Assembly (NCBI GenBank): GCA_039566865.1
Contig: CM076955.1
Span: 11,423,001 to 11,487,000 of the forward strand
Source: Aurelia coerulea
Lineage: Eukaryota; Cnidaria; Scyphozoa; Semaeostomeae; Ulmaridae
Length of the DNA stretch: 64,000 bases
Reading direction: 5' to 3'
In this document: positions 1 to 64,000 of the stretch, piece by piece
How positions within the stretch are numbered: the stretch's first letter is position 1
How the letters are laid out: every line of letters starts with the position of its first letter
Translations under genes and position numbers: made by a program
Notes under the pieces: generated by a model
Databases searched by the model: none
The model's input: the letters and a program-made list of their open reading frames with translations, nothing else
What the model was told of the DNA's origin: nothing

Positions 1-289
1 CCTTCTTCTTTGTCTCCTGCTTTACTCTTTTAGCAAATAAAGTGATTTTTTCTTGTTGTATTCTAGCAGTGTCTGGTACTTCTAACTCTCCTTTAAATTT
101 TCTGGCATCTTTTGCAACAGAATAAAGCTTCTTGCTGTTTTCATGCCGGTACACAAGTTTGAGAAGGGGATCTTCTGTTTGTTCCAGGTACGAGTTTAGC
201 CCCACTGTGGTTGTTTTGAACACGAGTTCGAGCTGAGTGAGGCCCCGTCCGCCACCTTCTCTCGGTAGGCACATTCTTTCCACATCAGC
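1..289 (-). pseudogene. LINE fragment, region before the restriction-like endonuclease (partial)
   Basis: Read on the minus strand, this stretch is open from about 289 down to the window edge. It gives a peptide with the signature DVERMCLPREGGGRG followed by QLELVFKTTTVGLNSYL. I recognise this as the segment between the reverse transcriptase and the C-terminal zinc knuckle/endonuclease of R2/NeSL-like LINEs that carry a restriction-like endonuclease. The 5' side stops at an AAT/AATG simple repeat with in-frame stops, so the fragment is truncated there and continues past position 1. The C-terminal part of a similar element lies at 4,341-4,988. The clade assignment is from memory of the family, not a search. 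Confidence 0.6.
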
Positions 290-340
290 TTATTATTATC
301 ATTATCATTAAAAGAAATTAAACTGTTTTCATAAAAATAC

Positions 341-366
341 GTTTCGATTAAAAATCTTCATCAGTC
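341..366 (-). ncRNA. hammerhead ribozyme-like core of the PLE
   Basis: The minus strand reads CTGATGA, then GATT-TTT-AATC (a 4-bp stem II with a short loop), then GAAA, which is the hammerhead core layout CUGANGA / stem II / GAAA. It lies downstream of the PLE endonuclease on the same strand, where such ribozymes are known in this class. Stems I and III and the cleavage site were not confirmed by folding. Confidence 0.5.
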
Positions 367-768
367 TACAACTTTACTGGGCAGCCGAGAATTTATACAG
401 AAGAAGTTGTTTACAAACAAAAAGTACATAAAAATGTTAAATTTACAATTAAAAGCAATAACATCCTTTCCCACTTATGCCACTCTACATAATCTTTTTG
501 TCCTTTTTAAATTTGAGAAGGGATTGGAGGCGTTTTAAAGTTCTACTGATTCCTTTGAGGCTATCTTGGCAACACTGTAGTCACCCCAAGTGACCCTCCG
601 ATAGATTCGCTCGCTGCTAAAACTTTTTTTAGCAATTGCTGAATCCCGGATGGCCTGATAGGGAATTCCACCCTACCGCCACACGCATAAAAGCGCGAAG
701 TAACAAAGGGCAACCACAAAGCGGACGCCAACGCAACCTCTAGGGACCTTCAGATGCAGTGGCAGAAT

Positions 769-1095
769 CTAAGCCGTTCCCCCGCACGCAAATACGTCTA
801 ATTCCACGTCTGCAGCTCTTTCATTAAGACCCTTGGGTGTAAAAGTTTGAAGTCGATATTGCCAAAACAACTCCTTCCTACGAAGTGAAAAAACATCATC
901 CGCCCCATCTATGATTTTAATACCAACCCGAAAGCTCCCATTATGTCCGTTTTCAAAAAAATGACCGAAAAAACTTGCTTGTGGAACAGGTTTTCCTTTA
1001 TCGAGAGAGTTTTCGTCGTGTTTGCGTGCATATGTTCTGAAATAGGACTTGTAAACATTAAACCTTTGCCGAAATTTCGTCTTAGTGCTACCCAA
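769..1095 (-). pseudogene. PLE GIY-YIG endonuclease, C-terminal part
   Basis: The open frame of about 108 codons starts at the equivalent of the YIG strand (GSTKTKFRQRF) and ends shortly after KELFWQYRLQTFTPKGLNE. Visible features are the arginine-rich helix after the GST turn, HFFENGHNG, and the Glu of KELFWQ, which corresponds to the metal-binding glutamate of this nuclease fold. In Penelope-like elements this domain follows the reverse transcriptase and nicks target DNA. Everything N-terminal to the YIG strand is lost at the junction with the 1,111-1,221 palindrome, so this is a non-functional remnant. Confidence 0.7.
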
Positions 1096-1110
1096 ACAGA
1101 AATTAAAATG

Positions 1111-1213
1111 ATAAAAAACACAACTGTTTCAGGGCAGACGTTTCGATATAAAATCTTCTTCAGTGACACTGAAGAAGATTTTATATCGAAACGTCTGCCC
1201 TGAAACAGTTGTG

Positions 1214-1221
<8 letters not shown>
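1111..1221. repeat. 111-bp perfect palindrome with two hammerhead-like cores
   Basis: Positions 1,111-1,165 are the exact reverse complement of 1,167-1,221, with a single unpaired A at 1,166. Both arms contain CTGAAGA ... GAAACG with a short GAT/ATC stem between, so a hammerhead-like core is present on each strand. It is probably two inverted copies of the PLE terminal repeat, and directly abuts an ATT microsatellite. Confidence 0.9.

Positions 1222-1268
<47 letters not shown>
1219..1268. repeat. (ATT)n microsatellite, LINE-type tail
   Basis: About 16 copies of ATT follow the palindrome. The sequence after it (1,266-1,317) is repeated at 7,126-7,183. Read on the minus strand both places look like a LINE 3' untranslated end followed by an AAT tail. 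Confidence 0.85.
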
Positions 1269-1269
<1 letters not shown>

Positions 1270-1317
1270 ATATCTATTCAAAGTAGGCTAAAAAATGAAT
1301 AGCTCAATTACAGCTAA

Positions 1318-2005
1318 TTAACCCTATTCTACCCGGGCTCCTAGGGTCAGACCACTGCCCGGGGGGCATAAAATGCCCCCCTAATTATCTCCAAACTATT
1401 AGGAGTCTAATTATAGATTTTAATGCTAATTAGTCACATGGTTCGTTGCCAAGCGACCAAACAATGGGACCATGTCAGATATAAGCTTCAGTACTGAAAA
1501 CACAAAAAGAGCTAATTAATTCAGATAAAATGTATGAAAACCTCAATAAACTACTTAAAAATGAAGAGAATATGTTTATCCATCGAATTATATCAAAATT
1601 TGAAAATTTTGTCTTTCTTTATTAGAGATATGACGTCATCAATTTGCATGACGTCATGGAATCTATAATTTGCTGATGTCAGCAAATATGAATAATGTAT
1701 ATATCAAATGAAAGTACTTTGCAAGGGGAATCGTTTGGTACCAATCACAACTTCATCAAGGTTAAGACAAAGGAATTATGACTGTTTGTGTGATTTTCTT
1801 TGTGACTACTTTCCAAATATGGGTATCTACTGGTCACGTGACTAAATTTATGACAATGAAAAGTCTAAAATTTAATTGCCAATTAAAAACTAGGAAAAGT
1901 CATGGATGTTTCAGCTCATTTTTGTATTTCCTCTCTGTTTTATAATCAAAAGTTTGGTTGGGGGGGGCATTTTTTGCCCCCCCCCCCCGGGTACAATAGG
2001 GTTAA
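1318..2005. mobile_element. TTAA-flanked MITE with GC hairpin ends, copy 1
   Basis: The element begins TTAACCCTATTCTACC and ends with the inverse, GGTACAATAGGGTTAA. Just inside each end is a G-run/C-run hairpin (GGGGGGCATAAAATGCCCCCC on the left, G8-CATTTTTTG-C14 on the right). TTAA at both limits fits a TTAA target duplication, as in piggyBac- or Kolobok-type transposons. There is no coding capacity. Internal landmarks (a TGCTGATGTCAGCA-type palindrome, GGTACCAAT, TCACGTGAC) recur in the copy at 5,695-6,587. Confidence 0.75.
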
Positions 2006-2591
2006 GCATTTCCAATTCAAATTTGATGCATAGAGGTGTTTTTAGACTGTTATTTTGGAAGAAAACGACAAAAATTAATGACGTCATAACTAAAAACTGT
2101 GTTTTTCTGCCAAAAATTGATAATAATTGGCTCAAAATGCTTTTAAAGTATTGCATAACGCAATTCTATGCATTTTTAACAAAATCTGTTGGAAAAAACT
2201 TCAAAATTTGCCAAAATGACCCAAAATGGCGGCCCGAGTGACGTCATCATTTAAGAATGCTGACGTCAGCGAATTCCATTGTTATTGGCAACAATAGAAA
2301 GCTAATTGCTTGCTGATTCTTTTAAAGTACAATAGTCAACATTTGGAACTAATTCTGGGAGTAAAAATATCAATATCATTCATTTTTCCAATACCTTGCT
2401 CCAAATATGGTAGTGTCACGTGTCACGTGACACCTATTGTTCACAAATTTAATTGTCAAAATGTAGCTAATAGATAATTAGTAATTGTCAGAGAGTTTGA
2501 GGGTCATAGCTTTTGTCGTTAAAGAATGCTCTGCAAAAAACCGACAGGGGGGTGGAAAACACCCCCCCCCCCCCGGTAGGATTAGGGTTAA
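2006..2591. mobile_element. TTAA MITE, left-truncated copy 2
   Basis: The right end has the same architecture as copy 1: a G-run/C-run hairpin, GGTAGGATTAGGG and TTAA at 2,588-2,591. The left end lacks the CCCTATT inverted repeat and is fused to the TTAA of copy 1, so this copy is truncated or was split. It contains TGACGTCA palindromes and TCACGTGAC like the other copies. Confidence 0.6.
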
Positions 2592-2615
2592 ATGACAAAT
2601 CAGAGATAAAATCCA

Positions 2616-2990
2616 TCATGTTAGAAACCCAACTCGCGGGATATATACTTTGCAAAGACTACAGTTGCACTTTCCACCATTCCAACATCTAATTCGTTTT
2701 TTGAACATAGGAAGGCTGTTAGATTGTTTTATTTCTTGCGGTAAATGCTGCCACAGTTTATTTCCAAGGTAAGTAATGGACTCAACTCCATTACTGATGG
2801 GGATAGTAGGGGAAATTTCCTAGGAAAGCTTGAACCTAGCTTTTCTGGAACACTTGGAGAAAAACATGCGGAAAAGAGCAAAATTCCACAGGAAAGCTCG
2901 GTAAAATCTTCAAGGAGACACCTTCTGGGAAATTGCAGTACTCTTCTTTGGATTCTTTTCATCCTTTGAGAGGAACATGGAAGCACATTT
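2616..2990 (-). pseudogene. LINE ORF2 C-terminal fragment
   Basis: On the minus strand the frame ends with LGNKLWQHLPQEIK, FKKRIRCWNGGKCNCSLC and a stop at 2,618-2,616. This is the typical end of the reverse transcriptase ORF in LINEs like the one at 7,225-8,328, which ends KEWNGQNCTCKICN. Further 5' only a patch resembling an RVLQF helix remains, mixed with TTCCTAGGAAAGCTT-type repeat sequence. The stop-proximal segment has a close copy at about 12,457-12,520. Confidence 0.6.
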
Positions 2991-4083
2991 GCTGGTAAAG
3001 GAGGCAAGTATTTTTTCAAAGAGACATCTTCATGGCAGTTGAATCAAAATATGAATCTATCAAACATTATCAACAATATCTGCTTGAGAAACATTAAAGG
3101 TCCATAGTGCACTTAATATGAGTATAGGTGAGTCCAGTTCAAATTCTTGCAACATTCTTCTGATAACATCAGCTAGCACGTCATCTGCACTTAAAACCAA
3201 TACGAATATAGACTAGCAATAATTTTCATTAGTGAGTGCTGCGTACTGGTCGTTGGCTTCGGGCTGTGCTAAAAATTGTTGTTGGTGGAGCGTGCATGAA
3301 GAATTTGAATCTATTACCCTAACAGGGGAGTCAGAATGAGGCCGACTCTGCATAAAAGGTTGGGTCTGGGGCATAGCCCTAGAAAATTCCTTGTTAACTA
3401 CGCCCTTGAGACAGTGGAAAAATGAGGGGAAGCCGTTTTGATTTGTGAAGCTGAATCAAAACATTCTCCAACCAAACTTGAGGACACGTGCAAGGTATGC
3501 AGGTTGCAAAGGCCCCTTTGAAAATTGGAGAAAGGGAAATATCAATTTTTGGACCCTATTATGACCTATGCTATGACTTTGTCTATGTTGAAAGCTCTAT
3601 TCAGTTAGAGCTTGATGCAGTGATTTGTTTTGTTATCAGAAAGAAAAATCCTGTTCTCATACATAATGGCTGAAAGGAAGCTTGGCATAGAAAAAATATA
3701 ATACGTCGTATTGGCATTCTAAGGCCAGTCTAAATTTAGGAACAATGCCAATTCAAAAGCCGCTAAGCCGCTTCCCGCAGTGACTGGGAATAAATTGTTG
3801 AAAACAGACAGACATACAAGCATCGAGAATCGATCACGCCTAGCGAAGCCACTGTGCAGGAAATAGGTGGCTGCTTCGCAGCAATAAGTCCACTTCAAAC
3901 TCTTCTTTCAAACACTCTTATAGGAGCACATGTACGCTTATTTTGGAGATGTGGCACGACTTTATCATTCTTACCACAGTTTTATCATATTCGTTCAATC
4001 AAGGTCATGCACATACGTCTTTTATTCTTTTCAAAGCAAAAGACTGAAAATGAAAGTTTACAGGTGCTTTGGAAAGTGTCCAT
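2991..4083. other. No recognisable gene
   Basis: AT-rich sequence with only short frames lacking recognisable motifs, including a 61-codon frame at 3,488-3,673 that matches nothing I know. Probably decayed repeat sequence. Confidence 0.5.
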
Positions 4084-4237
4084 GACACAAGATGGCTAGG
4101 CCCTTTATCAAAACCTCTGGTTTTGGGTGCACTGTAAATTTTGACTTTCTGAACTTGTATGACACAATATGGCTAGGCCCTTTATCAAAACCTCTGGTTT
4201 TGGGTGCACTGTAAATTTTGCCTTTGTGAACTGGTAT
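4084..4237. repeat. 77-bp tandem duplication
   Basis: The unit starting GACACAAGATGGCTAGGCCC is immediately repeated from 4,161 with few changes. The short minus-strand frame across it is a by-product of the duplication. Confidence 0.85.
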
Positions 4238-4340
4238 TTCCGATGTTTGATGTACGATTTTCAAATGCAAGGTATGTGCATCTAAGTAGAAGATTGAAAA
4301 ATTTAGCTGTGTACTCGGAGTGTAATGATATATTATCGTT

Positions 4341-5065
4341 TTGTTCTTATTTCCATTCGAAAGGGGGTACTTTTTTCTGAGACACCCGGTAGATAAACAA
4401 GATTTTTCACCTGTGTGTAGAATGTGTGGAAAACGAGAAGAATCAATTGCGCATGTAGTGGCTGAATGTGAGAAATTGGGCCAGAACCTGTACGAGAATT
4501 GGCGGCATGTTAGAGTTGGTAAAGTAATTCACTGGGAGCTTTGCAAGAAATATGGTTTTGATTGTGCAGAGAAATGGTATGATCATATTCCAGAAGGTGT
4601 TTTAGAGAATGAAAAGTCAAAGATCTTATGGGATTTTAGAATTTAAACGGATCAGCAGTTGAATCACAACCGACCTGACATTGTAATACACGATAAAGAG
4701 AAAAATGAATGCAAAATCATTTACGTTTCATGCCCGTTTGATGGAAGGGTGATCGAAAGAGAACAGGAGAAGAGAGAAAAGTACGAAGCTCTTAGAAGAG
4801 AAGTGGCAAAACTATGGAGTGTCAGGAAAGTAGTGATAATACCAATCATCATCGGAGCTCTTGGGACACTGAGCAAAAACCTTAAGAGATATGTTGAGCA
4901 ACTTGAAACGGGACAGATGACATCTTTATTACAAAAGAATTGTGTACTTGGCACAGCGAAGATAATTAGAAGGACTCTGGACACCTAAGATTGAGGGATT
5001 CAATCCGCTGCCCAGAAAAAGCCGCCAAACATCAAAAAGGCGTGAAGAAAGGACAATAATAATAA
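4341..5065 (+). pseudogene. Restriction-like-endonuclease LINE, C-terminal end
   Basis: The frame encodes a zinc knuckle, CRMCGKREESIAHVVAEC (C-x2-C-x8-H-x4-C), then a restriction-like endonuclease core with RPDIVIHDKEKNE (the PD motif) and KIIYVSCPFD. It ends at 4,988. This is the order found at the C-terminus of R2/NeSL-like LINEs, where the domain nicks the target. A single in-frame TAA at 4,644-4,646, where related proteins have Gln, splits an otherwise open frame. The upstream reverse transcriptase is absent. An (AAT)n tail near 5,057-5,070 marks the 3' end. Confidence 0.7.
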
Positions 5066-5503
5066 TAATCAATAAATTTGCCCAGCTTTCCTAGGGATTT
5101 TGCTCTTTTTCCCAACTTTTTTTATCCCAGGAATACTAGGAAGCTAGATTCCCAGTTTTCCCAGCTTTCCTACGTATTTCCCAGCTATTTCCTCAGAAAA
5201 TTTTACCCAGCTTTCGCGAGGGGTCTGTAACGCAACGTGACATATACGGGTGACATATACGGGCCTTACATATACGGGCCCTACATATACGGGTGTGACA
5301 TATACGGTCGTGACATATACGGGCCTTTCATAGTAAACTGCAGGTCTGTAACGCAACGTGACATATGCGGACGTTACACATACGGGCCTTACATATACGG
5401 GCGTGACATATAAGGGCCTTTCATCGTAAACTGCAGATCTGTAGCAACGTGACGTATACGGGCGTGACATATACGGGCCTTACATATACGGGCGTGGCAT
5501 ATA

Positions 5504-6903
5504 ACATAGGGCTCAAATCTTTAAAAAGGTCGGTGTAAAATTCAATTACAATTTTCTTTGAAATTAATGGCTTGGAAGGAACTTAGGGTTGTTTGTTGTA
5601 AATCTGCCGTGGAAACTTATTGATATCTTGATTAGCTTCAAAATGGTGGCATTTCTTAAATTTGAGGCTATGACGTCATCAAATTTCTAAACCTTAACCC
5701 TATTCTACATGGGTAAATCAAGCACCACTTTCTCATGGGGGGGCTAAAAAGGCCCCCCCAAGATTTTCTAAGCAACCGTAGTGCCTATGGCAACGCAATT
5801 TGGTACACATGATTACCAAGCAATTATGATTCTAAAAATAGCATCATATGCTAATTGGTCACATGATCCGTTGCTAGGCAACGCAAAAACAATGGAAATT
5901 TGCTGATTTTGGCTCTCCTCCTAAAAACGTAATATTTTCAACCAAAAATAGTCTACAAATAACTTTAAAGTTATAAATATGATACATATTGAGTGTTCTT
6001 AATGAAAAGTGTCAAAAATTCTATTTTTGGAATTCTATTGTTATCACAGCTGTCAATCAAAGTCATTGTTCATACCTAAACAAATTAGTTGATGCTTTAT
6101 TGGCATTTTAAATACGTTTTTAGTAATAACAACCATATGAAATTGATCTTGAATTGTTAATTAGTCAATTTTGATCATAATACACTAATTATTTCATATG
6201 TTTATCATAAATATGACGTAATATATAAGTATGACGTCATAGATCTTAAATTTTGCTGATATCAGCAAAACACAACAATTTATATATCAAATGAAAGTAC
6301 ACTTTAAGACAAACTGATTGGTACCAATTGCATTGAAATCAGATGTGTACGAAAAAAGTTATGCATGTTTTACTGATTTTCTGAGAGACCTGTTGCCAAG
6401 TATGGGCATGTCATAGTCACGTGACCAATCATATAACAATGAACTATTGTTAATTTGATGCGATATTAAATTTGATTAAAAACCACCCAAGTTCCAGTGT
6501 TTTGTCATGCTTAGTTTAAGAGTAATTACAGGAAGTATGGTTGGGGGGGCCTTTTTTGCCCCCCCCCCCTATGTAGAATAGGGCTAAACCAGAAAAGCTA
6601 CAGATTTCTGTTTGCCACCATATTGTAGACCTTCATAAACTATCGTTTCCTTGAAGGTTATATCATTTTCCTCTATTGGCTAAGGACTTACGATGATTTA
6701 AACTTTTTCGAAATTTTCCATGAATTTTTTCAAAAATAATTAAATTGCCGACATTTTAAAAGGAACTAAGATATCAAAAAGTTTCCACGGCAGATTTACA
6801 GCAAAGTACCATAAGTCCCTTTCAAGCCATTCAATTCCAAGAAAAATATCATAGAATTTTACACCCACCTTTTCAAAGAATTGAAAGATTTGAGCCCTAT
6901 GCT
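5504..6903. mobile_element. Mutator-like foldback element M1
   Basis: Long inverted repeats start ACATAGGGCTCAAATCTTT on the left and end with the inverse of AGCATAGGGCTCAAATCTTT on the right. Similarity extends through a segment containing CTGCCGTGGAAACTT. The flanks carry an exact 10-bp duplication, GTGGCATATA (5,494-5,503 and 6,904-6,913), inside the minisatellite. Long inverted repeats plus a 9-10-bp duplication fit non-autonomous Mutator-like elements. It holds no gene. The TTAA MITE at 5,695-6,587 lies inside it. Confidence 0.75.
5695..6587. mobile_element. TTAA MITE with GC hairpin ends, copy 3
   Basis: Left end TTAACCCTATTCTACATGGG, right end TATGTAGAATAGGGCTAA (the terminal TTAA has decayed to CTAA). 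Both ends carry the G7-x-C7 hairpin (GGGGGGGCTAAAAAGGCCCCCCC and GGGGGGGCCTTTTTTGCCCCC). The interior aligns by eye with the copy at 1,318-2,005. It is nested in foldback element M1. Confidence 0.75.
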
Positions 6904-7104
6904 GTGGCATATAGGGGCCTTTCATTGTAAACTGCAGGTCTGTAACGCAACGTGACATATACGGGCGTGACATATACGGGCCTTACATATACGGGCCTTT
7001 TTAGTAAACTACAGGTCTGTAGCGTTACGTGACATATACAGGCCTTACATATATAGGGGCCTTACATATACGGGCCTTTATAGCAAATTGCAATGTTGCG
7101 TGAC

Positions 7105-7187
7105 ATTATTATTATCATTTTATTATTAAATATCTATTTAAAGTAGGCTAAAAAAAATGAATAGCTAAATTACAGCTAATTAAGGCC
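7105..7187 (-). other. LINE 3' end fragment with AAT tail
   Basis: A repeat of the 1,266-1,317 sequence (TATCTATTTAAAGTAGGC and AATTACAGCTAATTAA). On the minus strand it ends in an AAT/AATG tail. No coding sequence. A short CTGGGTGTCCCAAAAAA motif at 7,195-7,211 resembles the end of the mariner-like MITE at 12,794. Confidence 0.5.
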
Positions 7188-7221
7188 TACTACTGGGTGT
7201 CCCAAAAAATATGTACAGATT

Positions 7222-8474
7222 TGGATGGTACTTCTGGACCTTTCGAAGGCCTATGACTGCCTACCTCATGACCTTCTAATAGCTAAACTTGTAGCTTATG
7301 GATTCGGCCAATATAGCTTACTGTTAATCCATAGCTACCTTTCAAATAGAAAACAGCGCGTGAAAGTTGGATCCGAGTTTAGTGAATGGCTAGGGATCAA
7401 ATCAGGTGTTCCGCAAGGGTCAGTACTTGGACCACTTTTCTTCAATATCTTCATTAATGATCTGCTTCTCGCAGTTAAAGAATCTGAAGTTTGTAACTTT
7501 GCAGATGACACGACGATATATACGTTTGGGAAGGATATTGAAAGTGTGATATTGAACCTTGAGGAAGACCTTTTTAACACCCTTAACTGGTTCAGAGATA
7601 ATCATATGGCAGCCAACCCTGCAAAATTTCAGGTTATGTTTTTAGGGCTGAGAGAGGAACCAAAATTCATCCTCGAAATTAATGACAAAGCCATCCCCCT
7701 TACGGACAAAGTAAAATTGCTAGGAGTCACTGTTGACTCTAAGCTGAAATTTGATGACCATTCAAAAGCCCTCTGTCAGAAAGCGAACAGAAAAGTGAGT
7801 GCTTTTTCGCGCGTGGCTCCCTATCTGAACCACGAAAAGGGTAAGATCCTCTATTATACATTTATTATGTCTAATTTCAATTATTGCCCTTTGATCTGGA
7901 TGTACCATGGGAAGACATCAAACAACCAGATAGACCGTGTCCAAAAAAGAGCATTAAGAATTTTGCACAATGACTTCAATATGCCATTTGAAGTACTACT
8001 GGAAAGAACAGATGAACGAAAAGTCCACATAAAGAATTTGCAAAAATTGATGCTTCAAATCTTTAAGTGCCTTTCAGAAGAAAATCCATCAATTATGTGG
8101 ACATTCTTTGAAAGAAAACACATAAAATATGAATTACGAACAAAGAATCTGTTGCTATTACCGAAAAGAAATGCAAACACATTCGGAGTTAATTCACTTG
8201 CATTCAAAGGCGCTCTCCTATGGAACACTCTACCAGATACCAGAAAAAATTCAAACTCAACAGCGATATTTAAAAAACTGATCAAAGAATGGAATGGGCA
8301 AAATTGTACATGCAAGATCTGCAATTAAATAAGAAACTTAGGTGATTGTGAGGATCCCATATTTTTATTTCATTAATTCGTAGTATTGTAAATAGTTGGT
8401 TTGAATTAGTGTTTTTACTATGTATTATACCAAAACTGTAAATAATTTGATAATAATAACAATAATAATAATAA
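7222..8474 (+). mobile_element. 5'-truncated LINE with open reverse transcriptase C-terminal half
   Basis: The frame 7,225-8,328 (367 codons, uninterrupted) starts in reverse transcriptase motif A (LLDLSKAYDCLPHDLL). It continues with GVPQGSVLGPLFFNIFINDL, the catalytic NFADDTTIY, the KLLGV palm/thumb segment and the thumb region, and ends KEWNGQNCTCKICN. Endonuclease and N-terminal reverse transcriptase are missing, so the ATG at 7,225 is simply the first Met after the truncation. The 3' end has an (AAT)n tail at about 8,449-8,474. The long intact frame suggests a fairly recent insertion of a Jockey/CR1-group-type LINE. Clade is inferred from motif style only. Confidence 0.75.
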
Positions 8475-9004
8475 CTCCAGCAAAATGAATTTAGCTTTAA
8501 TCAATGGCTAATCACTCTCAAAATGTTCCTCGATAGTTAACTTGAACATAGATACCTCGTTTGTTGGTATTGGTGCTTTGAGAGCAGAAATATCAATCTT
8601 GAAAGCTCAAACTTGCATCCACGTGCAAACCAGAGCTTTGGCCTTTTGGCATAAGCAAGTTCCTGAAGCACATTGAAATCAAGAACTAAAATTAATGAAA
8701 AATTAAGAAACTTCCCAATGGGTGACTAGGGGTGACTTCTGGACAACAGAATAACACAAGATCTAACATTGCTCAAATTTGTTCAAGGCTATCATTGATT
8801 TATACGCTGTGCCTTAAGAAATTGCTAGGCCAAAAGGCTAAAGCTCTGGTCTGCAGGAAGAGGCAAATTTGAGCTTTCAAGATTGATATTTCTGCTCTGA
8901 AAGCACCAATACCAACAAACGAGTTATCTATGCTCAAGTTAACTATCGAGGAACATTTTGACAGTGATTAGCCATTGATTGAAGGTAAATTCGCTGCGCT
9001 AGAG
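8473..9004. mobile_element. Foldback MITE
   Basis: Arms of about 155 bp (8,505-8,650 and 8,828-8,985) are near-perfect inverted repeats containing CAATCTTGAAAGCTCAAA and GTTCCTCGATAGTTAACTT. Outer ends ACTCCAGC... and ...CTAGAGT also pair. No coding capacity and no clear target duplication seen. Confidence 0.65.
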
Positions 9005-9014
9005 TCAACCATGC

Positions 9015-9200
9015 AGGGTGAGTGGTCGAGCGGCTTAATCAGTTACCGTCAGAAGACTGAAGTTAAGCTCGGTCGAGTGAGGTCAAACTCCGGATAGGTG
9101 ACCTCAGAGGCTTCACTTCGCAACTCACCTTCGGAAGGGACGTTAAACTAGGGGTCCCGTGCCTGGATGCGGCATGCACAGTGGGCTTAAATTAGCTTTA
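9015..9200 (+). mobile_element. tRNA-derived SINE-like element
   Basis: GTGAGTGGTCGAGCGGCTTA resembles the A box and D arm of a class II (Leu/Ser-like) tRNA. GGTCAAACTCC about 60 bases later resembles a B box. After it comes CGGAAGGGACGTTAAACTAG and GGTCCCGTGC, a tail type I associate with invertebrate SINEs. There is no tRNA-like acceptor stem, so it is not called as a tRNA gene. Confidence 0.45.
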
Positions 9201-9317
9201 AGTAGCTAGATATACTTCTTGCGCACTCAAAATAAATTAACTTGATGTATTAATCAACAAATATTTTCTTCGTAAGACGTTGTATGAGAGTCTTGCAAAC
9301 TGATGAAATCTTTAACA

Positions 9318-9610
9318 AAGCCCCTTCAGCATGTTACCCTTGCCAAAGTTGCAGGTACACGTGGTATTATCAGGGGAGAATGAGATAGTTTTGTCATGAT
9401 GCAGCGCGTTGACCTTGTTGAAAGAAATCTCTTTAAACGACGCAGAGAAGCATGCGTTTTTACTGTCTCTCGAACATTTTCTCTGCGCAGGACAAGTTAT
9501 GACCAGGCATCCCAGGGGAGAAAACACTATTTCCGAATTGTTTCATTCTCCCCTGATAATACCACATGTACCTGTAACTTTGGCAAGGCTAAAATGCTGA
9601 TGGGGCTTGG
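9318..9610. mobile_element. Small foldback element
   Basis: Inverted arms: left GGTATTATCAGGGGAGAATG near 9,361-9,381, right CATTCTCCCCTGATAATACC near 9,543-9,562. Similarity extends to GCCCC...AGCAT ends. Short frames on both strands are by-products of the palindrome. Confidence 0.65.
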
Positions 9611-9943
9611 TTAAATGTTTCCTCAATTTCAGTTCAGTTCAGTTCAGTTCAGTTTTCATATTTTAAATACTCCACATACAATTTATCATAACAAAACTAA
9701 TTAATACAAACAATTAACTAAACTACAATAATAACAATAATGCACCTAAAAATATTACAACAAACCAATACCGAACAAAGAACAAGATAAATTGCATGGG
9801 GGGAATTACTTAAAGGATGAGCTCTCTCAGTATTTTGTAATTTGTAAGACTCCCATACAAAATCTTACAAAGAAAATCTTTTTTAAATAATGCATCAAAT
9901 GACCGATTTCGATGGGGAAAAGTTTATGATCTAAGTCAGATTT

Positions 9944-12347
9944 AAGATAAGGCTCAAATCCTTACTGGTTGCCAGAGCATGCGGAAATCATCCAATTTCA
10001 TGCTTGTCAGCCAATGCAATCAACGCTTTCTAGCCCCTGGAGACAAGATCGGTCGTTTGAGGTAAATTTTCTAGTACCCTCACTAAAACTGAAATGGATG
10101 CTAAACTACTTCAGTTATTTGCAATTTTTTTTAATAAATCAGTTGTGGGGATGTCCGTCCAGAGTTGTTTACATGTTTAGGCACACAGCTTGTTTGGGGC
10201 CGGAGCTGCGTTCATTTTCCGGTCGAAGAATATTGACCTTCGTTGAAATATCTATAGAAATCGCTACAAATGAGATATACAGATAAGAAATTTCAGCGAT
10301 TATGCATACTGACCTGAGCAATAACCGAAACTCTTTCATTGCTATCATATCTCAAAATTGGAGGCAATTTCTAATGATTTCTGGTAGAGACATCATTTGG
10401 GCCTAAGCTTTTGCTCGCTTAAAACTCATTCCATTGCACCTAAAAAGTTATGGTAAAATTCTTGAGCTAGATAATGCACTTACCCATGACTCAGGCACAA
10501 GTTTGACTTCGTTTGCATCGTTTACTTTGGCAAATTTTTGTAAGAAACAACCAGTTGTGGGCGAATTGCAAAAACTTTCCACGGTCAATATTTTTCTCTA
10601 CACAGTGAACTTTGACATTGTATCATAAAAGTCTTGCATCACAGAGCATAGGAATCATTCGTCGTACATAGCAGATTGCTCGTGGCCCATGGTCGAAACC
10701 GCCAAAGCCTCATTTTCACGGACCAATCAGACGGCTAAAAAGCGAAGGAGACAAAAGAAACCCGTGAAGATTTTCCTAAATTTTACCTACCTTCATAAAA
10801 CGCAACCAGGAAAAAAAACTGCTTGAGATTTCCCGAATTGTTTTAAAGCAATCTACTCTCCAGATGTTTGGGAGTACAAGTTTGGATGCCGGTTAAAATA
10901 TCTTCAGGATTGGCGGCGTTATTGCCTCTCCAATAGACAAAATCGGCGAAGGCTTGTCGAGACCTGTTTACGCCACTTCAAGTCAGGTGATAAATCCTCT
11001 TGATAAAACCTCTTTTGAATTGTACAAGTTATTTCGCAACGAGCAAACTTTTGCCATGAATGTAAAAAGTAGTACAATACAGAAACTTCCCTAGAGTATT
11101 GCTGCATGACTTGAAATGCGCGAACAAGCCTTTGTAGACTTTTTCAATTCACATAGAAACCGTAAAGGCATTGAATCTTCAACAAAAGAAAATTTAGCGA
11201 AAGACAATAGCAAGAACAATTGAAAACACAAATTGTGGCGTTTTCGGGTCGTTCTTACAACAATCACTATTGTTATTACTATTGTCTCCCGGCCAGAATC
11301 TCTATTGTTCAAGGTTCAGTGCCTTGTCGGTTTGTTTGTGGGCATAACTCCACCAATCCTGGAGATATTTTAACCGGCATCCAAAGTTTTACTCCCAAAC
11401 ATCTGGAGAGTAGATCGCTTTAAAAAATTCGGGAAATCTCAAGCAGTTTTTTGTCCTGGTTGCGTTTTATGAAGGTAGGTAAAATTTAGGAAAATCTTCA
11501 CGGGTTTCTTTTGTCTCCCTCGCTTTTTAGCCGTCTGATTGGTCCGTGAAAATGAGGCTTTGGCGGTTTCGACCATGGGCCACGAGCAATCGGCTATGTA
11601 CGACGAATGATTCCTATGCTGCATCACAGAACATTCCTTTTGAACGATTCCATGCGCTTTAGCGAGGCACTCGTGAATTGTATTCACGCATTTCGTTCTT
11701 TTCGCTCTTATTTCAATCAATGCCAAACATAAAAAGAACAAAACATTATTTTGAATTCGCTAAAAAAGATACCCAGTTTTGCTCTTTTGTTTGTTTGCAT
11801 TGAATGATTGAACCAAATGCGTCAAAACAATTCACGAGTGCCTCGCTAAGGCGCATGGAATCGTTCTAAAGGAATGTTTTGTGATGCAAGACTTTTATGA
11901 TACAAAGTTCACTGTTTGTTGTTTGAAGCAGAGAGAGACTGCAGAGAAAAATATGGACTGAGGAAAGTTTTTTGCAATTCGCCCACAACTGGTCGTTTCT
12001 TATAAAAATTTGCTAATGTAAAAAAGGCAAACGAAGTCAAACTGATGCCTGAGTCATGGGTAAGTGCATTATTCAGCTCTAGAATTTTACCATAACTTTT
12101 TAAGTGCAATGGAATGAGTTTTAAGCGAGGGCAAGCTTAGGCCTAAATGATATCTCTACCAGAAATCATTAGAAATTGCCTCCAATTTTAGCATCCATTT
12201 CAGTTTTAGTGAGGGTACAAGAAAATTTACCTCAAACGACCGATTTTGTCTCCAGGGGCTAGAAATCGGTGATCTCATTGGCTGACAAGCATGAAATTGG
12301 ATGATTTCCGCATGCTCTGGCAACCAGTAAGGATTTGAGCTTATCTT
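9944..12347. mobile_element. Mutator-like foldback element M2
   Basis: Arms start AAGATAAGGCTCAAATCC at 9,944 and end with its inverse at 12,347. The flanking duplication AGTCAGATTT is exact (9,934-9,943 and 12,348-12,357). Arms pair over several hundred bases and continue after an internal insertion at 10,645-11,620. The centre, near 11,750, contains ATTCACGAGTGCCTCGCTAA and its inverse. Same family as M3 (13,878-15,569). No intact gene; frames such as MHLKSYGKILEL... are arm sequence. Confidence 0.8.
10645..11620. mobile_element. Nested Mutator-like foldback element M2'
   Basis: Ends are AGCATAGGAATCATTCGTCG on the left and its inverse on the right, with long inverted repeats of about 300 bp. 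An exact 9-bp target duplication, GCATCACAG, sits at 10,636-10,644 and 11,621-11,629. It is 976 bp long and lies inside M2, so it inserted later. Related, more decayed copies are at 22,433-22,857 and 23,212-31,384. Confidence 0.85.
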
Positions 12348-12602
12348 AGTCAGATTTATGGCTGCACAGAATAATTTAGTTCACAACGATCGGATGGCTA
12401 AACGCGACGTCACAATCCGCCAAACATCCCACGCTTTTCTGACTCACCCGGTATTACAGGACAATTCAGAGTTAAAATCTATCATGTTAGAAACCCAACT
12501 TGCGGGATATATATACATTGCAAACAATAATTCAATAACCAATTCACATAAGCATATAAAATATTTTAAAGACAATTCAGAAATACACTAAGACTTTTTA
12601 AA

Positions 12603-12627
12603 CGTTTCGATTTGCATCTTCTTCAGT
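12603..12627 (-). ncRNA. Solo hammerhead-like core
   Basis: The minus strand reads CTGAAGA, GAT-GCAA-ATC, then GAAACGTTT, the same layout as the PLE-linked cores at 341-366 and 1,111-1,221. No PLE coding sequence is recognisable next to it, so it may be a terminal-repeat remnant. Not confirmed by folding. Confidence 0.35.
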
Positions 12628-12793
12628 AACTGTTCGTACAATGATTTGGGGACCTACCTATAAACATATACGAGCCTCGCCAGGTCTAACACGCTCATTT
12701 TTAGTATCTATTACGTTAAATAGATTTTGGCGACCAATTTTTCTAACTGAATATTACTGTTGCTTTGTAATTCTTGCACATGTTATGTATGCA

Positions 12794-13396
12794 CAGGGTG
12801 TCCCAAAAGAATTGTTCCCCCTTTTGTTTAAAGATTGCAACAAAAGGGCAAAAGATTCTCGGCAAACTTTTATATGATGTTGCTTTTCAGGTGTTCAAAT
12901 AAAGTTTGCTGCCATCCCCGTAAAAATCCGTTGGACAATGATGGAGCTATGACCTTCAGAAGACCAAATTTGACTGATGACTGAAACCAGTGGTCGGCCA
13001 TTTTGTCTAACTATTTTGCAGTGATAAGTATCTTCACGTGATGTAAGAAATAATTTCTGTGAGGTCAGAAATAGTGTAACTCTCTGAAGATTATCGGAAT
13101 TTTCACGACGAGAACTATAACATTAGAGGCTGTTGTTTCATTTTCAACTCATGAAGCTATTTATTGCTGCAAAATAGTAAGACAAAATGGCCAACCGCTG
13201 GTTTTTCAGTAATCAGGCAAATTTGATCTCCTGGAGGACATAGCTCCATCATGTTCCAACGGATTTTTATGCGGATGGTAGCAAACTTTAATTGAACATC
13301 TGAAGCGCAACATCATGCAAAAGTTTGGCGAGAATCTTTTGCCGCTTTTTCGCAATCTTCAGACAAACGGGGCACAAAATTTTTTGGGACACCCTG
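12794..13396. mobile_element. Mariner-like long-TIR MITE
   Basis: Ends are CAGGGTGTCCCAAAA and its inverse TTTTTGGGACACCCTG, with arms of about 220 bp pairing across a short centre near 13,100. The CAGGGTGTCCC terminus is typical of Tc1/mariner-derived MITEs. TA follows the right end, but the left flank is CA, so the expected TA duplication is degenerate. No gene. Confidence 0.65.
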
Positions 13397-13427
13397 TATT
13401 AGTTATGCATCATGTATGAGTGTGAAT

Positions 13428-13734
13428 ATGTCTCGTTCAATTCATACCCTGACCATCCCCCCGGGACACCCCCGGGCATTTGCACAAAAATATTCCGGGC
13501 CCCCGGGCATTTGACCGTAAATTTCCCCCCTGCCCCCAGGCATTTGAGTAGCATTTGACAAGAACAGGAGCTTTTGCTAATACAGTAACTGGGAACATGA
13601 CATTTTCTCATTGCCCAGCCCCCGGGCATTTGACCGGCAATTTTTCCCCAGCCCCTAGGCATTTAGGCAAGGAATTTTTGTTGACCCCCGGGCTGCCCGG
13701 GGGGGACGGCAAGGGTAGGAATTGAACGAGACAT
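13428..13734. mobile_element. Small GC-rich MITE
   Basis: Inverted ends ATGTCTCGTTCAATTC and GAATTGAACGAGACAT, then ACCCT and G/C runs. The interior repeats a CCCCGGGCATTTGACC-like motif about five times. Not coding; the minus-strand frame rich in Pro and Gly is the repeat. Confidence 0.6.
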
Positions 13735-13877
13735 TATACCTGTACTATAATGAAACTACAAGCTTTAAGAAACCTTAAAAAATTAAAATTTAGAAAAATT
13801 AAAGGGAATAGACATAGCTATATCTCGTAGCTGCTATAAATAGGGTGAAGAAACGCTCACAAACCCATTGTTTCTTC

Positions 13878-15569
13878 AAGATAAGGCTCAAATCCTTACT
13901 GGTTGCCAGAGCATGCGGAAATCATCCAATTTCATGCTTGTCAGCCAATGAGATCACCGCTTTCTAGCCCCTGGAGACAAAATGGGCCGTTTGAGGTAAA
14001 TTTTCTAGTACCCTCACTAAAACTGAAATGGATGCTAGAATACTTCAGTTATTCGCAATTTTTTTGATAAATCAGTTGTGGGGATGTCCGTCCAGAGTTG
14101 TTTACATGTTTAGGCACATAGCTTGTTTGGGGCCGGAGCTGCGTTCATTTTCCGGTCGAAGAATATTGACCTTCGTTGAAATATCTACAGAAATCGCTAC
14201 AAATGAGATATACAGATAAGAATTTCAGCAATTATGCATACTGACCTGAGCAATAACCGAAACTCCTTTACTGCTATCATATCTGGAAATTGGAGGCAAT
14301 TTCTAATGATTTCTGGTAGAGATATCATTTGGGCCTAAGCTTGTCCTCGCTTAAAACTCATTCCATTGCACTTAAAAAGTAATGGTAAAATTCTAGAGCT
14401 GAATAATGCACTTACCCATGACTCAGGCACCAGTTTGACTTCGTTTGCCTTTTTTACATTAGCAAATTTTTATAAGAAACGACCAGTTGTGGGTGAATTG
14501 CAAAAACTTTCCTCGGTCCATATTTTTATCTGCACAGTCTATCCGCTTCAAACAACAAACAGTGAACTTTGTATCATAAAAGTCTTGCATCACAAAACAT
14601 TCCTATAGAACGATTCCATGCGCCTTAGCGAGGCACTCGTGAATTGTTTTCACGCATTTGGTTCAATCAGTCAATGCAAACAAACAAAAGTGCAAAACCG
14701 GGTATCTTTTTTAGCGAACCCAAAACAATGCTTTGTTCTTTTTATGTTTTGCATTGATTGAAATAAGAACGAAAAGAACGAAATGCGTGAATACAATTCA
14801 CGAGTGCCTCGCTAAAGCGCATGGAATCGTTCAAAAGGAATGTTCTGTGATGCAAGACTTTTATGATACAATGTCAAAGTTCACTGTTTGTTGTTTGAAG
14901 CGGAGAATCTGTGTAGAGAAAAATATGGACCGAGGAAAGTTTTTGCAATTCGCCCACAACTGGTTGTTTCTTACAAAAATTTGGCAAATTAAAGAAGGCA
15001 AACGAAGTCAAACTGGTGTCTGAGTCATGGGTAAGCGCATTATCTAGCTCAAGAACTTTACCATTACTTTTTAAGTGCAATGGAATGAGTTTTAAGCGAG
15101 GACAAGCTTAGGCCCAAATGATGTCTCTACCAGAAATCGTTAGAAATTGCCTCCAATTTTGAGATATGTTAGCAGTGAAAGAGTTTCGGTTATTGCTTAG
15201 GTCAGTATGCGTAATCGCTGAAATTCTTATCTGTATATCTCATTTGTAGCGATTTCTATAGATATTTCAACGAAGGTCAATATTCTTCGACCGGAAAATG
15301 AACGCAGCTCCGGCCCCAAACGAGTTGTGTGCCTAAACATGTAAACAACTCTGGACGGACATCCCCACAACTGATTTATTAAAAAAAATTGCAAATAACT
15401 GAAGTATTTTAGCATCCATTTCAGTTTTAGTGAGGGTACTAGAAAATTTACCTCAAACGACCGATTTTGTCTCCAGGGGCTAGAAAGCGGTGATCTCATT
15501 GGCTGACAAGCATGAAATTGGATGATTTCCGCATGCTCTGGCAACCAGTAAGGATTTGAGCCTTATCTT
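13878..15569. mobile_element. Mutator-like foldback element M3
   Basis: Ends AAGATAAGGCTCAAATCC / inverse. Exact 9-bp duplication TGTTTCTTC at 13,869-13,877 and 15,570-15,578. Almost the whole 1,692 bp is palindromic about a centre near 14,720. The uninterrupted target is preserved in the neighbouring monomer at 16,822-16,830, confirming the insertion limits. Same family as M2. It carries no recognisable transposase. Confidence 0.9.
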
Positions 15570-15760
15570 TGTTTCTTCAGCTACACAATGAGACCGGATG
15601 CGTCGAAGTGGTCGAGTATAATAGAATATATTTTGAACTGGCCCGGGCCAGCTTTTAACTATGTTGATTCCCTTTAAGAAACTATTCATTTTAGTAAAGG
15701 CAATTCTTAGCATATTTTGATCTTACTTATATTAAATCTGTAGGTACCAATTGATAGGGT

Positions 15761-16788
15761 TTTTTTTTTTTTTTTTTTTTTTGTATGCTCATAATATTTA
15801 CAATATATCTAAACTACAAATACAACCTACATACACACAATCACATACGATTACACAACGATGCCACAGGGAGCATGGAATTTCACAACAACCCTGCGGC
15901 CATTTAAAATTAACTCAAAGTTTGTCCCAAAATAGACGCCAGGCCAGACATTCAAGAAAATTTCGATGAATATCGAGATATGCATGAGTAATAGTGATTG
16001 TCGGAGGAGAAAGCCTTACCTGTTACTATTTTGGAACAGACTTTGACAACAAATATAAAAGAAACAAATAACAAGACTATAAAAGAAAAATCACGTAATG
16101 AAAAAAAAAGGGAAACTGTTTGCGAGAGGAAACAATTGCAGCGATTTATCGGAAACGTTCTGATGCATGAATGTATTTCAGAGTTGCCTTGATGATTTCT
16201 GTATTCGAGACAATTGGCAGCCTTTCATCGCCATACAACAAAACTCTAAGCATAATTTTGTTAGAAAGGTTTGACAGGCCATGTTGGTGCAATATTGCAT
16301 TGACACTGTTGAGAAGATCACGTCTGCAAACAACATACAAGTGACAGAACAGCAAATAATGTTCCGTATCCTCAATGCCATCGTTTATTGAGCACATTGG
16401 ATCTATTGTATCCTTAAAATTGTGCCTGAACTTGTGGAGATTTAGTTTGCTAAGACCCACACGTAACTGTGTAAGAATTGCTAAACCTTTTGGATCGTGA
16501 ATACTGAAAACCGATTTTACAGGGGGACGAATGAGAGATGATAATTTGTTCTTGAATGCACTTACTGTGGGTAATGATCTGATTTCAGGATCAAGCATGT
16601 TCCACTCAGATAGACAATGAGGATAAAAACTTGCACCATAACTGACTGTTCTTGCACAGATTCGCCCAACTACGTTGCGTTTGCGAAAAGGGTAAGACGA
16701 TTCTAGCAAAGGTGGAATTGGCACTCTTGTATAATCTGGTGTTAGGTTGTTAACAAACTTATAAAAAAGAACAAGACGCCTACTCCAT
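15761..16788 (-). pseudogene. Antisense insertion of a LINE ORF2 3' end with poly(A)
   Basis: The minus-strand frame 16,724-16,146 ends with the ORF2 C-terminus: FYPHCLSEWNMLDPEIRSLP, VFSIHDPKGLAILTQLRVGL, DGIEDTEHYLLFC, then a stop. It matches the C-terminal part of the host LINE at 20,840-21,326 motif by motif, so it is the same family. A run of about 22 T at 15,761-15,782 is its poly(A) tail. An exact 11-bp duplication ATTGATAGGGT (15,750-15,760 and 16,789-16,799) bounds a 5'-truncated insertion. Confidence 0.8.
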
Positions 16789-16793
16789 ATTGA

Positions 16794-17006
16794 TAGGGTG
16801 AAGAAACGCTCACAAACCCATTGTTTCTTCAGCTACACAATGAGACCGGATGCCTCGAAGTGGTCGAGTATAATAGAATATATTTTGAACTGGCCCGGGC
16901 CAGCTTTTAACTATGTTGATTCCCTTTAAGAAACTATTCATTTTAGTAAAGGAAATTCTTAGCATATTTTGATCTTATTCATATTAAATCTGTAGGTACC
17001 AATTGA
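16794..17006 (+). promoter_or_regulatory. 5'UTR/promoter monomer 2 of the 2A LINE
   Basis: This 213-bp unit (TAGGGTGAAGAAACGC... to GGTACCAATTGA) is nearly identical to the interrupted unit at 13,841-15,755 and lies directly before the ORF1 ATG at 17,022. Repeated 5'UTR monomers are known as internal promoters in some LINEs. Promoter function here is inferred from position and repetition. Note the GGCCCGGGCC palindrome in the middle. Confidence 0.55.
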
Positions 17007-17021
17007 TTTTCGGTGCTAATA

Positions 17022-18775
17022 ATGTCGCGGAGAGCTAGATCGCAAAAAACAACGAACGAAGAGCTAGGCCAACCTGCTGGTCCAGTCAATGGGCAGGATG
17101 CAATTTCACAAAAGTCGTTGGAAGCCTTTGCAGCAATTGTTGAAGATAAATTAGTAAATGTGGCGACAAAAGAATGCATTTCCGAGCTAAAACAGACAAT
17201 TCTTGATCAACAATTGAAGATCCAGGAGCTCAAGGCAAAGGTTGTGGTTATGGAGAAATATATTGAAAGAATTGAAAAGGTGGAGCGGAGAGTTTGTGAA
17301 GTCGACGGCCTAAGCGATCGCATTGCAGATCTTGAACGTGTTTGTGATGATAACGAACAGTATCAGCGAAGGCTCTGCCTAAGAATAAACGGCGTCGAGG
17401 CAGAAGAGGATGCTGCTGAGAGTGGGCACGACTGCCTTGAAATGGTCAAAAAAATGTTCAAAGAAGATCTTGGATTAGACATCCCTGAGCAGGGGCGCAA
17501 CTACGGTGGGGGTCCTGGGGGTCCAGACCCCTGCCCTTTTTTGACAAGGGCAGAAAGGTGCCCTTTTTAGGGAGAAAATTATGTTAATTTGACGTATTAC
17601 TGACCGTTATTTTTACGGGTTCTTGCAATGAAGTATCAATATTTGTTGAATGCTTTCTTGAATTGCGAAGACGTTGAACAAAGTTTGAGAATTCACTAGG
17701 CTTGAATTGGATCTATCGTTCCGAAATCATCAGCAATTTTCTCAACATTGAGGCTCAAAAGCTTGCAAATACGGCTGAAAATTTCAACAGATTTCTGCAA
17801 CTCCCTTGTTTAAATGGCACATGTGAATAGTACTTACGAATTAGATGCTCAAAGACAAGACTCACTTTGTTAAAAGAAGCCGTTGCAAGACACTTTTACG
17901 ACTGGGTAATCACTGTGAAGCAGGAATATTTAGAGAATTTGGTCGTCATTTTAGGCCAGTTTTTAAGACTTCTTGAAAGGGCTTCTTCAAGAAAATCCCT
18001 CACAATTTTAGAGTGGAGTGGCCGACTTCATTCAGTTAAATTCTTAAAAGGATTTGAATATGTCCACCATTGAATCATATATTTGCCACTATTTTCGTTC
18101 TCTTATCTAGGGAGCAGTGGCCTTTCAAATAGGGATTGCATTTTGTCTAACCATGTAAAAGAATTGGCCCAAAGTTGAGAAACCAAACAACAAACTTCAG
18201 AGCACAGTTTCTTATAAAAAGCGTGTATGAGCAGCCTTTTCAGTGTTACTTGTCTCTCCTAGGCGGGTGCCTTTCATTCTCTTTTAGTTTTAATCTCTTT
18301 TTAAGATAAGCATTCTCCGATGATCTAGAGAGCGTGATTTTAAAAATTTTTGGGAGGCAAACCCCCGAATCCCTTCCCAGCTCTCTTCGCTCGCATTTCC
18401 TTTACCGTTTTCAAACTGCTTCTCCTGTGCGTTGACATGTTTGTTTATTGATATGCTTTAGAGCGGTGAGCATTAGAAAAATATCCTTGAATTCTGCCTT
18501 CGCTTTTTGAGCTTGAAAAACTGATATCCCATGCGACATCACTTCTTGAAATGATCCGGAGTGTGCCCTTTTTCTGGTTTGGACCCCTGCCCTGTAGAAT
18601 TCCTAGTTGCGCGCCTACTGAGGTAGTTATTGATAGGTCCCACAGTATTGGCCCTTTCAGGGAAATCCCAGAAAGTGGCAAGAAAGTTCGCTCCATAATT
18701 GTACGGTTCACGACATGGAGGCATAGAACAGCAGTATACAGTGCTAGAAAGAAGACACGAATTATTGAAGAATGA
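17022..18775 (+). pseudogene. LINE ORF1 (coiled-coil, RRM-like), split by an hAT-like insertion
   Basis: ORF1 starts MSRRARSQKTTNEE at the ATG at 17,022. A heptad-rich coiled coil covers about residues 45-110 (QTILDQQLKIQELKAKVVVM and so on). It is followed by NEQYQRRLCLRINGVE, which resembles the start of the L1 ORF1p RNA-recognition domain. Coding stops at 17,489, where an element is inserted, and resumes in the correct frame at 18,623 (VVIDRSHSIGPF, SIIVRFTTWRHRTAVY) to the stop at 18,773-18,775. Without the insertion it would be about 206 residues. ORF1 proteins of this type bind LINE RNA. The insertion abolishes it. Confidence 0.75.
17490..18617. mobile_element. hAT-like non-autonomous element inside ORF1
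   Basis: Left end CAGGGGCGCAACTACGG, right end (inverse) TAGGCGCGCAACTAGG, followed inward by GGGGTCC/GGACCCC on the two sides. The target duplication is CTGAG (17,485-17,489 and 18,618-18,622), and removing the element restores the ORF1 frame exactly. The CAGGGGCG terminus is hAT-like and a 5-bp duplication fits the hAT5 type. Subclass is uncertain. No transposase frame is recognisable in its 1,128 bp. Confidence 0.7.
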
Positions 18776-19889
18776 TGAAGATAGCTATGCATTTCCAGAT
18801 GTGAACTGCCGGTTGTGCATAAAGTAGGAGGGAAACTATCAATATTTTAGTGATTTATATGATCTTTATGATATTGTCAAGTATGGCTAAATGTCACTTG
18901 CTAGCTTGAGAGGACTCATTCAATTTTTGTTCAAATCATGGTTTGTTGCATTTGTTTGTTTCTTTTTTTTTTCATTCAAAAATTAAGGCCAGTAGTTTGT
19001 GTCCATTTCCTAATACCAAGGATGCTAGTATTTGAATTTGAACTGGTCGCGCGGGTAGGTTGGGGCTTATTATAGGTACTTTTTCCTTTGGTGTATATTT
19101 AAGCTTGACAATAAATTTGTTGGCCTGTAGCTCCACCCATCTTGCCTAATGACAACAAACTTTATTTCCCTAGTAAACCCCGTTTAATAGCTCTATATTT
19201 TAAATAAAGACTTTCTGCATGACATAGGTCTATACCCCTTGTAACACTTAACGAAGCTTTTATAGTCTAAAGTCTGTCTCAAGTTGGATGCCAAGTGAAA
19301 TTTGCGAAATCGCTAAATTGATTATGACAAACACTTCAATCGTTTTATTTGCGTACAATTTCACTTGTCATCTGACTTGAGAACGAACATTTAGATTTCC
19401 TTTGGAAAATGATGGCAACCTAGGCAAAGTAGTGTTGTTTGTTTTAGTTTTCACTCGCACGAAAAATCAAGTTTTCACCAGCAGTTATGTTAGATTCCTT
19501 ACGCAAACAAGCGAAGTAGCTCAACAGCAAAACGTTCAAGTGTGAACTCTGTTGTCTACAAGCAAAAGAATGTAATTCTATCAATTGATCTTGCTGCTCG
19601 CTTTGATAGCAGAATACACGTGCACAACAATCTTAATGAACTCGATAAAATCCCTAGACCCAAAGAGCGTACTCTCGAAGAGCTTTTGCCATCTTGCGTG
19701 TATTCGACTCCAAAATGATCTTGAGTCGATTATTTCATGAATGTTGTTAGAGTTTCTGTTTATTGTAATAACTGTTCTACTTTGATTTTATTTGTTTGTT
19801 ATGTATTTTGTTAATGTCTTTTGGACTTGTTATTGGTGGTTGCATTGGAATGTGTTGCCCCTTAGGACCAGCGAGAAGATTTCATTACA
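18776..19889 (+). other. LINE inter-ORF region
   Basis: Between ORF1 and ORF2 I see no complete gene. A frame of about 57 codons at roughly 19,547-19,717 (SIDLAARFDSRIHVHNN, then RPKERTLEELLPS) may be a decayed coding segment, but is unassigned. Confidence 0.4.
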
Positions 19890-20609
19890 ATGATGCCGGT
19901 TGAAATCAATCAATGGCGAGCAACAATAGGGTGTTTCCGTGTATCCATGCAAAAATCGTCCCCACTGAGGAAAAGTGTAAGGCCATTTTCAATTCTTTCT
20001 CAAATTGTTAAGCTACATTGGTTTTGTTATTGTTTCATCGCAATCTCAATCCTTGCGCTGCCCTTTACACTAACGATACAGCAGTTCCTTTCAGTACACT
20101 CTGTGACAACACAGTCATTTTTCTTGCCTTTGTTCGCCCGCGTGCATCACTTTGTAAGGACAGTAGTTTATGCGACTGTAGAACTTTTCAAGCGAATCCC
20201 TCTCGGTATCATTGGTCTTGTTCGATACAAACATGTGAAGCTATTTCTTTTCCTTTATATGTATTTTTTCATAGGGTGTATGACATGCAGCACTCTGCAT
20301 ACGCAATGGTTAGTTTACAGGACAATTTTGCTTAGTGGGGATGTAGAGACAAACCCCGGCCCCGAGACACTTGATTTTTGTACTTGGAATTTAAATAGCA
20401 TTGTTGCGCATGACTCTTTAAGAGTTTCCCTTGTTGAGGCATACAACTCGGTGCATAACTATGACTTGATTGGGATAGTAGAAACTCACCTTGATAGCAG
20501 CGTAGATAAGGAGAGACTGGCATTAAATGGTTATACGTTTATCAAAAACAACTCCCTTCCTTCCCTTCCTTCAAAAGAACGTTTTGACCTGGTGACTCTC
20601 CCTGAGTAA
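19890..20609 (+). pseudogene. LINE ORF2 N-terminus: hydrophobic leader, 2A motif, start of APE endonuclease
   Basis: The frame starts MMPVEINQW at 19,890. Residues about 41-68 and 115-136 are strongly hydrophobic. Residues 151-158 are DVETNPGP, preceded by TILLSG, a canonical 2A/StopGo motif at 20,340-20,363. The ribosome would release a 157-residue leader and resume at Pro158. Directly after comes the apurinic-type endonuclease start, FCTWNLNSIV and DLIGIVETHLD (metal-binding Glu). The frame is lost near 20,575, where the rest of the endonuclease and the reverse transcriptase are deleted. 2A motifs in this place are known in several APE-type LINEs of invertebrates. Confidence 0.8.
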
Positions 20610-21326
20610 CAGGGACATGGAGGGGAACATCACGTGAAAGCTTTACACAGAGCTTGGCTGGGAGTCACTAAGTTCTCGAAGGTGGAGTAGACGCCTGACT
20701 TTGTTTTATAAGATTATGACTAATCTCACCCCGTTGTAAACAAAGGAGCCAATCCCACCACTTCATGTGTCGAATTACTCCCTTCGCAATCAGGATGCTA
20801 TTTGGCAAAAAAAGGCAAGAACAGAAAAATTTCAATCTAGCTTCTGTCCAAACTGCATCTCCGAATGAAATAAACTTGATCCTAAAGTCAGGCTTGCACC
20901 GTCCGTTGCTGTTTTTAAGACAAAGCTTCTATCAATAATTCGCCCCCTCCAAAACCTGTATTTGGTATTCATGACCCGATAGGCCTATCATATCTTTCCC
21001 AAATAAGGGTCGGTCTCAGCAAACTAAACTTCCACAAATTCAAGCATAATTTTAGGGACACCGTAAACCCAATGTGCCCAACGCATGACGGTATTGAGGA
21101 TACGGAGCACTTTTTGTTGCTTTGCCCTTCATTTGACATTCAACGAGGAGATCTTCTCGCTGGAGTTTCAGATATACTACGACCATTTATTGAAATCACT
21201 AATCTTTCAAACGATCTTCTGATGCACCTTTTATTATATGGTAACCAAGACCTGTCTAATGACCTAAAAAGAAATATACTTGAACTTACTATACAATTCA
21301 TCCACAATACTGGTCGATTTGATTAA
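20590..21326 (+). pseudogene. LINE ORF2 C-terminal fragment after internal deletion
   Basis: Pieces recognisable in order: LYTELGWESLSSRRWSRRL, YSLRNQDAIW, FCPNCISE, LDPKVRLAPSVAVFKTKLL, then after a one-base shift near 20,950 VFGIHDPIGLSYLSQIRVGL, DGIEDTEHFLLLCPSF and a stop at 21,324-21,326. There are in-frame stops near 20,730 (TAA) and at about 20,865 (TGA where the relative at 16,146-16,724 has Trp). The C-terminal Cys/His pattern matches that of the antisense fragment. No catalytic reverse transcriptase motif remains. Confidence 0.7.
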
Positions 21327-21403
21327 GATCATATCAAATTTCAGTCACATGCCAATGCAACCACCAAGTGCCTTTAAGTAAATTTTCTTTTTGTCTGTAA
21401 TTT

Positions 21404-21490
21404 CTGTCTCACATTAGATGTCAGGTATGCTATCCAAATAAAAAAATTTTGGGCTATTACAGCCCCAACCTGACATCTAATGTTAGACAG
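21404..21490. repeat. Stem-loop near the LINE 3' end
   Basis: Two 23-base arms (21,404-21,426 and 21,468-21,490) with CATTAGATGTCAGGT / ACCTGACATCTAATG pair with one mismatch around a 41-base loop. It lies in the 3' untranslated region of the 2A LINE, or is a tiny palindromic insertion. Confidence 0.7.
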
Positions 21491-22432
21491 GCCACAGTAT
21501 AGTAAGCATCGTTTTTCTTTTTTAGTTGTTTGTAGCATTTATGCAAAGTTGTATGTAGTTAGCGTTTTTTAAACAATGCCATGGGGTAGTCATAGTCTTT
21601 TGCTCCTCGTGGCATCGTCCTTGTAGTATTGTAAAGTAGTTTGTGGTAGAGTAGCCAAGTTTTTAATTCTTTGAAAATGGAAAGAAAACATGAATTTTGC
21701 CCATGCAACTATTAACAAATGATAAAGTATCATCAGTGATCCTGCTTCCAATGTGAATTTCCATATTGCAGTTGTCAATAGCAATGTTCTTGAGTCGATG
21801 AAGGTACCTCTCGTTTTCGTCTGCAATCTTGAAAACAGCTTTTCGGATGCTCCTGATGCATCTATATGTATCTATGTAGTTTGTTTAACTTGCACATGAT
21901 TAAATAACATACAAATTACAGCTTGTTTTGACATGTAGGTTGGCTTTATGTAAAAATTGTTAGTCCGAAAGTTTTTTTGTCCGAAATTCTCGAAAAAGCG
22001 TCCGAAAGTTTTTTGTCCGAAGTTGTTTTTCCGAAACTTTTCCGTCCGAAAGTGCTTCAGGGGGAAAAAGGTAAAAAAGTATATAAATGGCAATGACTAC
22101 TTTTTGCTGTTTTAATCCACCGCAGTCATATTGTAACCCTCCATTGTTGATACATGTTTCTCGATCTGCAGCTCATCCTCTGCTACGGTCCGTATACGTC
22201 ACGTAACGATACAGACCTGCAGTTTTATCTCGAGTACCGAACAATCGCCCCATCCCCTTATTCATTGGTAAAAATGTTGCAGCCGTCCACCTTAAATGCA
22301 GCCCCCCCTCTCCCTTATTGATTCTTGACAAATTGAAACGATAGTGAATATAATTTCTGACTAGATTTAAAGAAGATACTTGTTTAAGGGGCATATGTCG
22401 CAATAGCAGTGGCACGCACGTACATATCACGT
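21491..22432. other. No gene; degenerate GTCCGAAAGTTT repeat
   Basis: The only structure is a run of about six imperfect GTCCGAAAGTTTTTT units at 21,953-22,050, plus a fragment resembling the CGTATATG minisatellite near 22,188-22,230. No coding sequence is recognised. Confidence 0.5.
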
Positions 22433-22857
22433 ATGGCCATTTGTTTGTGGCCATAACTCCGCAAATCCTGGAGATATTTTAACCGGCATCGAAACTTGTA
22501 CACCCAAACATTTGGGCCGGGTTGTTCAAGCCACGATTAGCGCTGATCTTGGATTAAGGGCGTGATTCTGTGGTCATTTGTAGAGTCCTAATCCAGTATT
22601 AGCCTAATACCAGTTTTGAACAACCGGGCCCTGGACAGTAGATTTTTCAAAAAAATCAAGAAATTTCAATCAGTTTTTTTTCCTGGTTGCGTTTATGAAG
22701 GTAGGTAAAATTTAGAAAAATCTTCACGGGATTCTTTTGTCTCCTTCGCTTTTTGGCCGTCTGATTGGCCCGTGAAAATTAGGCTTTGGCGGTTTCGGCC
22801 ATGGGCAACGAGCATTCGGTTATGTACAACGAATGGTTCCTATGCTGCGGGTATATG
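22433..22857. mobile_element. Mutator-like foldback M5, one arm
   Basis: This is the right arm of the M2' family: TCCTGGAGATATTTTAACCG, GGTAGGTAAAATTTAG, GGCCATGGGC, ending GGTTCCTATGCT beside the minisatellite at 22,857. The partner arm is not seen next to it. A 118-bp MITE interrupts it at 22,514-22,631. Confidence 0.6.
22514..22631. mobile_element. 118-bp MITE
   Basis: Ends GGGCCGGGTTGTTCAA and TTGAACAACCGGGCCC are inverted repeats. The interior contains ATTAGCGCTGATCTTGGATT with partially complementary sequence on the right. It interrupts arm M5, whose relatives are continuous at this point. The target duplication is unclear (TGG at both sides is possible). Confidence 0.7.
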
Positions 22858-23010
22858 CCACACCCGTATATGTAAGGCCCGTATATGTCACACTCGTATA
22901 TGTCACGCCCGTATATGTCCCGTTGCGTTACAAACCTGCAGTTTACTATGAAAGGCCCGTATATGTCACGCTCGTATGTGTCGCATTGCGTTACAGACCC
23001 GGGTGCAGCA
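22857..23010. repeat. CGTATATG minisatellite, second locus
   Basis: About eight degenerate CCCGTATATGTCAC units, in the opposite orientation to those at 5,225-7,110, then the same TTCCTAGG-rich sequence to about 23,125. Peptide repeats such as YVRPVYV on the plus strand are a by-product. Confidence 0.75.
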
Positions 23011-23511
23011 TTCCTAGGAATTTTGCTCTATTCCCCATCTTTTTTTATCCTAGGGATCCAAGGAAGCTAGGGAATTATTGCCCAGGAATTACCCAGAAAA
23101 ATCCTAGGATTTCCTAGGTATTTCCCAGTATTTTGGTATGGGTCACTCAGTTGAGCAGCGCCTGACATAACGATTTTCCTCAATTTCCTGAAGAAAATTG
23201 AGCTTGGCCACGATGTCGTCTTAGGCCGCGTGCTCATGGCTCATGGCCGAAACCTCCTAAGCCTCATCTTCACGGACCAATCAGACGGCGAATAAGCAAA
23301 GAAGACAAGAGAAGCCCGTGACAATATTTCTAAATTTTACCTACCTTCATAAAACGCACCCAGGACAAAAACTGCTTGAAATTCCCCGAAATCGTTTGAA
23401 GAAATCTACTCTCCAGATGTTTGGGTGTAGAAGTTGGATGCCGGTTAAAATATCTCCAGGATTGGCGGAGTTATGGCCTCTCCAATTCATACACAAATCG
23501 ATATGGCACTG

Positions 23512-23971
23512 CATTGCCCCTCGGTTGATCATCTTCGCAGAAACCTCCTTAGCCAGCTCTCAGAAATTCTGAGCTTGGATGTATCCAACTTTGATGACGA
23601 TTTCGTTTGCTCACTGATGTTGTATGGAAGTTCTGAACTTCCACACATTGTCAACAGACTGACTCTTGAAGCTACTTTGGAGTACATCAAATCATCCAGG
23701 CGTTTTGTTTCAATAGACTACGAAAATTGATATAGCCCTTGAAAACAGGAACTTCGTGCACTGTATCTGTATAGTTTATGCCTGTAGTGTTCTAGTCGTA
23801 TGTCTGTGTGTACTTCTGTTAATTTTGCTTTTTCCTCTTTTGTTGGAATATAGTCGTAAGAGAGAGACGGCCTGGAGGCACTAAATTCCTAACTCTTGAT
23901 AGATTCCTCGAGCCTGGACCTCAGAAGAATCTCTGGGTTGTTCATGTTGCTCGTCAAACCTTAAAGCGCCA
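23512..23971 (+). pseudogene. LINE ORF2 extreme C-terminus and 3'UTR
   Basis: The frame from about 23,512 encodes HCPSVDHLRRNLLSQLSEIL, LMLYGSSELP, LEATLEYIKSSRRF and stops at 23,728-23,730. It corresponds to the last part of ORF2 at 20,840-21,326. A 3' untranslated region of 240 bases leads into the pentanucleotide array at 23,972. The rest is missing. Confidence 0.65.
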
Positions 23972-24042
23972 TGATTTGATTTGATTTGATTTGATTTGAT
24001 TTGATTTGATTTGATTTGATTTGATTTGATTTGATTTGATTT
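23972..24042. repeat. (TGATT)n pentanucleotide array shared by two LINE tails
   Basis: About 14 copies of TGATT. It is the 3' tail of the plus-strand LINE ending at 23,971 and also, as AATCA, the tail of the minus-strand LINE at 24,043-25,334. Confidence 0.9.
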
Positions 24043-25334
24043 TAACTTCTTCAGGCACGGTAGCCACGTCAGTCAAAGGACTGATTTACAGTGGGCCGTG
24101 CAAATACATACAATAACTAAATTAAAAGAAAAGCATACAAAATTAAATAATCTTATTTACAAAACAATCTAATAAGCAAATCAAAAGTAATGCATGAAAG
24201 AGAGAATCAGCATTCGCTGTTGGTATTGCTGATTCTCTTTTTGAATGCTTTCATAAATTTTTGATGATTTGATTTCAATGGAAGATCGTTCTACAATTTA
24301 GCACCCTTATACGAGAAGCTCTTTTGTCCGAAGGCCGATTTGCGATGAGGAACGGCCAAATCTGTTTTGGTATTGCGCAGTTCTCTCTTACATGAATCGG
24401 ATAGCCTGACGAACATTTCTGTTAGGTAAGTGGGAGCTAGGTCATTTACCGACTTGTACACCATTTTTAAAGTTTCTGAATTGATAAGCTCGTTGATGGT
24501 GGGCCAACCATGTTTTCTAATGATGGGTAGAGCTGAAGCATCATAAGCACTGTTTGTGACTATTCTTGCCGCCCTATTTTGGAGTTTTTGCAACCTATTT
24601 ATAGCATTGATGCCAGAAACTCCCCACACCGGGCAGCTATATCTGAGGCAGGGTTCCACTAAACTTCTGTACATTTTCTGTACAGTAACAATGGGTAGAT
24701 ACTTTTTGGAGAAACGTAGCATCCCTAATCCTCGTGAAACCTTTTTCGTCACTGCTGAAATTTGCTCGTCCCAGCTCAAATGTTTATCAACAATTACCCC
24801 AAGGTATTTTATATTTTCTACGAGGGCAACATTCTCCTCACCCACCATGAAAGTGGGCTTTGCTACTCTATCATCACTTATATCTTTCAGTCGCTTTCTG
24901 CTGCCAACAACAAGACTTTGTGTTTTAGCAACATTAAGGGACAATTTATTACCTTGTAGCCAAGATTTCAAGTTACCCAAGTCATCGTTGACGCAATCGT
25001 TAATATGCGTAACTGAATCCGATGAAAACATAAGGCTTGTGTCGTCAGCATACATATTAACATCACAATGTTTCATATGTAGATGAAGGTCATTGATATA
25101 TATGATAAATAGCAGAGGCCCTAGACAGGACCCTTGCGGTACTCCACAGGTTATAGATTCGATATTTGAAAGCTTCCCATTTACCTTACAGCACTGCCAA
25201 TCACAATGGCGAATTGTGTGCTCTTGGGCTGTCCCTCTCTTACGACTATTCTTGGAACGATCTAAATTTAAATTGTAAGTGCCATACATAATGGGAACTC
25301 GCTGACTATAAGTCCTTTCCACTATGGATGGCAC
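24043..25334 (-). pseudogene. 5'-truncated LINE reverse transcriptase, one nonsense change
   Basis: The minus-strand frame carries CGVPQGSCLGPLLFIIYIND, catalytic MYADDTSLM, the NIKYLGVIVDKHLSWDEQI thumb segment and a C-terminal FSYKGAKL. A TAG at about 24,288-24,290 replaces the expected Trp, after which the frame continues (NDLPLKSNHQKFMKAFKKRI) to the natural stop at 24,209-24,207. Endonuclease and N-terminal reverse transcriptase are absent. The 3' untranslated part ends in the shared TGATT array. CR1/Jockey-group style, assigned by eye. Confidence 0.7.
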
Positions 25335-25514
25335 GTAGTTAATTAGCCTTGTTGTTTTTGTAAATAGTTGTTGTTTTTAAATGAATAAAGAAAAAAAATA
25401 TGGCACTGAACCTTGAACAATAGAAATTCTGGCCGTGAGACAATAGTAATGGCAATAGTGATTGTTATTGCCTCTCCAATAGACAAAATCGGTGAAGGCT
25501 TGTCAAGGCCTGTT

Positions 25515-25608
25515 CATCTACATCTACATCTACATCTACATCTACATCTACATCTACATCTACATCTACATCTACATCTACATCTACATCTACATCTACA
25601 CCTACATG
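25515..25608. repeat. (CATCTA)n hexanucleotide array
   Basis: About 15 perfect copies of the hexamer. On the minus strand (TAGATG)n it is the 3' tail of the LINE fragment at 25,609-26,290. The resulting His-Leu and Arg-Cys repeat frames are not genes. Confidence 0.9.
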
Positions 25609-26290
25609 GGTAAATCAGCAACCTCAATGCTGAGGGCTCCGCTGATGAAATAAGATTGGTCGCTGCATGTACAGCCGTTTGATAAAATTTGGTTGAATTG
25701 AAATACAAGGAAGAAAGCAACTGGTTGATGGTTAACTGAGCTTACATGCAGGGACCTAAAGTATTTAAAAACGAAAGAAAAAGGTGATTAATTAGTAAAC
25801 AAACAATTTAAGTTTAAAATATTATTATACTGTTGACAAGAGTGTCTTAAATGAGTCCATGGTTGATGCTTTCACTGTGTGGTTTGGAAGAATGTTCCAG
25901 TCCTTTATGGTGCGTGGGAAAAATGAATAATTGAAATAGTCTGGGCCTGTCCTAGGCAGGATGAATGCGAAGTCACTATATTTCCTATTTTGTCTGAGAC
26001 ACGGTTTTAAATAGTTTGTACCGTTGATTGCAACTAGCGAATTAGTTATCTTGTATATCATTGCGAGTCTTACACGCTTTCTTCGCTCCTCTAGGCACTT
26101 CCATCCAAGCTCATTTAACATTTCAGTCACACTTGCAGAGTAACGATATCGATTTAGAACATATCTTGCAGCTCTCCTCTGTATCACTTCTAACTTGTCA
26201 ATATTCTTTTTGGTATATGGATCCCAAACAGGTACTGTATATTCAAGGTGATGACAAACAAGACTGCTGTAGGCAGTAAATTTCAACTGC
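25609..26290 (-). pseudogene. LINE ORF2 C-terminal fragment
   Basis: The minus-strand frame (to a stop at about 25,825) encodes YSSLVCHHLEYTVPVWDPYT, KLEVIQRRAARYVLNRY, ELGWKCLEERRKRVRLAMIY and PRTIKDWNILPNHTV, the thumb and C-terminal region of a LINE reverse transcriptase. The catalytic motifs lie beyond the truncation at about 26,290. It is a different LINE from the neighbour at 24,043-25,334, and its tail is the CATCTA array. Confidence 0.65.
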
Positions 26291-26676
26291 ACCCCGGGGG
26301 GGTTACTTAGTATATTTGTCCGACGGGGATGTGCCGTTTTTAAGGGTATCGTTTTCACCAATTTTTTCTAGCACAGGGTATCAAAATGAGGCAATTTTTC
26401 TAGAGCAGGTTGCCAAAACATGTCAAAGGGGAATATTCTGCTAGATCGGGTCGTTTTTCGGTCAAATTTCATGCTTTTGAGTATACTTTTTCACCAATTG
26501 TTTCTAGAGCAGGTTATCATTTTGAGCGAAAAATTCTGGAGCAGGGTAAAAAAAAATTTTTTCGTGGGCACACCCCCGTACAAATTTAAGTCAAGTATAT
26601 ATGCATGTTTATATGCACATTCCAGTCAAGCTGGTTTGTCGGGTAAGACCAAGATATTTTGATGATATGACTCGCT
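26291..26676. repeat. Degenerate repeat of CTAGAGCAGGGTATC units
   Basis: Starts CCCCGGGGGGGTTACTTAG. Five imperfect units such as TTTTCTAGAGCAGGTTGCC and TCTAGAGCAGGTTATC follow, then GGGCACACCCCCGTAC. This resembles the G/C-rich terminus of a DNA transposon with subterminal repeats. No partner end was found. Confidence 0.45.
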
Positions 26677-26708
26677 CCTGTTTACGCCACTTCAAGGCAG
26701 GGAATAAA

Positions 26709-29544
26709 ACGACAACGAGGTTAAAATCAACGGTTACAATATATATCGGAATGACCCCAAGAGAAATGGCGGAGGGGTTGCTATACATGTGAAATAAAGT
26801 TTGCCACCCCCATTTGTTCAAATGAGAAGTGATAAACTAGAACTCATTTCACTTGAAATAAAACAAAATCATGCTAAGACATTTCTAGTTGTCTGCTGGT
26901 ATCGACCTCCAACAGCTGGAGTTGATGATACTGCTTTCAAAAATCTGAGGGATGTCTTAATAAACCTTGAGAAAGAAAACAAAGAAATAATTCTTATCGG
27001 CGATACTAACTGCGACCTCAAAAATAAGCAGAATAAAAATGCAAAAAAATTAAATATGATCTACTCTGAATTTCAGCTTAAGCAGCTGATAAAGGATTAT
27101 ACGAGGGTTGCAGTTACAAATAATGAGCTAAATGAGCAAACTGTTACTAAAACGCTGATAGACCATTTCTCTTCCTCCTGCCCGAAATATATTTTACATT
27201 CGGATGTACTGAAGATTGGAATGGTAGACCACTATCTGGTGTATGGCATACGAAAAATCAATGCCTGGCGGCAAAATGAAAATAAGAAACCAAAAATTTT
27301 CGAGACCAGAAATCTAAAGAAGTATGACAGGTCCCTTTTTCGCAATGACTTACAACAGGTAGATTGGGAAACCATTCTCAACACATGCAACAACAATTGT
27401 AATGAAATGACTACCACATTTCAGGAGATCTTCCAGACAATTTTAGACATGCATGCACCAATGAAAAAAAGAGGCTGCACTCCCAAACAGCACCCTGGAT
27501 GACACCTCCCATTAGAGAATCAATGATAAAAAGGGATGCTGCTAAAAAAGACGCTGAAAGATCTCCTGCAATGTGGAATTCATATAAAAATCTTCGTAAT
27601 CAAGTAACAAAGAGTATCCGCGAAGCAATACGATCGCACTATCAGGATTTAATAAAAGAGAATAGAGATAACCCAAAAAGGATGTGGAAAGCTATCAACA
27701 AGGTGCTCGATAAGGACTCTGGCTCTACGGAGATTTCGAGCCTTGATGTGCAGGGTAAAGCACTAACGAAGAAACGCGACATTGCCCAAGCACTTAATCA
27801 TCACTTTGTCACTGTAGGCCCTAAATTATCGAGCAAAATTGAGTCGCGGCCGGGTGACAACCCTGTTAGTCGCTTTAAAAGCCAAACAAACGATATGATT
27901 TTCACACCAACTGATGACACCACTGTCCTGAAGGCCATTAAAAAATCTTAAAAATGGCAAGGCACCTGGACCTGATAAAGTCTCTACAATGCTTGTTAAG
28001 GTGCTGCAGACTTCATCTGTAAACCATTGGTGATGATCTATAATTCTTCCATGGAATCTGGGGTTTTCCCAGACTTTAGGAAATTAGCAAGGGTGACCCC
28101 AATTTTCAAAGCTGGCAACAAAAATGACGCAAACAATTATAGGCCCATCTCAATCATTTCTGTTTTTGCAAGGATATTTGAAAAAATTGTGCACGATCAG
28201 CTGCATAATTTTTTAACAACAAACAATATCCTGACACCGAGTCAATCTGCTTTCCGTAAACTTCATTCCACGATAACATCCTTGACAAATTGCACTGATA
28301 ACTGGTATGGAAACATTGACAAAAAGCAATTGAATTTGTCGGTGTTTCTTGATCTGAAGAAAGCCTTTGATACTGTAGATCACGAAATAATGGTTGAGAA
28401 ATTGAACGCCATTGGTGTCAGAGGTATTTCAGGTGACTGGTTTGCCTCCTACTTGAATAATAGGAAACAGTACTGTTCTTTAGGTGATCAAAAATCCAGT
28501 GATAGTTTAGTTGCATGTGGCATTCCCCAAGGATCTTGTCTGGGCCCGCTCTTATTCATCATCTATCTAAATGATATTGAAAATTGCCTTAAGCTCTCTG
28601 AAGCGGGTTTGTACGCAGATGACACACATGTGACTTTCACGTCAGATAGCAAAGAACAGCTTCTTGAAAATGCACGGGAGGAAATGACGAATATTTCGGA
28701 GTGGATGAGAATTAACAAACTAAGCATTAATCCACAAAAAACCGAATACATGTTAATTGGGCACCCACGAAGAACGAACAAGATATCATCCCATGAGCCA
28801 CTTACGTTGAATGGCTCAGAAATTAAGCATTTTAAGGAGACAAAATCGCTATGTATAATTGTTGATGGGGGATTAAATTGGAACGAACAATTCAAGAAAG
28901 TTAAAGGGAAAAGCTAATGAAAATCATTCCGCAATCCCAGCTGGTTAACATTTACCATGCCCTTGTGGAGAGTCATTTACGATATGCAAACGTCATTTGG
29001 GGGTCTCTCCAACACAAAAGTAGAAGCCCTTCAACGTCTTCAAAACAGAGCACATTCTATTATAGAAAGGGCAAAAATCATAGATCAGTGGTCTAGTGAC
29101 CAAACTAATAAAATTTGACCGATCGGTTATGACCTATAAGATGATGAATAAGATTTGCCCTGAAAGCCTTTGGGATAGATATCAAACAAGAAACAAGCAC
29201 TCAAATAATAAAACAAGAAACTGCACGGATATTCAAATTCCGAGATATAATCTTGAGTATTCAAAGAAAAGCTTTCATTATTCGGGTCTGAAAGCTTGGA
29301 ACGAGATCCCTACTACCATCAGGGAGCTCTCTACTTTGCAACAATTTAAAAAACACCTCAAAATACATTTGAGGAGCTGAATTCAACTCAAACACGACTC
29401 CCTGGAAGATCAGCCCCACCCTAGAACGATGAATTTTATTTTTTATATAATTTTTGTAGGGTTTGTAGTTTTGTATATTAAGTTTTGCTGAAGGGATTTT
29501 ATCGTGTATAAATAATGTATATAACAATAAATAATAATAATAAT
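26709..29544 (+). pseudogene. Nearly full-length LINE ORF2 with several frameshifts
   Basis: Domains in order: endonuclease remnants (FLVVCWYRPPTAGVDD, IGDTNCDL, MVDHYLVYG), a linker (PPIRESMIKRDAAKK), then the reverse transcriptase with NGKAPGPDK, NNYRPISIISVFARIFEKIV, FLDLKKAFDTVDHEIM, GIPQGSCLGPLLFIIYLND and GLYADDTHV, and a C-terminus with YSGLKAWNEIPTTIREL. Damage: a TAA near 26,791, and frame changes near 27,490, 27,945, 28,020 and 28,912, with more beyond. The 3' end is an (AAT)n tail at about 29,524-29,544. It inserted into foldback M4. Confidence 0.75.
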
Positions 29545-29825
29545 AACCTCTTGATAAAACCTCTTTTGAATTTTATAACTTATTTCACAACAAGAAAGCT
29601 TGTGCCATGATTGCAAAAAGTAATACAATACAAAAACTTCCCCAGAGTATTGCCACATGACTGGGAATGCACAAACAAGCCTTTTGTAGACTTTTTCAAT
29701 TCAGATAGAAACCGTAGGTGCACTAAATCTTGAACAAATGAAAATTTAGCAGAAAGACAATAGCAAGAACAATTGAAAACGCAGATTTTGGCGTTTTTGG
29801 GTTGTTCTTACAACAAACACTATTG

Positions 29826-31030
29826 ATATAAGGTCACATTATACCGAGGTGAACAGCCAAATTTCTAGTGGCCAGACAGTCAAATATGGGGTACCTCAAG
29901 GATCGTTATTAGGTCCACGGCTTTTTAAGATGTATGTAAATGACTTGCCGGCATGTACAAAAGAAGGTTATCTACAAATATTTGCTGACGATACAACAGC
30001 GTATTTCAAAAGAGAAAACATAGAAGGAGTCATTGATGGCCTGAACAGAATAGCCGCAGACCTGCATAAATGGTGTCAAAGAAACAAAATGACAGTGAAT
30101 AGGGAGAAAACGGAAGTCATGATCATCATAGCAGCAACATTTATTGGTCCTTTGAGGCCAGTTTTATTTGGCGAGAAAGAATTAAGAGTGGTCACAACGG
30201 CGAAATGTCTAGGAGTGACAATAGATAATAACATGACTTGGAAAAATCAAATAAAAAAGGTTTCCAACTCATATAACGCAAAATTATCACAACTAAGGAG
30301 AATAAGGTATTTACCAAGACACGTATTAGAAACAATCTATTACAAATGCATCATATCAGCCATAACATATTGTATAGCGGTTTGGGGGACATGTACACCA
30401 GCGATGTTCGAGGAGCTAGAGAAAAAGCACATAAGAGCAGCAAAGCTCATTTACAATATACACAACACAGAATTATCAGCAGAACAAGTGTTGCAAAAAG
30501 TGAATTGGAGATCATTCGGTTATATATACAAAAAGAGACTACTTACGATTATGCATGATATCTATTACGGAAGGACACACCCTGATGTACTAGAGCTGTT
30601 CAGAAAAAGTGGTCATAATAAGACACGATCAAGGAACAACTTCGAAATAATAACCAAAAACAGAAATTGCAAGAAACTCCATCAGATACAGAGGACCGCA
30701 GGCTTGGAACTCATTGACAAATGACAAGAGAGAGTGCACAAATAAAGATACGTTTAAAATGAAATTGAAACATTATAACAACCTTGATAACATTAGCTTT
30801 TCAAAAGAAACGAGTTGTATAAAGAAAAGAAAAAGTGACTATTTTTATTTCTAAAAAGAACAAAAAATACTTTACGTTATTTTTGCACAAATTACATTAG
30901 GTTTTCATTAACTCTTTTTTTTCACTTCATAACATTAATAATTAGTTTAGATGGCAGGTCCACATCAGCTCTTGAGCTGCCTTTTCCAACCTGCCTTAAT
31001 GAAATAAAGAATGTATGTATGTATGTATAT
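29826..31030 (+). pseudogene. 5'-truncated LINE reverse transcriptase with (ATGT)n tail
   Basis: The frame opens in the fingers/palm with KYGVPQGSLLGPRLF, catalytic IFADDTTAYF, AKCLGVTIDNNMTWKNQIKK and a thumb region. Near 30,680 a one-base shift leads to another frame that continues RGPQAWNSLTNDKRECTNKD and stops at about 30,854. The 3' end is (ATGT)n at 31,006-31,027. Exact 8-bp duplication CACTATTG on both sides. It is distinct from the LINE at 26,709-29,544. Confidence 0.75.
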
Positions 31031-31384
31031 CACTATTGTCTCTCGGTCAAATGTCTATTGTTCAAGGTTCAGTGCCTTGTCAGTTTGTGTGCGAATTGGA
31101 GAGGCCATAACTCCACTAAACCTGGTGACATTTTAACCGGCATCCACACTTGTATACCCAAAACAAGTGAAGAGAAGATTTCTTCAAAAAATGAGGGAAA
31201 TTTCAAGCAGTTTTTTGTCCTGGCTGCGTTTTATGAAGGCAGGTAAAATTTAGAAAAATCTTCACGGGTTTCTTTTATATTCTTCGTTTATTAGCCATCT
31301 GATTGGTCCGTGAAAATGAGGCTTTGGAGGTTTCGGCTATGGGTCACAAGCATGTGGCCCAAGATGACATCTGATTCATATGCT

Positions 31385-33672
31385 TTGTTTTCCTTGTTGA
31401 GTTGTTTGAAAGAACACATAGGCCTACAACAACTTTCCAAATATGCTGTCCTGCTGTCCTTCCAAAACGTAAGAAAAATTGCTTTTGCAGTTATTTTCCA
31501 ACTGCAAAATTCATCAGATTAACAGTTCAAATTTCAATATCAGCTATCACTCACAATTTTTCACTTCTACAGGCCTTACTGGGAATAGCGTGCAATCACT
31601 TTAAAACCTCGTGTTTCTCTGGAACCAAATACTAACAAGTAAGTCCTAAACCCAAAACCCTTGATGATTTGATAGTTATCTTTAAATTGTTTACAAAAGA
31701 TAATCCTGCAGGATGTAATATCACTTCATAACACTCAGGCTGAAGAGATATTTCTTTGATGTTATGTTAATTCAAAAAGATCTTTCTTTATTGCGAATTC
31801 AACTTGCTTTCCAACTGACTGTCAGAATCATTCAACCAAAAAAAATTAACTATGGTGTCTTCTTTTAATTAAAGCTCAATAGGCATTGTCGCAAAAAAAG
31901 AAGAGTATGACAAATTTTCTGTACTGGCTATTTTTAGTTGTTATAAGGGCATTTTTCAACATTTGTCCCATTGTTGCAAGTCAGGTCCAAAAATTAGTAG
32001 ACGTTCGAGATGCAAGACAAAAATCTCCAAAATACTAAAATTCTGAGTGCTTGAGTTAGCCCTATATCCACAAGAAAATGAGTAGGAATCATCATAAATC
32101 TTTTGAAAGGGCTCTAAATTGTAATATTGAGCTATTCTTAAAAATGAATAATGTTAGATCTCTCCATAGCACCGTACACCATAGTATGGTAATTTATCTA
32201 AGAAATCAAGAAGTTAAGTATGAATACCCTGGAAAGTTTTGCTCCCAACTAACTTGTCCGATGCCTTGGAAATCTTCAAGCTTTTTACCATCTATGTCTA
32301 TATCTCCCTGCTTTTTACCATCTGATATTTCCCTGTATTATCAAAAATCTCGTTTCTGAATGACTCTCTTCTTGAGATCACAAAGGATTAGCATTATCAA
32401 GCACTTTATTGGAAACATCAATAGAATTTGAAATTCATAAGGGTTCTTCATGCTTGAGGATCTTCTTTACAACATGATTACAGTTTACTCGAACATTGTT
32501 TAACTCGGATAAATTGATATTTCCAAAAATCAAACATATCTTGTTTCCTTCAATGGTTAATGATGGGGATGACTTTGGATCAGAAAAAACCCAATAGACA
32601 TGCTTCTGATCAAAGTTTTGGCAGGTTTCAAACTGCACCCCATCACACGCCTAAAAAGCACCACCAGGAGTGCGATTTGCTACACTCCTACCAAAATATT
32701 CCCAGTAAGGCCCGCTTCTTCTTCGCTCCTCTGCCCTTCTTGGGGACTTCCACAATGATGGAAAGGCCTTTCAACAAGGCAAGAAAACATCTTAACAAAT
32801 TAGTAAATAATTGTTCTGAATGCTGCATTTGTGTGCACACCAATTTGACTGGAGGCCATTTGTGTCCTTTGTGTCTGTTTTGCGTCTCCATGTGTAAATT
32901 TGAACATAAGCCAGCATATCGCAGTGTAACCATTGTTTATCAATTGTCTAGCCTTATCAATGTTCAGCTATCCACGCTATACCTTGAGTTTGTTTTTGAG
33001 AGCATTTGAAAGATTTGATTGCTGCTCCGCAGTGCAGTGCAGATCCCTAACTTTAAAGGCATTGAGTGGGCATAAATAGCGCGCTCATGACCAATATCAA
33101 CTTCTTTTCAATCATAAAACAAAAGTTGTGATTTAATCACTATGGAAATTAAACCAAAGAAATTCCCCAGGATAATGCAAGGATCAAGAAGCCTTTAGTC
33201 TCCACTACTAATGACTTCAGCACTATTGTGCGATTACAAAGGCCGTCAGCGGTTTGTCAGCAAAAATTCAGGACAGTGTTAACGCTCAGTTATTTATATG
33301 GACTCAATTCCTTTAAGTACACTCAGTAATGGCTTCGCAATGAAGACATGTTCTAGCATGCTGCTTGGACAGTAGAAAGTAAAAATTCCACAAGGCCATA
33401 ATTTGATAAAATGTCAAAATTTTCATTGACAAAAACAGGCCAATAAATGTACTGATCTTATCTCTTTCGTAAACTGACTCAAAAAGTTCACTCACACAAT
33501 CACATATCCAAACTTCAAAAAACCTACGTTTGAAACAATCAACGGTGCAAAATTCAATTAATAACCCTCTTCTTATCATCATACTGCAATAAGAACAGCT
33601 TTGCTCAAGAAATGTGGCTGCAGCAAAGTCCGTTGGCTGACCTCATCGAAATATCAAAAACAAAATACTCAC
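31385..33672. other. No recognised gene; probable intron of the MRTF-like gene
   Basis: Only short frames without recognisable domains. If the two exons at 33,673-34,019 are real, this stretch and the transposon-rich sequence to its left would be intronic, because no following RPEL or SAP exon was found. Confidence 0.4.
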
Positions 33673-34019
33673 AGGGCAGGATTCCTCGCACGATCAAATC
33701 CTCGCGTTCTAGGCGACATTGTAGTCTTCTCGCAAGAACTAGAAGAACCAGAAGACAAATGTTAACAATTTTAACAAAGATGAACGGAATATACCTCTCA
33801 GTATCAAGAGATAAGAAGCCAACGCTCTTCAATATAAATAGTGAAAGGAGGAAATGCGTCGACGTAGCTCGTCGAAGGTGGCCTTGCTAGGCCATCATAG
33901 TCTAATAAACCCTTACCATCTCTATTGCTAAACAAGTTATCAGTGGATGGTGAATGAACTCGCACTGGATCCAGATCATCTCCAAAATAATCTGGAATCT
34001 CTTCTTCGTGAATATCCAT
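33673..34019 (-). CDS. MRTF/myocardin-like gene, first two coding exons (partial)
   Basis: Exon 1 (34,019-33,917) starts at an ATG and encodes MDIHEEEIPDYFGDDLDP... SNRD, ending at a strong donor, G/GTAAGG. Exon 2 (33,738-33,673) follows a pyrimidine-rich acceptor and ends at T/GTGAGT. The phases agree (1 base + 2 bases = Val). Exon 2 encodes VLARRLQCRLEREDLIVRGILP, a good match to the first RPEL motif of myocardin-related transcription factors (pattern LxxxLQxRxxREELxxxGIxP), which binds G-actin. The intron after GILP is where I recall vertebrate MRTF genes having one. MRTFs are SRF coactivators controlled by actin. Later RPEL, SAP and activation domains are not in the window. Other RPEL proteins (Phactr family) are an alternative. 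Confidence 0.55.
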
Positions 34020-37000
34020 CACTTATTAGGAATGAAATGCCTCGAAATCACGAACACCTGGCTAACTGTAGTGCGTTGCAGGCCAGTTTCTTTTCCAGAC
34101 CTGGCAGTTTGGCATTTCTGTTCTGCTTTGACAACTGCACAATACTGCACAATAAATGTCATGGTTATTGGAGAAGAATGACGTAATTTTAGCCGCCCGC
34201 CAAAATATACCCCGCCATAGTAGCCTGCACAGGATCTGGAATAACAGCAAAGACCAGAAATGTTTCGACCGCTGTGCAAAGTGCTTTTTGCGTCTGCACA
34301 AGCCGCCAGAAACAGAACGGTGGGAGAGGGGTGAATTTCTGGGGACTGCACGCAGTTGCGAAGGAATCTATTGTGATCCAGGCCCCTTGAGACGCGGCTT
34401 GAGTTCGAGAACACGCCGAATGTGTCGAGAAGGGGATCAAATATGGCTGAAAAAATCATCGACCCTGGAAAGCTTCGATAAAAATGGATTATTTGGCTTT
34501 ACTTTTCTTGGGCTGAAGGCGATATTTAGCAAGGAAAAATCAAAAAAGAGATATGGATTTTGTGGAAAAACTAGTGGCTGCCGCAAGCTGAACCTTTGTG
34601 GATTTTATCTGCAGGATATGAGCATCATTTTGGGGCAGGTCAGTATTCTTGAAAAATTGGCTAAGTGTTTCATTTTTTGCCATAAAGTTAGGGCTGTTTT
34701 CGATGACGAAAAATATCTCTTGTTTGTTTACATGTAAACAGACAGCTTGTAGGAAGGTCTAAACAATGAATATGCCATGGAAATTTTTATCCCAGCTTCG
34801 TTAGGATGTATAATTTCATGAATCGTATTCCGATCATTTATCCTGGCATTTTTTGACCACAAAAATATTTAATTTCTTAACACAGGCCATTTTCTAATGG
34901 GAAAGAGGGAAAATTTAGTAGCCCCAGAAAACTGAAATTTGCGCAAAATCTAGTGGCTGCCGCAAAATGAGACTATTATCACTGTGTTGGCGAGATGTTC
35001 AGCTTCAAATTTCTCAAACCAGTTCTTGTCGAAAAATTGGCTAACATTGTTAATTTTCATGTTTTAGTTTGTAAACATTTGAACAAAATACGGCATCCAT
35101 GCCTAGGCCATTCTATTGTCTTAGCATTCTTGCTGTTGTTGTCGATGGATGGCCTTTTGTTTTTCAGTCCTGTCTTTTTGTACCCAGACAGAGTCTCCTC
35201 GTGCTCTGATGCTCTATTACCTTGTTTCATCATGTTTTACAAGGACTATTTGCCTCACTAATGCATAATAAAATTAAAATTTAGATTGTCAACTTATGAC
35301 TTATTTGCTTTGAGTTCCTATGTATTTTTATATCAAAATACCAGAATTCATTTGTGATTGATTCACCTTCAAATGACCCACATTTGGTTGCTGCTTAGCA
35401 TGAAAGCATATGCAGTTCTTTTACAAATTTAGCAATGATTCCACAATGTTGTGTCAGTTATTACAGTTATTACCCATCACCAGTTTTTTTTATCTCTGAT
35501 TTTTACAATTGGGCACTTGGTGGAAAGAACAGTTAGATGAGAAATCTCTAATTCTCCTTTCTTTTTCTCAGATACTGCAACATCAACTATGCTTGCTGCT
35601 GATAGAACTCCTCCAATTTGCAAATTTTTGCTGGACCCTGCAAGATGTTCAAGACAGGATTCCCAGAAGAAGAATGGACACTGTTTGAATAGGGTGAATT
35701 TTAACAAATCTTGAGGCATTGAAATATCTCCATTTCAACTTGTGTAAAAATTTCCAAGTATGTAAAAAATTTCCAAGGAATTTCAGATTGATTCCTCTCC
35801 TGCTCCTAAGGTTTAAATGATCCTAAATAGGTTGGTGATGTGGAATGCAGCTGTAAAGTCTTAAGGTATTTTTCTGTGACTACATCTGATCATTGTTGTA
35901 TTTTCTTGTTTGAAATCCTTAGCTAGCCATAAATAGTAGGATCTTGTAAATTTGGAATTTTGTTGAAACTGTATTTTACCATTAGGCATTAGATTGAAAG
36001 ATCCAGAACGGAAAATTATGCCCAAGATGGAGGGGAGGAGGGGCGGAACTTTTTATCAAGATGCATTGTATTCCAATTAAGAATTTTAATGATTTTGTAA
36101 GGATTCAATCAGGATGCCATGTATTAAATGGTAATAATTCCTCATTGCCATCTTTGAAGTAGTCAGTGCCTGATGAAAAAGGTGATGAGTTTGAAGCAGA
36201 GGTGTAGGAACCATGGGGGCACTGGGAGCACATGCCCCCCAAATTGTGCAATTATGATGAAAAAGTGTCCTTTTTGTTTCGGGAAGTGTCTGTCCTTGTA
36301 GTGTTATGCCCCCAAGTTTAAGATGCTTCCTACGGCTCTTGTTTGAAGGAGTACTGTATTGCAGCACATTGGCTCCGAAAAACAATTGTATCCTATTGTT
36401 GTAAAACTGGCACCCTTTCGTACCTCAGAAGTACATTGTGACAGAGTTTACCACAACAGGATGTCATTTTGCTTTTAGGGGTCAATCACCAGCACACATT
36501 TAATACCAACATTCAGTCTAAATCAGTTGCTAGAATTTAAGAGGATGGGACTTGCCCCCCCCCCCCTTCAAGAAGAGAACTCTGCTTTCTGCTTGTTACC
36601 CAAATTTTGGTAAGAAATACACCCAGAACTGTGATAGTAGCCTTAGCCTCCATCTCCTCTTTTTATCTGCTTCACACAAAATGAAAGGGAGTATGCAGTA
36701 CAATGATCACCTAATTATTTTGTTATATCGAGGAAATCCAGTAAAAATGTTCGTGCTCCATTGCCATGCTATCATTCAATTTTTGCCTCTTCGAGTTTGG
36801 TCTGCATCCATCACTGGTCTGAATGTTTCTGGTTGAATTTGAAAGGAGCCTAGTATTGAAACTAAAATTGATTGATAACAATCTTTTGCTGGACATTGTG
36901 AAATAAGCTACAAATAGTTCTTCATTTCGATCGTCGCTGCTAGCTATAGCATCAGCTGATTCAATTTCTGCTTTCCACCGTTGTGATTGTCACGTGATCA

Positions 37001-37048
37001 CTTCGCCTCGTTTCCAGGAGCCATGCATGACCCTCCTGCGCGCGCATA
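34020..37048. other. Upstream region of the MRTF-like gene; no other gene recognised
   Basis: The stretch 34,190-34,400 is relatively GC-rich and could hold the promoter. A diverged duplication with CTAGTGGCTGCCGCAA and GAAAAATTGGCTAA occurs at 34,562-34,700 and 34,940-35,060. Long frames on both strands around 34,020-34,740 overlap each other and show no known domain. Confidence 0.4.
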
Positions 37049-38790
37049 AGAAACATTTCTGGTCTTTGCTTGGAATAACAACAAATGAACAAACACAATC
37101 AGAAATTCTAGCAAACTTTTTCAAAAATTTCTTCAATAAACCAACAGGTGAAACAACCCTTGACGTAAAACCATGCAAAATGAAAATACCTTTTACATCA
37201 GAGGAAGTTAAAGAAGCAATATCAAAACTGAAACCAAACAAAAGTGCTGGCATTGATAACATAAGAGCTGAACACTTGCACTCAGCACCACCTCAGATAC
37301 ACAACAGAATAGCTAAAATACTAAATGAGATAGCAGAAACAGGACAAACTCCAACTGAAATCAAAAGAGGAATCCTAGTACCACTGCAGAAACCTGGGAA
37401 AAAAGCAGGACCATGCACTAATATTAGACCAATAATACTTTTATCTCTGCTAAGAAAAATCTTAGCCATTATTATGTTGAACAGAACAAGTCATAAAATC
37501 GAAAAACATATCCCTCGTTCTCAAGCAGCATACCAAAAAAATAGGTCAAGCACAGAACATGTATGCACTTACAAAATACTAGCTGAGAAAGCAATATCAT
37601 CCAATGATTATGATCTCCACATCCTACTAATGGACCTATCAAAAGCCTTTGATACAATTCACAGAAAAACTTTAATAGAAGACTTGAAGCACATTGTTGA
37701 TAGTGATGAATTGCATATTATAAAAGTAATGCTTGAAGGAATAGAATACACAGTAAAATGTGGAAACAGTTTTAGTCAACCTTTCACAACAAACACCGGA
37801 TCGCCACAAGGAGACTGTCTTAGTGCAATATTTTTCATCCTTTACCTTGCAAAAACACTTGAGTACAACATCCATTTAAATGATCATAGCTACGCACTAC
37901 CAGCACATCTAGGAGAATCACCCCATCAAGCATCAAAAGATCATGATTATTGCCTCTCTCCCATGCAAAGCCACAAAATAATGCAAGAAGCCTTAAAAAT
38001 AGACACACAATATGCTGATGATTGCGGAAGCGCTATAGTAACGAAAGATAAAAGAGCAGTTGAATACATAAAATCAACAATACCAGGAAGATTAAGAAGT
38101 AGAAACCTTTTATGCAATGAAGACAAAACTGAACAACATATCGTAAATCGTGACAATCGATATGGCACATGGACCAAGTGTAAATATTTAGGGTCAAAGC
38201 TAGATACTGAAGAAGATAGGAAACACCGTACCATGCTAGCCACAAATGCCATGAACAACCTGACAGAAATATGGACAAGCAATATAAACATAGAGAAAAA
38301 GATGGAAATTTTCAATGCATTCATAAGGAGTGTCTATATGTACAACACATGCCTATGGACAGTTACCAATAAAACTAGAAACAAAATTGATGCAACCCAA
38401 AGAAAATTACTAAGAAAAGCACTCAACATAAAATGGCCAACAAAGATATCAAACGAAAATTTAATGAAGTTGACAAAACAAGAATTATGGTCAAAAATCA
38501 TACAAAAACAGCGAATTAGGTGGTTTGGACATGCACTACGCCTCCCTGAAAATACACCATGCAAGCAAGCAATAAACGAATTCAAACGAGCAGTCACAAG
38601 ACCAAAAGGCCATCCCATCACAACATGGTACAGTCAAGTTTTAAGGGAACTCAAAGATAAAAACGTTGAGATAAACAACCTCGAAGAAATCGCAAGTGAC
38701 AGAAGAAAATGGAGAGAAATTGTAACAAAATTTAACTAACTGTAATGTAGTGATACGTAAAACAGGTAGAAAAAAAAAAAAAAAAAAAAG
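37049..38790 (+). mobile_element. A-rich poly(A)-tailed LINE, 5'-truncated, open reverse transcriptase
   Basis: An uninterrupted frame from about 37,049 to 38,739 (roughly 560 codons) encodes the reverse transcriptase: LKPNKSAGIDNIRAEHL, GILVPLQKPGKKAGPC with NIRPIILLSLLRKILA, LLMDLSKAFDTIHRKTL, TGSPQGDCLSAIFFILYLAK, catalytic QYADDCGSAI. The C-terminus is QRIRWFGHALRLPENTPCKQ. That last segment resembles the end of RTE-type proteins. The coding strand is unusually A-rich compared with the neighbouring LINEs. The tail is 19 A at 38,769-38,788. It lacks the endonuclease and was probably truncated on insertion. Confidence 0.7.
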
Positions 38791-38952
38791 TAGCCTGCGT
38801 GCAGACTCGACTATCATAAAGTGTAGAGTCTGCGCAACAAAGTCGAAACGCTTGTTTACCTCATCGTGATTGATCAATCAATTTTCTGAAAAGTTTGGGA
38901 AGCAGGAAGCAGCTCGGATTTTGATTGAACAAAAATGTTCGTACACGAGTAA

Positions 38953-39075
38953 GGGAGCGGTCATTTTTAATCCTGGGTACCGGGGCGGAGGATTTTTGAC
39001 AGGGGTATGAAACTTTTTTCCATCATTTTATGGGGGTACGAAACTTTCAAGGAAAAATTTTATGGGGTACGAAAC
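38953..39075. repeat. Left terminal inverted repeat and three subterminal motifs
   Basis: Terminal inverted repeat 38,953-38,994. Subterminal motifs GGGGTATGAAAC (39,002-39,013), GGGGTACGAAAC (39,033-39,044) and GGGGTACGAAAC (39,064-39,075) are spaced 31 bases apart, about three helical turns. They may be transposase-binding sites. Confidence 0.8.
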
Positions 39076-39189
39076 TATTTTGCTTTCAAAAAATTTATGT
39101 TAAGTCACCAATAAACATTTAAAAGAAAAATTAACAGTATTGAGGATTGTTTTCACAGCATGTGCTAAAAACAGTTTTTATAAATACTG

Positions 39190-40658
39190 TTAATTCTTCT
39201 TTGTAAAAAATGATGTGAGTGAGGCTTGTTTGCTGTCATTAATGTTTTTCTGCAGCTGGCGTTGTTTCTTCTTCAAAGTTATGTCACTTGATTTCAATAG
39301 ATCTTGTTCCATTCTCTCAACTGCTTTTTCTGCTTGTTGCATGCTCCCATCAAAATCCGCAAACACACCATTCTCCAACAGCAATTTCAGGCCATTCAAG
39401 TGCAACTTTGGCAATAACTTGCTGAAACCATCTTCAACCAAATTATGTTTCTCAATATAGAAACTAAAGTCAGATTTGCTGACCATTCCTGAGAAGTCCC
39501 GTCTGCATGTTATGCTGAGACAAGCTGAGGCACTTTTCAGGCATCGCTGCTTCAGTTCTTTCACTGATTTAGCTTTGTTTTCTATTTTTCTCTTTTCTGC
39601 TCTCCTCTTCTCGTGCTGTTCAGCAGAGCTCATTGAGATGCTTGATGATCTAGCGATAGCTGCGCTCATCTTTCCAGCCAACTGACAAAGTTCCTCTTTC
39701 TCTTTTTTAATTGTTTGCAAAACTTGAGTGTAAAACTCTAACTCGTTGTGTTTCCAGGAAACCACTTCATGCTGGGTGTTGTAGAGCTGGACACGGAAAT
39801 CATTTACTTCTTCTTCAAAATTTTTGACCAGTGAAATCTTCTTTTCAAGAAATTCTGAAGCATTCTTTGCTTGATATATGGTTCTTGAATTTATTTGGCA
39901 ATCTTCTGCAGAAAATTTCCGAATGTTGAAGCAGTTGCCATCAGCACTTGTTTTGATCTGCTCCTGGAAGTTAAGAAATACATCTAACTTCTTCTGAAGC
40001 TGCCACCTTGACTCCCGTTGATTGCACACATAGCGCATAAAGGCATCTGGCACCATTAAAGAATAACAATCCTCATATAGCTTGTTTGTTATGAAATTAA
40101 AATATTCTTGCTTCTTGTTGACTGCATTTGGCAGGAGCATCTCCTTGACCATTGATGGGACTGGAAGAAAAGAAATGTCTCAAATAAGTGGAATGTATGT
40201 GTGATTGAAAATATAAATTTTGAAAAAAAAACAGTCACAGATAAAAATGAAAAATAAGCAGAGGCCTAGGTTGGTACGCTAGAAGGTCAACCTCTCTCTT
40301 CTCCTGACAATCTTTTGTCTTTTTGAACGCAAAACTCATCATAGTAATTTTTGTCCTTTACTAAGAAGTAAGGTAACAGGTAAGGTAACATTAATCACTC
40401 ACCTTCAACACTAGAAGGGGCAGCTTTGTGATCTTGCGGTGCAATCGGATTTACCTCAATACATTTGCGAATGTTGAGAGCTGCTATAAACTTTTTTATG
40501 TGGCCTTTCTTCTCAATATTGGCATCTGCAAGCATTTCTATCACCTCACTTTCTTTCATGGTCAACATGAACTTGACATCATCGTAACCATTTTCCACCA
40601 GGTTTCCGAAGTACTGCTCCAGTTTAACATTTGTCAAAAACGCTTTTAATTCCTCCAT
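39190..40658 (-). CDS. SAM-domain/coiled-coil protein with C-terminal PIP box (transposon accessory protein)
   Basis: Two exons: 40,658-40,403 and 40,160-39,190, joined by a 242-bp intron (donor G/GTGAGT, acceptor TTCTTCCAG) in compatible phase, giving 408 residues. Residues 1-70 (LTNVKLEQYFGNLVENGYDD, MLADANIEKKGHIKKFIAAL) form a SAM domain, a protein-interaction module. The rest is mostly helical with a predicted coiled coil and a basic patch (EKRRAEKRKIENKAKSVKEL). The last 12 residues, QASLTSFFTKKN, contain a perfect PCNA-interacting peptide (QxxLxxFF). It lies next to the left terminal repeat and is transcribed toward it, divergent from the DDE gene. Its likely role is to help target the transposase or couple transposition to replication, which is an inference. 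The start at 40,658 is the first Met before the SAM fold; an upstream exon is possible. Confidence 0.75.
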
Positions 40659-40690
40659 CTTTTATTCTCGTTCAAGTTCATCAACACTCT

Positions 40691-42480
40691 TCATATGGGA
40701 TTGTAGAGTAAATTCTGAGCTTTCATCTGATATGTAGGGGTACTTTGGCAAAATTGCGGTTCTCTTGTTACAAGAATTTGAAAATACTGATATTTGGAGA
40801 ATTCTGCAAAAATTTCAAGAATTTCCTGTTTCCAGACCCCTTTGAGAACTAACTGAAAATTAAAATTTTAGTTCAATAATCAGGCTTGCCGCACAACTTC
40901 CTTTATAAGGGTTTGTAGAGGAAATTTTGAGCTTTCATCTGATATGTAGGGGTACTTTGGCAAAATTGCGGTTCTCTTGTTACAAGAATTTGAAAATGCT
41001 GATATTTGGAGAATTCTGCAAAAATTTCAAGAATTTCCTGTTTCCAGACCCCTTTGAGAACTAACTGAAAATTAAAATTTTAGTTCAAAAATCAGGCTTG
41101 CCGCACAACTTCCTTTATATGGGTTTGTAGAGGAAATTTTGAGCTTTCATCTGATATGTAGGGGTACTTTGGCAAAATTGCGGTTCTCTTGTTACAAGAA
41201 TTTGAAAATACTGATATTTGGAGAATTCTGCAAAAATGTCAAGAATTTCCTGTTTCCAGACCCCTTTGAGAACTAACTGAAAATTAAAATTTTAGTTCAA
41301 AAATCAGGCTTGCCGCACAACTTCCTTTATAAGGGTTTGTAGAGGAAATTTTGAGCTTTCATCTGATATGTAGGGGTACTTTGGCAAAATTGCGGTTCTC
41401 TTGTTACAAGAATTTGAAAATACTGATATTTGGAGAATTCTGCAAAAAATTTCAAGAATTTCCTGTTTCCAGACCCCTTTGAGAACTAACTGAAAATTAA
41501 AATTTTAGTTCAGAAATCAGGCTTGCCGCACAACTTCCTTTATAAGGGTTTGTAGAGGAAATTTTGAGCTTTCATCTAGTATGTAGGGGTACTTTGGCAA
41601 AATTGCGGTTCTCTTATTACAAGAATTTGAAAATGCTGATATTTGGAGAATTCTGCAAAAATGTCAAGAATTTCCTGTTTCCAGACCCCTTTGAGAACTA
41701 ACTGAAAATTAAAATTTTAGTTCAGAAATCAGGCTTGCCGCACAACTTCCTTTATAAGGGTTTGTGGAGGAAATTTTGAGCTTTCATCTAGTATGTAGGG
41801 GTACTTTGGCAAAATTGCGGTTCTCTTATTACAAGAATTTGAAAATGCTGATATTTGGAGAATTCTGCAAAAATTTCAAGAATTTCCTGTTTCCAGACCC
41901 CTTTGAGAACTAACTGAAAATTTAAATTTTAGTTCAGAAATCAGGCTTGCCGCACAACTTCCTTTATATGGGTTTGTAGAGGAAATTTTGAGCTTTCATC
42001 TGATATGTAGGGGTACTTTGGCAAAATTGCGGTTCTCTTGTTACAAGAATTTGAAAATGCTGATATTTGGAGAATTCTGCAAAAATTTCAAGAATTTCCT
42101 GTTTCCAGACCCCTTTGAGAACTAACTGAAAATTAAAATTTTAGTTCAAAAATCAGGCTTGCCGCACAACTTCCTTCATATGGGTTTGTAGAGGAAATTT
42201 TGAGCTTTCATCTGATATGTAGGGGTACTTTGGCAAAATTGCGGTTCTCTTATTACAAGAATTTGAAAATGCTGATATTTGGAGAATTCTGCAAAAATTT
42301 CAAGAATTTCCTGTTTCCAGACCCCTTTGAGAACTAACTGAAAATTGAAATTTTAGTTCAGAAATTAGGCTTGCCGCACAACTTGCTTTATATGGGTTTG
42401 TAGAGGAAACTTTGAGCTTTTATCTGATATATATAACTACTTTGGCAAAATTGCGGTTTTTTTGTTACAAGAATTTGAAA
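40691..42480. repeat. 212-bp tandem repeat inside the transposon
   Basis: GAGCTTTCATCTGATATG recurs at 40,717, 40,929, 41,141, 41,353, 41,566, 41,778, 41,990, 42,202 and 42,414, a spacing of 212 (once 213). About 8.4 copies; the first and last are diverged, the inner ones nearly identical. No coding. It starts just upstream of the SAM gene start, between the two divergent genes. Confidence 0.95.
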
Positions 42481-44931
42481 TAGGAATTTTCTTAGAATTC
42501 TACAAAAGTGGAAAGAATTCCCTGATGCTCTGGGAAAATATGTTGAATGGTCAAAAGACCATGTTTTGAAAATGAAATTACCAAATGTGTTGATCATGTT
42601 TTGGTTGGAAAATTATACTTGACCTATGGTCAGGTCATGGCATGGTCAAACATTATTCATGGTCCAATTTTTGTTACTTCTTCTTGATCATAAAAGACGA
42701 TACAGTATGATCAAAGATTTCACAATAAGCATGGTGAATTAAAATCAATCACAGATAACCAATGAACTGGGATTATGATGTCAGAAATTCTGGTAATGGA
42801 TGTTGAATGCAAGTACACCTGGAAATTTTTTTCCCAGCACCATGTCCCCACTGATTCAGAACAGATTTGATTTGTTCTGTATGCAACCATGACTGAGAGG
42901 ACATCCTTTTATTTTGCCTTGAAATTGAATTCCCCTTTAACATTAAATTGCTTTTTGTTATTTCTTCGAAATCTGGGATTGGGTATAAATATCTGACCTA
43001 TATTCTGGGATAGGGTATCAATATCTGACGGAAATTCTGGAATTAGGTCATATTGGAAATCCTGTTGGCACACACCCCTGCATGAATTTTAGTGAAGTAC
43101 CCCCCTCCCCTGGTGGCCAGTACATTTGGCCATGTCCAAACATGATTTACTGTAATCCATTACTGTAGTGGGGCTTTCCACCAGGAGGTATGCTGAAATG
43201 AACTTTATTCTCTAGAATAAACAATCCAGTATTATTTTCTAAGTTTAACTCAGTCTTTGAAATCTATAATTATCTCATAGTTGGCTGATTAAAAAAGTGA
43301 AGATCATTTTGGCACACCTGGTACAACGCCAGTGCCACAGACAGGCGGAAAAGCTAGGAAATCATACATCTTGAAATGTAATATATTCATTAAAACTGAA
43401 GATTAAGCTATGTGAACAACTCTAGAAATCTTATTGATATGTAAACTGGCATAAGAATGAACTCCACACTAATATTTATGTATATACTTCTTAGTAGTGC
43501 TATTGCTACCACCCATCGTTAAGAAAAATCTGCCAAAAAAGGGACTCTGCCCATACCCTCAACATCTTATGTATCCCCCCCCCTGGAGTTTTTCTTTGCT
43601 GACATCATTGTAGAAGGTTGTTGAGAATACCAAGAACTGCCCCTTTTGTCCGAGTCTTTTGTTATGCTGGTAAAGTTCAAAGCAGATCAACAGCTGGGAA
43701 ACCTATTACCATGCCCGAGAATCGCTTTGTTTCTTTGCTAATTCTTGTTTGGATTGTGGCCGGATTATCCGCCCACATTCTTTCCACAAAACCAAACGTG
43801 CTTTCTGCGCATGATCACAGGTTTCCTTTTTGGGGGATAAACGTTGTTTTGAACTTTGATGATTTGTATTCCCAACAACAAATCGCACAAGCAGACAACT
43901 GCTTGAAAATGCATTTTTTGAATGTTTCATGACTTCACTGTATCTATGAGCTACGAGAATGTCTACAGAATCAATTGTTAATTGTTGATCTTGTGCAGTA
44001 AGAGGAGAAGTGGGTCAACGTTTGCACATTATTGACCATCAATGCTCATCAACGTCTTCTCAGAATAATCAAATCTGCTTCTGGAAAATTGAAAAAGGAA
44101 CTCATAAAAATTACAAATGGCTAAGAATTAACAAGAAAATAAGAAAGTAGGAACTGCTGAATTTTTTTAATTTATCAGATTTATCAGTACTGAAAGTTTC
44201 TCAGCTGTTTCTCTGGGAATGTTCTTCAATATCATACATGTCTTTTTTTATAAGAAACCGCTTATAAGAAATGGTAGGCTCAATTTTTCGAAACTTCCCA
44301 TCACACTCAAAAATGTTCTGACACTGTCCAGTTATAACAACTGTTTGGACATTATTTTGAGTGCGAATTACGTTACTTAGTTGTTTTAGATCTTACTAAG
44401 TTCTCTGGGAACCCTTCAGACAAAACGAAGTTAACTCAACTCTTCCGGCATTAAAGAATAAGAAACAGTAAGAAACTTTTGGCAGCGAAATGGCCCAAAA
44501 ATTTAAGAAACTGCCTACCAGCCCCGGACACCTTAGTTTCTCAAAAGAAAAATATGTGTATTTCATTTATTGTTGTGGGATCTCCTGTGCTTTGCGAGTA
44601 ATAATAGAGGGACCATCAATATTTCGGTTTTGTAGCCAAAACAAAATCGCCCTCAAATTAAAAACGACTGCCATTTGTTTTTCAAGTTCAGACCCTCGAT
44701 CTTGCAGTGCAGTATCGACAATGTGCCTCAATTTGAAACAAAAATCTAACCTCTTTTCCTTCTTTGGTTGTTTGTGTAGGTTCATTACATAAGTTCTTAA
44801 ACTTTTGCTCGTTGTTGTTGCTGTTATCGATTGAGGTTTTGACGTGACAATTCAGTTGGGAAATGAAACAAGAGACTTTTGGAATGAATCTATGGTTTTG
44901 ACAGGTTTGGCGCCAAACTTTGTTAATAAAC
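42481..44931. other. Intergenic region of the transposon, probable divergent promoters
   Basis: No recognised gene. A patch at 42,955-43,100 has repeated CTGGGATAGGGTATCAATATC-like units. Frames at 43,618-43,932 and 44,490-44,792 overlap opposite-strand frames and lack recognisable domains. The sequence just before 44,932 should hold the promoter and 5'UTR of the DDE gene. Confidence 0.4.
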
Positions 44932-47900
44932 ATGGCCGCCAAGGATCCTGCAGTGCAAAACAAGCCTGCGACTGGCAACGAAACGAGAGAAGAGATTCGG
45001 AAATGTTCATACATCAACGAAGTTGTAAAAGTCTCTTTGCAGAGTTGCAGCTTAAGTGGAAATCGATCTCTGCTCAGCAGCTACATAGAAAGACGAGATG
45101 CAGACTCGACAACTTGCAGGAACCTCAGCTCTCTTCGGTATATTCTCGATTGTCTTTTAGCCAATGTCTCCAATCGGCCTGGAAAATCCAAGGTACTCTC
45201 TTACATGTCATTTGATGAAGCTTATGACATTTATTTGGCTTATCAACATCCAGCTAGAGGCAAATTTATGCAGTCGGACCGTCACGAAAAGAAACACTTT
45301 ACAGAATTGGTTCTTCACCCAAAGTACGGCCTCTGTGTAAACATTGTTAAAGTAAAACAGAAAGAATACATTGTACTGCGCCCAGACAATTTTAACTTGG
45401 AAGCATTCTATGAGCATTGTTTTACTGATGAAGGAAGACATGAACCAGTGGATAAGGAATTTATTAAAAAGGTTTTCAGCAGTATGGATACAGAGTGGGA
45501 CAAGAAAATCCTTCGGGTAGTTTTGGGGCTATCAAGGACAAGGAAGGAGATTGACATGCTTGGTATGAACAGTGACACAGTTTTAAAGGACAGACAAACC
45601 ATTGATAATTTCTTTGACAAGTGTGATGAACTGAAAAATGAAGCAAAAAAGGTTGTGAAAAACAAGTTGATACACCAGAAAGTGCAAGCCCAAGAATTGA
45701 TGTTGAAGAAACAGCGCCTTCTATTAGCAAAAAAAAAGTTATGGAGTGAGCTTCAAATAAATCAACAAACCGAATGCATTGAAGATCTTCAAAGCAAAAC
45801 TACAGCTTTAAATGATTTGATAAATGAAGAGACTTCTCAGCAGAAAAAGCTTTCTTCCATGGTAAGCCACACCCTAAATAGAATAATTGAAGTGCAGAGA
45901 TTAAAGCTCAGAAAGCTTGGTAGTGGGAGAAAACAAGTTCTAGATGAAATAGATGAGAAGTTTATTGCTGAATGTATTTCATCAAAAGCAACTGCTCATG
46001 GAAGAAGGAAAGATGCAGTTCTATATTTGCATCACAGGGTAAAGAAACGCGACTTTTTGCAATTGGCAAATTATTCCAGGCTACAGAGAGGTTGTCAGCC
46101 AATAAAATCTGCAACAACTGTTTTCAACAGAGCCAGACCAAAAAATATGCGTTCAAGACAGGCAAAAAAGCATTTGGGTTTAGGATTATTTTGTTGCAAG
46201 AAGCCTCCAAAGGCAGAGGATACTTCCAGCCTACTAACACATTTTTGTCGCGCACACAAAAAGAATATCATTCGTCATTTGAGTACTACTGATAACAATT
46301 TGACCACATACAGAAGTTTTGATGACAAAGCCTATCTGTGTCCAGATACAAGCACTGGCATGCACAGTGCACGCTCGCAAGCAGTTTACTCCACAACTGA
46401 TGATGCTACAGCCAGAAAGTTCAAGAAATATGATTTCCCCATTTCCATGCTCAACTGCACACCTGGTACATTCCATTTCATGAGCAAACAGGTTGAAAAC
46501 ATTGATAACAAAGAGCAAGTCAGGACAACTGAGCAACAAAGCATGGTCATAGTAAAGCCCAAATATTTTATTGGGAGCTCTGGACTAGTTTGGTCAAGCC
46601 ACCTGATGGATCTAAGATACAGAGAGCCATATCTTCACTTGTTACCTGGTAAGGAAGACTGGCAAGGAAAGTTATATCATAGCTTGTGTTTCAAAACACT
46701 AGCATTATTGAGAAGCCTACTAAATCAGTTGTTGTGGGAAGATATTTGTCTTGTGACTGACGGAGAAGATTGTGCATTTCGTGAATACGAAGTTAAAAAA
46801 TTGTCTTTCTTCAGTCAAAAATTTTTAGAAATAGCTGAATCAGTCAATGCACCTTCTTTCAATGATAAAGAAAACGAATGTGTTCAATTGTTGGTTTTGC
46901 AGCTACACTCTGTTTCAGAAGCAAGTAAAGCACTGATAAACAAAATTAAGTTGCGGAATTCTGGTGTGGTAGTCTTGTCTGAATTTGAAAGTTTGTTTGC
47001 TGTGGTAGAGAGTTGCATATCTTTTATTGGAACACTTAATCTGCCCACACAAAAACCACGTGTAGTGGATCTCACTGATGCAGGGCCAGGGGTAGGAATC
47101 ACAAATAATGATGTTCGCTATGGTATTGCTCAAGAAATACTCATCACAAACATTGACTACTATATCAGACACCATTTAGCACCAGGTGACAGCAGCCACA
47201 ATGAAGTAGAACGAATTCAGAGCTATGTTGGTAAGCAATTTTTTTAACTCTGGTTATCTCAAAAATTGCTTGCGCATCTATCAATAATTGATATCGGAAT
47301 CAATTTTGATGTGCAATTAAATTTTTTTGCTGGGAAGGATAATTGTATCCAAAAGGAGGATACAACTGTGTTTGTGCAAACAATGGAAATCAAAAAGAAA
47401 GTTTAATGATGCAGCACAGGCGTTGTTTAATTTAACCTGTTTCATTGAAAAAACTTTTTGCGAATTCAAGACTCCTTTTTAGCTGTGCAGATTTCTTAGA
47501 CCAAGCCCTTCTATACTAGGTGGGCTGAGGATAGCAATAGAATTGAAACAAAGCGATAGGATTATATGTTGATGGTAATCCTAACCTTTGCAGAAAGGCT
47601 GAAAAATCTCAGGTAAGCACAGGTAAGAATAATCCTGTAGACCAATCAGAAAAACTGGCCCTCCTCTTCATAAACAGCACTTTATTCTTGTTTGTCAACA
47701 AGGGGTTCTCCTACACAAGAAAACAAATTCTATCATTGAAGAATTCTTGATACATTGCACTTCACACTAAAGCTGATGCATATACTGTATATATATTTTT
47801 GTATCAAGAAAATCTCATTCAAGGGTCCATAATAATTTTATATTTACAGGTGATGCAATTTGTGATGGTGGCTATCTACAGTGGGAATACCAAGAAAAAT

Positions 47901-49039
47901 ATCATGGCATAACTGAAGAGGAAATACCCAACCTTTCAACTGATGATCTTGAAAAGAATGAACTTAGCCGAATGAAATTCAATGCATTCAAAGTTTGTGA
48001 AGAGGTTTCTGATCGAATTGAGGGTGCTGTTGCACCTGATGGATATCTGAAATCATTTGTTACCCCTGAAAGTGAAGAACTGTTTTTCTGGGATAAAGAA
48101 TACCTGAGGAGATATATTGATGAAAAAGACAAAAAGGCAGTTGTTCCTGGTTACCATTTTTATACTAAGCTTGATAATTTCATGGAAAAGCACTTTCGAA
48201 AAGGAGAAAAATACCTGGAATTTGTTAAGTTTTCTTGTGATGATGATCTTTGCGATTTTTGCTCAAGAAGTACCTGGGTTGGATCACCATGTTCAAGAAT
48301 ACCTGAACCAGTGCCTGACAAAACGGCAGATGGTTATAAGTATTTACATGTGAAGGATACTCCAACAACCTTCCATGGCAAGCAAAGAGAGGTTAATGAT
48401 TTCAATCCAAGAACAAAATTGAAAACTCTTTTTCAAGAAAATCAGATTTCATCCAAAATGATTAATGAAATTGATGAATTTTGTGCACAGTTTATAGTGG
48501 AGAAGAGTGATGTTTTCAAGGCAGTTAAGGAATTTGAATGCTCACACTTGAGAAAACAGGTTCGCCTACAAGAAAATAGGAGAGCCAGGGATGAAGAAGA
48601 TGCTATGACTTACAGAGATTTTGACTGGGACAAACATGTAAATATGAATACACTCAAGTCATTAAAAGTGAAGAGCCTGGACAAGTATCTCATATTTCAC
48701 AATCTGAAGCATTGTCTGAAGTTAAAAAAGCAGCAGAAAATGGAGACAATAAAACAATGGCACTTTAGGATTATGAATGACAATATTCAAGGTGAAAATA
48801 TTGTTCAAGAATCTGATGAAAGCGAATCAGAACTTGATGCCAGTGAAGCTGAGATAGAAGACAGTGATGATGTGATACAAACTACTGTTGTAACCGATGA
48901 AGATGAGTCTGATGAGCATGATCCTGAGCCTGATGATCTGGAGAATGATTCTGAGCCTACTGCTGAAGTGCTTTTCTCAACAACTCGCAGTGGAAGAATA
49001 GCTGGTAATTGGCGTTTGTCTGAGTATTTTGGTAAGTGA
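44932..49039 (+). CDS. DDE integrase-like transposase
   Basis: Exon 1 is 44,932-47,230 and exon 2 is 47,850-49,039 (donor GTTG/GTAAGC, acceptor TTTACAG/G, 619-bp intron, phase 1), giving about 1,162 residues. The ATG at 44,932 sits in AACATGG and is the first Met of the frame. A basic coiled coil covers about residues 225-330. A basic region RRKDAVLYLHHRVKKRDFL follows. The catalytic core is inferred from SFDDKAYLCPDTSTG (Asp464/465), VVDLTDAGPGVG (Asp716) and APGDSSHNEVERIQSYVG (Glu758/Glu760), which matches the second Asp and the Glu of integrase/RNase H-fold transposases. About 250 residues, mostly helical, separate the first two. Exon 2 has a Cys cluster (CDDDLCDFCSRSTWVGSPC) and an acidic tail. 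The end LSEYFGK-stop coincides with a strong donor (G/GTAAGT), so a further exon is possible. Confidence 0.75.
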
Positions 49040-49546
49040 CCATTACTTTTCTTTTGATTTTTAAAACTTGTTGTGTTGCTGTAATTTTGCGACATTCATT
49101 TGATGAATAGGGCTCTGGGAACATAATGTAGCATTTGATGAATAGGGCTCTGGGAACATATTCAAAATCCAAAAAGTACAGTATAGAGCAATTGAATTTG
49201 AAAAACTTGAAATGTATAAAGGTAACAAATAAAAAGAAATGTGTGTGATGCAAGCAATGTAGCTTTGTGGGTTTCATAGCATTATTTTGGGCCGGGTTTT
49301 TGGCTAGTTGTACCTGCTGTAGGCTCTTTACCACAATACTTTTTGTGTTTTTATAGCATTTGATTGTACTCTAATAATATATTTTTACCAGTAGTAGCAG
49401 GACTATGTGAGTTTAATCTTGTTAAGAAAATACATTTGTATTTTAGCGGACATCTGGAAATGATACATCACTTTTGCGGTATGATCACCTGGGACAACTT
49501 GGTATGTGCGCGCATATATATATTTTGGACTCTGAGAATTCTGGAT

Positions 49547-49682
49547 GGGGTACCAAACCATTTTACTGAAAGATGGTGGGGTATGAAATATTTTTCTGTG
49601 TTCAAGATGGGGTATGAAATTTTTTTATATTATGTGAAATTATCCTCCGCCCTGGTACCCAGGATTAAAAATGACTGCTCCC
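49547..49682. repeat. Right terminal inverted repeat and three subterminal motifs
   Basis: Terminal inverted repeat 49,641-49,682. Subterminal motifs GGGGTACCAAAC (49,547-49,558), GGGGTATGAAAT (49,578-49,589) and GGGGTATGAAAT (49,609-49,620) again have 31-base spacing. They have the same orientation as those at the left end, not the mirrored one. Confidence 0.8.
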
Positions 49683-49813
49683 TAATCACGCCGCGCGGTG
49701 CTTGCTCATTCGTTTCAAAATGGCGAAGTAGTGTGGAGCTGTGAGAAATTTAGTTTGGAGCGCTGAAAGGTTTGAAAGAAGGATTGGAATTTGTTAAGTT
49801 ATATTATCGCGTC

Positions 49814-50132
49814 GCGTTCCCAACATTTTTGAGGATCAAGAAAAGGCCATTCACTGTTTCTTTCAAGGGAAGAACCTTTACTTTAGTGCACCACAGGATA
49901 TGGGAAGTCGCTGATTTTTTAGGCCATTCCCATGATGGTTGCTGATTATTTAAGATGTGAATCCTTTCAAAATTCCATACTCGTTATTTCACCACTCCAG
50001 TCATTGATGCTTGATCAAGTGGGGAAACTCAATAACATTGGTATCAACACTGCTGCAATTTATTCTGACCAGTCGACTGCAGTCAGACAGAGGAGGTTCC
50101 CAGTTGATTGGCAAAGTTGTTTCTTTTCATGA
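49814..50132 (+). pseudogene. RecQ-like helicase, broken N-terminal exon
   Basis: The frame PNIFEDQEKAIHCFFQGKNL then YFSAP leads, after a one-base deletion near 49,894, into GYGKSLIF (Walker A, motif I). After an in-frame TAG at 49,920-49,922 comes AIPMMVADYLRCESF, then ILVISPLQSLMLDQVGKLN (motif Ia) and GINTAAIYSDQS. This is the start of a RecQ-type ATP-dependent DNA helicase domain. The rest (DEAH and later motifs) is not present to the right, where the minus-strand protease gene lies. It begins about 130 bases outside the right end of the 10.7-kb transposon. Confidence 0.65.
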
Positions 50133-50179
50133 TTTCAATTTTAGGGGTTGTTAAAATGATAGTGCACATGAATATTTAC

Positions 50180-53100
50180 TCACCCTAGGTACTCGCGGTA
50201 TACTTCATCGAGTATTTCCTGGCGTTCTTTGTTTTGTTTCTTTGCCAGCAGCGTCACTAAACAAGATGGAGTCAAGACAGAACTGGTGAAGTCCATGATG
50301 CTTCTGCAGTATGGGCTGCCAGGGCTACAACAATTTCTCAATACTGGGACTGGCTTGTGCAACTGTCCCTTTTGTGTAATTGTAGCCTTCCCTCTGCATC
50401 CAATCCAATGATTTAATTCCATGTCTATTAGCTCGGGTAATATACTTTCCTCTCTTGTAAGTACCTCACTATGGCATTGTGCAAGTTGCTCAGCTCGTAT
50501 CTTCAAGGTCTTTGCATCCTTCTGAAATATATGCCTAATATCTTTTTCGAATGGCTTCAAATAGGGTGATGATCGGTTTGAACACATTTCCTGTAATCTC
50601 TGCATTTCTTCGCTAACGACGCATCTTGCGGATAAGACGCTTTCATATACCTGTCGGCAACTCAAGTTAAGATACCTCCGTTGATAAATCTCTTGATATT
50701 CCTCAAGGGAACACTTATTCAGTTCAACGTCCGTTATTGTTACCATATCATTGGTTTCTAAGTCTACATGCTTGTATTCTCTGTCCTCTGTAATGGATAT
50801 CTTTTTTAAGAATTCCAGCATCTCCAAGTCATTCATACGTTCAGATATTTCCAGCTTTCTTCTTATGATTGCATTGTATATCAGCATTCGCTCAGATTCC
50901 ACATTTACGTTGCTAGGCGTTCGGTACCTGCTGAGAATAATAAATCGTAGGTACATGCACACGAACATGCCACAACTGACGCTATCCTCCTGTTTCACGA
51001 AATTGTAGCAACTGGAGAGGATTGACAGGTATTTGACTTGCTTTGGATTACCCCTGATTAAGACTCCAAATACGTTCATGTAAAAACAAAAACTGTCTAT
51101 GGCCGATTGTATTGGTTTTGCGTCCAATGAGTCGACGTAAGTAAGAATGCCTTTGTGAATGTCAACAACCATTCCTATCCAGTGTACATCATCTATTGAC
51201 CAGGCTGTTATTGCATATTGATATTGGTTGTCGGAGATTTCTCTCTTCTTCTCTAGAATGCGCTCAAAATGCTTGGTAGAGGGTCCTTTGCGCACGTGAC
51301 TTTTCAATTCTACACTGGGTACCACTAAAACTGGCTTGTCCAATCCTTCATATGCCGCATTTGCAATCAAAAGCATGAATCCATCAATGACATCACTTTT
51401 AAAATTTCCAAAATCTTTCACTTGCTTCAATGAATTTCTACTAACGGCTACATTAGTGTTCAAAAGCCTTTCACTTATTTCTATCCTTTCCCTGGGCAGG
51501 GGCAAGAAAGTACTGCTTGTGCTATCTGGAAGGCCTTGTGTATGCTCTATGTCAATCCTGCTCTTTGGATTCTTATCTTGCAGCAAATTTGGGTTGAATC
51601 TATCCACTTTGACCAAGATAACGATGTACTCTCCTTTTCCAAATTGTTTCCTTGTTCTATCAATGTAAGTACCAAACTCAGCAAGAGAGTACACATTTGT
51701 TTCAGATTGATCACATGTGATTACATGACCTCCGTTCCGAACGAAGAGTTTCATCTGTTCTGTTGAAAAGATACAGTGTACTCTGTAGTTGACTTTATTT
51801 GAAGTGTTTAAATTGAGCTGCAACTCCTTTCCAAGTGTTGTCTGCTTTACCTCTTGCGTTGGACTTATCGAGCTACATTTGACCACCAGTGTATCTGGAA
51901 CATCGTAAAGCGTGAATCTGGATTCAAAGGTTACAGTTTCTGCACATCTTTTGCATTTTCTCTTCTCTTTCGCTCTCAAGAAAGCCCTTTCAATTTTCTT
52001 CAGATCTAGATCAATGACCTTGAGCTCATTATCAACATTTATTTCCACATCTTCACAATCACATGATGAGCATGTTCTTTGTTCAATATTGAAGATGCTT
52101 CTGCTGAAATCTGTGTTAACTGCTCTCAATGCATCGTAGAACAGTGCATCGAAATCCCCATTGTTACTGTAAAGTGGTAGCCTTTGAAAGTATTCTCTAG
52201 CCGTGACAAATAAGAGTGAATGGAAGTCATTCTTCTCCATTTCTCCAGTTAGATATCTATCGCGAATATCCCTGAAGTCATCCAGAGGAATGTTGGGTGT
52301 CAACCCAGCGGCCATTGGAATTGCATCTATGCATGTTGCAGCCAAGAAAGCAGGCGCAAACTTTTCGACAAAATCGTTTATGTAGTCAAGTCTTTCATAC
52401 AGGAAAATATAGCCATCTGATTGAATAGATGGAACCTGTTCCACGGGTACAACTTTAGCAGACAAGTCATCGTATTGTATCAATATGTTTTCATTAACGT
52501 ATGTACATGCAGTATAATGACCACTGGCGGGTGTTTCTCCATGATGTAGAACACATGCCCGCAACTGGTATTGGGTGCTCATTTTGCCAACATCGTTAGC
52601 TGCAAACAGCTCGCCGGTTCCTTTTCTACTGTTTGTTGAGTGGTGATCCAAATTGAGAATATAGGAAGGATGAATCGCTCTTCTTGATTTTTGTTGCATA
52701 TTTAGATGTTCGTTGAATTTGTAGCGATTTAAAGCTATGGCTAAGTCGGTAGGTGCTTTGGTAACAACCTTTGCATACCCCTTCCCTGTGTTACCACCAC
52801 ATTTGCAGTTAACATCTTTGATTTGTTCGTCTGCGAAGTAGTTGTCGATGGCGCTTTGTATCGAATGTGTCTCACCTGATACTTCTTCTCTCTCTAGTGT
52901 TAATATGGACACTTTTAGATTCTTTTCCAGAACCTCTTCTTTACCACAACTAAAGCAAGTAGACATCTTTCCAAAGGTTAATTGCCAGATGTCTGAATTG
53001 GGCTCTGAATTCACTGAGTTGATGATCTTGTCCATTATTTCATGTGCATCGTGTTGCATACCAATTTGGAATTCTGTCCTGTTTAGTTTCTCCAGCATTT

Positions 53101-53365
53101 TCAAACAATCGACTTGTTTCGTCATAAGATTGGTTTTTGATGCAGTGAATTGTCTCAACCGATCAAATAGAAAAATGCAGGCTAATGGGTAGCTTGGTCT
53201 TTCAAAGTCAAGTTCGATTCTGAGCAACTTGTAGCTGTGTATAATTGAACACATAGCTTGTAGAACGGCATTTAGCCAACAGTTATTGTAGTGGTTCGCC
53301 AGTCCTATCAAAAGCTGACGGAGGACTGTCTGAATAACCAGGACTGTTTCTTTTATTTGCTCCAT
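50180..53365 (-). CDS. USP-USP-like-Ulp1 triple protease (ubiquitin/SUMO isopeptidase fusion)
   Basis: One open frame of 1,061 codons from the ATG at 53,365; no stop interrupts it. Region 1 (about residues 20-335) is a ubiquitin-specific protease: Cys box GLANHYNNCWLNAVLQAM (Cys29), GMQHDAHEIMD, a Cys pair finger, and His box GETPASGHYTAC (His283). Region 2 (about 360-620) looks like a second USP domain with Cys-rich finger (TCSSCDC, KCKRCAE) but without a catalytic Cys box. Region 3 (about 640-850) is a C48/Ulp1 protease with His728 (DDVHW), Asp745 (TYVDSL), Gln and Cys798 (KQEDSVSCGMF). Such an enzyme would cut ubiquitin and SUMO conjugates. The frame ends at a donor-like G/GTGAGT, so a small 3' exon may exist. 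The true start may lie upstream, since satellite DNA begins about 40 bases away. Host gene or cargo of another transposon is unresolved. Confidence 0.7.
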   Translation of the reverse strand: MEQIKETVLVIQTVLRQLLIGLANHYNNCWLNAVLQAMCSIIHSYKLLRIELDFERPSYPLACIFLFDRLRQFTASKTNLMTKQVDCLKMLEKLNRTEFQIGMQHDAHEIMDKIINSVNSEPNSDIWQLTFGKMSTCFSCGKEEVLEKNLKVSILTLEREEVSGETHSIQSAIDNYFADEQIKDVNCKCGGNTGKGYAKVVTKAPTDLAIALNRYKFNEHLNMQQKSRRAIHPSYILNLDHHSTNSRKGTGELFAANDVGKMSTQYQLRACVLHHGETPASGHYTACTYVNENILIQYDDLSAKVVPVEQVPSIQSDGYIFLYERLDYINDFVEKFAPAFLAATCIDAIPMAAGLTPNIPLDDFRDIRDRYLTGEMEKNDFHSLLFVTAREYFQRLPLYSNNGDFDALFYDALRAVNTDFSRSIFNIEQRTCSSCDCEDVEINVDNELKVIDLDLKKIERAFLRAKEKRKCKRCAETVTFESRFTLYDVPDTLVVKCSSISPTQEVKQTTLGKELQLNLNTSNKVNYRVHCIFSTEQMKLFVRNGGHVITCDQSETNVYSLAEFGTYIDRTRKQFGKGEYIVILVKVDRFNPNLLQDKNPKSRIDIEHTQGLPDSTSSTFLPLPRERIEISERLLNTNVAVSRNSLKQVKDFGNFKSDVIDGFMLLIANAAYEGLDKPVLVVPSVELKSHVRKGPSTKHFERILEKKREISDNQYQYAITAWSIDDVHWIGMVVDIHKGILTYVDSLDAKPIQSAIDSFCFYMNVFGVLIRGNPKQVKYLSILSSCYNFVKQEDSVSCGMFVCMYLRFIILSRYRTPSNVNVESERMLIYNAIIRRKLEISERMNDLEMLEFLKKISITEDREYKHVDLETNDMVTITDVELNKCSLEEYQEIYQRRYLNLSCRQVYESVLSARCVVSEEMQRLQEMCSNRSSPYLKPFEKDIRHIFQKDAKTLKIRAEQLAQCHSEVLTREESILPELIDMELNHWIGCRGKATITQKGQLHKPVPVLRNCCSPGSPYCRSIMDFTSSVLTPSCLVTLLAKKQNKERQEILDEVYREYLG

Positions 53366-53406
53366 GTGATACAGAGCGGGATAAATCCTTTTCAATGGCA
53401 AGTTGT

Positions 53407-56400
53407 ATTCATAGAAAAGGTATTTGGAAGTTGCGTTCGAAGTCCTGACTCTTGCAATAACGGACGGAAAAAGTGACTCAATCGGTTATTGTGACAAAAA
53501 CGAAAAACTCCAAGTTACAAGGGTGGGGCTTGGGTACTAAACAATTTTGCTCCACCAAACCGAGTTTGCAATCGTGTTAACCATCCTATAAACTATTCAG
53601 AAAAGGTATTTGAAAGTTGCGTTCGAAGTCCTGACTCTTGCAATAACGGACGGAAAAAGTGAAAAGATCAGTTTTAGGCCAAAAATCTACGGTTTCCAAG
53701 GTAAAAAGGTGAGGGCTGGGTACTAAACAATTTTGCTCCACCAAACCGAGTTAGCAATCGTGTTAAACATCGAATAACCTATTTATAAAATGTATTTGGA
53801 AGGTGGGTTCGAAGTCCTGACTCTTGCAATAACGGACGGAAAAAGTGACTCAATCGGTTATTGTGACAAAAACGAAAAACTCCAAGCTACAAGGGTGGGG
53901 CTTGGGTACTAAACAATTTTGCTCCACCAAACCGAGTTTGCAATCGTGTTAACCATCCTATAACCTATTCAGAAAAGGTATTTGGAAGCTGGGTTCGAAG
54001 TCCTGACTCTTGCAATAACGGACGGAAAAAATGGACATATCAGTTTTAGGCCAAAAATCTACGGTTTCCAAGGTGAAAAGGTGAAGACTGGGTACTAAAC
54101 AATTTTGCTCCACCAAACCGAGTTTGCAATCGTGTTCACCATCCTATAACCTATTTAGAAAAGGTATTTGGAAGTTGCGTTCGAAGTCCTGACTCTTGCA
54201 ATAACGGACGGAAAAAGTGACTCAATCGGTTATTGTGACAAAAACGAAAAACTCCAAGATACAAGGGTGGGGCTTGGGTACTAAACAATTTTGCTCCACC
54301 AAACCGAGTTTGCAATCGTGTTAACCATCCTATAAACTATTCAGAAAAGGTATTTGAAAGTTGCGTTCGAAGTCCTGACTCTTGCAATAACGGACGGAAA
54401 AAGTGAAAAGATCAGTTTTAGGCCAAAAATCTACGGTTTCCAAGGTAAAGAGGTGAAGACTGGGTACTAAACAATTTTGCTCCACCAAACCGAGTTTGCA
54501 ATCGTGTTAACCATCCTATAACTATTCAGAAAAGGTATTTGGAAGTTGGGTTCGAAGTCCTGACTCTTGCAATAACGGACGGAAAAAGTGACTCAATCGG
54601 TTATTGTGACAAAAACGACAAACTCCAAGTTACAGAGGTGGGGCTTGGGTACTAAACAATTTTGCTCCACCAAACCGAGTTTGCAATCGTGTTAACCATC
54701 CTATAACCTATTCAGAAAAGGTATTTGGAAGTTGGGTTCGAAGTCCTGACTCTTGCAATAACGGACGGAAAAAATGGACATATCAGTTTTAGGCCAAAAA
54801 TCTACGGTTTCCAAGGTAAAAAGGTGAAGACTGGGTACTAGACAATTTTGCTCCACCAAACCGACTTCGGAATCGTATTAACCATCCTATAAGATATTCA
54901 GAAAAGGTATTTGAAAGCTGGGTTCGAAGTCCTGACTCTTGCAATAACGGACGGAAAATGTGAAAAGATCAGTTTTAGGCCAAAAATCTGCGGTTTCCAA
55001 GGTAAAAAGGTGAAGACTGGGTGCTAGACAATTTTGCTCCACCAAACCGACTTTGGAATCGTGTTAACCATCCTATAAACTATTCAGAAAAGGTATTTGG
55101 AAGTTGGGTTCGAAGTCCTGACTCTTGCAATAACGGACGGAAAAAGTGACTCAATCGGTTATTGTGACAAAAACGTCAAACTCCAAGTTACAAGGGTGGG
55201 GCTTGGGTACTAAACAATTTTGCTCCACCAAACCGAGTTTGCAATAGTGTTAACCATCCTATAACATATTCAGAAAAGGTATTTGGAAGTTGGGTTCGAA
55301 GTCCTGACTCTTGCAATAACAGACGGAAAAAGTGAAGAGATCAGTTTTAGGCGAAAAATCTACGGTTTCCAAGGTAAAGAGGTGAAGACTGGGTACTAAA
55401 CAATTTTGCTCCACCAAACCGAGTTTGCACTCGTGTTAACCATCCTATAACATATTCAAAAAGGGTATTTGGAAGTTGGGTTCGAAGTCCTGACTCTTGC
55501 AATAACGGACGGAAAAAGTGAAAAGATCAGTTTTAGGCGAAAAATCTACGGTTTCCAAGGTAAAGAGGTGAGGGCTGGGTACTAAACAATTTTGCTTCAC
55601 CAAACTGAGTTTGCAATCGTGTTAACCATCCTAGAAGCTATTCAAAAAAGGCATTGGGAAGCCGGGTTCGAAGTCCTGACTCTTGCAATAACGGACGGAA
55701 AAAGTGAAAAGATCAGTTTTAGGCCAAAAATCTACGGTTTCCCAGGTAAAGAGGTGAGGGCTGGGTACTAAACAATTTTGCTCCACCAAACCGAGTTAGC
55801 AATCGTGTTAACCATCCTATAACCTATTTAGAAAATGTATTTAGAAGTTGGGTTCGAAGTCCTGACTCTTGCAATAACGGACGGAAAAAGTGACTCAATC
55901 GGTTATTGTGACAAAAACGACAAACTCCAAGTTACAAGGGTGGGGCTTGGGTACTAAACAATTTTGCTCCACCAAACCGAGTTTGCAATAGTGTTAACCA
56001 TCCTATAACATATTCAGAAAAGGTATTTGGAAGTTGGGTTCGAAGTCCTGACTCTTGCAATAACGGACGGAAAAAGTGACTCAATCGGTTATTGTGACAA
56101 AAACGAAAAACTCCAAGTTACAAGAGGTGGGGCCTGGGTACTAAACAATTTTGCTCCACCAAACCGAGTTTGCAATCGTGTTAACCATCCTATAACCTAT
56201 TCAGAAAAGGTATTTGGAAGCTGGGTTCGAAGTCCTGACTCTTGCAATAACGGACGGAAAAATTGGACATATCAGTTTTAGACCAAAATTCTACGGTTTC
56301 CAAGGTGAAAAGGTGAAGACTGGGTACTAAACAATTTTGTTCCACCAAACCGAGTTTGCAATCGTGTTCACCATCCTATAACCTATTCAGAAAAGGTATT

Positions 56401-59400
56401 TGGAAGTTGGGTTCGAAGTCCTGACTCTTGCAATAACGGACGGAAAAAGTGAAAAGATCAGTTTTAGGCGAAAAATCTACGGTTTCCCAGGTAAAGAGGT
56501 GAGGGCTGGGTACTAAACAATTTTGCTCCACCAAACCGAGTTTGCAATCGTGTTAACCATCCTATAACCTATTCAGAAAAGGTATTTGGAAGTTGGGTTC
56601 GAAGTCCTGACTCTTGCAATAACGGACGGAAAAAGTGACTCAATCGGTTATTGTGACAAAAACGTCAAACTCCAAGTTACAAGGGTGGGGCTTGGGTACT
56701 AAACAATTTTGCTCCACCAAACCGAGTTTGCAATAGTGTTAACCATCCTATAACATATTCAGAAAAGGTATTTGGAAGTTGGGTTCGAAGTCCTGACTCT
56801 TGCAATAACGGACGGAAAAATTGGACATATCAGTTTTAGACCAAAATTCTACGGTTTCCAAGGTGAAAAGGTGAAGACTGGGTACTAAACAATTTTGTTC
56901 CACCAAACCGAGTTTGCAATCGTGTTCACCATCCTATAACCTATTCAGAAAAGGTATTTGGAAGTTGCGTTCGAAGTCCTGACTCTTGCAATAACGGACG
57001 GAAAAGTGAAAAGATCAGTTTTAGGCCAAAAATCTACGGTTTCCAATGTAAAGAGGTGAGGGCTGGGTACTAAACAATTTTGCTCCACCAAACTGAGTTT
57101 GCAATCTTGTTAACCATCCTATAACCTATTCAGAAAAGGTATTTGGAAGTTGGGTTCGAAGTCCTGACTCTTGCAATAACGGACGGAAAAAGTGAAAAGA
57201 TCAGTTTTAGGCGAAAAATCTACGGTTTCCAAGGTAAAGAGGTGAAGACTGGGTACTAAACAATTTTGCTCCACCAAACCGAGTTTGCAATCGTGTTAAC
57301 CATCCTATAACATATTCAAAAAGGGCATTTGGAAGTTGGCTTCGAAGTCCTGATACTTGCAATAACGGACGGAAAAAGTGAAAAGATCAGTTTTAGGCCA
57401 AAAATCTACGGTTTCCAAGGTAAAGAGGTGAGGGCTGGGTACTAAACAATTTTGCTTCACCAAACTGAGTTTGCAATCGTGTTAACCATCCTAGAAGCTA
57501 TTCAAAAAAGGCATTGGGAAGCCGAGTTCGAAGTCCTGACTCTTGCAATAACGGACGGAAAAAGTGAAAAGATCAGTTTTAGGCCAAAAATCTACGGTTT
57601 CCCAGGTAAAGAGGTGAGGGCTGGGTACTAAACAATTTTGCTCCACCAAACCGAGTTAGCAATCGTGTTAAACATCCTATAACCTATTTAGAAAATGTAT
57701 TTAGAAGTTGGGTTCGAAGTCCTGACTCTTGCAATAACGGACGGAAAAAGTGACTCAATCGGTTATTGTGACAAAAACGACAAACTCCAAGTTACAAGGG
57801 TGGGGCTTGGGTACTAAACAATTTTGCTCCACCAAACCGAGTTTGCAATAGTGTTAACCATCCTATAACCTATTCAGAAAAGGTATTTGGAAGTTGGGTT
57901 CGAAGTCCTGACTCTTGCAATAACGGACGGAAAAAGTGAAAAGATCAGTTTTAGGCGAAAAAACTAGGGTTTCCCAGGTAAAGAGGTGAGGGCTGGGTAC
58001 TAAACAATTTTGCTCCACCAAACCGAGTTTGCAATCGTGTTAACCATCCTATAACCTATTCAGAAAAGGTATTTGGAAGTTGGGTTCGAAGTCCTGACTC
58101 TTGCAATAACGGACGGAAAAGTGAAAAGATCAGTTTTAGGCGAAAAATCTACGGTTTCCAAGGTAAAGAGGTGAAGACTGGGTACTAAACAATTTTGCTC
58201 CACCAAACCGAGTTTGCAATCGTGTTAACCATCCTATAACCTATTCAGAAAAGGTATTTGGAAGTTGGGTTCGAAGTCCTGATACTTGCAATAACGGACG
58301 GAAAAAGTGACTCAATCGGTTATTGTGACAAAAACGTCAAACTCCAAGTTACAAGGGTGGGGCTTGGGTACTAAACAATTTTGCTCCACCAAACCGAGTT
58401 TGCAATCGTGTTAACCATCCTATAACCTATTCAGAAAAGGTATTTGGAAGTTGGGTTCGAAGTCCTGACTCTTGCAATAACGGACGGAAAAATTGGACAT
58501 ATCAGTTTTAGACCAAAAATCTACGGTTTCCAAGGTGAAAAGGTGAAGACTGGGTACTAAACAATTTTGCTCCACCAAACCGAGTTTGCAATCGTGTTAA
58601 CCATCCTATAACCTATTCAGAAAAGGTATTTGGAAGTTGGGTTCGAAGTCCTGACTCTTGCAATAACGGACGGAAAAAGTGAAAAGATCAGTTTTAGGCC
58701 AAAAATCTACGGTTTCCAAGGTAAAGAGGTGAGGGCTGGGTACTAAACAATTTTGCTCCACCAAACCGAGTTTGCAATCGTGTTAACCATCCTATAACCT
58801 ATTCAGAAAAGGTATTTGGAAGTTGGGTTCGAAGTCCTGACTCTTGCAATAACGGACGGAAAAAGTGAAAAGATCAGTTTTAGGCCAAAAATCTGCGGTT
58901 TCCAAGGTAAAAAGGTGAAGACTGGGTGCTAAACAATTTTGCTCCACCACACCGAGTTAGCAATCGTGTTAATCATCGTATAACCTATTCATAAAATATA
59001 TTTGGAAGTTGGGTTCGAAGTCCTGACTCTTGCAATAACGGACGGAAAAAGTGAAAAGATCAGTTTTAGGCGAAAAATCTACGGTTTCCAAGGTAAAGAG
59101 GTGAGGGCTGGGTACTAAACAATTTTGCTCCACCAAACCGAGTTTGCAATCGTGTTAACCATCCTATAAGCTATTCAGAAAAGGTATTTGGAAGTTGGGT
59201 TCGAAGTCCTGACTCTTGCAATAACGGACGGAAAAAGTGAAAAGATCAGTTTTAGGCCAAAAATCTACGGTTTCCAAGGTAAAGAGGTGAGGGCTGGGTA
59301 CTAAACAATTTTGCTCCACCAAACCGAGTTAGCAATCGTGTTAAACATCCTATAAACTATTCAGAAAAGGTATTTGGAAGTTGGGTTCGAAGTCCTGACT

Positions 59401-62400
59401 CTTGCAATAACGGACGGAAAAAGTGACTCAATCGGTTATTGTGACAAAAACGTCAAACTCCAAGTTACAAGGGTGGGGCTTGGGTACTAAACAATTTTGC
59501 TCCACCAAACCGAGTTTGCAATAGTGTTAACCATCCTATAACCTATTCAGAAAAGGTATTTGGAAGTTGGGTTCGAAGTCCTGACTCTTGCAATAACGGA
59601 CGGAAAAAGTGAAAAGATCAGTTTTAGGCGAAAAATCTAGGGTTTCCCAGGTAAAGAGGTGAGGGCTGGGTACTAAACAATTTTGCTCCACCAAACCGAG
59701 TTTGCAATCGTGTTAACCATCCTATAACCTATTCAGAAAAGGTATTTGGAAGTTGGGTTCGAAGTCCTGACTCTTGCAATAACGGACGGAAAAAGTGAAA
59801 AGATCAGTTTTAGGCGAAAAATCTACGGTTTCCAAGGTAAAGAGGTGAAGACTGGGTACTAAACAATTTTGCTCCACCAAACCGAGTTTGCAATCGTGTT
59901 AACCATCCTATAACATATTCAAAAAGGGTATTTGGAAGTTGGCTTCGAAGTCCTGATACTTGCAATAACGGACGGAAAAAGTGAAAAGATCAGTTTTAGG
60001 CGAAAAATCTACGGTTTCCAAGGTAAAGAGGTGAGGGCTGGGTACTAAACAATTTTGCTTCACCAAACTGAGTTTGCAATCGTGTTAACCATCCTAGAAG
60101 CTATTCAAAAAAGGCATTGGGAAGCCGGTTCGAAGTCCTGACTCTTGCAATAACGGACGGAAAAAGTGAAAAGATCAGTTTTAGGCAAAAATCTACGGTT
60201 TCCAAGGTAAAGAGGTGAGGGCTGGGTACTAAACAATTTTGCTCCACCAAACCGAGTTAGCAATCGTGTTAAACATCCTATAACCTATTTAGAAAATGTA
60301 TTTAGAAGTTGGGTTCGAAGTCCTGACTCTTGCAATAACGGACGGAAAAAGTGACTCAATCGGTTATTGTGATAAAAACGACAAACTCCAAGTTACAAGG
60401 GTGGGGCTTGGGTACTAAACAATTTTGCTCCACCAAACCGAGTTTGCAATAGTGTTAACCATCCTATAACTATTCAGAAAAGGTATTTGGAAGTTGGGTT
60501 CGAAGTCCTGACTCTTGCAATAACGGACGGAAAAAGTGAAAAGATCAGTTTTAGGCGAAAAATCTACGGTTTCCAAGGTAAAGAGGTGAAGACTGGGTAC
60601 TAAACAATTTTGCTCCACCAAACCGAGTTTGCAATCGTGTTCACCATCCTATAACCTATCTAGGAAAGGTATTTGGAAGTTGCGTTCGCAGTCCTGAATC
60701 TTGCAATAACAGACGGAAAAAGTGAAAATATCAGTTTTAGGCCAAAAATCTACAGTTTCCAAGGTGAAAAGGTGAAGACTGGGTACTAAACAATTTTGCT
60801 CCACCAAACCGAGTTTGCAATCATGTTAACCATCCTATAACCTATTTAGAAAAGGTATTTGGAAGTTGGTTTCGAAGTCCTGACTCTTGCAATAACGGAC
60901 GAAAAAAGTGACTCAGTCGGTTATTGTGACAAAAACGACAAACTCCAAGTTACAAGGGTGGGGCTTGGGTACTAAACAATTTTGCTCCACCAAACCGAGC
61001 TAGCAATCGTGTTAAACATCCTATAACCTATTTAGAAAAGGTATTTGGAAGTTGGGTTCGAAGTCTTGACTCTTGCAATAACGGACAGAAAAAGTGACTC
61101 AATCGGTTATTGTGACAAAAAGATGGCAAACTCCAAGTTACAAGGGTGGGGCTTGGGTACTAAACAATTTTGCTCCACCAAACCGAGTTTGCAATCGTGT
61201 TAACCATCCTATAACCTATTCAGAAAAGGTATTTGGAAGTTGGGTTCGAAGTCCTGACTCTTGCAATAACGGACGGAAAAAGTGAAAAGATCAGTTTTAG
61301 GCCAAAAATCTACGGTTTCCAAGGTGAAAAGGTGAAGACTGGGTACTGAAAAATTTTGCTCCACCAAACCGAGTTTGCAATCGTGTTCACCATCCTATAA
61401 ACTATTCAGAAAAGGTATTTGGAAGTTGGGTTCGAAGTCCTGAATCTTGCAATAACAGACGGAAAAAATGGACATATCAGTTTTAGGCCACAAATCTACT
61501 GTTTCCAAGGTGAAAAAGTGAGGGTTTGGGTACTAAACAATTTTGCTCCACAAAACCGAGTTTGCAATCGTGTTAACCATCCTATAACCTATTCAGAAAA
61601 GGTATTTGGAAGTTTCGTTCGAAGTCCTGACTCTTGCAATAACGGACGGAAAAAGTGAAAAGATCAGTTTTAGGCCAAAAATCTATGGTTTGCAAGGTAA
61701 AGAGGTGAAGACTGGGTACTAAACAATTTTGCTCCACCAAACCGAGTTTGCAATCGTGTTAACCATCCTATAACATATTCAAAACGGGTACTTGGAAGTT
61801 GGGTTCGAAGTCCTGACTCTTGCAATAACGGACGGAAAAGTGAAAAGATCAGATTTAGGCGAAAAATCTACGGTTTCCAATGTGAAGAGGTGAAGACTGG
61901 GTACTAAACAACTTTGCTCCACCAAACCGAGTTTGCAATCGTGTTAACCATCCTATAACATATTCAAAAAGGGTATTTGGAAGTTGGGTTCGAAGTCCTG
62001 ATACTTGCAATAACGGACGGAAAAAGTGAAAAGATCAGTTTTAGGCGAAAAATCTACGGTTTCCAAGGTAAAGAGGTGAGGACTGGGTACTAAACAATTT
62101 TGCTTCACCAAACTGAGTTTGCAATCGTGTTAACCATCCTAGAAGCTATTCAAAAAAGGCATTGGGAAGCCGAGTTCGAAGTCCTGACTCTTGCAATAAC
62201 GGACGGAAAAAGTGAAAAGATCAGTTTTAGGCCAAAAATCTACGGTTTCCCAGGTAAAGAGGTGAGGGCTGGGTACTAAACAATTTTGCTCCACCAAACC
62301 GAGTTAGCAATCGTGTTAAACATCCTATAACCTATTTAGAAAATGTATTTAGAAGTTGGGTTCGAAGTCCTGACTCTTGCAATAACGGACGGAAAAAGTG

Positions 62401-64000
62401 ACTCAATCGGTTATTGTGATAAAAACGACAAAACTCCAAGTTACAAGGGTGGGGCTTGGGTACTAAACAATTTTGCTCCACCAAACCGAGTTCGCCATCG
62501 TGTTAACCATCCTATAAACTATTCAGAAAAGGTATTTAGAAGTTGCGTTCGAAGTCCTGACTCTTGCAATAACGGATGGAAAAAGTGAAAAGATCAGTTT
62601 TAGGCCAAAAATCTACGGTTTCCAAGGTAAAGAGGTGAGGGCTGGGTACTAAATAATTTTGTTCCACCTAAGCGAGTTAGCAATCGTGTTAAAAATCCTA
62701 TAACCTATTCAGAAAAGGTATTTGGAAGCTGGGTTCGAAGTTCTGACTCTTGCAATAACGGACGGAAAAAGTGACTCAATCGGTTATTGTGACAAAAAAG
62801 GCAAACTCCAAGTTACAAGGGTGGGGCTTGGGTACTAAACAATTTTGCTCCACCAAACCGAGTTTGCAATAGTGTTAACCATCCTATAACATATTCAGAA
62901 AAGGTATTTGGAAGTTGGGTTCGAAGTCTTGACTCTTGCAATAACAGACAGAAAAAGTGAAGAGATCAGTTTTAGGCGAAAAATCTACGGTTTCCAAGGT
63001 AAAGAGGTGAGGACTGCGTACTAAACAATTTTGCTCCACCAAACTGAGTTTGCAATCGTGTTAACCATCCTGAAGCTATTCAAAAAAGGTATTGGGAAGC
63101 TGGGTTCGAAGTCCTGACTCTTGCAATAACGGACGGAAAAAGTGAAGAGATCAGTTTTAGGCGAAAAATCTACGGTTTCCAAGGTAAAGAGGTGAAGACT
63201 GGGTACTAAACAATTTTGCTCCACCAAACCGAGTTTGCACTCGTGTTAACCATCCTATAACATATTCAAAAAGGGTATTTGGAAGTTGGGTTCGAAGTCC
63301 TGACTCTTGCAATAACGGACGGAAAAAGTGAAAAGATCAGTTTTAGGCGAAAAATCTACGGTTTCCAAGGTAAAGAGGTGAGGGCTGGGTACTAAACAAT
63401 TTTGCTTCACCAAACTGAGTTTGCAATCGTGTTAACCATCCTAGAAGCTATTCAAAAAAGGCATTGGGAAGCTGGGTTCGAAGTCCTGACTCTTGCAATA
63501 ACGGACGGAAAAAGTGAAAAGATCAGTTTTAGGCCAAAAATCTACGGTTTCCCAGGTAAAGAGGTGAGGGCTGGGTACTAAACAATTTTGCTCCACCAAA
63601 CCGAGTTAGCAATCGTGTTAAACATCCTATAACCTATTTAGAAAATGTATTTAGAAGTTGGGTTCGAAGTCCTGACTCTTGCAATAACGGACGGAAAAAG
63701 TGACTCAATCGGTTATTGTGACAAAAACGTCAAACTCCAAGTTACAAGGGTGGGGCTTGGGTACTAAACAATTTTGCTCCACCAAACCGAGTTTGCAATA
63801 GTGTTAACCATCCTATAACATATTCAGAAAAGGTATTTGGAAGTTGGGTTCGAAGTCCTGACTCTTGCAATAACGGACGGAAAAAGTGACTCAATCGGTT
63901 ATTGTGACAAAAACGAAAAACTCCAAGTTACAAGGGTGGGGCTTGGGTACTAAACAATTTTGCTCCACCAAACCGAGTTTGCCATCGTGTTAACCATCCT
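53407..64000. repeat. 186-bp satellite array with interchangeable cassettes
   Basis: About 57 monomers of 186 bp, counted by TTCGAAGTCCTGACTCTTGC, run to the right edge. Around 125 bp is shared by all. The remaining 60 bp exists in two unrelated forms: A (GACTCAATCGGTTATTGTG...) and B (GAAAAGATCAGTTTTAGGC...), with variant C (GGACATATCAGTTTTAGRC...) close to B. Order is irregular, but longer blocks recur. Frames of 60-90 codons across monomers carry no sign of coding selection. Confidence 0.95.

Follow-up and report, generated by a model that had tools for sequence, protein, structure and literature searches.

The window analysed here, a stretch of 64,000 nucleotides from the scyphozoan Aurelia coerulea, raises the question of whether the two-gene element that it contains can be placed in any of the superfamilies of eukaryotic DNA transposons, which number 24 in Repbase in the account given by PMC12730594. 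An earlier note on this DNA had described the locus as a two-gene DNA transposon with terminal inverted repeats (TIRs) that encodes an integrase-like protein of DDE type together with a SAM-domain protein, and the ends, gene models and genomic relatives of the element bear out that description. As detailed below, the element is likely to be a two-component cut-and-paste DNA transposon from a lineage that fits none of the superfamilies compared (Zator having been compared in part). The best reading is that of a superfamily-level lineage absent by name from the open literature searched. That this lineage constitutes a new animal superfamily, characterized by TWA targeting, a two-component organization, a SAM partner and a helical insert that separates the first catalytic acid from the second, is proposed tentatively, as a serious possibility short of an expectation.

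Structure of the element

As read in the window, the TIR element spans positions 38953-49682 (10,730 bp), starting with GGGAGC at 38953 and terminating with GCTCCC at 49682 (Table 1). The inverted repeat of 42 nt indicated in the earlier note is present and 95% complementary (38952-38993 and 49642-49683), but alignment of the ends yields 41-bp TIRs with two mismatches, rather than the three initially counted. A chance origin of these ends was considered and rejected, given the length and complementarity of the repeat and the fact that the left end is matched by 40 of 40 scored candidates in the genome (window included). The two genes are divergently transcribed, with the transposase on the forward strand and the SAM protein on the reverse strand, and both are spliced and free of stops, which makes the element intact, as first supposed, as regards its reading frames.

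The sequence adjoining the element on the left (36907-38739, forward strand) is the 3' end of a retroelement, with a 610-aa open frame that carries a reverse transcriptase domain (E 1.3e-18) and is followed by an A-run. On the right, the element adjoins a 1,101-aa open frame (50180-53485, reverse strand) in which ubiquitin C-terminal hydrolase (E 9.5e-27) and Ulp1 protease (E 1.9e-8) domains occur in one protein.

Table 1. Features of the element, in window coordinates.
Feature	Position	Strand	Basis
Left TSD copy, TAA	38950..38952	.	TWA rule from 19/25 paired copies; 3-bp length from empty sites of 3 MITEs
Left TIR, 41 bp, starts GGGAGCGGTCATTTTTAATCC	38953..38993	+	Inverted repeat; same end at 40 scored genome places
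Left subterminal region, GGGGTAYGAAA-like direct repeats	38994..39137	+	Direct repeats; comparison with MITEs
Element 1-185, part retained in ~413-bp MITEs	38953..39137
SAM gene exon 2, stop codon 39190-39192	39190..40160	-	Homologues P0029, P0030
SAM gene exon 1, SAM domain at residues 4-61	40403..40658	-	Gene model and Pfam
Tandem array between the genes, ~212-bp unit, 8 copies in register	40682..42466	.	Direct repeat
Transposase exon 1: N-terminal helical region, DDKAY (first catalytic Asp), TDAGPGVG (second), NEVER motif with candidate Glu	44932..47230	+
Transposase exon 2: remaining catalytic helix, Cys-rich motif, SAP-like segment, RSGR tail, stop	47850..49039	+
Right subterminal region	49440..49641	+	Comparison with MITEs
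Element 10488-10730, part retained in MITEs	49440..49682
Right TIR, 41 bp	49642..49682	-	Inverted repeat
Right TSD copy, TAA	49683..49685	.

Copies, MITEs and target site

A search of the assembly (574,161,440 bases) with the left 96 bp of the element returned 505 first-look candidates, of which 40 were scored, all of them matching at 88-100% (window included). End-bearing loci were picked by their likeness to the left end of the window element. The 55 loci examined contain 25 end-paired copies, of which 24 measure 392-434 bp and the remaining one 851 bp, with one-ended loci left uncounted. The possibility raised in the earlier note that other copies might end elsewhere is not realized, as the paired copies terminate at the same places. 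Seven of the eight copies compared with the window element consist of its two ends joined (1-185 and ~10488-10730) at 76-85% identity, and the eighth (L043) retains 1-166 and 10677-10730. The short copies are therefore internal-deletion MITEs of the window element or of a close sister. These MITEs preserve ~185 bp at the left and ~243 bp at the right, including the GGGGTAYGAAA-like subterminal repeats, and it is hence in these regions that the transposase binding sites should lie.

Counting exact ends gave 70 instances (reversed control, 0), a number inflated by long inverted-repeat units that carry nested MITEs. Three such units (L067, L068 and L069; 7.7, 8.1 and 4.5 kb), each with a nested 280-bp MITE of this group in each arm and with MITE flanks of TGA and TAA, were evaluated as larger members of the element and rejected, being inverted-repeat units with no transposase match; among the 63 matches listed for their joined flank, none spans the junction.

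The 3-bp flanks are identical in 19 of the 25 paired copies (TTA in 12, TAA in 7) and unequal in the other 6, and the probability of finding equal TAA or TTA on both sides by chance is 0.0017 per copy at the GC content of the window. The TAA first reported on each side is thus correct for the window copy, but the site across copies is TWA. For each of the 19 equal-flank copies, the two flanks were joined so as to keep a single triplet, and the joined sequence was compared with the available loci. Paralogous empty sites, 76-91% identical to the MITE loci, were identified for three of these 19 MITEs, in alignments that cross the junction with a single triplet (L046, L039, L010 and L066 for L040; L002, L036 and L016 for L041; L039 for L052), and no junction-spanning match was obtained in this comparison for the remaining 16 copies or for the window element. 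The triplet is exact in 2 of the 11 alignments (TAA; L039 and L066), differs by 1-2 bases in 8 and falls in a gap in 1 (L010). The expectation of TAA in empty sites is consequently upheld at three MITEs as regards a single triplet and in just two alignments as regards its exact letters, the triplet itself having drifted, as judged from these alignments, in most empty sites. The length of the duplication, 3 bp, is established by the empty sites, and its TWA identity by the flanks.

The transposase

The larger gene encodes a protein of 1,162 aa in two exons separated by a GT-AG intron. This protein matches no Pfam family at E <= 10, and 28 homologues likewise gave no HMMER match to a Pfam transposase profile at E <= 0.3, a limit beyond which lie 8 of the 33 Pfam families listed, up to E 1; the same holds for 38 homologues at E <= 0.01. 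A clear match to the transposase of a known superfamily, which the earlier note had singled out as evidence against novelty, is thus absent at the E <= 0.3 limit. Comparison of four proteins with NCBIfam, and comparison with phage records, provided no lead.

The predicted structure comprises an RNase H core in which a bundle of helices separates the first catalytic acid from the second; in P0003, the two Asp lie 234 residues apart. In other transposases, helical inserts are usually located before the last catalytic acid. Three acidic residues, invariant where covered, occupy the expected RNase H positions of the predicted fold, and fold matches to known transposases are weak. The best matches for the catalytic core are the mariner-type Mos1 and Metnase, with scores in a range where a shared common arrangement suffices; no transposase is present among the 50 VIA matches listed for the core model, and the viral fold library gave no lead (best match E 7.8e-4 at TM 0.12). 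The interval from the second Asp to the Glu comprises 44 residues (677 to 721) and contains no Cys among columns conserved above 80%. Conserved columns past the second Asp include D703, R707 and H709, and the C/D-x-x-H spacing is absent. A SAP-like segment near the C-terminus (Ku70 1jjr; sequence E 0.0011, best-domain E 0.029) is a hint only. On the basis of the predicted fold, the protein would be a DDE transposase with presumed catalytic activity.

The SAM-domain partner and related families

The partner protein (408 aa) carries a SAM_1 domain (PF00536) with a score of 26.1 bits, above the cut-off of 23, and its homologues P0029 and P0030 are 79% and 75% identical to it over 77% of the protein. 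No Myb domain was detected in the partner with Pfam at E <= 10, where SAM domains were matched, or in exon 2 alone at E <= 0.1. The C-terminus resembles a PIP box, but this is a weak hint: the strict consensus pattern fits the window protein only, and not P0029, P0030 or the corresponding protein of the second family described below. The PCNA and PIP-box literature among the matches listed concerns LINE-1.

The genome yields 15 transposase matches that resolve into eleven places, window included, and none of these matches constitutes a second copy of the window family with a transposase gene. A second family comprises three copies (on C17, C5 and C9) that are 97-99% identical over their common sequence and whose transposase is 44% identical to the window protein. 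Upstream of the transposase, on the opposite strand, the C17 copy bears a SAM gene 30% identical to that of the window (E 8e-39) with its exon break at the same residue, and the C5 and C9 copies likewise have the SAM exon next to them. The C5 copy (C5:9156136-9165324, 9,189 bp) is bounded by 39-bp ends that contain a single mismatch, are homologous to the ends of the window element and are flanked by TAT on both sides; the C9 copy shows TAA at its left and a broken right side, and the C17 copy, truncated on the right, is preceded by TTG. In a third family, represented by L029 (C9:15390655), a SAM exon 35% identical to that of the window is accompanied by a further SAM-protein match (E 1e-12). 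The left end of L029, TTA followed by GGGACCGGTCATT, aligns to the window end with a score of 48, versus at most 32 for 500 shuffles, and no right end was found within the 16-kb stretch. The presence of the gene in the second family and of its exon in the third marks the SAM partner as a conserved part of the element. The SAM protein has been retained, at 30% identity, beside a transposase at 44%, and is therefore probably, on sequence grounds, part of the transposition machine.

The C17 and C5 copies of the second family (L022 and L023), located on different chromosomes, have a premature transposase stop in common that is absent from the C9 copy. This pattern is suggestive of mobilisation of a broken copy in trans by proteins made elsewhere, the alternative being common descent by duplication. 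Within this family, dN ranges from 0.006 to 0.011 and dS from 0.010 to 0.023 over 499 codons, stop-containing codons excluded, which represents too few changes for a conclusion. Related loci include L024 and L025 (C11:18151921 and 18284188), which lie 132 kb apart, are identical over 4,980 bp through either segmental duplication or an assembly artefact, and contain a transposase frame that stays open for 717 aa; no SAM gene was found in the 15.4 kb read around L024. Ends like those of the window element are found neither in the C11 copy nor in the stretches read of L027, L028, L032, L034 and L035.

Proposed mechanism and significance

In the proposed mechanism, the transposase would bind the 41-bp ends, excise the element and join it at TWA with a 3-bp stagger, giving rise to TAA or TTA duplications. 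The SAM protein would act as a permanent accessory factor, most likely one that oligomerises and is required for end pairing, nuclear entry or chromatin contact, and would fill the role of the Myb-like protein in PIF/Harbinger. SAM domains commonly form polymers or pairs, and this property suggests that the partner helps to pair the ends or to recruit the transposase to chromatin. The internally deleted MITEs would have been spread by this machinery or by that of a close sister.

If correct, this interpretation would add a further superfamily for which the ends, the target rule and the MITEs have already been characterized, and would imply that TWA targeting with a helper protein arose twice. 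It would also account for one short-repeat family of this genome (the 40 scored of 505 candidates) and for a set of proteins annotated as 'uncharacterized' in animals such as Ptychodera. With this gene pair, it can be tested directly why a second protein is required by some DNA transposons and whether a SAM protein can replace a Myb-like one, and the element, if active, would be a candidate genetic tool.

Classification and comparison with known superfamilies

The element displays the general marks of DDE cut-and-paste transposons, namely TIRs, a duplication of fixed length and non-autonomous derivatives, and its placement rests on HMMER comparison with Pfam profiles, the predicted fold and published superfamily descriptions. 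Since its transposase matches no transposase family compared, the lineage may be a new major group. It departs from PIF/Harbinger in two of the three features tested, lacks the EnSpm-like, hAT-like and IS3EU marks tested and has a duplication shorter than that of KDZ, and it is therefore not filed here under any known superfamily. A somewhat unlikely alternative is that the lineage is already catalogued in Repbase or Dfam under a name missing from the open literature searched. Cnidarian genomes are known to harbour many unclassified DNA elements, and homologues are not rare, some being publicly annotated as 'uncharacterized protein [Ptychodera flava]'; against this, no SAM-domain transposon appears in the titles and abstract openings among the literature matches listed, a coverage that lies mostly outside subscription journals and Repbase Reports.

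The lineage could also be a far branch of PIF/Harbinger (PHIS) in which the DDE gene diverged and gained a helical insert while the Myb-like partner was swapped for a SAM protein. Both share the 3-bp TWA duplication, G-rich inverted ends, two divergent genes and numerous internally deleted MITEs, and PHIS members are described as differing in TSD and coding capacity (PMC4482050; PMC12730594). However, in place of the Myb-like protein there is here a SAM partner with no Myb or SANT match, and the transposase, of ~1,160 aa, has a predicted helical insert separating its first two catalytic Asp. The 3-bp TWA duplication is thus the one Harbinger feature tested that was found, the Myb/SANT partner and the transposase profile in HMMER (presumably DDE_Tnp_4) being absent. 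Such a branch is considered unlikely.

It is improbable that the SAM gene is a passenger, captured from the host by one element and devoid of a role in transposition. SAM domains are frequent in host proteins, and the related C11 locus has no SAM gene in the stretch read, but the gene is divergent and on the same side in the second family, with the same exon break, and its SAM exon recurs in the third. Recent capture does not fit this depth of conservation and was rejected.

Among the other systems with which the proposed lineage was compared, mariner/Metnase (ITm) and Zator, whose transposase is related to ISAzo13, are single-gene elements. EnSpm/CACTA-Mirage-Chapaev-Transib has a large DDE transposase, as here, and some of its members duplicate 3 bp; hAT, P, MuDR, Kolobok and Dada encode RNase H transposases that in several cases contain a large helical insert. 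Outside this set of comparisons, the Academ transposase combines its own DDE core with nuclease or helicase modules. A Zator or other mariner-like relative is very improbable, for although Zator duplicates 3 bp (PMC10045372) and the core shares the RNase H fold with Mos1 and Metnase as best matches, these scores are at a level where a common arrangement suffices, the insert between the first two Asp is large, none of the 28 members matches a transposase family at E <= 0.3 in what is, for Zator, a profile-to-sequence comparison only, and mariner duplicates TA (PMC10045372). EnSpm/CACTA-Mirage-Chapaev-Transib is defined by C(2)C and H(3-4)H motifs between the second D and E (PMC12730594) that are absent here, and hAT, P, MuDR, Kolobok and Dada are described with duplications of 4-10 bp and with a second Asp that is followed by a C/DxxH motif (PMC3706591), in contrast to the 3-bp duplication of this element and the lack of that motif among its conserved columns. 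KDZ, likewise a eukaryotic DNA transposon, has duplications of 7-8 bp (PMC12730594), longer than the 3 bp seen here. IS3EU/GingerRoot resembles the element in being a eukaryotic DNA transposon with an integrase-like transposase, but usually makes 6-bp duplications and has mostly TA..TA ends (PMC10045372), whereas the Aurelia element duplicates 3 bp and is bounded by GGGAGC..GCTCCC.
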